A stretch of 64,000 nucleotides of DNA, from assembly GCA_030062745.1 (NCBI GenBank), contig CP099839.1, positions 34,691,293 to 34,755,292 of the forward strand, in the 5' to 3' direction. Position 1 is the first letter of the stretch; every line of letters starts with the position of its first letter. The position numbers were made by a program, and so were the translations under genes. Source of the stretch: Capitulum mitella (taxonomy: Eukaryota; Arthropoda; Thecostraca; Pollicipedomorpha; Pollicipedidae). Positions 1 through 64,000 of the stretch are shown here, piece after piece. The notes beneath the pieces are model-generated. The model had not been told where the DNA came from, searched no databases, and worked only from the letters and a program-made list of their open reading frames with translations.

Positions 1-59
1 ATGTTCCCTAAAATTGAAAGTACTTCCGGTTGACTGCGTGGAAAAAACATAACGGAAAA

Positions 60-1065
60 ATTCTGAACAGCCTCTCAGTTAATGACTCCAACTGGGGGTC
101 CATTAAACAGGGAGAGCAACGGACATTAACTTGCCTGTTGATAAGAGGATCGCAATTTCTGATTATGCAGTTTTCAGGATAAGTTATTTATGTTTTTCTG
201 AACAACGAGTCAGGATAGTTATTTAGTTCAAGAGAGTTTTCTTGAAGACGATGGCGTGGTGGACGTGCCTAAGATATTTCTCAGGTACGCCGCTTTGCAG
301 ACGCATGATCATCCTACTCCCCAGAGTCGTGGTAGTAAAATCGATGTGGGTACTTTTCGCCAATCCGCACAGTCACCGGCTGTGCATTTAATGTGTTGCA
401 CTACATTGGTTTCCTTCACAAGCGACTTGTTCCTGGAGAGGTTGTTTTCCTTCACAAGAGCAGACACCTTGGAGCTGCTGTAAAAGATGTTAAGTAGAAT
501 ATTGTCTGCTGAGCGGACGGGTTGACAGTTCTTAATGATAAGGGTGCAAATGGCCTTTTCATCTTTCTTGTGCGATGGTGACATCTGGTTTTCGCAGTAA
601 AGATGAAGTTCGGCCGTGGGAGTTCTGGTCGTGATCAGTGTCATTCTTTGCTGAATACAGTTGGTTCAACTTGAGCTGGATTTCGTTGTCGATGTCTGTA
701 AAAGCGTAAATGTTTACCAGTATTTTTTCAGAGCTCTTGCTGAACTAATAACAAGAACAACAGTGTCTGAAGGCGCGATGGACATAAGCTGCGATAAAGC
801 TTCTCCTGTAGCGGTCAGGGCACTCGCTGCGTCTGTTCAAGTAATGCCCGCTGTTGATCACTTTCTGTGGAGCTTAGTGGCGCATTGTCCCTCAGGGGCG
901 TCAATGTCCATGTCCAGGAATGGTAGTTTGTTGTTGGTGCTGTCTCCAGTAGTGAAAATAAGACACGACAGCTGTACTAGTTTCATTTTCAATGTCTGAA
1001 GCGCGTTTCTTCATCTCTGATGTCGACAAAGACACAAGGTGTGTCAGAAAGGACGTCCACATTTC
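60..1065 (-). mobile_element. Penelope-like element, 3' part, inverted copy
   Basis: This segment is the reverse complement of the PLE tail at about 2450-3150. Read on the minus strand it carries the same block around NNKLPFLDMDIDAPEGQC that follows the catalytic motif in PLE reverse transcriptases, then the C-terminal stretch with DSN-like residues, then a 3' tail ending near 60. Reading frames are interrupted by stops and small indels, so it is dead. It lacks the palm motifs, so it is 5'-truncated. Upstream on the same strand lies a mariner remnant. Inverted, 5'-truncated partner copies are known for PLEs. Confidence 0.7.
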
Positions 1066-1099
1066 GTTTCTCCTGAAACCAAAAAATGTTTGTCACAGA

Positions 1100-1850
1100 G
1101 TCAAGTTTATTACACTTCTGGAAATAGAAAACCTGGGAGTTTTAGCCAGCATGAAGCATCAGGCGATATCGAAACCAGAACCTGAACTTGAGCCCAGAAC
1201 TTGTCCAAAATCCTAGTGTATTGTTCTTTGGTGATGGTGCGCGTGGTGCCGTCCTTGTGTGTGAACTAGAAGGGTCCAATGATCCCTCTGGCGCAGATGG
1301 TACACCAGGCAGTGAGCTTGGAGTTGTGCGGATGATTGTGTCCGGCAGCCCCGACGCCAAGATCCTGTAATTTTCGGTGATGACGCACCATCGAAATGGA
1401 AGTGGGCCTCGTCACTGAGCCAGACGTTCAGGAATTCGGTCGACGCGACATTTGTCAGAAAACCACTTGCAGAAGCTGAGTCGTTACTTTTTGTCAGCTG
1501 TAGTCAACGCCTGACGAGCAGTGATGTTGTAGGGCGTCAGTTTGAGGGTGTCACGAAGGATGCGTCAGTTCGAGCTGGAGCTGATTCCGAATGCTTGGGC
1601 GATTCTCCGGACTTTCGGAGGGTTGTTATCCAGAGCAGGTCTAACCTTAGTGGGGAGTCCGGGTCATTTCTGCCATTTTTCCAGCCATTTTGCCCCTAGG
1701 AACCCGCCCTCAGGAATTTCTCATTCAGCAGAAGGATTTGCTTTCGTTGAGGTGCATCTCGGATTTTGTGCTGCATTCGAAACCGATGTTGCATCAAAAC
1801 GATAAATTTCTTTGTTTAAGATAAACGGACAATAGCATCATTGATTCAGC
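1100..1850 (-). pseudogene. Tc1/mariner-superfamily transposase remnant
   Basis: Minus-strand translation gives, in order, a helix-turn-helix-like stretch (VRRIAQAFGISSSS, then RILRDTLKL), then FLNVWLSDEAHFHFDG around 1380-1440, which matches the first catalytic Asp block of mariner-like DDE transposases, and then KLTAWCTICARGIIGPF with KEQYTRILDKFWAQ at about 1190-1320. The second catalytic Asp should lie in or just after the TAWC block. There are in-frame stops in the HTH region and after GIIGPF, and frameshifts, so it cannot be active. The C-terminal third is missing and is replaced by the PLE tail. No clear terminal repeats are visible. Family placement follows established motif patterns; the exact mariner lineage is not determined. 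Confidence 0.75.
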
Positions 1851-3150
1851 CAACGCCCAGATGGAAGGGTTGAAACTTCCTCGAATCACGGATGACTTTA
1901 ACCCAGGATACTTCTACGGAACATCAAAACGCGCAAGGCCGGTAATCCAGTAAGAACTATTACGTCTCGGATACCAACACCATCTTACGCCTTGTCCAAG
2001 TATCTAAACACATATGATTACACCGTACGTCTCGGAATCGCACTCACTAAAGTCACCGGATGAGTTCATTCAGATTTTAAACGCAAAGGAGAGACATGGA
2101 CTGATAGCATCCTTGGACGCCCAGAGCCCTTTAATGAACGTTCCCATCGACCAGATGGCCAATATCATCTTGCATTTTGTCTTACAACATCCAACCCTAC
2201 CTCGACCACAAGTTTCAAGAATACTGCTTGCTGTCACGCTCAGTACGTACACCAGGAAGGTCCCCTTCCGATGCACGGAAGGCAGCCTTTATTGTCAGGT
2301 TGATGGGGTTGCGATGGGCTCACCACTTGGCGTGCTGTTTGCAGAAATCTACATGAGCTACGTTGACAACAGGCTTTAAATGACATAAACACTTAAGTCC
2401 TTCATTATCACCTTCAGCTACTGTCACTAAATCGGCGATATCTTTGTCGACATCAGCGATGAAGAAACGCTTCAGACATTGGAAACGAAACTAGTACAAC
2501 TGTCGTGTCTTATTTTCACTACTGCAGACGGCACCAACAACAGACTACCATTCCTGGACATGGACATTGACGCCCCTGAGGGACAATGCACCACCAAGCT
2601 CCACAGTGACCAACAGCGGGCATTACTTGAACAGACGCAGCGAGTGCCCTGACCACTACAGAAGCTTTATCGCAGCTTATGTCCACTGCGCATTCAAACA
2701 CTGCTCTTCTTGCAATTAGTTCAGCAAGAGCTCCGAAAAAATACTGGTAAACATTTACGCTCTCACAGACATCGACAACGAAATCCAGCTCAAGCTGAAC
2801 CAACCGTGTTCAGCAAAGTCTAGTCTAGTCTTTAAAACATTGCCTACATCGATTATACTACCACGACCCTAGGGAGGAGGGTGACCGTGCGTCTGCAAGA
2901 CGGCGCACCTGAGAAATATCTTAGGCACGTCCACCACGCCACCATCTTCAAGAAAATTCTCTTGAACCAAACAGCCATCCTGACTCGCTGTTCAGAAAAA
3001 CATTAGTGACTTATACTGGAAACTCTATACATCAGGGATTCCAATCCTCTTATCAAAAGGCATGTCAACGTCCATGGGTCTCTCTCTCTGTTTAATAGAC
3101 TCCCAATTAGAGCCGAGGTCTGAGAGGCTGTTCAGTTTTGAGCCGTTATG
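1850..3150 (+). pseudogene. Penelope-like reverse transcriptase, degraded
   Basis: The plus strand reads NPVRTITSRIPTPSYALSKYLN (two frames joined), then an open frame 2014-2379 with TPYVSESHSLKS, a SLDxxSxLMNVPID block (RT motif A region) and LYCQVDGVAMGSPLGVLFAE (RT motif B), the signature of PLE reverse transcriptases. The following YxDD region (2420-2450) reads YCH-stop-IGDIF, so the catalytic aspartate pair is broken. Next come LPFLDMDIDAPEG and, near 2950-3050, a NQTAILTRCSEK..LILETLYIRDSNP segment resembling the C-terminal part of PLE proteins around the GIY-YIG endonuclease. Several stops make it a pseudogene. It forms an inverted pair with the copy at 60-1065. Confidence 0.8.
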
Positions 3151-3159
3151 TTTTTTATG

Positions 3160-3720
3160 CACTTCTTACTGTCTTTCAGGTGTTCCGAGTCTATCCTTGA
3201 CCGTGGCCTCTTGACGGGCAGTCTGTTTCGGAACCTCTGTATTCTTATCACGCACGGCCTCGTCCACCAGTGTCGTTTGTTTGTCTGTTTGTTTTCTGGC
3301 TTCTTTTTCAGCGCATCAGTCAGGACTAACCGTCTGTACTGCGTAGACTGTAGTACACTGTAGACTGATCGTAGACGGAAACCGGCTGTCCGAAGCCAAG
3401 GCCTGTTTCTCGTCAGGTGTCAATCAGTCCACCAGTGGCGGATCCAGGATTTCGCCAAGGGAGGGGGCGAAAGGTCAGCGCGGGTCCTCCTTCTCGCCGC
3501 CCCCCCCCCCTTATTTTTGTGCTCCTCGGATATGAAGAAAACGTTGATCTGCTCATGTTCAGACTGAAATATTTCATGCAATTTTGCATTCTTTTCATCT
3601 TATGAAGTAAACGACAAAATTCAAACGCGTTCCCTCATTCAAAAAAACGGCGTTTTGTTCCGCAAAGTGACCGAAATATGACAAAAACGGTGGGATTTCA
3701 GGCGGCTGCGTCCCTCCCTA
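3160..3720. other. no gene seen; one GC-rich repeat edge
   Basis: Nothing recognisable between the PLE tail and the minisatellite, except a poly-C stretch near 3500 preceded by GTGGCGGATCCAGGATTTCG, which looks like the edge of a short interspersed element whose other end I could not find. Confidence 0.4.
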
Positions 3721-3739
3721 TATTTGAACTGTCATGTCA

Positions 3740-4098
3740 GTATCTTGTCCAGGAACCTCTCTGCCCTTCGTAGCTTCTGGAGACTTTTTTGGCCGTCTGT
3801 TGGAGGTTTTTCTGGTGGTCGCTGGTTGTCTGCCGTGACGGGGCCCTCTGGTGGTATAAGGTTCCGTTTGCGGTTTCGCTTGTCCCTCTGGCTGTCTCAA
3901 GCGTTCCTCTGGCAGTCTCAGGGACACTTTGGGCAGTGTCATAGACCCATCTGGTAGTTTCATGGACACTTAAGCCATCTCGGGTTCCCTCCTGTCGTCC
4001 CTGGAAAACTTTTGCCGTCTAGGAAGCCCATCAGGCAGTAACAAGAGCCCTCAATAAGTCTCTCTCTGTGCCATGACAGAGGCGCCTCTGGCAATGGT
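3740..4098. repeat. GC-rich minisatellite, left block
   Basis: Degenerate tandem units of roughly 20-40 bp built on CCTCTGGCCGTCTCAGGGG variants. Long open frames on both strands here are by-products of the repetition. The array continues at 5296 after the TTAA insertion, which marks the break as secondary. Confidence 0.75.
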
Positions 4099-4102
4099 TT
4101 AA

Positions 4103-5291
4103 CCCTATTCCCGGAGGGCTAGACGGTATGGTCGATTCCCGACGGGGGGGGGGCGGATTCGGCCCCCCCCCTGAGATCTCGAGAACTATACATCCGATTT
4201 CATCGCAACAAACGGCAATCGATTTGCCATGACGTGAACTACATTTTTACAAAACGAAACCTTCAAAATTTTGAAAGGTGTGGATACAAGGGAGCAAAAA
4301 TGTCAAAATCAGTGGTATTTTTGGACTTCATGTAACTCCGTTGTTTATAGACCGATTTCGATGAAACTGGCATGAATCGAGAGATTATGGATAGGACTTT
4401 TATCATTGGTACACACATTTGAAATTTGGAGAAAATTCATGGGCGTTCACAAATCTCAAAAATATGAGGATTAGTTTTCTAGCAACTGAATGAACAAAAA
4501 AGGCCAAAGACACTTTTTTGGCTTTTGATGGTCATGTTATGCTAAAGAAGTACAAATTGAATTACAATGTTTGTATAACGTTAGCATAGGCGGTGCCAGG
4601 GACATGAAAAAGGGGAACTGTCATGGTCACACGTTCTTCAGATCAGCTTGTGACTTTTGACCTTAAGTGACCTCCAGTGACCTTGAAGTCACTTGGAATG
4701 ATCTCGTGTGCATTTAATATTGTCTGTAAACGTTTTCAATCATTTGAATTCACTCTATTTCAAAAAATTCATTTTATGGCTATTGCGATATAGGGTACGC
4801 GCACTGACATTTTAGGTCATAGCTCCGTGACCCGAGCTGATGTCAAGCTGAAACTTGATACACAAGTAGAGAGCACCTTTCTACGTCATATATATTCCAG
4901 ATTTGGCATTTCAGAAAACAGCGCCGAAATTATTGCGATGAAACCAAATTTTGACTTTTGACCTTGACCTGACGTTGTAAAGTGACCTTAGATGGCATAA
5001 TGAATGCTAATGATTATGAACAAAATGATATCTGCACATTGCCAAACTATTAAGCTATACATCCATACAAAGTTTTAAGTTTTATCTTAAAAACGCTGTT
5101 TTTGGCAGACATTTTCCTTTTCCCTTCAACATGGCCAAAAATGACTGAGGTGCCTCCCAAAAACGTTGCCTGGCTCCGCCACTGAGCAAAATAGAAGTCA
5201 ATAAGTTTCGTGAAGCTGCGTTAAGAAGCCTGGAATTGGCAAGCAAAAAACCCGAGGGGGGCGGATTCAGCCCTCTCTGCCGGGAATAGGG
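4103..5291 (+). mobile_element. TA1-A, complete TTAA-bounded element
   Basis: A 1189-bp element flanked by TTAA at 4099-4102 and 5292-5295. It begins CCCTATTCCCGG and ends with the inverse CCGGGAATAGGG, so terminal inverted repeats are evident. Just inside the left end sits a G-run facing a C-run (4144-4172) followed by TGAGATCTCGAGAAC. The flanks join into continuous minisatellite when the element and one TTAA are removed. There is no coding capacity. TTAA duplication plus CCC ends is the known pattern of piggyBac-type elements; assignment to that superfamily is inference because no transposase is present. Confidence 0.88.
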
Positions 5292-5295
5292 TTAA

Positions 5296-6960
5296 GTCCT
5301 TTGGCCGTTTCAGGAGCTGTCTGGACGTCTTAAGCTTCGTAGTTTCAAGGGTCCCGCTGGTCGTCTCATTTACCCCCGCAAGAGACTGCTAATGAGCGGT
5401 CTCAAAGGACCCTCTATAACAGTATCAGTGGACCTCCTGTTGTCCTAGATGCTCCTCTTGTCGTTTCTGGGGAACATATTTTTCGTCTCATGGGCCCTCT
5501 GGCAGTTACAAAAGATCTTTTGGCGATTTCAGGGCCCCTGTGCAGTGTCAAGGGCCCTCTGACCGTCTCCGGTACTCTCCATGGCAACATCAGGGGCCTA
5601 CCTCTGTTACACGTGGTATATCTGGCAGTCAGTGCCTCAGTGGCAGCCTCAGGCGGACCTTTCCTATGACAGAAGCCTGCCTTGCACATTCGGGGCTCTG
5701 GCCGTCTACAGCCCACATCCCGTCTAAGAGGTCCTCTTATCACCTTTGCCTCGCAGGGGCCTCCGACCTTTTTGGCGGTCTCAGGGGCCATCTGCCGTGC
5801 AGGAGCCCACCTTGCCGGCTCAAGACACACCTGACGTTCCCGGGTCCCCCCGACTGCAGCAAGAACCCCTGAAGTTTTCAAAAAGACCAGTGTAGCCCAT
5901 CTGGGCCCCTCTGGCTGATCAGGGCCTCTTTATGCCGTGCTAGGCACCCTCGTAAGTTCTTACCGTCTCAGGGGCCTCTCTGGCACCTCAAGCGGTCTCA
6001 TGGACCCTCTGCCGTGTTGAGGTCCCTCTTGCGATTCAAGGGAGCCTTAGAGAGTTTCAGGGTCCTTTTTATCCATCTTTGGGGCCATTTTGCCGTCTCA
6101 TGGTTTCATTAACCCTTCCGGTGGCCCTCTGACTGCATCGGGGACCTTCAGCTTTTCATACAAGTCTGTAAAGCCCATTTGGGGCCCCTATGGTATTCCA
6201 GGGGCCCCTGTGCCGTCCTAAGACTCAGTCCTCAACTTGGCCGTCTCAGGGGCCCTTTGACCTTTCTAGCGGACTCAGGGGTAATCTGCCGTGTGGGAAC
6301 CCTGATGTGGTTTCAGGGGGCCTTCGGAAGCTTCAGAGGCCCTTCCAAGGGCGTAGCCAGCCAAATATTCCGGGGTCCTCGCCCAGCGACGGTCCCCCAC
6401 TTTATGTGGGCCCCCTGGACAGCAGAGGCCCTCAGAAGGCTGGCAGGGGCCCCACAGACGGGCAGGAAGTCCCTACAAACCAGCAGGGGGCCCCAGCATG
6501 CCAACAGGAGGCCATCTACAGACAGACGGGGGCCCCTATCGACCGGCAGGGGCCTTATAGGCCGGAAAGACAGCAGGGGTCCCCTCCACAGGCCAACCGG
6601 GCCCTTTCATGGCTGGCAGGGGTCTCACAGGCTGGCACGGCAAAGGCCCCTACAGACCGACAGGAGGTCCCTACAGGCCGAAAGGGGGCCCAAAAGACCG
6701 GCAAGGGGTCCCCTACGAGCTGACGCGGGCCCCGGCAGGCCGGCAGCTCCCTAGGAGCCCCTGCAGGCCAGAAGAGGGTCCCTTTAGACCAACAGGGGAC
6801 CCCATCAGCTGGCTGGGGGCCCCTGGAAGCTGGCAGGGGCCCCTATAGGCTGGCAGGGGCCCCCACAAACCGGCAGGGGACCCCTACAAGCCGGCAAGGT
6901 GCCTCCACAGGCTGTCAGGGGCCCGCTACAGGCCGGCAGGGCCACCAACAGGCCGATAGG
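5296..6960. repeat. GC-rich minisatellite, main block with orientation switch
   Basis: From 5296 to about 6400 the plus strand carries units of the type TCAGGGGCCCTCTGGCCGTC. From about 6430 to 6960 it carries GACCGGCAGGGGCCCCTACA, which is close to the reverse complement of the first form. The array therefore changes orientation near 6430. Units are about 20-35 bp and poorly conserved. Long open frames on both strands here lack any domain and are repeat artefacts. Confidence 0.75.
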
Positions 6961-7400
6961 GACCCTTCTATATGCTTAGATCTATACATTTCATCTTTTG
7001 CCTTGTCCTGTTTACCGTTCTTAAAGCATTCTAGCCATAGCTTCGGTTTTTATAAGAATACTTTTCTGTAACCTCGGTCGGTGGCGGTGGGCCGCTTTCA
7101 GACATTCCGAATCCTGGTCTGTCCTGCCCTGTGGTCCCTGGGATTCCCCTCCACCGTGGCTGCTCCCCTGGACCGTTATATGAGTCCGAGGTGTCATCTA
7201 ACCGTCCCGGAGGCCTGTCTGTCTGCATCAAGAACCCGTCACGTTTTTACGGAGACTCCGTGAAGTCCATTTTTTAAGTCTGAGCGGGGCCTCTTCTCAG
7301 GCCTTAGGGGTGGAGCTATCGCCCCATGACCCTCCCCCGATCCGCGCCTGCAGTCAACCGATTACGTCTGCCCGCCCCGACGACACGACCGCAGGTCCCC

Positions 7401-7525
7401 CGGCCGGTCGGCCCCCGAGGCGCAGAGCTGTGGTATTTAAGCACGACGGGTCCGCCGGCCGGTCGGCCCCCGAGGCGCAGAGCTGTGGTATTTAACCACG
7501 ACGGGCCCGCCGGCCGGTCCGGGCG
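7401..7525. repeat. 55-bp tandem repeat in a CpG-rich segment
   Basis: Two full copies and a partial third of a unit beginning CGGCCGGTCGGCCCCCGAGG start at 7401, 7456 and 7511. Each full unit contains GTATTTAA, a TATA-like string. It lies just downstream (minus-strand sense) of the SGNH-like pseudogene. Confidence 0.8.
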
Positions 7526-7724
7526 CCGCATCCCTAGCCGCAGCTTCCACACGACGGGCCAGGCACCGCGCGACGAACCGGAGCACGCGACAACATGGAA
7601 ACCGTCAGCAGCCAAAACAAAACGTACACACGGACAAGATGACGAGCACCACCACCAGATGAAGAAACAGCACTCGATTAACTTAACAATGGGACCAGCA
7701 TCCGTCACTTTTTCACCACAGACA

Positions 7725-8375
7725 CCGTTCATGGGCGGTCAGCGGATGGCCCGAGGGGCAACCGCTCCGGAAACCTGGCGAACAGCTGTCCGTAACCGCC
7801 CCGGCTCAGGTGCATTCCGTCCGCGGCCAACCACCTCGAGTCCGGAGAGAACTGGTCCCCCTGGTTCCCGGCGCGCACTCGCCTACATACGCGCCGGCCA
7901 ACGGCGGCGAACTGGACGGCCAGCCCAAGCTCCCTCGCCGTACGCACGGACCGCCGCTCCGGGAGCAAGCCTGTGTCGACTCCCAGGTTCCGTCACGGCC
8001 GTTTCTGGGCCTCGGCGTTGGGTCGACGATGAGGATGGAACAGATCTCCGACGTCCAAGCCGGCGTCTCTTCTAGCTCGTTCTTCCCCAAGGGGAACCGC
8101 CCTCGCTCGCGGGTCGCCGGGACAAACGTCGATGTCTCTGAGCCCCAGAAGGACCAGGTCCGGCCAGCCCCCCGGCTGCGCCGTCCGCTCGGCCCATGCC
8201 TTGACGGTGCTCCGGCATCGCAGGATGCGACGGTTTTTCGGGTGGTACCCGTGTTGCACGCGCCCATGGCCCAGACGCGTAGAACTTGCCCCTGCTGACC
8301 ATGGAGTCGCCACACACACGGGCAGTTCCGTGCCTCTCACCGCATCGCAGCACACGGATACATAGAAGCTCACAG
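7725..8375 (-). pseudogene. SGNH/GDSL-hydrolase-like pseudogene
   Basis: Three blocks of the SGNH hydrolase fold occur in order on the minus strand but in different frames. Block I is CGDSMV at 8294-8311. The PDLVLLGLRDID stretch at 8128-8163 corresponds to block III, where the usual G-x-N-D is altered to GLRDID. AADGMHLSRGGY at 7794-7829 corresponds to the D-x-x-H block V. Frames shift between blocks, so no intact enzyme can be made. In animals such domains occur in cellular esterases and also inside ORFs of some retroelements; which source applies here is not resolved. The segment is CpG-rich and unlike its AT-richer neighbours. Confidence 0.55.
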
Positions 8376-8399
8376 CGACACACGGATGTATGGAAGCTC

Positions 8400-11300
8400 A
8401 CTAGCCACAGAGACTCGCGTGTAACTGAGTAATGACAAGCCGTCGTGTAAAACTTGCTGCAGACACATGACAGACAACAAAAACTATAAATAATAGGTTT
8501 AGAGGCACCCTGGTGATAAAGACAAGGTTTCTAGCCAAGAAACACTGTTTCCAAAACGTGGGCAGATGCTACATGATGGGCTTTGAACTTTGAATGAAGG
8601 CGACGTCCCCTACGTACGTGAAAAAAAATGTTCCACTTCATCGTTTAGCTAGCAAAATTCTCTCAGATATCGCAGCTTTCGTCGCAGAGCAACTAGGGAC
8701 AACTCAGACACGGCCACCCACAGCGAGTGCTGACGATGGATCACCACCGCCCGGCCTTTCCGTGTCGAGCTGAATCGCATCACCCGTCTGGCGCAGACGG
8801 AAACGTCCTGAATGGCCCAGACCACCACCCGGCCCGAGCAAATCCCGCATTCCGGCGACCGGCGGAACTGAGATTAATTCCTACGTCACGAAATAGATTA
8901 ACCCTGTTATTGAAGCGCGATCACGATTTGCAGAGATTTATGTTTGTCCCATCTTTCTACGCTTTAAGAATGTTTCAGTCGATGCCATTAATCAGACGGC
9001 GGTGATTTTAGTGTTCAGTTATATCAGGAGGTGATCGCTTGGCTGGCAGGCCTATTGTTGGCTCAAGCTTTCAGGATGCTTCCGCTGGTTTCAGAAAGGA
9101 AATAAGGTCGCTAAGGGTTCTTGTGTAAAAAGTTCCTCGTCACCTGCAAATGTGAAACAGCACAAACAACAAAAAAGCACGAAGCTGAACTATGGAAAGG
9201 GTGTCGGTTTGGTACTGATCAGTAAAAAAAGTCTCATTTCATTTAGAAATGTGCGGAGCATGAAGCCAAAATATGGAAAGATTACCGGTTAGGTAATGGG
9301 ACACCATCAATCCGTTAGATTAAGTATTTCGTGTAAAACGTAATTTAAACGGAACTACGCGATTGTTACAAGAATCTTTGCTAGAAAAAACTGAAAAATG
9401 TAGACAGTCTCGCTTTTCCTAGCGAAGTCTACCAGTCAGTAAAGATGTAATTTCCCAGCCCTTTGCAAGTGACAAGATCGGAATCACAAAGGGGACAGCA
9501 ATGGGTTTGAAAAATGGTAGGCACCTGTCAGTTGGAATAAGTTTGAACTGTGGTTCCACAGAATGCAGGAAATATAACAAAGGAAACCGCTAAAAGATAC
9601 CGCAAACTTTGCAACGTTGCATTTAAAGAGTTCAAGTACGTGCTATTTGGGCCTTGGGCATGTATGGCACGAAGCGGACGTGAGCAATTTGTCGGTGGTC
9701 CCATGATGCATGACTGGGCACTCAACTCGCTTAACTAAGCGGTCGGCCCGGCCATAACCCTTTCTGCAGGCTAATAACTTGACTGCACTGTACACTGAAT
9801 CATGCGGTTTTCACGAGAAGATTGCTCAATTCTTTAAAGTGTATGCGTCTCCATTCCCCGTGTTTGAATTTGCAACTGTTCTCATCCACGAAATTTTCCC
9901 GGGAGTAATGTTTTCGCTGTGAAAAGCACTGTCTACGTGTGTTTCCGAACCGAATGGCTGTGAACAATATTACTGGCGCGCGTGACGTTTACAGGAAGAG
10001 TCTCACTTGAAATGGTGATTTTGAACGAAATAGATCAAGCTTATGCGAACTGGGTGGCCAAAACCTTTTCAGCCTAAGTGCCCCCAGTAGCTCAGAAGAT
10101 GCATCCAAAAAAGTCAGTTTCAGACTAAATTTGCTGCTGAATTAACCATCCTGGCAACTGGTAATATCGAAACGTTTCATTTTAATGCAGTTTTTGCACC
10201 ACAATATTAGTAAGTTTTCATGGCATAAATCCCAAGCAAGTTGATTAGAAACATCATAAAACTGTCCTTAAACGTGTTTTTATTTGTGTTGTGACTGGTT
10301 AGGACACTAGCGCCACATATAACTGAATAGTCGCAAATTCTTGTAAATTTATGACGGGAAAAAATAAGGAAGGAGATATCAGGAAATTTTACGTCAGGAT
10401 CGGACACCAGTGTCACATCTAATTGAGCAGGCTTAGATACTGAGAAAACTGTAGAATAGAAGAGGGATTTTGGTCACAAAACTATGTCTAAAACCCTTTC
10501 ATAGATTGTCAGCATGGTTTTCTACGGAGGGTTACAGTTGCTGAAAATGAATATGCTGCAACAGTCATTCTGCCAAAGGGGAGGTGGCAAATCAAGTCCG
10601 GACTTTTTTTAGAGACGACCAATGTTTTTGTGACTCCTACTGACGGGGCAAATGCCATACGTTCTTTGAAATATGGCATAAGGTGTTGTGAATATTGCCT
10701 ATCATTTTTTCTTAGGAGCTTTGACAACCTTCTAATACAAAGGCCAATATTCGGTTCGGTCTTGGAGAAACAGCAATGTGTTTTGCCCAGAACACTCAGA
10801 ATTAAGAATAGAAATGCAGGAACTCCTCTGCGGTTGGAGGGGTGTCATTTTTTCCACCCCATGCCCATAGTGTTAATGTTAAATTTTAAAGAGAGGACAG
10901 CAGCTACTACCTGCCCACCGCTTCCCGCGCCCCTGGCCCTCGGAACAAAGAAATGTTGTCATACTAATTACCCTTTGGGCCCACGGCTTTACCCATTGCA
11001 CGGTATCAGTCAAAAGTACTGTATATCAGTAATTGAATGGATATTAATAGAATGAAAAATTGCTAAGAACCGAACCCATGAATTCTGTCTATACAGGTTG
11101 CTCCGCCCCAGACCTCTTGTTTTGGACCATCGAAACAAAAGCCCTTGACGTTACGAAAATAGCTTCCCGCCAGATGTTAGGTTTTCACATTGCATCGTGG
11201 CCCCCGCCCGGTGTTTGAGTGACTGACATGAAAAATTCTTTGGGGCACGGGTTTCACCGTTCATGGTGTAGAAGGTATGATGATTTTATGATACTATGAT

Positions 11301-12080
11301 CCGATGCTATAAAATTTTCTGCTGTACCATATCGAATTAATGGTTATATGTCGGATTTTATGACAGACGCCAGAAATATCCATCGTACAGGCGTCAACGG
11401 CTTAACCTAGCTTGACCCTGTTTTATTTTAATATAATAATTGCGGACTTCATATGCCTGCCAGACACATTTACGGTGTACTCCGGTCATGACACATACTT
11501 ATACATTCAGGGAAATGGGATTCCCGCCCGTACAAGAAAGCGATTTTGCATCCATTTGCCCTTTCCCTTAAAATGGTCCAATGCGGCCTTAAGTACCCTT
11601 TCCCGCCCTACATAGGCACTTACATCAGGGCTTCTTTTTACTGTTAACACCCTTTACAGCTACGTAGAAGCCTTGGCTATCAAAGTTGTCAACAGAGTAA
11701 TATCAACAGGGCAATTTAAAATATCAACATGGTAAAATATAAAATATAACAAATACATGTATACAAAATATACCAGCATTATCAATAGCGTGCTCTGACC
11801 TTTGATAACCTCTGATGACTTTGATATTGGCCCTATTTTTGCAAGTCGACATGCTCTCTACTGGTTTCGTCAAGGGTTTTCCAACCGTAATTTCTCCTTG
11901 TTCTTTGGGACTTATAGTTCTTGAGACCTTGGGGGTATTCATGAACCTCCCCGGCCCAGTGAAGGTGTCTCCGGAGGTCGGCTTGGCGAGGGTTAATCTG
12001 ACACTTTGGCTATGCTCATAAACCATTGCCCCTATTTCCCGAAATATATCCAGATTGGAATGATGCAAACACCACACTGC
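8400..12080. other. no gene recognised
   Basis: About 3.7 kb of mixed-composition DNA. Small open frames near 8727-9005, 9550-9738 and 10509-10727 show no domain, splice structure or repeat relationship that I recognise. Confidence 0.5.
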
Positions 12081-12089
12081 ACCAGGCGC

Positions 12090-12200
12090 GGATCCGAGGG
12101 CAGGGGCGATGGGGGCGATGGCCCCCCTATCTGAGGCCTTAGGAGGGGCCCCACGGAACGGGTCCTAAAGGGGCCCCTCTCGAGCTGGTCCCGAAAGGGT
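12090..12200. repeat. short GGGGCCCC-rich segment
   Basis: Contains several palindromic GGGGCCCC or GGGCCCC strings and AAGGGTCCTCTCAG-like pieces, resembling units of the 3.7-7 kb minisatellite. It may be a dispersed fragment of the same satellite. Confidence 0.35.
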
Positions 12201-12344
12201 CCTCTCAGATCACAACCAGTCACGAGTCGTTTCGGCCAAGCGCCAATATGAGTACTGAATAGAGCAATTCTGATTTCGATTTTTGCAGTTCTGGCAAAGG
12301 ATTTGCAGTGACGGGATCGGAACTGACCAAATAACGCGAAGAAA

Positions 12345-12490
12345 ATAGGAAAATGTTCCCGAATGTTCTCTATTGGTCCTTCCCAACAACCACACCACGT
12401 TCTAGATATGGCCAAGTTGACAGATAGCGGAAGAAGAAGAAAGGGCCATCTTTGGCCCAAAAGAAGCGACCGCGACTCGTCTGTGCTGTT
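12345..12490 (+). repeat. interspersed repeat R5, copy 1
   Basis: Shares a core of about 120 bp (TTGGTC..CCAAC, CGTTCTAGATATGGCC, GAAGAAAGGGC.ATCTTTGGC, AGCGACCGCGAC) with 54385-54560 and, inverted, 56785-56965. Function unknown. Confidence 0.65.
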
Positions 12491-12499
12491 GGCGGTACT

Positions 12500-13095
12500 C
12501 TCAGTTTTTCATACTCGTCAAAAAGTGAACTTTTTGATGAAAAAGTGAACATGAGGGCATTGTTCACTTTTTGATCTTAGAAACTTATTGCATGCCGAAT
12601 TTTATGCCGGGGATTATTTTGAACGTCAAGGACTGCATGTTAGTCCGCTGTGTACTGCAACATCGTTAACCAAGTTTAATCAGTGCTGCAGTGTTTGAAC
12701 TGATCTGGAAGGTGATATTTTTTCCTGCGACTTGCTAACAGTAATGAGGGGAGGGGTAGACATCCCACCTTTCCCTCTTCCACATCATTTCGGAAGCCAC
12801 AGGTGCAAGACTGTTATATTTTTAGTACCCTTAGACACGTCTTTACGCACATTTTGATTAAAAATTTTGTCATGATCATCGAGGTTCATGCCAATATGAC
12901 ATCATAAAGGCAGCGATGTTCAGGTTTCCTGCATTTGTGGCCAAGCTGAAAATTGCGGTCATTCGACGGGCGATGCCCGATCTGGCGATGCCACAGTTCA
13001 GAATCACCGAATTTTCGGAGCTGTGCTCGAAGTCGATGCATGCAATGATGATTTTCAGGTCACCAATAACGGAGAGCTTATTTAAAGTATCAGTT
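12500..13095. other. no gene recognised; small AAAAAGTGAAC repeats
   Basis: Short inverted and direct copies of AAAAAGTGAAC occur at 12520-12575. Nothing else is identified. The segment is probably intron of the nAChR gene, whose next exon I could not find. Confidence 0.4.
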
Positions 13096-13100
13096 TAAAT

Positions 13101-13104
<4 letters not shown>

Positions 13105-13137
<33 letters not shown>
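13105..13137. repeat. (GA)n microsatellite
   Basis: Pure AG dinucleotide run, ending about 11 bp beyond the splice donor of the nAChR exon, inside the intron. On the minus strand it reads CT, i.e. a pyrimidine tract. Confidence 0.95.
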
Positions 13138-13139
<2 letters not shown>

Positions 13140-13148
13140 CGGACTGAC

Positions 13149-13316
13149 CACGTCGATGATGTGGTGCAGAGATAGGCTGAAGTGGACGTCCAGAGGCTCA
13201 GCAGAGTTGCGCGCCGGCCGCACGGACGGGTCGTAATTGGACATCAGGTACTGAGTCAGTCGGTATTCGCTCTCATCACACAGCACCCAGGTCACTGTCA
13301 ACAGAGTCATGTACCA
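13149..13316 (-). CDS. nicotinic acetylcholine receptor subunit, one internal exon
   Basis: A 168-bp exon (56 codons, phase 0 at both ends). Its 5' edge follows a strong acceptor (pyrimidine-rich, TTTTTCACTGCAG) and its 3' edge ATCGACGTG is followed by GTCAGT. The peptide starts with a hydrophobic WYMTLLTVTWVLC, the tail of a signal peptide, then DESEYRLTQYLMSNYDP, SVRPARNSAEPLDVHFSLSL and HHIIDV. This matches the first part of the extracellular ligand-binding domain of Cys-loop nAChR subunits (pattern E-x-RL-x-x-L-x-x-x-Y-D/N, VRP, N-S, V-x-F-x-L-x-L-x-x-IIDV). Known nAChR genes also end this exon at the IIDV/MDV position, before a 45-bp exon. The vicinal cysteines that define alpha subunits lie in later exons not seen here, so alpha or non-alpha is undecided. 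The role would be a ligand-gated cation channel in neuron or muscle membrane. Confidence 0.85.
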
Positions 13317-13489
13317 CTGCAGTGAAAAACGCAAAGTATAGGCAGAAGAACAATACCCGTCGTCATGTTACCTGAGCTGCGCTGAATTACTGTTTTTTCG
13401 GGTTCAGAACGTTTATTGAAAACAACAAAACACGACATTACTCACATACTTTGGGATCACACAAATATTTTTTTTTTGATCCGACGTAC

Positions 13490-13760
13490 CAGCGGCGTTC
13501 CGTACTCTCCTCCCGTGCTGGTAGCCATCGTACCGTTGGAGGGTCATCGTAGCACGGGGTGTGGCTGAGCGCTCAGGCCGCCGGACGTCGCGGGCCGGCG
13601 GCGGACCTCTGCCACCGGCGACGGCCGTCACGGCCGGCCGACACCGGCCGTCACGGCCGTCACGGCCGGCGGCGGACCTCTGCCACCGGCGACGGTCGTC
13701 ACGGCCGGCCGACACCGGCCGCCATCAGTGTAAACTCACCGACACGCGTCCGACGCACGG
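13490..13760. repeat. CpG-rich segment with 71-bp tandem duplication
   Basis: Two copies of a unit starting CCGGCGGCGGACCTCTGCC begin at 13595 and 13666. GGCCG and ACGGCCGTCACGGCC palindromes abound. It lies upstream of the nAChR exon in that gene's sense, so it could be promoter or 5' UTR CpG island, but no first exon is recognised. Confidence 0.6.
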
Positions 13761-13849
13761 TCGACTCTCACAGGTGTTCAGCACATGTTCATGGGAACGG
13801 TGAACAACAGAAATAACAACAACAGCAATAAGGATACTGCGGGGGCGGC

Positions 13850-13995
13850 GTCGTCTGGTAGTTGCCATGTTCGCCTTGTGGCCGGAAGACCCTTGGTTCG
13901 AGTCAGGGCAATGGCGACATTTCGCCGTCCCCCGCGACAACCGGCGTGAAGAGTTGCGAAGCGAAATGACCCTGGCAGTAGAGAGCGTTGTTTAA
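13850..13995 (+). repeat. tRNA-derived SINE (SINE-A), copy 1, interrupted
   Basis: A tRNA-like head with a box-A-like TGGTAGTTGCC and box-B GGTTCGAGTC is followed by a shared body (TTTCGCCGTCCCCCGCGACA, GGCGTGAAGAGTTGCGA, TGACCCTGGCAG). It matches the copy at 32315-32497. Its tail is cut at TTAA 13992-13995 by TA2-a. The sequence after the matching TTAA at 15206-15235 resembles the missing A/C-rich tail. Confidence 0.75.
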
Positions 13996-15205
13996 CCTGT
14001 GCCCGACTGGCAGTCGGCGCCATGCACGCCCGACTGGGGGTGGATGGGTGATTGACACCTCCCTAACTTGCGAACAGTTGGTCGCACGATAAAAAAGCAC
14101 ACCGCTGGAAACCTCGTGACAAATAGACATCGAAACTGGTTTCATTTTTAATTTTGGATAACATGTAACCCATGTACGCCCTATATATGTTTTCTCATAG
14201 CCGAATTCATGAGGCCGAGAAACGGCCTGGATCTCAAGGACTGTGACTAATAAAGTCTAGGTAAAGGCACCAGCGAACAAGTGCAAGCCTGCAGATGTCC
14301 ATATACGTCTAATTTCTCTGATCTGTTTAATATATACGCTGAAACGTTAAGTTCGACGCGGCGGTTTTCGCATCGCTCCATGGCGGGCGCCGTAACCGAA
14401 CGCGGTATGGAATTAACGCGAGTTAATTTAAGCGTTCATTTATTTTCACGAAGTAAGCCTGTCTAAGCAATGCTGTTTAATTCTAGCGGTTTTCGTGATT
14501 GTTTCTCGTGCTAAAATGTTGGAAAACTTAGTAGTTGTCAATCTTCTTAGCTGGTGAGGCTTTATTCGCGACGGCCTGCTTATTTCCAAAATATGCAATT
14601 TTTGAAGCTTTTCAACTTCCTGGTATTATTCACAGCTGCACAAGCCAGTTCTGCCATTTTCTACTCGATTTGAGTCAGTCATCGTCGATTTCGATCAAAG
14701 TGCATTTTGGCTCTTAACTGTTATATGTGACCTGACCTCAGGTCAGTGGTTGGTGGCCACTGGAACTTTGTGCATTGGCGGAAACTGGATGTCTGCATGT
14801 TCCCATAATCAAACTGTTGTTAAAAATTCCCGTCAGTTCCCGAAAAAAAACGATGACATGCCATGAAAACGGGGTTCACCTTGGATCAATGACCCAGAAA
14901 TTTCCGAAGAATCTGAAATAGCAGATCTGTAGTATTTATCAAAATATCCAATCCTTGAAAGTTTCATTGTGGTATCATATTTCCCGGCAAAAATACTGAG
15001 CGCTGATCTTTTTGGACATAGGTCCACTTGACCTGACTTAGGTCGTACGCTTGACTTGATTTGGGATCAAAAATTTGATACAGGATGTAACAAGGATCAA
15101 CTAAAAGGTACACAAAATTTGATGGCACTGTATTTGTCCGTTCTCTTGTGATCTCGGAAAAACGCCAGGGGGTGGCCATCCGCCCTCCCCCCCGGTCGGG
15201 GCGGG
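13996..15205 (-). mobile_element. TA2-a, complete TTAA-bounded element
   Basis: A 1210-bp element with TTAA at 13992-13995 and 15206-15209. On the plus strand it is the reverse complement of TA2-e (55479-56697). The right plus-strand end CCCGGTCGGGGCGGG is the element's left end. Conserved internal landmarks include the TGACCTCAGGTCA cluster near 14735, AAATGGCAGAACTGGC in inverse form, and TATATA-GGGCG in inverse form. It is inserted in the tail of a SINE. No coding capacity. Confidence 0.85.
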
Positions 15206-15229
15206 TTAATGACCCAATAACCAACCGAT

Positions 15230-16290
15230 AAGAAAAAGAAAAAATTGAAACAATGAGATAATAAGAGATACAACAGATGTGGGAGTGTGACGAGCTGTGA
15301 AGGGTGTTGTGTGTGCATTAGTGTATAACATGAGCATGCATAAGATGAGATGTTCCTTTGGGAGGGTGTGTGTGTATGTGTGTGTGCGTATTATTTGCAT
15401 CCTAGTGTAGTGACGTAAGATTAACCGTGGTTCCGGTAAGTAATGCTGCTGCTCACCCTAAGACAGAAGGGTTACACATCAGCGAGGGGTGGTATTTGGA
15501 TTGTTGTTTGTCTTGGATACTTTGAAGCTTCAACCTGCTTCATTTTATTTGTCATTAGTTTTTTCGTCTTATAAGCCAGCCTAGCTGCCTTGAGCGTTAT
15601 TTGTATTGGCATACAAGTACATCTCGGTCATCGAGGCTATTAACCTGCTCGTCGCAACGAACATCATAGGACTGGGGAGAAGGGCGCAAATATGACAGGA
15701 AGGACGGGAAAGACTGTAAGGTTCATCGCGCTGTTAGGAGGTGGACTTGCGGTCGGTTAAGAAGTGCGATGAGCCGTCTGGGGCGCTGCAGCCACCAGGC
15801 ACTGCGCTCAACAGGCCAGAAAACAAAGAAGTGAAAGGAAGGTAAGGATTATGTGAAATAAATGACAATAGATTACATGGGATGATGGTAACTGCGACGC
15901 TTTGAACACTTAAGTTCGTTTAATTCTTTCAATTCGTCAGTTTAATTCGTTCCATTCGACTTCTTCGCTAATTCAGCTCAAGCCGTTGATCAATGGTCGT
16001 TGTTGGCCGGTGCTGATTGGTGCTGATGGTTGCAATGTCTTCGTTCCCTGTCTTTTTTTTGTAAAGTGCGTTAAGTACTAAAATCCTGCATTTCGAGTAA
16101 CAGCTGACGACTAATTGAGACGACTGGCATTTGCATTTTAGCTGCAATTTTGTCCGTAATAACTTAACTGTAATAACTAGCGTAATAACTTGGAAAATCC
16201 TCTTCTGACGCGATAGGTAGAGCATTAATTTCATCGTTGTTACAATCAAAACTTCTACTGGAACTTTATCGGACGCACAGGATTCACGGA
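15230..16290. other. no gene recognised; (TG)-rich stretch
   Basis: A TG-rich microsatellite-like run at 15362-15390; otherwise undistinguished DNA. Confidence 0.5.
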
Positions 16291-16296
16291 TTGCGT

Positions 16297-17175
16297 TTAC
16301 GCTAAACGCTGAATCATAACGAAGGAATAAGTCTCTTCTGACTGCGTGAATAAACTCCTGGATAACAGAGCATGGCCAGAAAATATCAGGCGTTGTTTCA
16401 GATTCTTTTTATAAAAAGAACAGTGGTCGAGCCTTATGACACCTGTTATGTTTAAGAATTTGTTAGCGGAGGTAATACAACTGAAAATGTGATAATGAAA
16501 GCACTTCAGGAAGGTTGATCTGGTTCCTGCTCTTACACTGTGCATATCGTTTTTGTCGAAGTAGCCAATATCTTTTCCCCTTTCAATTTCAGCTGTTGGC
16601 CTGACGCACATGATTTATGTTTCTGCGCACTAATAAAGCTATTATATGGTCTGCGCTTGAGTTTACACCTTCCCATGACAAACAGCATTTTGAAATGCAT
16701 ATGAGGGTTGTGAACTTTCGAGAATCTAGTAATTTTTACCAGTTGACTAATGCTCCTCACAACGGACGTGTGGTCTAAAAACGCCATACTGTTTTGATTG
16801 TTTCGAGTTCTCCTTTTTAGAAAAGGTTTGTGTGATAGGGTTTATTAAATGGCTAATGAAATTCAGCCCCCTTTCAACCCAGATCTCAGTCCTGGTATCT
16901 TTACCTTTTCGATGGTCCCGGTACCAAAATTTCTGACATTTCTTCAATAGATGGTCGGTATGTAACGGGAAATTTAATACTTGCACTTTCATGTCTTTCC
17001 AGAATCGCCGTTGTTCCGCGTTTCCATTACCGTCGATAATGTTTTCGTATACCCCTGTAACTGCATACCAGCAGTGGTTTGGCTGGCTGGATTTCTTTGC
17101 CGCCACCGTATGAGTTGCTGAGTCCGACGTCATTAATTTTTAAGCCAAATTAACCTCATGCTGATGGCGAATGCT
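16297..17175 (-). pseudogene. Tx1/L1-type LINE ORF2, C-terminal half
   Basis: Minus-strand frames read KAFAISMRLIWLKN just below the TTAA insertion, then FWKDMKVQVLNFP, KKCQKFWYRDH and WVERGLNFISHLINP, the post-RT region of L1/Tx1 LINE proteins (pattern W-x-x-x-G-I-x-x-I-x-x-L-x-N). Near 16400-16480 TSANKFLNITGVIRLDHCSF fits the TNK..LF-K-x-G...C-x-x-C domain close to the C terminus, with the second Cys replaced by Tyr. Frames shift at least twice and stops occur, so it is dead. It continues at 18388-18660 on the far side of TA2-b. Confidence 0.72.
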
Positions 17176-17179
17176 TTAA

Positions 17180-18383
17180 CCCACCCCGATTGCGGGGAGG
17201 TGGTTGACCACGTCTGCAGAGGTTTTTCCAGCATTGCGGAAGAACAAACCAACGCATCACCATGAAACTCTGTGTACATTTTTCCTGATCATTTTTACAC
17301 TTTGTGTCAAAGCTTTGATCTCCGGTCAAGTCAGGCATTTAACCTAGGTCAGGTCAAGTGGACATATGTCCAAAAACGTTTAGCGCCCTGTAACTTTTTC
17401 GGAAAACATAATATCGCAATAAGCCTTTCAGGGATTAAAGATTTTTATGAATACAAGGAACCTGCTTTCTCAGATTTTTTCGTTATTTTCCGGGTCATTG
17501 GCCTAAAGTCATGCCCATTTTTACGATATGTCTTTTTCGGGATTGGACGGAGCTTTTAATAATTTTCTTAGTATGAGGTGATACGGACACCCCTTTACTG
17601 TCGGTGGACAAGTTATCAATGACTTCCAGCCATTGACGTGAGGTCAGGTCACGAATGACTGTTACGAGCCAAAATGCACCGCCGTCGAAATCGGCCGTTT
17701 TTTTTACCCAGAACGGGTAGAAAATGGCAGAACTGGCTCGTACAGTTGCGAGTAATACCAAGAAAATCAAAAAGTTTCGAAAAATTGCGTGTTTTAGAAA
17801 TAAGCAGACTCCCGCAAATAAAGCTCCACCAATCGTGCAGATTGATGACTACTGAATTTGTCCGAAATTTAAATATAAGGAATCATCAAAAGACTCACTA
17901 GGCTTAAGAAATGTTAATGGAAACGCCTATATCCCGAAAAATAAAGATACGCTAAATTTAGTCCTCCTTAATTCCGTACCGCGTACGGCTACGGCGCCCG
18001 CCGGCAGTTGGCGAGAAAATCGCCGTGTCTTTGACTCAATATTGCGGCGTATATATTAAAAGAAAATGGGAGAAATTAGGCGTGTTTCGGCATCTGCGAA
18101 CTTTACCTTTTTATTGGTGCCTCTACCTAGACTCATTAATCACAGCTTTTGACATCCATGTCGCTTCTCGGTTTCATGCAGTCGGCGGTGAGAAAACATA
18201 GATATGGCGTAAATAACTTACATATTATCCAAAACTTAAAATAAAACCAGTTTCCAGCCCTACCTCCCGGGAGCTTTTCAACGTTGTGCTTATTTTTTGT
18301 CGTGCGACCAGCCGTTCCTGAGTTAGAGGGGGTGGTCAACCCCCCTCTAAACGTGATCAGCGCCGATTGCCAGTCGGCGCGGG
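17180..18383 (+). mobile_element. TA2-b, TTAA element inside a LINE
   Basis: A 1204-bp element starting CCCACCCCGATTGCGGGG and ending GTCGGCGCGGG. TTAA lies at 17176-17179 and the decayed CTAA at 18384-18387. Interior matches TA2-e throughout (AGGTCAGGTCAAG near 17345, GAGGTCAGGTCACGAAT near 17640, AAAATGGCAGAACTGGC near 17720, TTTAACTCG-like and TATATTAAA near 18040). Removing it with one TTAA restores a continuous LINE frame across the junction. No coding capacity. Confidence 0.88.
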
Positions 18384-18387
18384 CTAA

Positions 18388-18660
18388 TGTCGATCATTCC
18401 TAGACCTCCATCTGTGCGGCTATGCAGTGACTTAGCTCGTTTGATTAGTTCCTTGGAGTTCTCCCAAATAAATTCGAGAAACATTTTTTTAACGTTTTCA
18501 TATTTTTTCTGAAGTGCTGGGGAGAGCCACAAAATACGTACGATACGTAAAATACGTAAAAGGCGAAGGGCTTTAATTACAGCAATTTTGCAGATCGGCG
18601 TGATTTACCTTTCCTCCCATTGCACGATTTCCTTCTGGACTTGCTTATCTTCAGTTTTAT
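18388..18660 (-). pseudogene. Tx1/L1-type LINE ORF2, upstream fragment
   Basis: Minus strand reads KIAVIKALRLLRI, then WLSPALQKKYENVKKMFLEF, IWENSKELIKRAKSL and GGLGMIDI. This is the conserved end of the RT domain and thumb in L1/Tx1 LINEs (K-I-x-V-I-K ... F-x-F-I-W ... KI-R ... GGL-x-MIDI). It breaks exactly at the TTAA duplication of TA2-b and resumes with KAFAISM below 17176. The 5' part of the LINE is not recognised beyond about 18660, so it is 5'-truncated, as usual for LINEs. Confidence 0.78.
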
Positions 18661-18699
18661 GTTAACTGAAATCCGATTTTCAGTTCCCCGGTGGAATAC

Positions 18700-19400
18700 T
18701 ACATTTGAAATGTTTGTTCCTTCTATCCAGTTTGTACCGGTTATTTGCTATATTGGAATGTTTCGCTGGTCCTAATTTCATGCAAGAAGTCTTATGTAAG
18801 TTCAAGCGTAGACCAGACATTTCCGAAAACACACCTCGTCGACAGCACCCTTACGGGATTACGATGTTGGTTCGAGAAGCACGATACCGTCGTCGGCATA
18901 TTAAGAGAGCCTCGCTCACTGGTTTGCCTTGATCTTGATTCCTCTTAATCTACGTGAAGTTACTATTTGTTTTGTTCGTATGCTAGCACCTAGACTGATA
19001 ATGCACCCAGAGGCATGGCCACCCTGACATCTAATTTAACCTTTTTTGCTTGCCTAGCCGTAAATGAAAATCTTGGAGTAGCCTTTTATGATAAAGTAGG
19101 CATTTTAATAAGCTGTCGAATTCTGTCTGTGGAAAGTAAAACAACGAATCTCGTTATCAAGGTGAAGTTGTCCCGTTAGCATGTACTCAAGCAAACGACA
19201 AATGGTTGCCGCATTTTCTCCAGAAGACGAATTACGCACGCAACAAGCGTCAGCCGCACTGGCTTTGTCCGTTTTCTTTCTGCCCTGGAGATGACTAAGC
19301 GGTATGCAGCCCAGTCACTCCCAGGCGATGTACGCCATCTCCGAATGACTAATGAACAAGTAAGAGCTTCGCTCTCTATGGCGTCTTCGTCCAGTCAAGA
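18700..19400. other. no gene recognised
   Basis: Two overlapping short frames at 18705-18948 show no domain. Confidence 0.45.
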
Positions 19401-19479
19401 TATCCGGTGACTAATAGCTGCAAATCCGGCTAGGTCCGCATCGCTGACTTATCTGGCCGTTAGGTCCTCCTCTGACGAG

Positions 19480-19790
19480 AGACGCGCCAAACTCTCCGGC
19501 CGGACTCTGGCGGGCGGAGCGCCGGACTTTGCCGGCGCCCGATGGCGGCTGATGGTGTGCTGAGCTGTTTGGCCAGCGGCGGCTCAGCGGCGGCGCCGGC
19601 GGCACGCCGTGATTTAATGGCGTACCGCATTAATTTGTCAGAGGGGGCCGCGTTCTGCCTGCGCGCCCGGTCCGAACAGTGGAGCCGGCGACCAATTTCG
19701 GCGGCGGCGGCCCGCTTCAAAACAGCCCGCTGCCGAATGCTAATGACCGCTCGAGCCAGGCCAAGTCGTCGGCCGATGAGAAACTGATTG
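19480..19790. other. CpG-rich segment
   Basis: High density of GCCGGC, GGCGGC and GCGCGC strings between AT-richer flanks. It could be a promoter-type CpG island, but no exon is recognised next to it. Open frames on both strands reflect GC richness. Confidence 0.45.
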
Positions 19791-19859
19791 GCGCATTAGA
19801 GACAGGCCCGAATCGAGCCATGGCAGGCTGACTGGTGCGGATAATGCGGCACACAGGCA

Positions 19860-22190
19860 ACGTCGACTGACTTAGTTAATTGGACTCAGAATCACGGCCA
19901 AACAATGCCAGCACGTCTAGCTGTGAACCGGTGTAGAGAGGGAGGCGTATCCGGGGGGGAGGGGGGACGTTAGTGGAGTGGTCGGACCATAGGGCGAACG
20001 AGGTCCAGTTGCCAGGCGCCCGACGAAACCTACGTCATCCCCTATGTATTCCGTTTAAATGGTAAATTGTTAGCCGGATATAATACCTGGCCAGAAACTG
20101 GTGCGACAGTCCTTTTCCACAACATCTTTTGATCGTGTGCAGAATGTGTTAAAATCTCGCACATATGCATTTCAAGGATTGACAAAAAAATTATTTTGTT
20201 ACAACACTTGATGAAATTAAATTTGCTTACCACTGGCCGATAATGCAGCTCTTCTTAAATATCCCACACTCTTTGTCGGTCAGTTTCCTGTGTCGAGGCT
20301 TCTCAGTAAAGTGTCGATCAACAGCGGAAAACATAACAAGCCATGTGATTTTCTGATTTCTTTCCTGACGCCATGCTAGCAGCTGGGTTGACAGCGTTTT
20401 CAGTTAAAGATAATCCAGTAACGGCTTCACCAGGGTGCTGGAAATGTTTCTATTAAGATCAATAAAAAATCGCTTAAATTAGACTATCATTCATTCATTA
20501 GGTTAGGACTCTAAATATAGACTGCCCCAATTTTACCAGAACCGTCCTATTTGTTTAAAGGTTATTTGACAAAATGATAGTGGCAGGAGGTTCTGGTAGG
20601 TAGTTGGTTCTACTCTATTTTTGCTCTTTTTCTTGTGGTCTTTTCTTTCCACTCCATCTCTAATTATGGAAATTTGAGTATATTCATAGTGGAAGTGTGG
20701 TATATTGCATCCCTCTCCGTCCTATTGCCTGCGCCCATGCCGATATCTGACAAATCGCTGTCCATGACGTCCCCAGTCACAACATTTGTTCGTGTCCAGT
20801 TCTGAATCAACTCCGTTCCTACCAGACTTGTGAATGATTGTAAATCGATTTGAATATATCCTAAATCAATTCCATAAGTCGATATTTCCGATGTGAATTA
20901 GAATCGCAGCTGAATGGTCCGAATAATCACCCTTGAATCGATTCCCTAAAACCTTACAAAGCACAGCGAATGCCAAATTCGTGTTCAAGTATTTTCGTTA
21001 ATCAAGTAATCATGAAAGGCTCCAAAATGTTTTAATTGTCTCGTTTTTTTTACAATTAATTCATTGTATTATTCTGTTTTACCAACGGGTTTGACCCATT
21101 AACTGAACATTTAGAAAAACGAGCAGGACGAATGCATTTGGTTAAAAGCGGCATTTCATGAGATGCCCAGGTAGTTCATGACTCTACGCCGGTGAAAAAT
21201 GCAAATTTCAAGCACGCTTTCATTACACCATTGGACCAATTTTTTATGGAATTCCAAAACACTGTCAGGAATGTGATTTGATCGGTATCGTTTCACTATT
21301 TATCTGATACGCTTTCATGATTTGCAGTCATTTCATGGAACGTCCAATGACTCTCAGGCATTTCAGGGAATGCATGTCTGATGCAACAAAAATAAGTGGT
21401 CTTTGACGGAAATCCTTCCAACGACGGATCCGGCGTTCCGCGGCCCACCTGCTGCATCGCCGTGGTCGGGGGAGGGGGATTCTGTAACCACCTGTGACCT
21501 ACTCCGTGTTTACGACTTTTTTCCGTCTGAATGGCCGGTGTTTGCCCTTCGTAAATATGTCCTGCCCTTGGCGCACCATATCCCACACTGATATTGAGGG
21601 TTTCCTTCCTTGGTCACAGAACTATGCATGGTTATATATTTCCTTGGTCTCAGAACTACTGCATGGTTATATATTTATGCTCGAGTGCTGTAGTAATCTT
21701 CATCATCACTGTCGTAGGAACAACGGAGGTCCATGGCCCCCGCTTTTTAGGAAATCTGACATTAGTCCTATGGGGAAAACGACTCTGCTCCCCCCTCCAA
21801 TTTATCACATGACGTTCACGTGACCGAAATTTCCGAAATTTTCAAGTGAATCTTGCGATAAATATTTTGCGGGAAAATGAATGTTAAGCCACATTTGGGG
21901 TTAACAATTCTTATTGACATGGCTGAAAGAGTAAAAGTTATTGACATCTAGCACATTTCCAAGGCGCACACAAAAGAAACTTGATTCCGACTTCAAGAAG
22001 TTCGTGGCATTTCTGGGGACAAAAGATACTATCACCACATCATTCGGTAAACTGGACAGCAAACCGCCCAACGCTCTTATCGTGAACTTCGTAGTGGACC
22101 TTAGGACTGAGCAGGGAAGTATTACCAAACAACTACATGTTGATATCGCTGGTTATTGGTTATCGGTCCTCAAGTACTGTTAGACCAATG
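19860..22190. other. no gene recognised; small local duplication at 21612-21680
   Basis: TTCCTTGGTC-CAGAACTA-TGCATGGTTATATATTT occurs twice in tandem, at about 21605 and 21640. The frame 21941-22183 (LDSDFKKFVAFLGTKD...) looks protein-like in composition but is not recognised. Confidence 0.4.
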
Positions 22191-22199
22191 TCAAACGTT

Positions 22200-22386
22200 A
22201 AAACCTGATTTTATGTAAACGTTGTTGACAATCTTTTTCATAATGACAATCCCAGAACAAATTTGAATCAGTATAGTGTCCTCCATTTGCTGACCAAGTT
22301 TCAGGTTGATCAAAAGTCGGGTCATGGAGCTATGAACTAAGATGTCCGCACGCGTATTGTACATCACGACGGTCATGAACAAGGCT
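22200..22386 (-). mobile_element. TA1-F, old copy, first piece
   Basis: Diverged TA1 sequence (GTGTCCTCCATTTG..., GGTCATGGAGCTATGA, GTATTGTACATCACGACGG) matching the part of TA1-B that contains the GGGTCACGGAGCTATGACC landmark. It stops at TTGA 22387-22390 where TA1-B begins and resumes at 23665. Confidence 0.65.
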
Positions 22387-22390
22387 TTGA

Positions 22391-22809
22391 CCCTATTCCC
22401 GGCAGGGGGAGGGCTGAATTCGCCCCCCTCGGGTTTTTTGCTTGCCAATTCCAGGGTTTTTGGCGTAGCTTCACAAAACTTGGTGACTTTTCCTAGCTAT
22501 TCTTTTTACGTGCTGTGACAAAATTTCAAAGTTCTATTTGGCTCAGGGGCGGAGCCAGGCAACGTTTTTGAGAGGCACCTCAGGCTATTTTGGCCATGTT
22601 GAGGGTAAAAGGAAAATGTCTGCCAAAAACAACGTTTTTACGATGGAACTTAAAACTTTATATAAATGAATAGCAAAATAGTTGGGCAATGTGCAGATAT
22701 AATTTTGTTTGTCTGAGGTCACTTTACAAGGCCAGGTCAAGGTCAAAAGTCAAAATTTGTTTTTTTGCAATAATTTTTGCGCTGTTTTTTTTCAAATGCC
22801 AAACCTGAA

Positions 22810-22883
<74 letters not shown>

Positions 22884-23660
22884 CGTAAAAAGGTGCCCTC
22901 TACTTGTGTATCAAGTTCCAGTTTGATATCAGGTTGGGTCACGGAGCTATGACCTAAAATGTCAATGCGCGTACCCTATATCGCAATAGCCATAAAATGA
23001 AATTTTTTAAATAGAGTGAATTCAAATGATTGAAAACGTTCACAGATAATATCAAATCCACAAGAGATCATCCAAAATGACTCCAAGGTCACTGGAGGTC
23101 ATTTAAGGTAAAACGTCGGAAGTTGATCTAAAAAACGTGTGACTATGACAGTTCCCCCTTTTTCATGTCCCTGGCACCGCCTATGCTAACATTATACAAA
23201 CATCGTAATGCGATTTGTACTTCTTTAGCATAACATGACTAGCAGAAGCAAAAAAAGTGTTTTTGCCTTTTTTGTTCATTCAGTTGTTAAAAAACTAATC
23301 CTCCTATTTTTGAAACCCTGTGAACGCCCATGAATTTTCTCAAAATTTCAGATGTGTGTACCAATGGTAAAAGTCTCATCCATAATCTCTCGATCCATGC
23401 CAGTTTCATCGAAATCGGTCCATAAACAACGGAGTTATGACAAGTCCAAAAATGCCCCCCATTTTGACATTTTTGCCCCCTGTATCCACACCTTTGAAAA
23501 TTTTCAAAGTTTCGTTTTATGAAAATGTAGTTCACGTCATGGTCAATCGATCGCCGTTTGTTGCGATGAAATCGGATGTGTAGTTTTTGAGATCTCGGGG
23601 GGGGGCCGAATCCGCCCCTGCCGGGAATCGACCATACCGTTTAGCCCTCCGGGAATAGGG
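22391..23660 (-). mobile_element. TA1-B, complete element nested in TA1-F
   Basis: Starts CCCTATTCCCGGCAGGGG and ends CCCTCCGGGAATAGGG. TTGA (decayed TTAA) at 22387-22390 and TTAA at 23661-23664. It is the inverse of TA1-A over its full length. The GGGCCGAATCCGCCCC hairpin and GAGATCTCG lie at the right (element-left) end. It carries a long TA microsatellite that TA1-A and TA1-E lack. No coding capacity. Confidence 0.88.
22808..22881. repeat. (TA)n microsatellite inside TA1-B
   Basis: About 35 TA units. At the same position TA1-A and TA1-E have only CATATATATTCC, so the run grew inside this copy. Confidence 0.95.
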
Positions 23661-23664
23661 TTAA

Positions 23665-23828
23665 AAATGCCAGTTCAAATATTTTGAACGGTTTTGAAAC
23701 ACTACAAAATGGATGCAAGGTCATTCCAAGTGACTCTGAGGTACTTTAAGTTCATTCAGGTCAAAGGCCGTAAGGTGACCTGATGGGCATGTGAACATAT
23801 TTCCCCTTTTTCATCTTGCTGGCGTCAT
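23665..23828 (-). mobile_element. TA1-F, second piece
   Basis: Matches inverse TA1 (TTTTGAACGGTTTTGAAAC, AAGGTCATTCCAAGTGACT, TTTCCCCTTTTTCAT, CTGGCG) and is cut by the palindromic element at TTAT 23829-23832. Clearly more diverged from TA1-A than TA1-B is. Confidence 0.7.
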
Positions 23829-23832
23829 TTAT

Positions 23833-26066
23833 GGGTCATTCCACGTAAGATCGCACAAGATTGGGCACTTTTTGACCCGACCCCATTCAATTTTGATGAA
23901 CTTTGGTAGGCTCGTGGTACCCTTGGAAAAAAGACATCCACCAATTTCCAGTCCTGGGTGACCTCTGAGGTCAGAGGTGCACGTCATAAAGGTCGCCGAT
24001 TTTCACAGACATTGCGTGTTTCAAATACCCAGAACTCTGTGACAGATCGTCACAGAAAAGTGCGATTAGTTTAGCTGGATGCAGAAATGCTCCAGCTTTC
24101 ATAAGTGGGTGAATTTTTCCTTGATCCCGTTATGATCGTTGACCTTACTATGTCCTATCAAGCATTTTCGGGTTGGACCATGTTTTGCTGTCCTGATCTT
24201 TGCAGAAATGTAGCGCAACAAGTGCTATAGTATCTGCAATAAGGGTGACAGAAACACTTCTGGGTAAATTCAAAATTTCCTTGGATATCTCAACTTATGT
24301 AATGCGAAGCGGTGCTTGAGAAGTATGCGCTGAGGATATCTGACGAATGTTGGTTGATTTCGTGCCTTTCGTTTGTCTGGTTATGTCACAGTTTTGTGTG
24401 CACAATGCCCTGCTTCTGTACTACATACCTGTTTAACCTTAAGTTAGTTCACCCAAAAGGTCAAGGTTCGAGGGTCATGATACCTCACCACCAGTCGATC
24501 CCCTGCCATCCAGATTCGACATGTACTTTTTTCTCCGCTTTCTAACGAAGGTGCGTTAATCCGATGTTATTGGACTCTAAAGCCAACTAAAAGAATCTTA
24601 GCCGTGCTTTGGGGCCATTTCAAGGTCGGCCGAGATCACTGACCTTGATTGGCCGTGGGCGAGCTATGATGGGCATAAATGTAATTTTTAGGTTACTCAT
24701 TCTGAGTGTCACATTTATTCGCACGAATGCAATGCTTGCGACACCACGTTCTTGAAAAGCTCGAGCTGTTGTTGCAACTTGCTGTGTGTACAAGTACACG
24801 ATACGTGTTTTCCAACGCACGGATTCAAGGAATGATGTCATTACTAAAAAATAGACGCCCTCTAGGGGACATAGAAGAAATTTGTGATACGTTGTTATTC
24901 TGATGACTGAAAAGCATATCAGAAATTTGGAATCAGTGCCCTACAAAACTTAAAGCCATGTCCATGTCAATGACATAGAATGATTTTGAACGAGCTATGG
25001 AAGACGTAGCATTTTGTTTTTTTTAGGGCACCGATTCCGCATTTCTCATATATTTGTCACATCACATTATTCACACATGAATTTCTTCCATGTCCCTAGA
25101 GGGCGCTTACTTTCATTAATGACGCCATTCCTTGCATCCATAGGTCGGAAAATGCTTATCGTGTATTTGTGCACGCCGCCAGTTGCAACAACAGCTCCAG
25201 CTTTTCCAGAAAGATGTTCGCAGCATTGCATTCATGCGAATAAATGTGACATTCGGAATGAGTACCCTAGGAATTAAATCCATGGTCGTCATAGTTCGTC
25301 CAAGGCCAAACAAGGTCAGTAAACCCGGTAAAACCCGGCTGACCTTCAAATGGTCCTGAAACACGGCTAAAATTACTTTAGTTGGTTTTAGTGACCGATA
25401 ACATTGGATAAACAAACTTTCGTTAAAAAGTGGAGAAAAGGCACATGTCAAACGTCGGTGACAGATGGTCGACTGATGATGAGGCGGCATGTCCTTTAAA
25501 TTTTGACCCGTTAGGTGAATTAATTTAAGGTTGAGCAGACGTGCAGTTAACAAGCAGGGCATTCTACGCATCAAATGTAGCATAATTAGAGAAACGCAAG
25601 GCACGAAATCAACTAACATTCGTCAAATAGCCTTAGAACATATTTCTCAAGCGTTTCTTGGCATTACATAGGTTGAGTTATCTATAACAAAAGTTGGAAT
25701 TTCCCCAGAAATGTTTTTTTGTCACATTTACTGCAGATACCACGGCGTCTGTTGTACTACATTTTCGCGAAGATCGAAAGGGCAAAACATAGTCAAATAA
25801 AAAAATTCTTCATTTGATATGGGTCAAAGCTCATCGCGAGGTCATCGGAAAAATCGACCCATTTCTGAAAGTTGGAATATTTCTGCATCCAACTAAGCTA
25901 TTTGCCTTTTTTCTAGGACGATTCATCACCAAGTTCAAGGCATCTAAATACTGCATTGTCTGTGAAAACCGGTGACATTTCGTGACCTGTAACTTTGACC
26001 TCAGAGATCATTCCGGGACTAAAAGGGGCCGGGGCAACTCTAGTGCGATTTGACGAGGAATGGCCC
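23833..26066. mobile_element. 2.2-kb palindromic foldback element
   Basis: Left arm 23833-24950 and right arm 25016-26066 are inverted copies over their whole length. Paired landmarks: TGACGAATGT at 24341 with ACATTCGTCA at 25616, TCTAGGGGAC at 24861 with GTCCCTAGA at 25092, GTGCCCTA at 24936 with TAGGGCAC at 25024. The arms end in GGGTCATTCCACGT and, inverted, GGGCCATTCCTCGT. Both outer flanks are TTAT (23829-23832, 26067-26070), a probable 4-bp target duplication. The loop is about 65 bp. No coding capacity is recognised. A related single arm lies at 32983-33300. Confidence 0.85.
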
Positions 26067-26070
26067 TTAT

Positions 26071-26430
26071 GCCACCATTATACAACCAACGTAATACGAT
26101 TTGCACATCTTAAGTATAACATCACTACTTCAGGCTAAAAAATGACCTTAAGCTTTTATTTTCATTTAAGTTCTCAAAATTCCGACAGTACGAACAAAAG
26201 AGAAAATTCTGGCTGATTAGCTCTCATTATTTGACATTTGCATTGAACTCGGGAGCTAAAAATCGGAGTTATGACATGTTAAAAACAGCCCTTTCTTGCT
26301 CTCCATGCGTCCGCCCTTCGCAGGATTTTCAAAACTTCAGCTAAGAAATATGTAGTTTACGCCATGGAAAAGCGATTGCCGGTCCTTGCGATCAAATCGA
26401 ACGGGTTGGAATATCTCGATATTTTAGGAG
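26071..26430 (-). mobile_element. TA1-F, third piece
   Basis: Continues the TA1 interior after the palindrome (GCCACCATTATACAA, TTTGCACATCTTAAGTATAAC, TAGTTTACGCCATGG, GATCAAATCGAACGGG). The terminal hairpin and TTAA are not recognisable, so the element end is lost or too diverged. Confidence 0.6.
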
Positions 26431-26561
26431 AGCGGAACTGAATAAGCCTCCTCCGTACGGAAATGCATCCTAGCATTATGGTACAGGAATATGATTAAGT
26501 TCGTCCCACTTGTGCGTTAGGTTACAGCGCTCCACTTCAGCGAAGATCTGGGAAACCATAC

Positions 26562-26699
26562 TTCGAAGGTCCTGGCTGCCGTACCCAGATTATGAACGTC
26601 ACTTCTGCCATCGATTACCACAGCATGAGTGTTTGCAGGATCCAGAAGCCCGCGGTCTATGGCATCACGAACCACACGCGTTTCATCAAAAGCCGTACA
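26562..26699 (-). CDS. possible exon with plakin-repeat-like peptide
   Basis: A minus-strand open stretch of 46 codons lies between an acceptor-like CCATTTAG and a donor-like GTATGG. The peptide contains TRVVRDAIDRGLLDPANTH, which recalls the plectin/plakin repeat pattern (L-x-x-AI-x-x-GLID-x-x-T). One match of this length is weak evidence and no second repeat or neighbouring exon is seen. It could equally be chance or a decayed gene fragment. Confidence 0.2.
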
Positions 26700-26734
26700 C
26701 TAAATGGGGTTTCCATGAAGTACCCAGGCCATTG

Positions 26735-28490
26735 ATGTAGCGACGCTTACTCGTTCAGCTTACATCCTTTGTCTGGTGACAGTTCGGTCTTGCACGAAAT
26801 GCGTAAATTAACAGTGAACTGTTATAATGATCGGAACTTTTCAACAATGCACTATTTGCTGGCGCTTCGTGAGCTGCTTAAGTCTCTCATGAAATGAAAT
26901 TTAAATTTCATGAAATTAAATCTCTCTCATGACAGGCAAGTGACCTGCACATTGTTTGCTAAGTGAATCAAAGTTGAATCGATTCACGCATGCCTTGGGA
27001 TCGTAACTGAGTCGATTCAGTAAAAAGCATGCGGTTTATCTGAATTAGAATCGATTCCCAGTTCTGAAAATTAGGTAGTGAATTGTTTCACCTCAACTGA
27101 ATCTAGAGCAAATTTGATCACTGCGACCATCGGCATGTGGATGTCTAGTACCGGCTCGCTGTGAGGTTTCTTTGGGAATCTCAGTGTTAACAATTTTTCG
27201 CTTTTTTAATGTCGCCATGATATAATCAACCATAAGTGCACATTTCACCGGATTGCTCCATTTCTGTCCTCGGCGGACGAGGAAGTGGTTGCATCCCCCC
27301 CCTCCTTGAAAGTTTTTCTTCGATTGCCAGTAAACGGCATGTGTTCTGTTGTCACAAAACTGAACAACGTTGTTACCATTGCATATTTCCGGTTCCACCA
27401 ACACAGTCTATGGACAAAAAAAGTCTAAAACTTCATCATGTGAGATCTGAGCTTACTCGATAGCCGACTGAACACATATCTTGAACATTAAGCAATAAAT
27501 CTTGAAACGACAAGGACAAAGTATTTCTTCCTGAAAATCAATCATACTGCCTAAAAAGCGTCATAAATATTCTATTCGCAGGGAACGACGCACATGTTGG
27601 ACATTTTTTCATTATCATGGCCATTCAGCTTCATGACACTGTTGCGCGTCGGCCGCGGCCGATCCATTGTTTGGCTGCAGAATATTGCTGCTATCTCAGC
27701 AATGTATCGGCCGGTCCCGCTGACAGGGAAAATCAATACAGAGGAGTGGGGTATCTCGCACTAGGCCCTCTGCGGACCGTGCAGTTATCAGCATACAGCC
27801 GTTCCGAAAACTTCTGCTTCCGCCTGTTGCGGTCGGTTGTGATTCACCGCGAAACATAAGGGATAAACACGTACCCCGCTCGGTCGTTATTAGATGATCC
27901 CTAAATTGGGCCTCTATGTAATGCTACATAACGCAGCTACAGCAGAAAATTTGCTGACATGTGTGATCTGGAAACTAACGGCAAAGAAATAAGCGTATTA
28001 TTCAACATATTCATGCTGAACAGCACACCTCAGCAAGCCTGACTCAGTGTCTGGCACACCAATTCCGCTCTCAAATCTGCTTAATTTCTGCCATAATTTC
28101 GTAGTGAACGTTAGCCACCCACGGAGTCCATGCAACAAGCGGCATTTAGCACGGGCTCTGACCCCCCACATCGCCCTACCAAATCATCCCGATAAAACGT
28201 ATTCGATTAGCGTTCAGTATCGTAAAATCAGACGAAGTATTTCTGGGATAACGAGTGGGCAGTTACTTTTTGGACAAAACTAAGTACATTCTTTCATACT
28301 ATTGCTTCGTATGCGATAGCTCTACCAAACTTCGGATGCGAATAGCGCACAATAACGTCGTGTCAGTTTTTCACACCAGAGCACCAGAGCAGTTTGTTCT
28401 CCCCGAAACGATCTGCAACTCGCGCTCGCTCGATGACCCCCATTCCTACCCCATCCCTTTTGGCCGAACCTCATCGCCAGTGTTTGATAC
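26735..28490. other. no gene recognised; a hAT-like terminus near 27048
   Basis: GAATCGATTCCCAGTTCTG at 27048-27066 resembles the end of a hAT element, and related AATCGATT-rich DNA occurs at 20800-20950, but no paired end or duplication was found. The remainder shows nothing. Confidence 0.35.
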
Positions 28491-28499
28491 CAGTAACCG

Positions 28500-29022
28500 G
28501 CATCATACACTTCAGCTGCATTTCAAAGGTGACCATGATTTGGTAACACTGGAAGTTCTCAATGAGACGCAATAGTGGCAGATCGGATGGGTTGTTCTCC
28601 CGGCCCATAACAGACTCGTTTGCTTCTTCCAACAAGCGTGGCGTGTCCCGGGCTTAGTGAGCGGCAGCAAAGTCTGACCAGAAGGTACGGCCTCCATCGG
28701 GGAGACGTAGAGCTGTGGAAGGTAGTAATACCTGCCGCTGACATTGTGATAGGCTGCGCGGTACACACAAGCACAAATAGAACCTACTGCACATCGCGTC
28801 CCGTTTGTCGACAAGATAGCCATCCACATCGGAAATTTCCAGAGAAATTTCCCGATGGACGATATTGCCCTTCTCTTGGGAAGTATTTTCCTTGTCCAAG
28901 ATAACAGCCCCGGTTGCATGGTATATCATTCCCATCATATGTGAAAACATCTCTCGTCGGTCACGGCCGTTATAATGTCCATGCCTCCACCCGCCATTAA
29001 CATTCCTCGAAACGGACGGCAC
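28500..29022 (-). pseudogene. unrecognised decayed reading frame
   Basis: One minus-strand frame from the ATG at 29022 to about 28500 has a single stop (28654-28656). Before it runs a 122-codon ORF with MFSHMMGMIYHATGAVILDK and GNIVHREISLEISDVDGYL; after it runs LLEEANESVMGRENNPSD and LRLIENFQCYQIMVTFEMQL. Residue composition and continuity on both sides of the stop look coding rather than random. I do not recognise a family, a signal peptide or membrane segment. It may be an exon, a processed pseudogene or an internal part of a transposon. Confidence 0.3.
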
Positions 29023-29162
29023 AAGCGTGAGTTTTGGGTCTTCTTCTATTTAAGTCTTACCTAAGGTGTCTTAAGTTGCGTGCTTTTCCTTTCATGCCTT
29101 TAAATGATGCCTATTCGATAGATGATTTCATTGCTCGTTATGATTGGGACACACCTATTTAA

Positions 29163-30348
29163 CGGGGAGCGACTGACCGCCGCCTGAGGTTTTTCCAAGA
29201 TCGCAATAGAACCAACAAACACAGCGCCACCAAACTTTCTGTATCTTTTGCTTTAGTGTTTTTACGCCTTGCATCAAATTTTTGATCTCAGGTCATGTAA
29301 GGTGTCTGACCTAGGTAATGTCAAATAGACCAATGTCCAAAGAAAAGTTTAGCGCCCTGTAACATTATCGCAAAACACGATATCAAAACAAAACTTTCAT
29401 GGGTTAGAAATTTTGATAAATGCAGCAAATCTGCTATCTCAGTCTTTCAGAGATGTTCGGGTCATTGACCTAAGGTCAAGCCCGTTTTCAACAGAGGTCG
29501 TCGTTTTTTTTCGAAAATTGACGAAATTTTTTTTAAAAACAATTTGAGTGTGGGGAGATCCAGACATCCAATTTCCGCCAATGAGTAAAGTTTCAACCAC
29601 CTCCGGCCACTGACTTGAGGTCAGGTCACGAATAACTGTTGCGAGTCAAAATGCACTGCCAACAAAATCGGCGATGAATGACTCAGATCGGATTGAAAAT
29701 GGCAGAACTGGCTCGCACAGGTGCAAGTAATACCAAGAAGTTCAAAAAATTTCAAAAATTGCATATTTTGGGAACAAACAGACTTTTGCGAATAAAGCTT
29801 CGCCAATTGTGTAGATTGATAACTACTGAGTTTTCCAAATTTAAGCATGAGAAATCATCCCAAGAACCAATGGGATCAAAAAACAACAACTGAAGTGACA
29901 TATTTCGCGAAAGTAAAAGAACACTTAAATTACTTCCCGTTAATTTCATACCGCTTTTGTCGACGGCGCCCACCGACAGCGTTGCGAAAATCACCGTGTC
30001 TTTAACTCAACGTCTCCGTGTACATATTAAAAAAATCAGAGAAATAAGAAGTGTGTCGGCATCTGCGGACTTTTACCTGTCCGCTGGTGCCTTTATCTAC
30101 ACGTTATTAGTCGCAGCCCTTGGAATTAAGGTCGTTTCTCCGTTTCATGCAGGCGGCTATGAGAAACCATATATAGGGCGTAAATGGCTTGCATATTATC
30201 CAAAACTAAACATGGGACCAATTCCCAGCTCTACTCGTCACCAGCTTTCCGACAGTGTGCTTATTTTTATCGTGTGACTAACTGTTGGTGAGTTAGAGGG
30301 GGCGGTCAACGCCCCCCCCCCCGCTAGTCGAGCGTGCATGGCCCAGGG
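29163..30348 (+). mobile_element. TA2-c, TTAA-bounded element
   Basis: A 1186-bp element with TTAA at 29159-29162 and TTAC at 30349-30352. It begins CGGGGAGCGACTGACC and ends GTGCATGGCCCAGGG. It shares with TA2-e the CCTGAGGTTTTTCC block, TTGACCTAAGGTCAAGCCC near 29465, GAGGTCAGGTCACGAATAAC near 29620, AAAATGGCAGAACTGGC near 29697 and the TATATAGGGCGTAAAT block near 30170. The subterminal hairpin at the right (GGGGGCGGTCAACGCCCCCC) is complete. No coding capacity. Confidence 0.85.
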
Positions 30349-30659
30349 TTACTTGGTGACAGCCCGGCCTAGATCTCCCTCATCTCGACGACTCTTCCCC
30401 CGCCCCATTTTACAGCTTGGTCTACATTTTCTGTCCCTGGTTTGCCTGAGTAACATCTCCTCTGATCTTCAGCTTGGTATTGCTGGTTTATAAATTTGGC
30501 CTGGGCATAACCATTCTGTGTTTCCGTTTTCCCACTAAGGCGGAATAACCTGACGGGATATTCACCCCCCCCGTACAGACGGGTCAAGCAGTTTCACAAA
30601 ACATCGTCACTGTTGCTACGTACTCCTCTTATGCATCATGACAACTTTTCGTAATTTAT

Positions 30660-30725
30660 TTTGCCAGGGGCGAAGCCAGGTCAGGTTTTTGGGAAGTACC
30701 TCAGCCCACATTTTTGGCAATGCCT
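30660..30725 (-). mobile_element. TA1-related fragment
   Basis: GCCAGGGGCGAAGCCAGG, then TTTTTGGGAAGTACCTCAGCC, resembles the inner part of TA1-B at 22548-22610 (AGGGGCGGAGCCAGGCAACG...). Too short to classify further. Confidence 0.45.
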
Positions 30726-30733
30726 TAGGTTTA

Positions 30734-31264
30734 CCCGTCCCCGACTGGGGGCAGTTGACTCCTCCCCTGAGGTTTTTCTGGCATTGCGAGAGAACCAACA
30801 AACACAGAGTCAGTCCTAACGCTTTTAGGGGAAGACGGATTCGCCTGAGTGTCTCAGGAGTGACAGAATGCAATAAACGCAACAACTTGTATATCTCGGA
30901 TTTTTTGGGGAAAATGGATTGCCATTTTGATGACCTGGTGCCAGGACACTTTTGGGTTTTTCTTTAGATTTGGTTCCTCAGCTATCGTCAAAAACATGGC
31001 TAATGGCATATGTTACCATCATATTAAAAGAACACGCGTGACTTTGGCTCAGGTCATGACCTCCGATATGGGTAATTGTTTCCCGCAGCACAAAAAAAAT
31101 TTTGCTGCGTGAAAAAACAGCTGGTGTGTACGACTGGCGTAAGACAAGGCACTGAAAGCTTGTTGCTGACAAAAAACCTGAAAAATCGGATATCTCCTAA
31201 ACAAAAAGTTGTGCTTATCTGTTTAGGAGATATCTCATAATGCCTCGGGGGGGGGGGGCGGGCA
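30734..31264 (+). mobile_element. TA2-f, short TTAA-bounded derivative
   Basis: Starts CCCGTCCCCGACTGGGGG after TTTA (30730-30733), with the TA2 left-end block through GCGAGAGAACCAACAAACAC. The interior then differs from TA2. It ends with a long G-run and GGGCA against TTAA 31265-31268. That TTAA is also the left boundary of TA1-C. No coding capacity. Confidence 0.55.
31189..31234. other. perfect 15-bp stem hairpin
   Basis: GATATCTCCTAAACA (31189-31203) pairs perfectly with TGTTTAGGAGATATC (31220-31234) across a 16-nt loop. It sits about 30 bp inside the right end of TA2-f. No U-tract follows, so a simple terminator is not indicated. Confidence 0.8.
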
Positions 31265-31268
31265 TTAA

Positions 31269-32664
31269 CCCTAATCCTGGAGGTCTAAATGGTATAGCCG
31301 ATTCCCGACAGGGGGTGGATTCGCCCCCTCCTCTGAGATCTCGAGAACTTCTCATTCGATTTCTTTGCAACAAGAAACAATCGACTCTCTATGACGTAAA
31401 CTACGTTTTTATGAACAAAGTTTTGAAAATCTCGAAAAGGTGGATACAAGGGGCAAAAAAGTCAAGATAGAGATATTTGTTATTTGCCATAACTCCGTTG
31501 TTTATGGACTAATCTTGCTGGAACTGGCACAAATCGAGAGCTCATCGATAGGACTTTCCCCATTTGTCCATACGTAAGGAATTCAGGGAAAATTGATAGG
31601 CGCTCACGGGGTTTCGAAAATGGAAGGAAAACTTCTTAAAAAAACAGATTCAGTAGACAAGTTTAAAATACTTCGCTATTTCTTTACTCATGTAATACTT
31701 AAGAAGTACGGATCTTGTTACATTGTTTGTATAATGCTAGCAAAGGCGGCGCCAGGGACATGAAGAAACGAGAAATGTCATAGTCGCATGTTCTTCAGGT
31801 CAACTTACGACCTTTGACCCTAAACGATCCCAAATGACCTCAGTGTCACATGAAATGACCTCGAGCTCATTTCATAGTGTTTGAAAACGTTTCCAATAAT
31901 TTGGATTCGCTATATTTCTAAACATCCTGTTTATGGCTGTCGTGATATAGGGTACGGTCACGAACATTTTAGGTCATGGCTCAGTGACCCGACCTAATAT
32001 AATACTGAAGCTTGATGCACAGGTAGAGGGCACTCTTAAGTTTCATGAACTCTGGATTTTGCATTATAAGAAATAACACCAAAAATATTCGCCTAAAACA
32101 AAATTTCGAGTTCTGACTGACCATTCAAAATGACGCTAAATTAACAAAATTGTTTTTCTATGCTTGCCCAGCTGTTTATCTATAAACCGTATGAGCTTTG
32201 AAGCCCTATCTTAAAACCCTACATTTGGCAACCATTTTTTGTCTGCCTTCAGCAGTGCCAAAAAATCTCCTGAGATACTTCCCAAAAACTTAGCCTTACT
32301 CCACTCCTGAACAAGAGGTTGGCGTAACGTAGTGGTTACCACGCTCGCCTTGTGGCCGAAAGGTCCCCGGTTCGAGTCCGCGTAATAGCAACGTTTCGCC
32401 GTCCCTCGCGACAACTGGCGTGAAAGGTTGCGACGCGAGATGACCCAGGCAGTCGAGAGCATCGTCAAATAATCCAAGAACCAAATCAAAGCAACCACTT
32501 CTGAACAACACAAAATTACGAAAATTTGACGCGGTACGTAGAAACAATAGGTAGGAAAGTTTACAAAGTTCCTTGAAGCAGCTTGAAATCCCTGGAGTTG
32601 GCAAGCAAAAAAAAATGGAGTAGGCGGATTCCGCCCCCCCCCCCCTCCGCTGCCGGGAATAGGA
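31269..32664 (+). mobile_element. TA1-C, TTAA-bounded element carrying a SINE
   Basis: Starts CCCTAATCCTGGAGG and ends CCGGGAATAGGA between TTAA 31265-31268 and TTAA 32665-32668. It matches TA1-A in order: GAGATCTCGAGAAC, the GGCGCCAGGGACATG block, CATTTTAGGTCATGGCTC, and the CCAAAAACTTAGCC block. It is longer than TA1-A mainly because of the SINE at 32315-32497. No coding capacity. Confidence 0.85.
32315..32497 (+). repeat. tRNA-derived SINE (SINE-A), copy 2, with target duplication
   Basis: Head GGCGTAACGTAGTGGTTACC with box B GGTTCGAGTCC, then the body shared with 13850-13995 (TTTCGCCGTCCCTCGCGACA, GGCGTGAAAGGTTGCGACG). The flanks CTCCTGAACAA (32304-32314) and CTTCTGAACAA (32498-32508) form an 11-bp target duplication with one mismatch. 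The internal pol III promoter boxes explain transcription; movement would need a partner LINE. Confidence 0.82.
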
Positions 32665-32982
32665 TTAAACGTCCCCCGTCAATGGTGGGTTAACCGCGTG
32701 CATTGGTCATCCCAGCCATTGTAAAATTGCGTTCGTTTCCGTTTCCTTGCTTTATATATTGTATTTAATTTATCAGTGTAAGTAATTTGGGGGCAAACCT
32801 ACTTTCGTGGAGTCTCCCATGGGAACTAAACTTGCTTTGGATTCATTACGGAAAATAACATTTGAAAAAAGGTCGACAAAAATTATTAACTTTATTAACT
32901 GAGTCATTCGTCCGTCGTGACTAAAAACAGCAGTTTTCAGTCACAACAGTCACAATGGCTTCTTGATTTACTCATCGGTCAT

Positions 32983-33300
32983 TCCATGTCAAATCACACA
33001 AGAATTGACCCGACCTCCTTCAATTTACATGAAATTTGGTAGGCTCATGGCACCTATCGAAAAATGGCCAGCCATACATTATTAGCCTAGGGCGACCTCT
33101 CAGGTCAAAGTTTCAAGTTATGAAAGGCCAACGATTTTTACACACATTGCATGATTCCAATACCAATAACTCGGTGGAAGATTGCCACAGAAAGGTGCAA
33201 TAAGTGTCATTTCAAAGAGAAATGCTCAACTTTTGTAAATTGGTTCATTTTTTGGTCATTTAGGAGTGGCCTTTGACCTGACCAGGTCACAATGCACATT
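32983..33300 (+). mobile_element. single arm related to the palindromic element
   Basis: Starts GGTCATTCCATGTCAAATCAC and follows the left arm of 23833-26066 (TTTGGTAGGCTCATGGCACC, GACCTCTCAGGTCA, ACACATTGCATG, CAGAAAGGTGCAATAAG). It is cut near TTAA 33308-33311 where TA3 sequence starts. Confidence 0.65.
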
Positions 33301-33311
33301 TTCAATTTTAA

Positions 33312-34025
33312 CACGCGCACTGAAAGGAGGGCACTTTTTTGCCACCCACCTGCTTTTCTTGAAAATCTCGAGAACGGGACGGAGCTGGTCTCTGCTACTT
33401 TGTGACATTTATGACAATTCAATATCCCGCCGATTGACGGAAAAAAGTTGAAAATCGGCCAGAAATTTTTGAAGTCTAAAGCACTTATACTCAAACAAAT
33501 ATAACGAAAACAGATACCGCTGACAGATGGGAACTTTGGGAAAGGACTAGCGTTCTACGTAAGATTACCATTTGAACATAATCGACTGACATCATTTGGG
33601 CAGAAGTGATGGATGTACTAAGACCAAAGCCAGAGTCTATAAAGGTCAGGGCCATCAAAAGTGAAGGTCAGCTAGCTTGCAACTTGATTCAGATTTATTT
33701 TACAATATGTCGGTTTGTCTGAAAAATGCATTCGAAGACCAGAATCAGTAAGGATCAAGGCCATCAAAGGTCAAGGTCAATCAGCTTATGACCTGATCCA
33801 GATCTGCTTTGCAACATGTCGGTTTGTACGAAAAATGCATTCAAACGCCCTAATAGAAACATGTTTGCGCACATTGAGACGCTTATTTGTACCAGGGTCA
33901 GTGAAAGTCAATGTCATCAAAGGTGAAGGTCAACTATCTTGTGACGTGATCCAGATTTTCTTTGCGACATGTCGATTTGTGTGAAATATGCATTCAAAGA
34001 GCAGAATAAAAACACATTTGACGCA
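33312..34025 (-). mobile_element. TA3, copy 2 (partial)
   Basis: Begins after TTAA 33308-33311 with CACGCGCACTGAAAGGAGGG and a G/C-run hairpin (GGGCACTTTTTTGCCACCC). It is the inverse of 45519 down to about 44700, including three AGGTCA-containing tandem units (GGTCAAGGTCA, TGACCTGATCCAGAT, CATGTCGGTTTGT). The far end is lost in AT-rich DNA near 34030. Confidence 0.7.
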
Positions 34026-34027
34026 TT

Positions 34028-34095
34028 GATAAGTTTATAATATATATTATAATATACATTAAATATATAGTATATCCATACATATATAATTTCTA
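34028..34095. repeat. AT-rich low-complexity run
   Basis: Irregular TATA/ATAT DNA bordering TA3 copy 2. Confidence 0.8.
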
Positions 34096-34216
34096 CGTTT
34101 TGCAACAATAAAATCATGTAATCGTGTTCCTTATAATGCAATTACTTAAGCTCAAACAGTTAACATAAAACCTACTTTGGATCAAAGACTTCATCCACGG
34201 TCAATGACCTCGCTCC

Positions 34217-34495
34217 ACCTCTTTTATTACTATTTTTTTATTTTCACCTCTTTTATTATTAAATAACCTTACGGATTATTCTTTGTTATTACAGATTTAT
34301 AGAGGTCCGTAAACGCTGGAAGTGATCAAATGTACTAATGTTGGCTATCTCTACTGAAAATACGCTAACACATGCGTTTAGCGCCCTTTTTCACCTCTTT
34401 TATCCTTGCGGACGTCCGTAAACGCTGGAAGTGATCAAATGTACCAATGCTGGCTATCGTCACTGAAAATACGCTGAGGGATGCGTTTCGCGTCT
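34217..34495. repeat. 109-bp tandem duplication
   Basis: GTCCGTAAACGCTGGAAGTG and the 70 bp after it occur at 34305 and 34414. The preceding TCACCTCTTTTAT is also repeated (34217, 34242, 34391). Confidence 0.75.
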
Positions 34496-34499
34496 ATTC

Positions 34500-35081
34500 T
34501 AGATTAACTAAATGTCTTGTCAACAATGTCATAACTAAATGTCTGCTTCACTCCACACTGGAAATGCTATGAAAAATTCCGCCAATTTCCGCAAAAACGA
34601 CGACGTGTTAAAAATGGGCTTGCCCTTAGGTCAGTGACACAGAAAATTCCTTAAAACCTGAGACAGCGGATTTGTTGTATCTATCAAGATCACTAAACCC
34701 TGTAAGTATTATTGTGATATCTTTTTTTCCGAAAAAGTTACAGGGCGCTAAACTTTTTTGGACATAGGTACGTTTGACCTGACCTAGGTCAGACATCTGA
34801 CTTGATCTGAGGTCAAAACTTTGACACAAGGTGTAAAATGATGAAGCAAAAGGTACACAAAGTTTCGTGGCCCTGTGTTTGTTCGTTCTCTCGCAATCCC
34901 AGAAAAAACCTCAGGTTATTCAGGTTACTCACGTTTGATTGATACTTTGTCCAAAGACGGTAACTAGATGTCTGCTTCACTCTACACTGGAAATGTTATA
35001 AAAATTCCGCCAATCTCCGAAAAAACGACGACATGTGTTAAAAATGGTCAGCTGCACCCCACAGTCGGGGGCAGGGGTTGG
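34500..35081 (-). mobile_element. TA2-d, rearranged TTAA element end
   Basis: Inverse TA2 sequence from ATGTCTGCTTCACTCCACAC through GACCTGACCTAGGTCAGAC to AAAAACCTCAG. Part of it (ATGTCTGCTTCACTCTACAC ... ACGACGACATGTG) is then repeated at 34970-35045, followed by the terminal CAGTCGGGGGCAGGGGTTGG against TTAA 35082-35085. The other half of the element is missing. It has therefore had an internal duplication and a deletion. Confidence 0.65.
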
Positions 35082-35712
35082 TTAAGACCAAACGTTGACG
35101 CCAAAACTCCAAAAACAGAACACGTTGCCGGGAAAACTACGGTATTTACCGTGCTTTTTGTTTTTTGTTTAGGAAAAAGTATGCTGAACAGTATCTGCTG
35201 ACTTAAGGTCACTGACTATTTCTTTTCAGGTATAATGAATATTAACATTTGCGGACTTCTCTCAGTTAAGCGCCTTTTGAGCCAAATATTTAGACCTATA
35301 TTTGTGGGCATTGGTTACTTTCGTTTTTCAACTTTAATACCTTGCTTTTTGTATTCTGAACAGTGTGAAACGATGAATCACTTCAATGAGTAATAGGTAG
35401 CCATTTTAAATATCGGCCAATTCCACCCATGTTTCATTCCAGTTCCAGAGAGCCTGGAAAGACTGGAAACTGGAAAACATGAAATGCTTTGTAATTAGAG
35501 CCCCAGAGAATCTGTACGACAAAGCATCCCGGCATTTATGGTAGTATCCGGCGTAACACCATTGACTGCGTGGACAAAATTGCCCACATATCTCTTGCGC
35601 TACTGAAAGGATTTAAATCATTTAAACGTCAATGGACAGCCCTGCATCGTGCTACCTGGGGGATTTAAAGTAGAATTTTGAGACAATAATGGGGTCAAAA
35701 GAGATAGGTTAA

Positions 35713-38224
35713 TAGAGGCCTTCACGGGTACCAATTTTTTACCCGTACCCACTCGCTTCCCATCATCCAGCAGTTTTACCCGTGGATTCCAAAATTCATG
35801 CCGTACCCGCCCGCAACCCGTCAATAACCACTCCCAGAAATTTTACCCGTATTTTAGCCGTTGTTTGAAAAACTACTCTAAATATTACTTTCCATAGTCA
35901 CAACCCAGATAACTGCAGGACATGACTCACAATGCAGAAATGGCCAATCGGCAAAGCATGAGGGCCTTGGAAGCACTTCTCATTTCGTTTTTGCAGCTGC
36001 TCTTTTACAAAACTGAAAACCTGACCTGCCCTACAAGCCAGGCATGAAAAACCTGACCTGCCCTACAAGCCAGGCACGAAAAACCTGACCTGCCCTACAA
36101 GCCAGGCATGAAAAACCTGACCTGCCCTACAAGCCAGGCATGAAAAACCTGACCTGCCCTACAAGCCAGGCATGAAAAACCTGACCTGCCCTACAAGCCA
36201 GGCACGAAAAACCTGACCTGCCCTACAAGCCAGGCATGAAAGACCTGACCTGCCCTACAAGCCAGGCACGAAAATTTTCACCTGCCTTGCATAAATTAGG
36301 CGTCCAGAAAGCGTGCGGTAGAAAGTATGCGGCTCAAATTTACCAAAAACTGAGACTAAACATAAACATTATGCATGTTGTATAGGTTAACTCCTTTTTA
36401 ATATCTAAGGCAATGAGCACAGCGCATTTCGTTTATACATCTGTTTTTCATAAATATATGCATACACAGTGGTACACATCACACTATGTGCTACAAATAA
36501 TAAACAGCACACAACGCTACTTGGATATCATGTATTTAAACATACCTTAGTGAAACACATCAGGTTTGGATTACCTTTCAGCACAGTCAGAGCTGTGAAA
36601 CTTCTACAGCTTTGCACCAAGTCCAAGGCTACTTGGAACCTTGGCAATGGTGTTCCAACTGCCAAGTATAACATACTGAGTTTCATATGCCATTCCAGTG
36701 AAAGTACACTGAGCGCCAAATGATCTCGAAGCTGATGCGATCCTAAGCTCCAATAATCAATCAATCAATCAGTGAGTGTACAAAACTAAAGGTTCAGGAA
36801 GAGAACATCACTCATGCTACAGTCATCTACAAAAGTATCAATGGCCAAATTAATGCAAACAATAGCCTTAAGCAGTCGTAAGGCGTGTAGATAAGGCCTT
36901 GGGCATCAGCATCCATCGCCATTCCAATTTCACAAACTGAGCTCCTTTCCGTCACAAATCCCATCTGCTTCCATCTCATCCAAACGGGATGAGTGATTGC
37001 GCAATGAATCGTATGCGCCGTAATGCGTTTGTGTAAAGCAAGGCTCGTGCAGTGTTCATTAACTGTCCACCATCACTTGAAACGGAACAGCTTGTCTCTG
37101 AACTGTGTTTTGTAGCGAAGTTTTGTTTGAAGTTTTGAAGTAAAAACCGACCTTGTCCCCCAATGATGATTCGAAACACTAAGGTAAGCTGGTAAGCGAC
37201 CAAGTTAGTTTCTGAACGCCGCCCTTGATTAAGTGCCATTTGTCAATGCCTCGATGAATATATGCTACTGCGACCACTGCCAAACAAGTTTCATCTATTT
37301 TCCGGTAGATGTTGGCAAAAATAAAAAGTATTGACTAAATGTCATGTATATGCATACATATGCATATATGTATATTAAAATCGGGAAAAACATGTATGCT
37401 GTACATATTGTACACGCCAGCATTGAATATCACCCGAAGACCAGAGAGACCGGCAGGCTTTGGGTCACGCTTTGGACATGTATTCTTTGGTCTATTGAGG
37501 ATGATCTGATTTCGCGAAAAACATGTTCCGTGTATGGCTTGTGCCAAGAGCAGTGCTATTGAGTTTTTCTCCATATGAAATTTTTGGTCACCTAAAGGAT
37601 ATTTAGTGTTAAAGCAAATCTGAAAAAGATATACCATGTCAGCATTGGGTGCAGACAGGTAATATGCCGCATTATACTGTATTATGAATCTCACAACGTG
37701 TTTGTCGTGGCATGATCATCTGGTGTGAACTTTGTATTCTGAAAATGGCTCATACTTGTTTTACCATAACAATACTGAGGCGCGACGCATTAAAATGCAA
37801 CTCATACATCCTCAATTCTGCTTCCCTACATCATTACTGACGCATTACGAGTTATTTAAATGTAGCTTTGACGTTCTCTTTGAAACGCTGTTGTTGATTT
37901 ATATGTTGTCACCTTCTGATACATATGCTACACAGTGATACATTTATGACACACTAACAAAGAATATCAGCACAGCAGCTGTCCTGCAACTCGGAAAGAA
38001 ATATTTCCTCAAGCATAACAACATATTGTTTAGCATGTTGCATACCATCAACCTTCACTGATGCAGTCATTTTGGCTGTACTATTTTCCTTTGGGTGTTA
38101 CCATTATTTTTCTTCGCATACATAGGGAAATTATCCACTCTTCCAGCACATATGACAAAGCCCACATGGCCACATGGCCACATGGCGAAAGGTAACGGGT
38201 AAGCCCAGCCATTAAAGGCCTCTA
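35713..38224. mobile_element. hAT-like element, 2.5 kb
   Basis: Ends TAGAGGCCTTCACGGG (35713) and, inverted, TAGAGGCCTTTAATGG (ending 38224). The flanks TAGGTTAA (35705-35712) and CAGGTCAA (38225-38232) match at 6 of 8 positions, consistent with the 8-bp duplications of hAT elements. Both ends contain ACCCGT strings. I recognise no hAT transposase inside, so it is non-autonomous or decayed. It carries the 32-bp array at 36019. Confidence 0.6.
36019..36275. repeat. 32-bp tandem array, eight copies
   Basis: Units starting ACCTGACCTGCCCTACAAGC occur every 32 bp at 36019, 36051, 36083, 36115, 36147, 36179, 36211 and 36243, differing mainly at GGCATG versus GGCACG. High identity points to recent amplification. 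Confidence 0.95.
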
Positions 38225-38239
38225 CAGGTCAAGTCAAAT

Positions 38240-40280
38240 AATGATGTATTTTTATCATCGCCGGGAAACAACACATGCTGTTACATTCCACTTACGCACA
38301 TTCCGAAATAGTTTTGCATACTTGAAACGTATCGAACACATCAGCTTTGTTCAAATTCGTTTAGGTTCAGGTCACGGGTCAAGTTCAAATGAGGCCAGTA
38401 TCATACAGTGCGTTGTCTCAGGTACTACACTATTCAACTCAGTTACTGCACGAACTCGCTCAAATCGAACATCAATCGATAGCCCCCTATTACGTGATAT
38501 CGAGAAATGCGTTCTCCTCCAGGGTTAAAGTTGCGCGTCAAGAATAAATGATATCGGTCTCTCAGTGATGCAGATGTGACCATTTTTTGGCTTCTGTTAT
38601 TAGGATATAACCTAATATGAGGTCAGCGGAATATGGAGTGGCATTTCAGGGCGTAATAACATGAATCGTAGCGTATCTTGCAGCTTGCAGCATCCTGCAG
38701 CTCCTTTGTGTCCGAAAATAAATTATGATTTCTAATCTCGAATTTAAATTCTAAATTCCAATGATATGGAAACAATTCTACACTTTGACGTCTTTATGTC
38801 CTTATTTCGACATGACCTTGCATGACGTTATACCAGTTTGCATGCCAAGTGTGCGGATGTACGAAACGGCACTTTAAGTTTTAAGTCCGTGTGTGCATTC
38901 ACTTTTGAGACGTCACGAAAATTCGCCGGAGACAATATCTCCCTTCCTCAGTCGTTGGTTTATTGACTGATCGAAACCTGGATGGGAAAAACGCGGCGTT
39001 CCTGAAAATTCGAAGGGACATGCGTCCTTCAGATCCCCAGAGGTTACATCCATGCCAGCAAAGGCACGGAGACCGCAGTGGGACTTTGGTCGTTTCATTT
39101 TGTTTTCCTAATGGCAAAACGGACGATTATCACACACGGCCACGGAAACAAAACGCAGCGTCCCGAGTGGTCGCCGGCGACGAAGGAGCGGGCAGCCGGC
39201 CGGGGCGCTGTCGCCGGGCCGGCCTGTCTCGGCTGCTGCAGCCTCAGTCGAGCCGAGCCGAGCCGGGCGCCCGGCCTCTGTCGCACGCGTCGATGCCTGG
39301 CCGGGCCTAGCTGCCACTCGCTGAACGGTCTAACGGCCATTCCCAGAAGCTCCGGCATAGCTATCCCCACGCGACTGGCACAGCGGGCCCAGCGAGCATG
39401 TACGTCGGCGCAGAACCTGGACTTCAGAATGTTTTATGGGCCATAATGCGAATCTGCTGCGGTTTATGAAATAATAACAGTGAAATGTGGAATAAATGTG
39501 CAACACAATGGAACAGCTCTGGGGCCATATGGTAGTGATGTGTAGCCCTGAAATCCACACTGCAGCAACTGAGTGAATTTCTCCCAAAGTAACGCCAGAG
39601 CTTGGGAAGGTGTTTTTCCCATTTATCGCCTCGCACAGTTAAAGAACTGCCATACGTAGCAGCTATGACAATCAATGTGCAACCACGCACCAGCCAACTG
39701 TCGTCAGCTCCTGTACTGAAGAAATGTTTTGCTCCTGAAAAAGACTGTTCTCTTTGGAGGTCCAGAGCCGCATCGCAAAGCGACCTATAACGGTTCTGCC
39801 TTTGTTTCGATCTCCCGAACGAAATGTGTATGGGTTTGGGGCGCAGCTATCAGGCAACGGCTGCAGGCTCCGGCATAAGTAAACAGTGTAATTACGTGGG
39901 GCACTGAATAAAGGCTAGACAGCTCCTCTATGACGGTAACGAAAATAGATGCAAACTCTGACAGCACATTTAATTAGTGCGGGTCCGTCTCAACGTTGTC
40001 TGGCCCGGGCAGTTCCCGGAGAATGGTGAACTCGTCGGAGAGGAGGATCTTCGCAGCTTAAGTCATGCGCACTACAGAGATAAGCCAAAACAACTAGCCA
40101 GGGTGCCTCGTTTGTTGCATTTCGACAAAAAGCGGAGCTTTGGTGCACCTACTATCCAGTGTCCTTTGACATACAAGGTTAATTATGAACATGTTACTGG
40201 CAATGCAATTGCATGTCTCTTGGTTTTCGTGCATTAGGTCAGAGTTCGATGTTTCTACGTAGCAAATAACCTCAACCGTA
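38240..40280. other. no gene recognised; CpG-rich patch 39150-39410
   Basis: The CpG-rich patch has CGAGCCGAGCCGAGCCGGGC and open frames on both strands without domains. Flanking DNA shows nothing recognised. Confidence 0.4.
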
Positions 40281-40284
40281 TATA

Positions 40285-41374
40285 ACCAAAAGAAGTTTTC
40301 AGAATGTTGAAAGGGGTGGATACGGGAGGCAAAAAAACAAAATGGGGAATATTTTTAGACTTGTTATAGCTCTACTGTTCATGGACCGATTTTGATGAAA
40401 TTATGGAGAACTTTTCCATTTGTACATATGTTGGAAATTTTCAAAAAAATTCATACGCGTTCACAGGGTTTTAAAAATAGGAAGATTAATCTTCCAAAAA
40501 CTGAATTAACAAGAAAGTTAAAATTACTTTTTTACCTTTGGCTAGTTATGTCATGCTTAAGATCTACAAGTAACATTACATTGTCCATATAATGTTTGCA
40601 AAGGCGGTGCGAGGGTCATAAAAAGGGGAACTGTCATAGGCCAGGTCATCTCACGACCTTTGACCTTAAATTATCTCCAGTGACCTTGGAGTCACGTAGA
40701 ATGATCTTGTGTGCATTTGATATCGTTTAAAAACATTTCCAGTCATTTGAATGTACTCTATTTCTAAAATCCCTTTTTATGGCTGTCGTGATATAGGATA
40801 CGCACACTGACATTTTAGGTCATAGCTCCGTGACACGGAGTCACGTTGTTGATATCAACCTGGAACTTCTTACGTAAGTAAAGGACACTCTTTTACGTCA
40901 TATGTATTCTGGGTTTGACATTTGGATAAATAGCGCCAAAATTATCATTATGAAACCAAATTTTGAGTTTTTGACCTTGACCTGACCTTGCGGAATGATC
41001 TCAAATTAACAAAATCACGTTTGTATGCTTGCCCGACCATTTAGCTATGTTTATTATTTTATTTACGTAATATATATTATATTAAATACATGCCTGTATT
41101 TAGCTGTGCAACCATATCAAGTTTTAAGTTTTAAGTTCTGTCTTAAAAGCACTGTTTTTGGCAGCCATTTTCCTTTTAACTTCAATAGGGCCAGACGTGC
41201 CAGCCAAAAACGTTGTCCGACTCCGTCCATGAACAAAATAGGATTGCGAAATTTTGAAAAAATACGTAGAAAGAGTAGGTAAGAACAGTGTTTCGTGAAG
41301 CTGCGTCAAAAACCCCGGAAATGACAATTAGAAAACCCGAGGGGGGCGGATTCAGCCCCCTGCCGGGAATAAGG
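40285..41374 (+). mobile_element. TA1-D, 5'-truncated TTAA element
   Basis: Matches TA1-A from the GAATGTTGAAAGGGGTGGAT block to the right end TGCCGGGAATAAGG against TTAA 41375-41378. Landmarks: AAGGCGGTGCGAGGGTCAT, CATTTTAGGTCATAGCTCC, GAGGGGGGCGGATTCAGCCC. The left end with its hairpin is missing or too diverged. Confidence 0.78.
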
Positions 41375-41379
41375 TTAAA

Positions 41380-42130
41380 AGCCCAGATCATGTGAGGCCA
41401 ACTGACCGGCGACGGTTTACGCAGGGCTTTAGAATTCTTTATAATGAATTCAGGCATTGTCTTGGTATTATGGCATGATGGCATATGGCATTATGGCATT
41501 ATCTAGCGAAGCTATTTGATCATATAGGAACACTTTAATGCGTGTGCTATACATTCTGTAACGATGATAATTATTCGTTTCTCTTGCCTTTAATCCTAGC
41601 ATTTCGCATAATCTTACCAGATCCCTTTAACCATCTTTCTCTTTTTAGATCAACAGAGCGCAGTCCAGAAACTCTAATGGTCTCTGACGGAACAGGTGCG
41701 GCGCGGTGCGGTCTGCCGAACGATGCACCTCAAAATAGGCCTGAGGTGCAGCTTTCGGCCAGCAGTCTAACGACCTGTTTTCAACCATGTGATGATCTCT
41801 GCCGTGGGTACAAGACCGTGGTTGCACCACTGTCCTTTCCTCCACGACCTCAAACTGTTGAATCTCTTGCGATCGGCCGAAGGCATATGAAAATCGACGG
41901 AAATCCTGAACTTCCCGGCTTAAAGACAGGCATGCCCGAGAAACACATATTAAAACTGAGAAAAACGTGAAAACGATCATGCAAAATGTTTTATTTAAAA
42001 TTGAGACCAAACTGTGTCAGCCTTAAAGGTGTTGCAATGTAAATCGTTGCCCGCAACGCGACATTATCTGTTCCTTTTTTTTAAGCTTAGCGGAAACCCT
42101 TCCGTTCGTCCAGCGTGCAAATCTGGTAGA
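41380..42130. other. no gene established; weak exon candidate
   Basis: CTTTCTCTTTTTAG at 41635-41648 is a good acceptor followed by an open frame to 41969, but the peptide has no recognised domain and no donor was settled on. Confidence 0.25.
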
Positions 42131-42154
42131 ACTATCGTTTTCGGCGGATGTTGC

Positions 42155-42420
42155 GGTGAGCGACCGCCGGCTTCAGACAGAGCAGTGTACGGGAAGGAGG
42201 GAGAGAAGGAGGTCCCTGGCTGCAGTCGTCGGCGGGTGCTACAGTGAGCGACCGCCGGCTTCAGACAGAGCGGCGGGAGGGAGGGAGGGAGAGAGAGAGA
42301 CAGGTCCCTGGCTGCAGTCGTCGGTGGGTGCTACAGTGAGCGACAGCCGGCTTCAGACAGAGCAGTGTGAGGGAGGGAGGAGGAGAGAGGGAGGTTCCCG
42401 GGCCGTCCTTCCCGGCGGCC
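42155..42420. repeat. about 90-bp tandem repeat, three copies
   Basis: GTGAGCGACCGCCGGCTTCA-type starts at 42155, 42244 and 42336, each followed by purine-rich GGGAGGGAG DNA and GGTCCCTGGCTGCAGTCGTC. Confidence 0.85.
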
Positions 42421-42572
42421 GGCCGGCGGCAGACACCGGCTGTATCTCGTCATCCGCCGCCGGAACTGGCAGACTGCTTGGCGGGGCGCAGGCGGCAGGT
42501 TGGGGCCAGCTGGCCGTCACGAGGCCCTCAAGCTCACTAACAGCCACCAACCTGGCAGTGGCCGACCCGGGG

Positions 42573-42730
42573 TCCAGACTGAGACTGACCAACAGGGGCA
42601 AGACTGTGACATCAACCCGGCACCGCCTGGCGTGTTTTAATAGCCGCGACCTCCAGACTGAGACTGACCAACAGTGGAAAGACTGTGACATCAACCCGGC
42701 ACCGCCTGGCGTGTTTTAATAGCCGCGACC
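42573..42730. repeat. 79-bp tandem duplication
   Basis: TCCAGACTGAGACTGACCAA at 42573 and 42652, with the following bases through TTTTAATAGCCGCGACC nearly identical. Recent duplication. Confidence 0.9.
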
Positions 42731-42734
42731 GCTT

Positions 42735-43600
42735 GGGGGCGTCAAAAATGGTATCCGCTCTTATCTCAGAATCTGACCGTCGGACCTGAACCGGTTTAGC
42801 ACCAACCGATAGCCATTAGTGTTGCGATTAAAAAAATACTATGTTAGCCCTGGTCACGTGACCGATAACGTCAAAGGGCACGTAAAACGCCTAACACGAT
42901 GTTGGAAAAGCTGGTATATGTTTGCACACCATATCACCGGCAATACTGGTCCTATAGCCTTCGACTGGGTATCAAACGAAATGCCACGATCTTCTGCATA
43001 AGACACCTGCCAAAATGTTAGAAATGCCGGGTCAGAGCAACCTAGGTCAGGTGAAGTAATGATCTTACTTTACACGCCAATCGATACTTGCAGCCGTTTT
43101 GATCCACGTGACAAAAGGACGGAAGTGAAATTTTATGATCAGTTTTGCACGACACTGGATAAGGTGCTGATTTTTGGTGTTCAAGAACACCGGGAAATAT
43201 GTGCTCCAAAAACGTTATATACTCCAAAAGTATGTTGTTATGCCTACACCAGAAAGCTGTATTATACCCATATTGACAAATTCCTAACTCTGCGCGCAAA
43301 AAAAACTTCTCCCTTCAGTAAGAAACAGGTATGATGTCATAACTGACTTACACAAAGGACGCCAGCTTAAACCACTGTTATTCTTTGCAAAGTTTTACAC
43401 TCCAAAACAAAAAATGTACTCCAGTACCAACAACAAACAACAATTCCCAACCCCGGTTTTGCACTTCCTGCTTTTCATCCAATCAAGGCCATTGTAGGTT
43501 AGGTCATTTGGCGTTGCATTACTCTTCTCGACACGAAGAAATAATTACTCGTGGGGATTCTTAACTGCGTCAAGCACAGAAGTGAAATGGCATCTCGTGA
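42735..43600. other. no gene recognised
   Basis: The only notable string is CAACCTAGGTCAGGTGAAG near 43040, an AGGTCA-type motif cluster. Confidence 0.4.
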
Positions 43601-43614
43601 TAACGAAATCTGCT

Positions 43615-44190
43615 CTGTCTTCTATTCATCAGGTCAAGGTCAAGCCAGGTCGGGACAGATAGTCATTTTTTCATTTTCTAACTAGGAGCAGTAATTGCTC
43701 TCTGCTGCTACTGAATGATCTTCCACAGACGATGCTGTATTTCATTTCGTTTTGACATTTACCTATTGCGTGACCCGGCATGACCTCAGATTGTATTTGG
43801 TGAACCTTGCTAAGAGGCGCAAACAGATCTGCTTGTCTGGTTTGAACGATGGAGTAAGTCAGCGGCAACCACTTCCATCAACCGCAATGCAAATCAGTCC
43901 AATTAAAAGCATGCATGTGACCCAGCATGACCTCTAATGTTGGCATGTCACGGTTGTATATCCTTTTCATGACCGTGTTCGAAGTAAATCCAAATAGTTA
44001 ATGAATTATATCCGCGAATATTATAACACAAACGAAGCATGTTCGCGCCACCGCCCGAAAAGGCGAAAACATGCATACAAGGGTTCACCTGTTATGCCAT
44101 ATCTCCATGACCTGACCTGGCATGGAAATGGTTTTGAAGTCAAAACGTGTAAAATCGATTGATGAGCAGGTAATGAAAATCGATTGAGCT
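43615..44190. repeat. AGGTCA-rich repeat of unknown family
   Basis: Contains CAGGTCAAGGTCAAGCCAGG, CCCGGCATGACCTCAG, CCCAGCATGACCTC and CATGACCTGACCTGGCATGG at irregular spacing. It resembles TA-type interiors but no TTAA-bounded ends are resolved. Confidence 0.45.
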
Positions 44191-44197
44191 GACTTAA

Positions 44198-45519
44198 CCC
44201 GCGCAATGGAAGGGGGTTTCGCGCTGACGCGTACTGGAATGGAGGGCACAAAAGTCCCCCCTCCGATCTCGGAAACAGCAGGAGCTAGAGACGTGAAATT
44301 TTGTGGACGGATTGGGGTCATATCGATTTACATTGTGTGCAATTTTCACGACACTAGATTAATATCTTCAAAGTCAAATGGGGTGTAAAATGTCAGCTTT
44401 GGAAACTTTCTCGGCCCATACAGGCCATTCCGTAGGACTTTTCGAACGGAACGGGAAAAGGGTGTTTGTTTGGGCGTCAAAACGTGGAATACGACAACTT
44501 CCATTCATTTTGCGTCTTGGCGGAGGGTTTCGAGTCGAGGTCATGTCAGGTCATTGACCTACAACGTCGTTTTTTCATCTTTTGCAGATCAGATTTCGAG
44601 AAACACGGGAAAGCTTGAGTGTAAATAACGACGCCACATGCACCTTTTGGCGTGTTTTCAGTGAAGGTAGCCAACCTTGGTACATCTGGTCACTTCCAGC
44701 GTTTACATTTATACATGTATGTACACGTATATATGTATATACATGTGAGTATCAATGTGCCAAACGTGTTTTTAGTAGGGTCCTTGAATGCATATTTCAT
44801 ATAAACCGACATATTGCAAAGCAAATCAGGACCAAGTCACACAGAAAATGGCCCCTGACCTTCCATGACACTGGCCCGAAATGATCCTGGTATATATAAG
44901 CTTGTTCACGTGCACACACGTGTTTTTATTAGAGTCTTTGAATGCATATTTCATACAAATCGACATGTCACAAAACAAATCTGGACCAGGTCACAAGATA
45001 TTTTGCCTTGACCTTTAATGACCTTGACCTTCACAGACCCTAGTATATGTCAACGTATCAGTGTGCGCACACGTGTTTGTATTAGAGTCTTTGTATGCAT
45101 ATTTCATACAAATCGACATGTTGCAAAACAAATCTGGATCAGGTCACAAGTTGTTTGGCCTTGACCTTTGATGACCCTTACTGACCCTGGCTTTGGTTTT
45201 GGTGCACCCATCACCTATGCCCGAATGACGTCGCGTGATTGTGTTCAAACGGTAATCTTAGGTAGACCGCTGGTTCTTTCACAAAGTTCCCATTTGTCAA
45301 CGACAACCGTCGTTTTCGTTATGTTTGCCTGACTTCAAATGCTTGAAACTTCAAAAATTTCCGGCCGATTTTCGATTTTTCTGTGTCAATCGACGAGTTA
45401 TTCAATTGCCATAAGTGTCAGAGAGTAGCAGCTACCAGCTCCAATCCGTTCTTGAGGTATTCAAGAAAAACAGGTGGGGTGGGGGGGGGGGCACAAAAAG
45501 ACCCCCTTCCAGTGCGCGT
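44198..45519 (+). mobile_element. TA3, copy 1, TTAA-bounded
   Basis: Left TTAA 44194-44197 followed by CCCGCGCAATGGAAGGGGG and a GGGCACAAAAGTCCCCCC hairpin. The right side carries the inverse (GGGGGCACAAAAAGACCCCC, TTCCAGTGCGCG) ending near 45519 with a decayed TATTGA. The interior holds three 153-bp tandem units (about 44735-45190), each with CAAATCGACATGT, AGGTCACAAG and TTGACCTTTGATGACC variants. No coding capacity. Confidence 0.7.
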
Positions 45520-46508
45520 ATTGAGAGCTCAGAAGTTATTCGAGAAAAACAGAGGGGGTGACCTATTTGGACCCCCCCAGTCGGTGCCGGGTAACTGTCG
45601 ACTGCTGGTGCCAATGGCACGTAGTCATGTAACTCTGCAAGACTGTAGTCTTGCTCATTTTCTGGAAGCTCATGGCGGTTCTGTCCGGCGACATCGTCCG
45701 CGTCATCATCGGAACTAGGTGAATAAGAGCGGCTTGCATCAGCTGCCTCCGTATCACCCGTCTGACACTTTTCACTGCTATCATCGTCGTCATCTGCATC
45801 CCCTTCGGTCAGCTGCCTTTCCTCAGGATCGTGCTGCCTGATCTTCTGTCTCTTTTCCGCTAGTTTCATACGTTTCCCCATTCTCTTCTGCCTTCGGACA
45901 TTTTCCTCAGTTGTCTTCCGGTCAACGCCGCCTATGTAGAACTTTCTCTCTCCTCGCTGGTCTTTGAGGAAAGCTACTTCTTGAGCTGGCACCCTTTTAG
46001 AAGCTGGGCACGTGCCACAGGGGACATCAGCAAGATCGCATCGGCACCACATGATGTCAAATAAGCCATAGTACTCTCGCTGCATACTCACGAACTTTCG
46101 ACCCTTGCCCCGTTCGCGTTTCGAAGACCATTTCATGAGGTTCTTCCCCGTTATGGCCAGTCTTTCTACATTCTGAATTATCGTGTTCTCCGAAATAACA
46201 TTTGGCATCTCTCTCTCGGTCTTACCCGACGTGCCACCCATTTGAGACGCCTCTCCGTCGTCCACTGGTACCCACGTAATAAGATTGGCTCTGGCCCAGA
46301 TGGCTACTATGGTATCCTTCACTGCTTTTGCCATTTCTCGTTTTGTCGGCTTCTTTCCAGAAGGAGTTGTCCTTTCATTCCGTGTCTTCACGTAAAAGGC
46401 ATACACTTCTCTTTTCCACGGCAGCTGGTTTATGGGAAGAGCGTCCGGGCCTGTTTGCAGCAAAGGGTGTTTTGTTCTCTGTCTTGTTGATGGTCCTGGA
46501 TTACTCAT
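45432..46508 (-). CDS. intact 358-codon intronless ORF with Cys cluster, unknown function
   Basis: The ATG at 46508 has A at -3 and an in-frame TGA ten codons upstream. The protein has a basic N-terminus with LPWKREVYAFYV (29-40), KPTKREMAKAVKDTIVAIWA (63-82), a conserved-looking FDIMWCRCDLADVPCGTC (150-167) with C155, C157, C164 and C167, then VAFLKDQRGERKFYIGGVDR (178-197), a basic helix rich in K and R (200-225) and an acidic low-complexity tail (235-275). From memory this layout resembles an uncharacterised single-exon family scattered in invertebrate genomes; I can give no name. The Cys set could bind metal (inference). From about residue 305 the frame runs into a TA2-like end, so the last 53 residues are probably not original. 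Coding looks real because the frame is long in moderate-GC DNA and composition is ordered. It may be TE-derived or host. Confidence 0.7.
   Translation of the reverse strand: MSNPGPSTRQRTKHPLLQTGPDALPINQLPWKREVYAFYVKTRNERTTPSGKKPTKREMAKAVKDTIVAIWARANLITWVPVDDGEASQMGGTSGKTEREMPNVISENTIIQNVERLAITGKNLMKWSSKRERGKGRKFVSMQREYYGLFDIMWCRCDLADVPCGTCPASKRVPAQEVAFLKDQRGERKFYIGGVDRKTTEENVRRQKRMGKRMKLAEKRQKIRQHDPEERQLTEGDADDDDDSSEKCQTGDTEAADASRSYSPSSDDDADDVAGQNRHELPENEQDYSLAELHDYVPLAPAVDSYPAPTGGVQIGHPLCFSRITSELSIRALEGGLFVPPPPPHLFFLNTSRTDWSW
45520..45591 (-). mobile_element. TA2-like element end adjoining the orphan CDS
   Basis: Read on the minus strand, CCCGGCACCGACTGGGGGGG resembles the TA2 start CCCGTCCCCGACTGGGGGG and is preceded by TTAC, a decayed TTAA. 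It is followed by a G/C-run region and then the TA3 end. Confidence 0.5.
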
Positions 46509-46519
46509 TTTAGCCCAGT

Positions 46520-47640
46520 TCAGAATGTCACTGTGTCACAGAATGTCACAGAATGTCACCCCCTGCGATCCGAATGCTGACGGAACACACCCGAGTACTA
46601 AATCTCTGGTCACCACGCCACAGTCCAGGGACCAGCGCGCTACTCCTCTGACATGTCTGACTCGACCGCTCTCCGATGACAACAAAGCGCTTCGCTGCGA
46701 GGTATCGTTTACCGGCACCGATCAAGGTTTTCAAGAGCGTCCTCAGAGATGAGCAGCGTGGGCAATGATATGTGTGGGAAGCCCACGAATTCGACTCGGA
46801 CTTTGTAGTCCGCAGCTATTGCAGGTCGTGGGGCTCACTGGTGCGCGGTCTTAGTTCGTAAGGGCTACTGTCTGTCTACCACTTTATTCTACCTGGCAGT
46901 CTCCTGTTATTTGCTCAAATCCATGCTCATCACCTATCCGTGAACTACGGACACTAAAAGGTCCACAAAGCTATGCACAGCTACGGTGGATGGTGACCGA
47001 GGTGTTATCTTGCTATGCGTAATGTTAAACCAATGGAGACTTTAACGCTCGGGAACGGCGAAACTCACTTCAAGAACGCTTCGTGCGCCCTTTCTAGAAT
47101 ATTTTAAATATCTTTTTACTCCTCATTTTCCGTGTTTTCAGATCCATGCGCGCGCGTTTTGACCCCTAAGAAGTTGTTTTGCCACAAAAAATATATTTTC
47201 GATCCACCCTAATGTACATACATATAAAGATATATCCTACAGAATATTTAATTAATTTTCAAATCGGTCTCGCGGCATTTTTCACCACAACGCAGCGAGC
47301 TCAACTGGCCGGTGGCGGTGCCGGCAAATCGTCGGCGGCGGACGGTCACATACGTGTCTAGCCGTCGGACATGCACGTTCTTGCATATACTGAATGGACT
47401 CTGCTGGACAGCCAGCTGCAAAACATTGTCAGGAATTATCCCGTTTGTTACATTCAAAATCCACAGGCGCAAGTAGTTGGTACGGAGTATATATTTATAT
47501 ATCCGCAAGCAAAATGATGGATTTAGCTCATTCGAGGTCATCTGGGGCCAACCGAGGTCGACACGGTGCATCCTCATGAAATTTACCAGATGCTTTTTGG
47601 ATAGATCGAGAGCAAAAGAAACAATACTACGTCTTCAGCA
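46520..47640. other. no gene recognised upstream of the orphan CDS
   Basis: ACAGAATGTC is repeated three times at 46520-46558, directly upstream of the orphan CDS start in its sense. Otherwise nothing recognised. Confidence 0.4.
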
Positions 47641-47644
47641 ACTG

Positions 47645-48366
47645 ACCTTGGATGACCTCAGATGACTTTACCTAGCCTGCCTGTGGTTTGAGACACCTGC
47701 ATTCATCACCCGCCAAAGTTCCTACCAAAGTCTCGTATGACCCCTTTACGGGATAATGCATTCTCAATGCCTGACCTCGGTTGACCTCCATTGATCTGAC
47801 CCAGGTCGCTTGTGCTAAAGTAAGTACATCCATCTTGTAGACTTAACCATCACAAAGTTTCATTCAGTTTGGATGACCACATTTGCAGAAAAGGCAAAAT
47901 GCTTTATATTCATTGTTATGTTTTGGTTGACTTCGACTGACCTGACCCACACTACTTGCGCCTTTGGATTTTTGGATTTGGATTTGGATAACAGAAACTC
48001 ACCAGATTCTGTTACGCTTCATTTAAAAGAAATGCAGCTTTCCAAACATGGGCTTAACTCGACTGACCAGACCTATGTCAACCTCGCTGTGTGGTGCATA
48101 AGTTCATCATAAGTATCAAGGTTCCACAAAATTCGATTTAGTACATATGTACAAATGAAAGAGTTCTACTTCCTTGACGTTTCACCTCGTTTCACCTCGA
48201 TTGACATGACCTAGGTCATTCAAATTCTGAGGGTTGTAAAACCACCATGGAAACTTCCCACCACAAAATTTTGTCAGAATCTTTCAAAAGTTCAATAGAC
48301 AGAGGGGACAAATATTACCTCTACCAGTGCACGCAATTGTCAGACGATCACCAGCGCCCGTGTTAA
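47645..48366. repeat. AGGTCA-rich repeat with a TTAA-type right edge
   Basis: Dense TGACCT/AGGTCA hexamers (GACCTTGGATGACCTCAGATGA, GACCTCGGTTGACCTCC, TGACATGACCTAGGTCATT). The right edge ACCAGCGCCCGTG lies against TTAA 48363-48366 and resembles an inverted TA3 end. The left end is not found. Confidence 0.5.
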
Positions 48367-48739
48367 AAAAGAAAGTTAATAAACGTCAAAACATATCAGC
48401 ATTAGGAGTCTGATATGCCAGAAGTCAATCACTGGCCACTTACCGGCTTTTTCTGTCCATCTAGAGGTGCCATAAACATTTCTTTACCTTGGAATCAATT
48501 GGTATGTTAGGTCTGATCACGAGGTTTTAGGTTTGTTTTGTCGAAATCGGTCCAATCTATTGGCAGATCTCGGGAACAGGTGTCGGGAACAGGGGTCGAA
48601 TCCGACAGTATGAAAATGGCGACATTGTAACATACCTTTCTATTCCATGCCGAAATCCTCCTAATAAACTGTCGTCTAAAGATCACACAAATGGGTGTAC
48701 AAATAGACACCGCACGTTTCCTAGAAGTTCCCCGTTTGC

Positions 48740-49140
48740 ATCCCGTTTCACTCAGTAATGACAGTCGTGGCCGCTGCGCCGCCTGCTAGTCAGCTGATCG
48801 CCGACCACACGTGCCTGCCGGCGCCCCCGCCACCGCCGCTGGCGCAGCTGGCGACCGGAGCCCTGCTCCAGCTCGGTAAGCAAGCCGTGCAGAAAAACTG
48901 TCTCAGACGGGACCGAAAGCGGGACGAATTGCCGCAACGAGGTAGGCCGGGACGTGCCTGGCCTGCCGACGGTCGATCTAGAACGTTCGACTCCGGCCGG
49001 CGTTCCGGCGGCGGCCATAGCTGTCAGAGGTCAAAGACTCCCCTCCCCGCTCCCCGGCGGCAGCGACAGCTGTCGAAGGTCAGAGGCGTCCCCCCCCGGG
49101 ACGCAAGCATGCCCACCAGCCCCGACCACCGCAGGATCTA
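48740..49140 (+). CDS. possible first coding exon in a CpG-rich segment
   Basis: An ATG at 48758 opens MTVVAAAPPASQLIADH, then a PAPPPPPLAQLATGALLQL stretch, and reaches a donor-like CTCG-GTAAGC at 48876-48882. CpG density is high from 48740 to 49110. The proline-rich peptide is not diagnostic and no second exon is identified. Beyond the donor the frame continues only as GC-rich noise. It is a candidate promoter-proximal exon at best. Confidence 0.25.
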
Positions 49141-49478
49141 GTTTCCGGGACGTTCGTTACTCATTACTACAAGGAAATACGCTGGACGCAGTTGATAAGC
49201 GAAAACCGATCCTAGACCGCAGCGTCAAAATGCAGGGAAATGGTGTCACCTTTGAGCCTTGAAGTTATTGCGTCCGGATCGAATCAACAAACTTGTGAAC
49301 GGTTTGTACGTCGTAAAGTAATAGAAACGAATGACCATCGGTGACTTATTATATCTTTTACCGCACCAGGGAAGACTGATAATTCACAGATCGAATAAAC
49401 GAAGACGAAAATAATGAAATCGAGATATTCTCTGACGTTCAACGAAACATGTCTAAGAGAAAACAGACGACCTAAATA

Positions 49479-49483
<5 letters not shown>

Positions 49484-49559
<76 letters not shown>
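49484..49559. repeat. (TA)n microsatellite
   Basis: About 37 TA units, pure except at the right border ATATGTATATACC. Confidence 0.97.
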
Positions 49560-49566
<7 letters not shown>

Positions 49567-49726
49567 CCTGGTGCCTGTAAAAATACAAATCCATTGAATT
49601 TTGTCCGAAATTCTAAACTTTTTCCTTTTGCTAAATTGGTTTCTGGGACAGCTGGCGAATCCAGGAAAGGCCATCTCGGCCACGCCCCCTCCCAACCGCG
49701 ATGGGAGGGAGGAAAATAGCCATTAA

Positions 49727-50933
49727 CCCTATTCCCGGAGGGCTGGACGGTATCGTCGATTCCCGGCAGGGGGGCGGATTCGGCCCCCCTGAGATCTCGA
49801 GAACTACTTGTCCGATTTCATCGCAACAAACGGCAATCGATTTCCCGTAACGTGAACTACATTTTTATAGAAATAAATTTTTGAAAATTTTGAAATTTGT
49901 GGATACAGGGGGGCAAAAATGTCAAAATGGGGGGTACTTTTGGACTTCTTATAAGTCCGTTGTTCATCCACCGATTTCGATGAAACTGGCATGAGTCGAG
50001 AGATTATGGATAGGGCTTTTACCATGGGTCCGCAAATCTGAAATTTTGAGAAAATTCATGGGCGTTCGCAGGGTTTCAAAAATAGAAGGATTAGTTTTGT
50101 AACAACTGAATGAACAAAAGAGGCATACACCTTTTTTTGGCTTCTGCTGGTCAATTTATATTAAAGAAGTAGAAACCGCATTACAATGTTGGTACAATGT
50201 TAGCATAGGCGGTGCCAGGGACATGAAAAAGGGGGACCTGTCATGGTCACACGTTTCTCAGATCAACTTATGACCTTTGACCTTAAATGACCTCCAGTGA
50301 CCTTGGGGTCACTTGGAATGATCTCGTGTGCATTTAGTATTATATGTAAACGTTTTCAATCATTTGAATTCACTCTATTTCAAAAATTTCATTTTATGGC
50401 TATTGCGATATAGGGTACGCGCACTAACATTTAAGGTCATAGCTCCGTGACCCGACCTGATATCAAGCTGAAACTTGGTAAACAAGTAGAGGGCACCCTG
50501 CTACGTCATATATATTCCGGGTTTGGCATTTGAAAAAACGGCGCCGAAATAATTGCAAAAAAACAAATTTTGACTTTTGGCCTCGACCTGGCCTTGTAAA
50601 ATGACCTCAGATAAACAAAATTACATCTGCACATTGCCCAACTGTTAAGCTATACATACATATAGAGGTTTTAAGTTCTATCTTTAAAACTTTGTTTTTG
50701 GCAGGCATTTTCCTTTTACCATCACCATGGCCAAAAATGGAATGAGGCGCCTCCCAAAAACGTTGCCTGACTCCGCCCCTGAGCAAAATAGAATTTCGAA
50801 ATTTTGTCATGGCGCGTAGAAAGAATAGCTAGGAAAAGTGACCACGTTTCGTGAAGCTGCGTTAAAAAGCCTGGAATTGACAAGCAAAAAACCCGAAGGG
50901 GGGCGGATTCAGCCCCCCCTTCCGGGAATAGGG
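49727..50933 (+). mobile_element. TA1-E, nearly complete TTAA element
   Basis: Left TTAA 49723-49726, start CCCTATTCCCGGAGGGCTGG, hairpin GGGGGGCGGATTCGGCCCCCC, GAGATCTCGAGAAC. The interior follows TA1-A closely. It ends CTTCCGGGAATAGGGG near 50933, but the expected TTAA is absent and a different CG-rich sequence starts at once. No coding capacity. Confidence 0.85.
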
Positions 50934-50934
50934 G

Positions 50935-51125
50935 GGCACTTGCACTATTCGGCGCGTAGCCGACTGACCGAACGACGGTATTTAACATTGGGCCAAGGGG
51001 AAATGTTCGTCAGCTGACGCCGAACGCCCGAATACGCTAGTCGGCACGTTCAACTTTTCGGCGCCGAACCGAAAAGTAGAAAAAGCTCAACTTTTCGGCC
51101 GTTCGGCGGCAAACAGCTGTTGAGA
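50935..51125. repeat. CG-rich segment with repeated inverted motifs
   Basis: CAACTTTTCGGCGCCGAA and CTCAACTTTTCGGCCG are repeated, with GTTCGGCG, CCGAACG, TTCGTCAGCTGACG and AGCCGACTGACCGAACG in both orientations. It looks like a short element or its edge, replacing the right flank of TA1-E. Confidence 0.45.
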
Positions 51126-51724
51126 CGCAAGCGTGTTTGATGGAAGTCGACTCACAGAGGACAACGAAGTAAGTACTTCCGTCCAAATTGTCGTGATATT
51201 GAAGGATATGTTAGAACTTGTTGTGGCAGTACTAAATTAAAGGATCACCACAGACCGGCCACAGATAAATCATCGAAAGGGATGAAAAATTATTGCCCAT
51301 GTTCCAGAAAGAGTCACCTCTGGTTAAAAATGTTCTTGAGGTCGTATAAGATAAGTGGTTTTACTTGGCCTTGGAGAGATCATTGACATTCCGATGTGTT
51401 GCCAGATTTACGTCGTATCAGTCCTGTACCAAAACCTGACCTCACGTCTCGTCAGATTCCTGAGAAACAGCCCATGACGTAGCTCAGACCTAGCAAAACG
51501 TTTTGCAGGCCCTCGAGAATGACGTTACAGCTCAGTGACTTGACATGTGCTGGAACCTTTCTTGTTTACTAAAATATGCATAAAGCTCAGACAGACCTAA
51601 CTCCGAGGGGTTATTCGTTACAGGGTATTGACGGAAATAATCTGTATCTTTTTCGCTACGCTGTGTCCGAAGCAGATGAAACTACGCACGAAATTAGGCT
51701 GGCATATTTAATGACGTAATATCG

Positions 51725-51835
51725 GGATGAAAACCATTACTATAGAAAATCACTACTAAAAATAATAGCTATAAAAAACCATTACTACATTCGAAACCAC
51801 TACTAATAAATCGGGATGAAAACCACTACTTTATA
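51725..51835. repeat. ACCACTACT short tandem-like repeats
   Basis: GGGATGAAAACCATTACTAT and GGGATGAAAACCACTACTTT flank several AAACCA(C/T)TACTA strings. Confidence 0.7.
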
Positions 51836-52129
51836 GTTCAAATGCAAGAAGTAATTTTTGCGGAGCTCGGGGACAGTGCGAAGGATCCTCTTTTGTGATG
51901 ACTTCTCGATATAAAAATGCTTGCTTCGCGGCCCACACACAAATAATAATTTACGGCAAACCTTTCAGGTCACGGAAAACCAAAAGTGAACGGCGACCAT
52001 CTTTTCGATAACCGGTGACATATCGGCCGCTATCAAACCGGACAGCTTTTGATAACGGAAAAGACACGCTGCAACTGAATTACATTGGCGGGCTGCAAAG
52101 GACCTTCATCATAGTGACATATCAAGCTG

Positions 52130-53220
52130 GGCGATTAGGGACGGGGACAAGGGACTTAGCTGGGGAAGGGACAGGGGACAGGGGACCAGAGACCGGGGAT
52201 GGGATTACGGGCGGGGACAAGGAAGCAGGGATAAAGACAGGGAATTTGCACTGGGGACCGCAGTAGGGGACTAGGGATGTAGACAGGGGTCATGTCAGGG
52301 AACCAAGACAGCGGACCAAAAAAGCAGACCTGGGACGGGACAATGGACATGATAGGAGCACGGGGAGAGGGGACCGGGACGGGGACCAGGAACATTACAA
52401 GGGACGGTGAAAAGGGAAAGGAACGGGACCAAGACAGAGGACCAGAACAGTGCACCAGCGACGGGACAGGGACATGATTGTGGCACGGGGACAAGGGACC
52501 AGGGACAGGGGCTCGGACATAGGACCGCCACAGGAAACAAAGATGGGGATAATTGGGGCAAGGGGACAGGATACGGAAGACGGGATCACGGACAGGGACA
52601 GGGGAGCAGGGATGTGGACAGGAGATCAGGGACAGGGGACCAGGGACAGGCAATTTGGACAAAGGACTGTCACAGGGAACCAGGGGCGGGAACAGAAGAC
52701 AGCGGAACAACACAGCGGCGCAGGGACGGGACAGGAGACATTGGGGCACTGGGACAGTGGACCGTAACAGGGACCAGGAACGTTACAGGGGACAGCGGAG
52801 ACAGAATGGAATCGGGCAAGGATGCGAAAATAACTCAGAAGGAGCCAGGACAGGAAACCACGACGCAGTCAGAAACAGAGACTTTAACTTGGCCCAGGGC
52901 AGGTTAAAGAACAAAATATCCCTGCGGCTGGAGGAGCCCAAGAAAATCATACACACCCGGTGGCAGAGACTTTGACAAGAGACCCTGCCCAAGACAGGAG
53001 ATGAGGACCGGGAACGAGATATCGGGCGGAGGCAGGGAAATAAGGCTGGGAGCAGGGGACCAAGGACACGGGACTTGGAAAAAGGACCGCGACAAGGGAC
53101 GAAGATACTGGCCCAAAACAGCGGGCCTGGGACGGGGCAGGGGACAAGATTGGGGCAAGGGAACAGGAGACAGGGGGGACGGGATCACGGACGGGGACGG
53201 GGGAGCAGGAATTGGCAGCT
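52130..53220. repeat. G-rich GGGACAGGGGACC minisatellite
   Basis: About 1.1 kb of degenerate GGGACAGG, GGGGACCAGGG and ACAAGGGACC units on the plus strand. Runs of three to four G recur every 5-9 bases, the pattern needed for G-quadruplexes. Long open frames on both strands here are by-products. A less repetitive patch lies at 52800-53000. Confidence 0.85.
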
Positions 53221-53332
53221 TGACTTTATCGTGTCACTAGAAAGCATCCCCACGTACCACGCGTAATTAGCTTTAGTGTTAGGCATTCCATACGTAACTG
53301 ATACTTCATACTTTATGCGTTATTAGGTTTGG

Positions 53333-53682
53333 CAGGGGTGTCGATCTGTATTCTTTCGAGGGGGCCCTGGCCCACCCAATGTTGATTTGGGCCACTCCAA
53401 TGTTGGTTTGGGCCCCTCCAATATTATATATAGACAGGGGTGAAGATAACGAAAGGAACGTCCGCAATACGTAAAGATAGGCAGAAAGTATAGAATAAGG
53501 CATAAAGTGATGTATCTATCTACCTTTCTAACTTATATATATATATATATATATATTTACTTATATACATAGGATATAATAGGATATAATAGATATAATA
53601 ATAGATATAATAATAGGATACATAAGGTGGGCCGAGCCCACGGCTCGGCCCACCCAATCGTTTATTGGAATTGACATCCCTG
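53333..53682. mobile_element. hAT-type MITE, 350 bp
   Basis: Ends CAGGGGTGTCGATCTG and, inverted, CAGGGATGTCAATTCC. The flanks AGGTTTGG (53325-53332) and AGCTTTGG (53683-53690) match at 7 of 8 bases, an 8-bp target duplication typical of hAT. Subterminal GGGCCTGG/GGGCC-rich DNA and a TA run with GGATATAATA repeats lie inside. No coding capacity. Confidence 0.8.
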
Positions 53683-53759
53683 AGCTTTGGGTTAGGTACT
53701 TCACGAAAAAAACATGCCGATGCGAATTCTTCCCGCAGACAACCACACTTTGTCATCTC

Positions 53760-53965
53760 TATTCAGCAAAGAGGCACTAACACACCTTGTCCTCTCTGTT
53801 CAGCCATGAGTAACTATATCAGACCTCGTCCATTAACTCCATAAATGAGTCACTACCAGGCCTCGTCCTCTCTATCCAACACTGAGTAACTATATCCGAC
53901 CTCGTCCATTGATTCCAGCCATGAGTCGTTACTAGACTTCGCCCTCTCTGTGCGATGAATATCTG
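53760..53965. repeat. 76-bp tandem repeat, about 2.5 copies
   Basis: GAGTAACTATATC-AGACCTCGTCCATT occurs at 53808 and 53884, alternating with CCTCGTCCTCTCTATCC/TTCGCCCTCTCTGTGC strings. Confidence 0.75.
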
Positions 53966-53999
53966 ATCAGAACTTCTCGACCAAACCGCGGGTCCCAGT

Positions 54000-54330
54000 C
54001 GCAGGCCGTTTGTTCTATGCTCCGCTCGCCGTGGACCAAGTTGCCTTTCTGGCGGCAATACGCTGGCGTGGCGCCTCGAGCGTCCCCCGTTCGGCGCGCC
54101 GTCTCATTCTGGCCGCGCAGCTGGCGAGAATGCCGCCACGGCTCCGGCGCTGGCGGCTCGGATTTCGCCGCAGCTCAGGTCCGTAATGCTCGACTCGGCA
54201 GGACGCGTCAGGGTGCCCAGACGCCCATTCCATGTTGGCAGCCACCATGTTTGGACAGCAACGGGGTCCACCCGAACATGCCCGGGCCGCCTGCCAGCCT
54301 CTTCCTCTCTCATCACCTTTCAGCTGTTCA
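54000..54330. other. CpG-rich segment
   Basis: GGCGCC, GGCGCGCC and CCGCGCAGC strings with open frames on both strands. No exon recognised. Confidence 0.4.
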
Positions 54331-54384
54331 GCCCAAACGGTGGTGCGACGGGTAGAGGTCATGGATATCTTTATCCCATAGATG

Positions 54385-54560
54385 TTAGAATCAGATAGCC
54401 AAACCGACCACTGGTCGTTCGAAACAACCAAACCGCGTTCTGGAAATGGCCGAATTGCCAAACGGTGAAATGAGAAGAAAGGTTGATCTTTGGTTGAAAG
54501 AAAGCGACCACGACGCGTTCCAGTAATTTCTCCGTTCCCAAACAGCGACGAAGACATGTC
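54385..54560 (+). repeat. interspersed repeat R5, copy 2
   Basis: CACTGGTCGTTCGAAACAAC, CCGCGTTCTGGAAATGGCC, GAAGAAAGGTTGATCTTTGG and AGCGACCACGACGCGTTCC match 12345-12490 and the inverse of 56785-56965. Confidence 0.7.
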
Positions 54561-54564
54561 GCAT

Positions 54565-55470
54565 TGTACCTCGGAGAAAACGATCACGAGTGTGGGGGCA
54601 ATTTGTTCGTTGCCGGAACGTATTCTGGCTGTTTAGGAAACCACCAAAGACCGAAGCAGTGTCGGAAAGGAAAGATGCCAGGTAACCAGCGCCTAGTTAA
54701 CACATGTAAACAGAGTTTTGAAGGAAGATACCACTATTCGACTGGCCTTTTCCCACATACACCCAGGGACTGCGCCACGGGTCCAAGAATGGGAGACGGA
54801 TATAGCAGGAGGACCTTCTGGGCCTCGAGGCCTCTTTGTTTTGGAGGCTGCCCTGGCCCTTGGGGTTTTCTGAAGCACTATCGGACCTGGAATACAGGTT
54901 CAACCTATCGCTCAAATGTTGAGAATCGTGTTCTGGATCTCTTTCAAGAAAAAAGATCGGAAAGGGGCCTCCTGTGGTGCTAATGGCTGGCCGGAGCGTG
55001 TGACGGCGACGGGGCACCTCTGGCGGCGAGCGGGCCTCCTGGCGCGGCAAGAGGCCTTCCCGTGTTAAGCAATGTCCCTGGTAATGTTTGAGGGTATTGA
55101 GGGACTTCCCCTGACATACTTCTCAGATGGGGCCTCGGGAAAAAGGGGTGGGGGGAGCGGAAATCATTATCATCCCCGCAGTCCAGGAAATGAAGGACAC
55201 ATCCCACCCCTTGCTTTGCACTTCCTACATACACCAGTCTGTACCTATCTGAAATTACTTGAAAAATACGGGCATGCAAATGCAGAGCACATGACTACCA
55301 GTGGACAATGCAATGCCCATACGTACCTGTGCTTAAAATGCTATTTACCAGCCGAAGAGGATTGTTACCATTAAGGTTAACTAACAGTCTGGCTAGTTAC
55401 CTAGCCAGAGCAAAGAAAATAACATTTCCGATGGGTTAGTGAGATTTAATACAAATCGGTCTTTAGTCTT
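54565..55470. other. no gene recognised
   Basis: The plus-strand frame 54564-54983 is open for 139 codons but shows no domain and no convincing splice sites. Confidence 0.4.
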
Positions 55471-55478
55471 TACTTTAA

Positions 55479-56697
55479 CCCGTCCCCGACTGGGGGGGGG
55501 GGCAGTTGACTGCCCCCCTGAGGTTTTTCTGGGATTGCGAGAGAACGAACTAACACAGAGTCACAAAACTTTGTGTACCTTTTGCTCCATCAATTTTACG
55601 TCTCGTGTCAAAATTTTGACCTCAGGCCAGGTCAGGTTTCTGACCTAGACCAGGTCAAACAGACCTATGTCCAAAAAAGTTTAGCGCCCTCTAACCTTTT
55701 CGCAAAACATGATATCTCAATAATACTTTCAGGAATTAGTGATCGTGATAGATGCAACAAATCTGCTATCTCGGATTTTTCGGAATTTTCCGGGTCATTG
55801 ACCTAAGGTCAAGCCCATTTTTAAGAGATATCGCCGTTTTTTTCTGAAACTGACGAAATATTTCATCACATTTTTAGTGTGGAGTGAAGCAGACATCTAG
55901 TTACCTTCATTGGGCAAAGTATCAGTGACTTCCAGCCATTGACCTGAGGTCAGGTCACGAATAACTGAAGTGGGCCAAAATGTACCACCGTCAAAATCGA
56001 CGATGAATTACTCAGAATGGGTAGAAAATGGCAGAACTAGCTTGCGCAGACGTAATTAATACCAGGAACCTCAAAAAGTTTGAAAAAGTAGCATATTTTG
56101 GAAATAAACAGGCTCTCGCGAATAAAGCTCCGCCAACTTTTTAGATTGGCAACTAATCAATTTTCCCAAAATTTAAGCATGAGAAACCATCACAAGAACC
56201 ACAGAGATCAATAAAATTTACATAGATCGTCTTTTTTCGCAAAAATAAAGGAACGCTAAAATTAGTTCCCGTCAAATTGGTACCGCATACGGCAGCGGCG
56301 CACAGTGACGACTGACGGGAGAATTACGGTGTCTTTAACTCGACGTTTCGGCGTATATATTGAACAAATCTGAGGAAATTAGACGTGTATCGGCATCCAC
56401 GGACATTCACTTGTGCGCTGGTGCCTTTACCTATGCGTTATTAGTCACAGCCCTTGAGATTCAGGCCATTTCTCGGTCTCATGCAGAAGGCTATGAGAAA
56501 ACATATATAGGGCGTAAATTGCTTACATATTATCTAAAACTAAAAATGAGACCAGTTTCGAGCTCTACTCGTCACAAGCTTTCCAACAGTGTGCTTATTT
56601 TTATCGTACGACCAACCGTTCGTAAGTTAGAGGGGGGGGCGAGTCAACTGCCCCCCCAGTCGCCGGTGTTCGGGGCGGACCGACGGTCGTGCGCGGG
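55479..56697 (+). mobile_element. TA2-e, complete TTAA-bounded element (reference copy)
   Basis: 1219 bp between TTAA 55475-55478 and TTAA 56698-56701. Left end CCCGTCCCCGACTGGGG, then the hairpin GGGGGGCAGTTGACTGCCCC and TGAGGTTTTTC. The right end has GAGTCAACTGCCCCCCCAGT and GTGCGCGGG. Nuclear-receptor-type hexamers are clustered at about 55618-55660 (two TGACCT, two AGGTCA), 55798-55812 (TGACCTAAGGTCA) and 55940-55958 (TGACCTGAGGTCAGGTCA). No coding capacity. Confidence 0.9.
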
Positions 56698-56784
56698 TTA
56701 AAACAGTCAGAATGCGGTCTGGCAAATAACACTTTGTCCCCAATGCGGTGCCATTGTTTTTCTAGAAACCACGATGTGAAGTGT

Positions 56785-56965
56785 CATCTTCGCCGGTGTC
56801 TGAGAATGGAAAAATTGCCGGAGCGCGTCGCTGTCGATTCCTTTTGACCAGAGATCGTTTTTTCTTCCTGTCTCAGTGTTTGTCAGTCTGGCCGTATCCA
56901 GAACGCGGTTTGGACGTTTTGAACGACCAATGGTCGATTTCGGTCTCTGATCCTAACAGATACAC
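56785..56965 (-). repeat. interspersed repeat R5, copy 3
   Basis: Inverse of copy 2 over its whole length (inverse reads ATTGGTCGTTCAAAACGTCC, CCGCGTTCTGGATACGGCC, ATCGACAGCGACGCGCTCC). Follows TA2-e by about 85 bp. Confidence 0.7.
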
Positions 56966-57085
56966 CAAAGCTTAGCTGACTCCAGCGCTTCTTGTGACAC
57001 GGCCAGCATACGGCCAGATACCAGCAAGAGGGATCTGTATCTCTTCTTAGTGACTTAACTACTCTGACCACTTTTCAACCGAGAT

Positions 57086-57390
57086 CGGTAGCTCAATTGG
57101 TAGAGTGCTGGCCTTCTCGTCCTGTCCTGGGTTCGAGCCGCCTCGACGCCCGGCATTTGGCCCGCGGGTCAACTGACACGTGGCAAACGTAGGGTCACGC
57201 ACATTACCACACGGTCGCGTCGCACCCTTAGCGGCACCACAGATTTTCGCCACAAAATTAGCCGTCACTTGGAGTCGGGCGATCCGATGCAGAGGTCGGA
57301 GTCTGTGCAACAAGCTTTGTTTAACACGGACTCCCATCCCTAATAGCATCCTACCGAGCGATTCGGATCAAATTTATTAAGAAGAAAAAA
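57086..57390 (+). repeat. tRNA-derived SINE (SINE-B)
   Basis: Head GGTAGCTCAATTGGTAGAGT (box A) and GGGTTCGAGCC (box B) with tRNA-like spacing, a body of about 230 bp, and an A-rich tail AAGAAGAAAAAAGAAAATA. The 5' and 3' ends of the head do not pair as a proper acceptor stem, so a functional tRNA is unlikely. Single copy in the window; no target duplication settled. Confidence 0.6.
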
Positions 57391-57412
57391 GAAAATATGA
57401 GATTTTTATTAC

Positions 57413-57510
57413 CAGGGTTGGGGATTTCAGCCAGCATCCGGTTTAAACAGGTTTAACCCATGGTTTAAACCGGCTGGTCTAAATCAATTTAAGCCAACTG
57501 CTGGCTGAAA
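57413..57510 (+). mobile_element. hAT-type left end
   Basis: CAGGGTTGGGGATTTCAGCC followed by the internal palindrome CGGTTTAAAC...GTTTAAACCGG. CAGGGTTGG-type ends are common in hAT elements. No matching right end or duplication found, so it is truncated. Confidence 0.45.
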
Positions 57511-57514
57511 CCAG

Positions 57515-59270
57515 ATAACATAGTTTAATCTCAACCACATACGGCTTCTTGTCGCGGAACCGTAAAATAAGCTACATACATGAGGAAACGCAATGTTTTT
57601 GAAATGGTATGATAAAGATCAGAGCTATCATTTTCAAAAGTAAGATCTACCACCACATCAGTCACAATCTCGAATTGAACGTCAATGGCATCCAGTCACT
57701 GTCATGCATAAATACTGAGACAAAGAAATGGGCTATACAGTCATTCTTCAGAGTATAACTCTATTGGTGGGAGGTAGGCGAATCCATCAATCAAATTTCT
57801 GATTTAGTTCATTGTTGGGAAAGTGAACCTAAGAGTAGGTGCAAATCAAAAGTGTTTAAAATTTGAATGGAGTTGAAATGCTATCGCTATGAACTGACAT
57901 TCATCTCCTGCATTAAAAGAACAAGAATCAAAATGCTTGCAAGAAAAAGAAGAACAAATGAGGAATGATAAAAAAGAATGCTTATGTTGGAAGGTGATGA
58001 AAAGTTCAGGCCAGAAAGCCAAAAGACAAAGTGTGCTCAATCAGCAGCTCTTCCAGAGTACCATGCTTCTACCTATACCTACACAGTAGTCCTTCCACCT
58101 GCCTAGTTATGTGGTTATGTACCTGAGCACTGCTGTGCTGCACCTATCACCACCTATTGCATGTTTATTTGTTTGTTTGTTTGTTGCGAGTTAGGACGCA
58201 CAGTGTTTTGGGCTCTAGCATTCGTGTCTTGAGACAAGTCTTATGTCTCATGTGGCGTCAGTCAGTTGTCTGAGCACAACATGCAGTTTTGGTTTTAGGC
58301 TGTTGCTCATACCTTGAAGCCGTGCTCAGGTCAGGATCAGTTAACTGTTCCCAGTTGTATTTGCTGTGAGGGTGAAATATTTGTTTGGGTTCCAGTGTGG
58401 CCACTCTGCTACGACATTGCAGTAGAAAGACCTTGCACACAGAAAAAACACAAATAGATGTTTATGGGGTCAATATTTAAGTCAATATACCTGCCAGAAC
58501 CCCCTTATGCCTAAATGAATGCTTCTCCCGAACCCTCTACGGGTTGTGAATAGCTTAACAACTAATAAATAACTAGCCAAATTTCCTAGAGTAGTTTCTC
58601 TGGGGGTAATTGAAGATGTTTTTGATTATTTCAAATCCGTTAAAAACCGGCTTAAATTAATAAAAGCCACTACTTGGCATAAATTCAATGTAATCCGGCT
58701 GTTTTCAACTGAGTTTATTACTCAGGAAAATGACGATTTATCAACATTTTGGGATTCGCATGAATAGCTTATTTTTTGAAAAGTACACAGACTACGATGT
58801 GACTGTCAGCGTGACTGTGGATAATATAATTTGCTGAGTGGTTATAAATGTCAGATGCTGCTAATTATCATAACAGGCTCAAGTTACATTATTTATGTCG
58901 CATGCCATTTCGTTATAACCCGGTTATACACGCATACGCCGAGTGATAAGCACGTGACGAACTAAGGCAAGCTTATTCTTATGTTTGGCGCCTTTTATCA
59001 AAGCGATCCACCGTTCGCGTTTTTGTGCCGCAGACTGCAGAGTTCCACTGATGGACAAAGTACAATTTTATGCATGTGAATATATGTTCCGAGGAACTGA
59101 AAAGTTTAATCCGTGCAAACACATGATTTTAATCCTCGCCGATATCTACCATCCAGCCACCTTCGACAGCAGTGAGGGCTGGTATCAGCCTCGTCAGCCA
59201 CTTCCGAAACTGATGTAATAGAGCAAAGAAGCTAAAAGAAGCGTATAGCCTGGTCTTCTACTTCGATGAT
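57515..59270. other. no gene recognised
   Basis: Contains a TTTG-repeat at 58166-58185. The open frame 58985-59218 has no recognised domain. Confidence 0.4.
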
Positions 59271-59530
59271 ATATCCAGTATGACCATTTTAATTCACATA
59301 GTGACGTCGTCCTCGGCGCCCATAATCCAAGGCGACCTCAAAAGAGGTCATGCCAGTGGATTCTGGTTTCCACGGAGTCCTGTGGGACTTACTCTATAGA
59401 GCGCATCCATGGTAGCCATTTTAATTCACCTAGTGATCTCACAGGCAAGCTCAACAGAAACCGTGTCAGTAGATTCTGGTTTCCATTGGGTCCTATGGGA
59501 CTTAATCTAAAGCGTGCATATGATGGGACC
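59270..59530. repeat. imperfect tandem duplication of about 112-132 bp
   Basis: CCATTTTAATTCAC at 59285 and 59417, and ATTCTGGTTTCCA at 59361 and 59473, with TCCTRTGGGACTTA following each. The spacing differs because the first copy carries an extra 20 bp. Confidence 0.8.
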
Positions 59531-59794
59531 ACGACGACCTCTGACAAAGAATGACAATAGGAAATACTGCTGATTTGCAAATGAATGCTGCGACACACTT
59601 ACTCGCACTCCGATGGCCATCTGAGAATTGTGCGCGCTAGCGCGGAGGTACATTGACGGTAAGAACTGTAAATGGTGGTCCCACAACCGTCAGAAACTGA
59701 ATGACTTGAACAAATTCGTGCCGAACCTTTTCACGCGTTTCGGCAACGGCACAAGATATGTTTCCGCCAGACACAGAGACACTCATCAATGTTC

Positions 59795-60331
59795 TCACTG
59801 ATCATTGGGACGTCTGGAAGAAACTGTGTCAGCATGGCCAGCCATGGTCAGCATGGTCAGCATGGCCATGGCTGTGACGTCTCCGTCCACGCCTGGGACG
59901 GAGGAAGGCGAAGGAAGAGGGACATCGGACCCAGAGAAGATGAGGCTCTTTTTCCTTTGCTCAGTGCTAAGTTGGTACGATTCAGACTCCAAGTCCGCCG
60001 TGCGGACTCCTGTGTCTCGGAGACGATGTTCTTATCTGGCTACGTGCATGTCACGAGACGCTTCCTGTTACTCTAGCTCTCTGCTTCTGATCTGATTCTT
60101 TTGATTGTTACTCTCTGACTTGACAAATGTCTTGACGAAACGCAGCAGATTCGGGCGCCATGTCCCTCGTATCCCCAGCGTAATATTTGACTGAGTTAAC
60201 TTTCCTACAATGAGGGGATTTACGGATGTACAGTCGATATCCGACGCGCATGAAGACGACGCGGATATGGTAGGACCGCCACTTTGAGGTGCAGCTCTTT
60301 TCATCTGCGCTGAGATAACGCAGGCCAGCAC
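59795..60331 (-). pseudogene. possible LINE ORF1-like decayed frame
   Basis: One minus-strand frame, with two stops near 60068 and 60035, reads NLLRFVKTFVKSESNNQKNQ, then EHRLRDTGVRTADLESESYQ, then LSTEQRKKSLIFSGSDVP. A coiled-coil-like charged region followed by (Q/R)R-K-x-S-L-I-F-x-G recalls the start of the RRM in LINE ORF1 proteins. The similarity is by pattern only and no ORF2 is near. Confidence 0.25.
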
Positions 60332-60549
60332 AGCGCTGCCTGTCCAGCCGGTCGATCATGTCTTTGGCCGACCGGCTGCGTTCATAAACTAACGAATATC
60401 ATTCACAGTGTTACCATATGCCTCCTTACTGCGGTCTGCAGGAAGGCTGAATTTATGTTAATACCTACTAAAAAAAAATCCGCCTTGCTCCGAATAACGT
60501 TTTGATGCAGACATTTGTCAGACTTAGTAAGCGACCAAGTTAGTTTCTG

Positions 60550-60930
60550 AATGCGACCCCTGGTGGCCCTCGGTCGCTCCAGCGGCCCCTGCCACGGCCG
60601 CCGGCAGCGCGGTCGCGGTCAGGGTCAGGCCTCTGCGACGCACTGGGCCGGGACGCCAACTGAACCCGACCGGCGCCAACACGCCACGGGCCTGCGCCTC
60701 TGCGCCGTGCGATGGCATCGTCACAGAGCATTGCAGAGAAGATTACATGGATGGCATGCCGCCGCTAGCTTTAGATCGGTCAGCAGGATCAGGGGCAGAA
60801 CGTCCTCTTCGATCCAGTCGCCCCTCGGCCAGTGATGGGCCACTTGACCAGTCATGACCTTGACCTCCGCACCCCGGACGTCACAGTACGGCGCAGGCAG
60901 CGCACAACGCTGCTTCCTCCTCACCGAGAG
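60550..60930. other. GC-rich segment with an unrecognised minus-strand frame
   Basis: Minus strand 60721-60924 reads KVMTGQVAHHWPRGDWIEED and VLPLILLTDLKLAAACHP, ordered in composition but unassigned. The plus strand is CpG-rich with GGCCGCCGGCAGCGCGG. Confidence 0.25.
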
Positions 60931-60934
60931 GACC

Positions 60935-62390
60935 CGGTATCGTCACATGTCACCAGGAGTCACGCTGATGGACGATAGATAGACGCGCTGCCCGTGGTCG
61001 GCAGTGACCTGACGTGGGTCGTGGAGCTCCGGCGAGCGCGACCAGTTGGCGCGGCAGTCGGGGGTGAACTACAGCTTTGTATCGTGCTTGTATTATCGAC
61101 AACAGTTTGTTCTTGTACTTGCGGACTCTGTCAGAAAGTCAGTTATAGCTCAGTGCAGCGTTTCAGGAGGGAGCCGCTTACGACTGTTTCCGTTTCGGCA
61201 TGTTTTTCTTCCTGGTCCAGGAGTGTCCAGAAGTCTCAGTTTGATCCGTAGGGGCAATGCCCCAATCAAGTGGATTTCTGGGTTTTTGGGGTGGGCAAAC
61301 GGCAAACGGCAAACGGCAAACGGTAAAACAGCAAAAACCCAGGCGGGTTTTCGCTGTTTTAGGTTTTTTGCTCGAAATGTATCCCTACAGCAAAGTCATA
61401 CATCAGGACGCGATATCCATCAGGTGAATCGGCTGCTAAAAAACTGGGGGCCGAAGTGAAGTAATGGAAATCTACTTACGCTTCCGTCAACGTTAAACAA
61501 GGTTTTTGACATCTAACTTTTTTGTTTCCTTTCCATGCGCCCCTTACGCTTGTGGTTTTGGCCGAAATCATGGGACGAGAACAATGCTCAGTATTTCTCC
61601 CCCCCCCCCGCCTCGCAGGCCTAGGGTCCCACTTCTCCCCCGCCAGGTTCTCTTAGACTGCCGGCGTACATCCTCCGTCAATATCGTGAAAACTACAGCA
61701 CCTCATTAGAACACCGTCATTTGCTGAGAAGGAAATGATGCGGTTGATTATTCCGCTATGACCCAAAAAGTTTTCAGGAACCTGGGTGAACTGAATTGGT
61801 AAACAAGACATCAGTCGAGTAAGAAACCAGATACACAGTCGTCTTCTTTCCTTGCTCTATCTTGATTAGAATAGAAATGGTTTAGGAGATGGGGACCACC
61901 CCTCTTCCAAGGGTAAGTTAAAACCCGTACCTCTGGCCAGGGTTAATATTTATTGTCTTGGTTCAGCTATAGACGTCTGTATAAGGGTGCAATGTCTGTA
62001 CATATCTTACTGCGTGTTGAACTGCAGTAAAACCATCCCGACATACGGCGGATTTGACGAAAATCAGACTGGACAGGGGTTGACAGATCTGGGTCGTTCC
62101 CATAGTAACGCCTGCAGACGTTTCGATAAATGACTGCGCTGTTCACAGAACTGTTCTGTTCCAATAATCATATCTATGGCGATATATCTTGATGGCTAAG
62201 TTTCACTACCTTGATGTTAAACGTGAACGTGAGCTCTCCAAAGTGCTTTACTTGCCTTCTCAGTTATCGAGAACGGGCTCATGCATTACGCTTAACATAA
62301 CGGAATAACTAGAGTTAATTTACTATAGCTGATTCCCGCAACTGTAATTTCTTAGTGCAACACGTGATGGACCGATGCGGTCAGTGTTCC
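60935..62390. other. no gene recognised; GGCAAAC tandem repeat
   Basis: GGCAAAC is repeated four times at 61294-61325. A poly-C run lies near 61600. Nothing else recognised. Confidence 0.45.
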
Positions 62391-62399
62391 AGCGGAACG

Positions 62400-62950
62400 C
62401 GCAACAAAAAGAGAGGAGTATAATGGGAGGGCTGCGGCGGGGTGCGGCGCCCTGCCGGCCGGGGAGGTGGCACCACCCCTTGCCTGGCCGGGAGGGGCGG
62501 CGGGCCTCATTACACAGCCAGTGAGGCGCGCCACCCCTGTCCCCCCGGCGGCGGCCAACAACGACCGGCCGGGCACGCTTCGCTCGTCGCTTTTGTTCCG
62601 CTCCCATCGAACACGGCTTTTAGTTGGAAACGTTGCGCTGGTCGGGGGAGCGGCATGAATAGCGGCCTCTGCCGCCGTCGTCGCCTGTTGAGCGGACGTC
62701 TCTACCCGGGGCTGTCTGGCCGCAACCTGTCGTCTCTGTCGCCCTCCGCCCACGCGGCCATCCGCTCCACTCAAACGAGCACCCCGACATCTGCACCCGT
62801 CACCCAGCTGAGGTCGCAGTCTCATCCAACTGCCAACACTGCTTCTGGAACATACCCAAAAGGCAAAACACAAGACCCAACTGAACCACCTTCCCCGCAT
62901 GCGTTCTTCAGCAACGCGCCATGAGGCTCCGCTTGCCCCGTGCTTCAAGA
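62400..62950. other. CpG-rich segment
   Basis: Long frames exist on both strands (for example minus 62352-62957) but follow GC content, not a domain. This could be a promoter CpG island of a gene outside the window. Confidence 0.4.
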
Positions 62951-62954
62951 CCGC

Positions 62955-64000
62955 CACTGGTGAATCGCAGCTTGCAAACGTCAGATGTTCACGTGCGGGT
63001 TTCAGTCACAAACAACCGGTGCAGACTAGGCGAGGAGGTCCCATGCTTTCTGCCGGCGTTGTTTTTCTACGGATTTTCAACACCAGACGTTTCAGAAGCT
63101 CGGGTTCAGAACACGCTGTCTTCCCGGAATAAATAGTCCCCACTCCCCCAAATACTGCACCCGCATCCGAAAATGTACCACTTTTCTGAAATGACTATTC
63201 TTTAACTACTCAAAAACAAGCCATGCTATTCATCGTGGCACTTAGCGTCGTCAGAGGCACCAAGAACGAATTTGGAGTATTCTTATTTCGCATGAAGAAA
63301 GCAATGACCTTGCCATTCCTGGCTCGAACTGGTTCATTCACACATGCGAACGTCTAGTATTTTAATGCGGTGACATTTCGCCCCCCACAATGCACCAATG
63401 TTCCGATCTCACGCAGTTTACAATATTGAAGCATTTTCAATAAGACTGTACCAGTTTTACTTCCTAAATGGGCACTTGACCCGGCATTGAATAGGGTATT
63501 TTGCCACCTTCCAATAACTGTGGGGGGGTGGCCTTTAACGCCACCCCCGACTATTCTAGGGAACAATTAGTCCAATTCGGTTAATTTAAACGCCAGTCGA
63601 TAGTGCCGAACCTTGCGGTCCTATGACGTATACATTTTTACTTTTGGGTCACTGATGACGTCGTAGGCTAGGTCGCACACGAAAAAGTGACCATTTCCTC
63701 CACAGTCGCCAAATCACAATGAACACAGGCCGAGACTGAAGTTTGCGTGGTGTTCCTGGTATATTTCAATATTGTCTTACTCTCATATTTTAAGTACCCT
63801 CTCACCCAAAGTTATAAAAAGTCAATGCCACAGCTTGGGCGAAATTTGACCTCCGTTATAACGTGTCATGCAGTGCATTTTTCCGGGCCTATTTGACACG
63901 GTGCCTTTAAAAAAGACACTTTCAGAGGCCCTTGCACACAAAAAAAACTTCAAATCTTGAAATGGCTTACTTATCGTAGACACGCAACATTGCAACATTT
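62955..64000. other. no gene recognised; G/C-run hairpin at 63524-63548
   Basis: GGGGGTGGC (63524-63532) pairs with GCCACCCCC (63540-63548) over a 7-nt loop. This is the same design as the subterminal hairpins of the TA families, so it may be the worn end of another TTAA-type element. Confidence 0.4.

Follow-up and report, generated by a model that had tools for sequence, protein, structure and literature searches.

Asymmetric palindromic ends in four TTAA element families of Capitulum mitella, probable non-autonomous relatives of piggyBac

Introduction

The piggyBac element of the moth Trichoplusia ni, a widely used gene-transfer tool, has two unequal ends, LE35 and RE63. According to the sections of the structural paper drawn on here, RE63 differs from LE35 by an insertion and a duplication, with RE bp 34–63 almost identical to LE bp 7–35; the transposase binds the palindromic internal repeat in double-stranded form, through a dimer of its C-terminal cysteine-rich domain; and the asymmetry of the ends is termed puzzling and enigmatic (PMC7351741). 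The distance between palindrome and piggyBac tip is 3 bp at one end and 31 bp at the other in the consulted part of a second source, which also describes the human MER85 palindrome, located 3 bp inside the tip and required for strong PGBD3 binding (its loss cut binding by 80%) (PMC3459987). In the portion of the literature on piggyBat used here, that element is without the piggyBac end pattern (PMC11707139); therefore, the asymmetric layout is not universal.

The TTAA target is also used by Kolobok elements, whose ends are given as 5′-RR (RR/YY) in the relevant section of PMC9587614; T2-MITE termini read AGGRR in the extract of PMC6004289 used here. Subterminal repeats in hairpin or cruciform form are discussed in part of a preprint on PGBD5 (PMC12324416).

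Here we describe four families of TTAA elements, TA1–TA4, in the genome of Capitulum mitella. We consider them very probably to be non-autonomous, MITE-like members of the piggyBac superfamily, whose G-run/C-run hairpin corresponds to the piggyBac palindromic internal repeat.

Results

Elements in the window

The window, i.e. the whole stretch of 64,000 nt that was analysed, occupies positions 34691293–34755292 of contig 1 in a 477-Mb genome of 16 contigs. In what follows, the end with the palindrome close to the tip is called near and the other end far. The features, in window coordinates, are:

55475..56701, plus strand: TA2 element, 1227 bp, TTAA at both ends, near end on the left
55492..55518, no strand: near palindrome of this TA2 element, G-run starting at bp 14 after TTAA
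56632..56657, no strand: far palindrome of this TA2 element (an inverted G/C repeat), G-run from bp 41
13992..15209, minus strand: older TA2 copy, about 74% identical
17176..18387, plus strand: older TA2 copy, near stem GTGG-TTGA-CCAC
29164..30318, plus strand: TA2 copy, left (CCC) tip gone
30730..30812, plus strand: TA2 fragment, left end
34532..35047, minus strand: TA2 fragments
4099..5295, plus strand: TA1 element, far end on the left (palindrome 4144–4171), near end on the right (palindrome about 5256–5275)
22387..23664, minus strand: TA1 copy
31265..32668, plus strand: TA1 copy, diverged
40285..41378, plus strand: TA1 copy, left end gone
49723..50933, plus strand: TA1 copy
44194..45524, plus strand: TA3 element nested in a TA4 copy, far palindrome 44241–44264, near palindrome about 45481–45506
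33340..34494, minus strand: second TA3 copy, incomplete
42693..45590, minus strand: TA4 element split by TA3, near palindrome 45554–45578
11990..11996, minus strand: further far-type end with a TTAA-CCC tip, G-run at bp 41 and then a C-run, arms of only 4, element extending leftwards
63476..63549, plus strand: another family, represented by a far-type end with the tip TTGA-CCC, a G-run at bp 43 and the arms GGGGGTGGC/GCCACCCCC

The TA2 element at 55475 starts with TTAA-CCC, carries a G-run from 55492 and the perfect inverted repeat GGGGGGCAG-TTGA-CTGCCCCCC at 55497–55518, and ends in GGGTTAA; its best scored genome copies are 95–96% identical over the full length. Element lengths are about 1.2 kb (TA1), 1.23 kb (TA2) and 1.33 kb (TA3), with direct as well as inverted copies in the window. 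Together TA1–TA3 make up 14,580 of the 64,000 window bases. A genome sample of 200,000 bases, taken from 20 fixed places, contains 14,168 bases of TA1 and TA2 and none of TA3. The fourth family, TA4 (1265 bp), was absent from the preliminary description and was discovered adjoining a TA2 copy in locus L004; the TA3 insertion point in the window TA4 copy is the TA4 near end. In the TA3 body, a 153-bp unit is repeated about three times head to tail (44735–45180).

The plan that the preliminary description had proposed for TA1, TA2 and TA3, namely TTAA-CCC followed by a G-run, a loop and a C-run, was confirmed at 4099, 49723, 31265 and 23664 (minus strand) for TA1, at 17176 and 15209 (minus strand) for TA2 and at 44194 for TA3. 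The positions given there were mostly those of the first base after TTAA, and the TA2 copy cited at 29163 has lost its CCC tip. The same plan had been noticed at right ends, where we find it too, with decay: the G-run is short at 5295, TTAA is lost or mutated at 50933 and 22387, and the right TTAA of TA3 (44194..45524) has mutated to TTGA. The doubtful example near 63524 is real; its arms, read by eye, are perfect over 9 bp.

Copy number and coding content

Genome searches returned 10120 first-look candidates for TA1 and 7136 for TA2, numbers that are unverified as copy counts, 40 candidates having been scored per search. Among those scored, the best copies are 82–88% (TA1) and 95–96% (TA2) identical to the window copy. 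Seven of 14 aligned TA2 copies are 97–98% identical to the majority sequence (six of the seven had been chosen as best matches); for TA1, 11 of 14 aligned copies are 87–96% identical to theirs.

The longest stop-free frame in the TA1–TA3 reference copies has 120 codons, so no long reading frame is present. High copy number (judged from the TA1 and TA2 candidates), terminal inverted repeats and the lack of a transposase gene agree with the definition of MITEs; a length of 1.2 kb is greater than usual for a MITE. Seven window frames gave no Pfam match above the cut-off, and the window contained no Rfam match at the gathering score and no tRNA. An open frame of 367 codons (45432–46535, minus strand), which contains MSNPGPSTRQRTKHPLL and adjoins the TA4 near end, matched no Pfam family above the cut-off; it is possibly a transposon or host protein.

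TTAA sites, tips and placement of the palindromes

Both ends of TA1, TA2 and TA3 lie at TTAA, start with CCC and contain a G-run/loop/C-run palindrome at one of two distances from the tip. For TA1 and TA2 ends whose TTAA is intact (one TA1 end that cross-matches TA2 left out), G-run starts fall at bp 13–15 at the near end (21/23) and at bp 40–45 at the far end (21/22). The far end is on the left in TA1 and TA3 and on the right in TA2. TA1 and TA2 show the TTAA target duplication and tips of piggyBac superfamily members, together with palindromes at both ends and an asymmetry of ∼28 bp, as in the T. ni element.

The tips are well preserved. In 20 TA1 copies, chosen by whole-element similarity, TTAA is kept in 36 of 40 ends and TTAACCC in 33; the latter occurs in 44 of 57 rows of TA1 and TA2 ends, truncated ends counted in. 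TTAA is present at both ends of the TA2 genome copies examined. Tips of the form CCY are generally the rule in the piggyBac superfamily. A Kolobok or T2-MITE origin would account for the TTAA target, yet the CCC termini of TA1 and TA2 are not the RR (AGGRR) termini of those elements and argue against it; we regard this origin as very improbable and rejected it. Sola3, another TTAA user, was considered as well.

The preliminary description had named two findings that would speak against a true hairpin: its presence in some copies only, and random slippage in G/C runs. As to the first, at least four Gs and then at least four Cs are found at 20/20 far ends and 18/20 near ends of the same similarity-chosen TA1 copies. 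When ends were anchored on the family loop (at most two substitutions tolerated; two TA2 near rows, one a TA1 end and the other a fragment that lacks an end, removed beforehand), the palindrome was located at 29 of 33 far and 32 of 32 near ends of TA1 and at 15 of 16 near and 14 of 14 far ends of TA2.

Run lengths do vary widely among copies (1–13 Gs and 1–11 Cs), as chance slippage would have it. Against slippage stand the fixed start positions, inner stems that are not homopolymers (CAG/CTG, CTG/CAG, GTGG/CCAC) and rarity at control tetramers: in the window plus the 200 kb sampled, a G-run of at least four at either of the two places (near or far) and then at least four Cs are seen at 29 of 2206 TTAA strand-sites, 25 of the 29 starting with CC, versus 23/7476 for other AT tetramers. 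Slippage as the source of the hairpins was therefore rejected, its probability being close to negligible.

A near-end segment repeated inside the far end

The far ends differ from the near ends in a specific way. The near segment recurs further in at the far end, displaced by 28, 27, 28 and 27 bp in TA1, TA2, TA3 and TA4, with 16/16, 16/16, 14/16 and 15/16 matching bases, respectively. The joint score is 60/64, and none of 300 shuffles exceeds 41; the 16-base windows may take in the G-run and palindrome, and TA3 and TA4 are represented by two copies and one copy. When only the bases before the G-run were compared in TA1–TA3, the joint score was 23/27, reached by 0 of 3000 shuffles. TA1 (9/9) and TA3 (8/9) match at offset 28; TA2, with its best match of 7/9 at offset 18, contributes little to this joint score.

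A scan for any repeated tip (9/10 bases) at 961 TTAA[CT][CTA] sites showed no clear offset peak (four sites at offset 27, three each at 25 and 29, one or two at others). Among the sites at offset 27 were TA4 in L004, which was discovered in this way, and L011:2108, a possible further far end. At the latter site the TTAA-CCC tip segment recurs at +27 ahead of a G-run, with no clear C-run; this is possibly the far end of another family.

Homology among the families

Over their first ∼120 bp, the near ends of TA2 and TA4 share 64% identity (E 1e-8); this stretch is homologous and, therefore, sequence is shared as well as shape. A TA1 profile matches TA2 near ends with E 0.003 for the best copy. 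In all four families, GTTTTT follows the near palindrome, and loose variants of ATCTCGAGAAC follow the far one. The bodies differ, and comparing them yields short matches only: weak ones in like order between TA1 and TA2 (E 0.08–0.23), and one of 62 bp on opposite strands between TA2 and TA3 (E 7e-4), within an AGGTCA-rich stretch. The preliminary picture of a common structural end on unrelated bodies thus holds as regards the common end and the different bodies, and has to be amended in that the ends share sequence too.

Like ends on unlike bodies would also arise if recombination or capture between similar ends moved them onto new bodies, which would make the families chimeras. The homology of the TA2 and TA4 near ends over ∼120 bp next to bodies with only short matches fits this idea, and two head-to-head TA2 copies with a single common TTAA (L005:1501–3944) are a possible substrate. 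No chimeric intermediate was seen, though, and the weak TA1/TA2 and TA2/TA3 body matches, together with the common AGGTCA content, leave common descent open. We consider a chimeric origin possible and somewhat less than even in probability; one ancestor with diverged bodies may be the alternative source of the common ends.

AGGTCA motifs in the bodies

On both strands of the consensus bodies, AGGTCA occurs 9 times in TA1 and 10 times each in TA2 and TA3, against 0.5–0.7 in shuffles (maxima 4–5), a 15- to 18-fold excess; TA4 has eight motifs, a count made without shuffles. In the sampled sequence, motif density is 5.3–7.1 per kb in the four families and 0.79 per kb outside them (about 7- to 9-fold). 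Before TA4 was masked, ten clusters with at least four AGGTCA each were located outside TA1–TA3, which argues against family specificity. Some of them (43501–44113, L017:9516–9916) fall in TA4 copies; others lie beyond all four families (e.g. 36022–36246, 47535–48213 and L028:6832–7666).

We take AGGTCA to be a nuclear receptor half-site. A functional array, bound by the transposase or by a host nuclear receptor while the remainder of the body is free to drift, is conceivable from the motif counts, and we hold it to be rather doubtful; if true, such binding would link hormone signalling to transposition or to the control of nearby genes.

Several other repeats and frames were observed. A tandem array of a 32-bp unit (35952–36335, about 98% alike in mid-array) contains an AGGTCA cluster. 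The frame at 10492–11055 (plus strand) has a weak, below-cut-off match to a nuclear-receptor zinc finger (E 0.0038). Tandem repeats of CCTAA type, presumably resembling the insect telomere motif, occur within the sampled stretches at L020:6414–7909 and L022:9318–9620.

Palindrome symmetry, folding and covariation

Dyad scores of TA1 and TA2 palindromes exceed those of shuffles at all four ends (reached by 0–2 of 400 shuffles); the TA3 palindromes are imperfect and do not stand out (165/400 and 200/400). Single-strand folding compared with dinucleotide shuffles was not decisive: just two of the eight ends reached z < −2.

Compensatory change, which the preliminary description had suggested looking for, was counted as double changes that keep a pair among the seven inner pairs, the loop serving as anchor. 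At the TA2 near end, eight double changes keeping Watson–Crick pairing were seen in 15 copies (shuffle mean 1.8, reached by 0 of 2000), and lengths of the G- and C-runs are correlated (rho 0.64, p 0.01). The other three sets of ends gave no excess: two changes in 14 copies at TA2 far (599 of 2000 shuffles reach this), three in 29 copies at TA1 far (744 of 2000) and none in 32 copies at TA1 near. Correlation of run lengths was likewise not significant at TA2 far (p 0.07), TA1 far and TA1 near. Since the shuffles ignore relatedness, the TA2 near covariation may partly mirror subfamilies.

We conclude that symmetry is maintained among TA2 subfamilies at the near end; a site for a dimer could account for this, as could template switching inside the palindrome. 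A folded hairpin may possibly be what is recognised. In the strict form of this idea, a transposase or host factor would read an extruded hairpin or cruciform and conserve its shape, not its sequence. The TA2 near-end covariation and run-length correlation speak for it, as does the discussion of such repeats in the PGBD5 preprint, as far as the part used here goes (PMC12324416). We judge it unlikely, given that neither signal is present at the three other end sets, that just two of eight ends fold better than shuffles and that subfamily history can mimic the one positive result.

Search for a transposase

Members of the piggyBac superfamily are generally mobilised by a DDD transposase with a C-terminal cysteine-rich domain and excised seamlessly. 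The DDE_Tnp_1_7 profile (PF13843) matched at least 118 stretches of the genome, some of them pieces of one element and several in open frames, with 116 of 267 candidates scored; the same profile found no match in 14 control genomes. Such matches occur in elements with TTAA-CCC tips. We opened 20 loci (14 at 3–3.6 kb and the 5′ flanks of six more, with 3′ flanks for four of these six). A TTAA-CCC or TTAA-CCT tip was seen in 14 of the 20, in five types, and no tip in the stretch read of the remaining six (L033, L040, L042, L044, L045 and L048). No opened locus, among these 20 of the at least 118 matched stretches, has a TA tip as its own end; thus, the autonomous piggyBac-like element with the same ends that the preliminary description envisaged was not found there, nor was a helper. 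In L044, the right half of a TA2 copy, its tip facing away from the transposase frame, lies just upstream of that frame; it was taken as an insertion.

The ends of these autonomous elements show TA-like features in places. One end of PB-H (L046) has a perfect palindrome at bp 15–34, and its other end (L049) has no like palindrome by eye. In PB-B, the tip segment is repeated at +26 in the right ends, with 8/10 bases in three copies and 6/10 in a fourth; PB-A ends have no repeat near +28. Dyad scores of PB-A, PB-B and PB-E ends are not above those of shuffles, and none of six autonomous ends scored exceeds 7/10 pairs at the near place, their scores being reached by 28–385 of 400 shuffles.

Locus L033 (C2:27089900–27093400) carries a reading frame of piggyBac type with 593 codons and no stop; its identity to PB-A is about 50%. 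Within the 3.5 kb read, no TTAA-CCC tip qualified as the end of an element; the frame is possibly a domesticated gene.

Discussion

Because the TA ends carry the two-part layout of piggyBac, the common G-run/C-run hairpin would most likely be the site where a transposase of piggyBac type normally docks. By analogy with LE35 and RE63, the near end would consist of tip and palindrome, and the far end of the tip, an insert repeating the tip segment 27–28 bp in, and then a like palindrome. The palindromes may be bound by a dimer of the C-terminal domain, as in the moth element, and a second, phased dimer would sit on the far end. Mobilisation would take place in trans: a piggyBac transposase from another source would bring a near and a far end together, cut the element out at TTAA and reinsert it at TTAA; one or several related transposases may provide this activity.

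The preliminary description had suggested that one transposase recognises the structure of the ends. A common or related piggyBac-type transposase is indeed our best reading, by analogy, of like ends on different bodies; recognition of structure as such fares worse, since the ends share sequence and covariation was seen at one of four end sets.

The 27–28 bp offset with a repeated tip segment in four families suggests that such ends recur for a functional reason, as a phased second site for the transposase, and are not peculiar to a single element. The literature surveyed, represented in part by excerpts, contains no report of a 28-bp offset across several non-autonomous families, a statement confined to that literature. 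TA1–TA4 offer natural variants for testing the asymmetric-end layout.

Three known systems are closest. Within the same genome, the PB-A, PB-B, PB-E, PB-G and PB-H elements share TTAA-CCC or CCT tips with the TA families, and the single palindrome of PB-H and the partial tip repeat of PB-B recall TA ends; they differ in their tip sequences and, in PB-A, in the missing repeat near +28. Like the TA families, MER85 of primates (with PGBD3) is non-autonomous, uses TTAA and has a palindrome just inside its tip, which in MER85 is bound by the transposase; as presented in the consulted part of the source, it has a single palindrome on the 5′ side, whereas the TA families have one at both ends (PMC3459987). 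The T. ni piggyBac element differs from the TA families in sequence, in the long G- and C-runs that form the TA arms and in the transposase gene that the TA families lack. In the parts of its description drawn on here, it nevertheless shares with TA1–TA4 the TTAA target, a short tip, a palindromic internal repeat at both ends and an inserted repeat of the tip segment at one end, and its distance difference of 28 bp is matched by TA1–TA4 to within a base.
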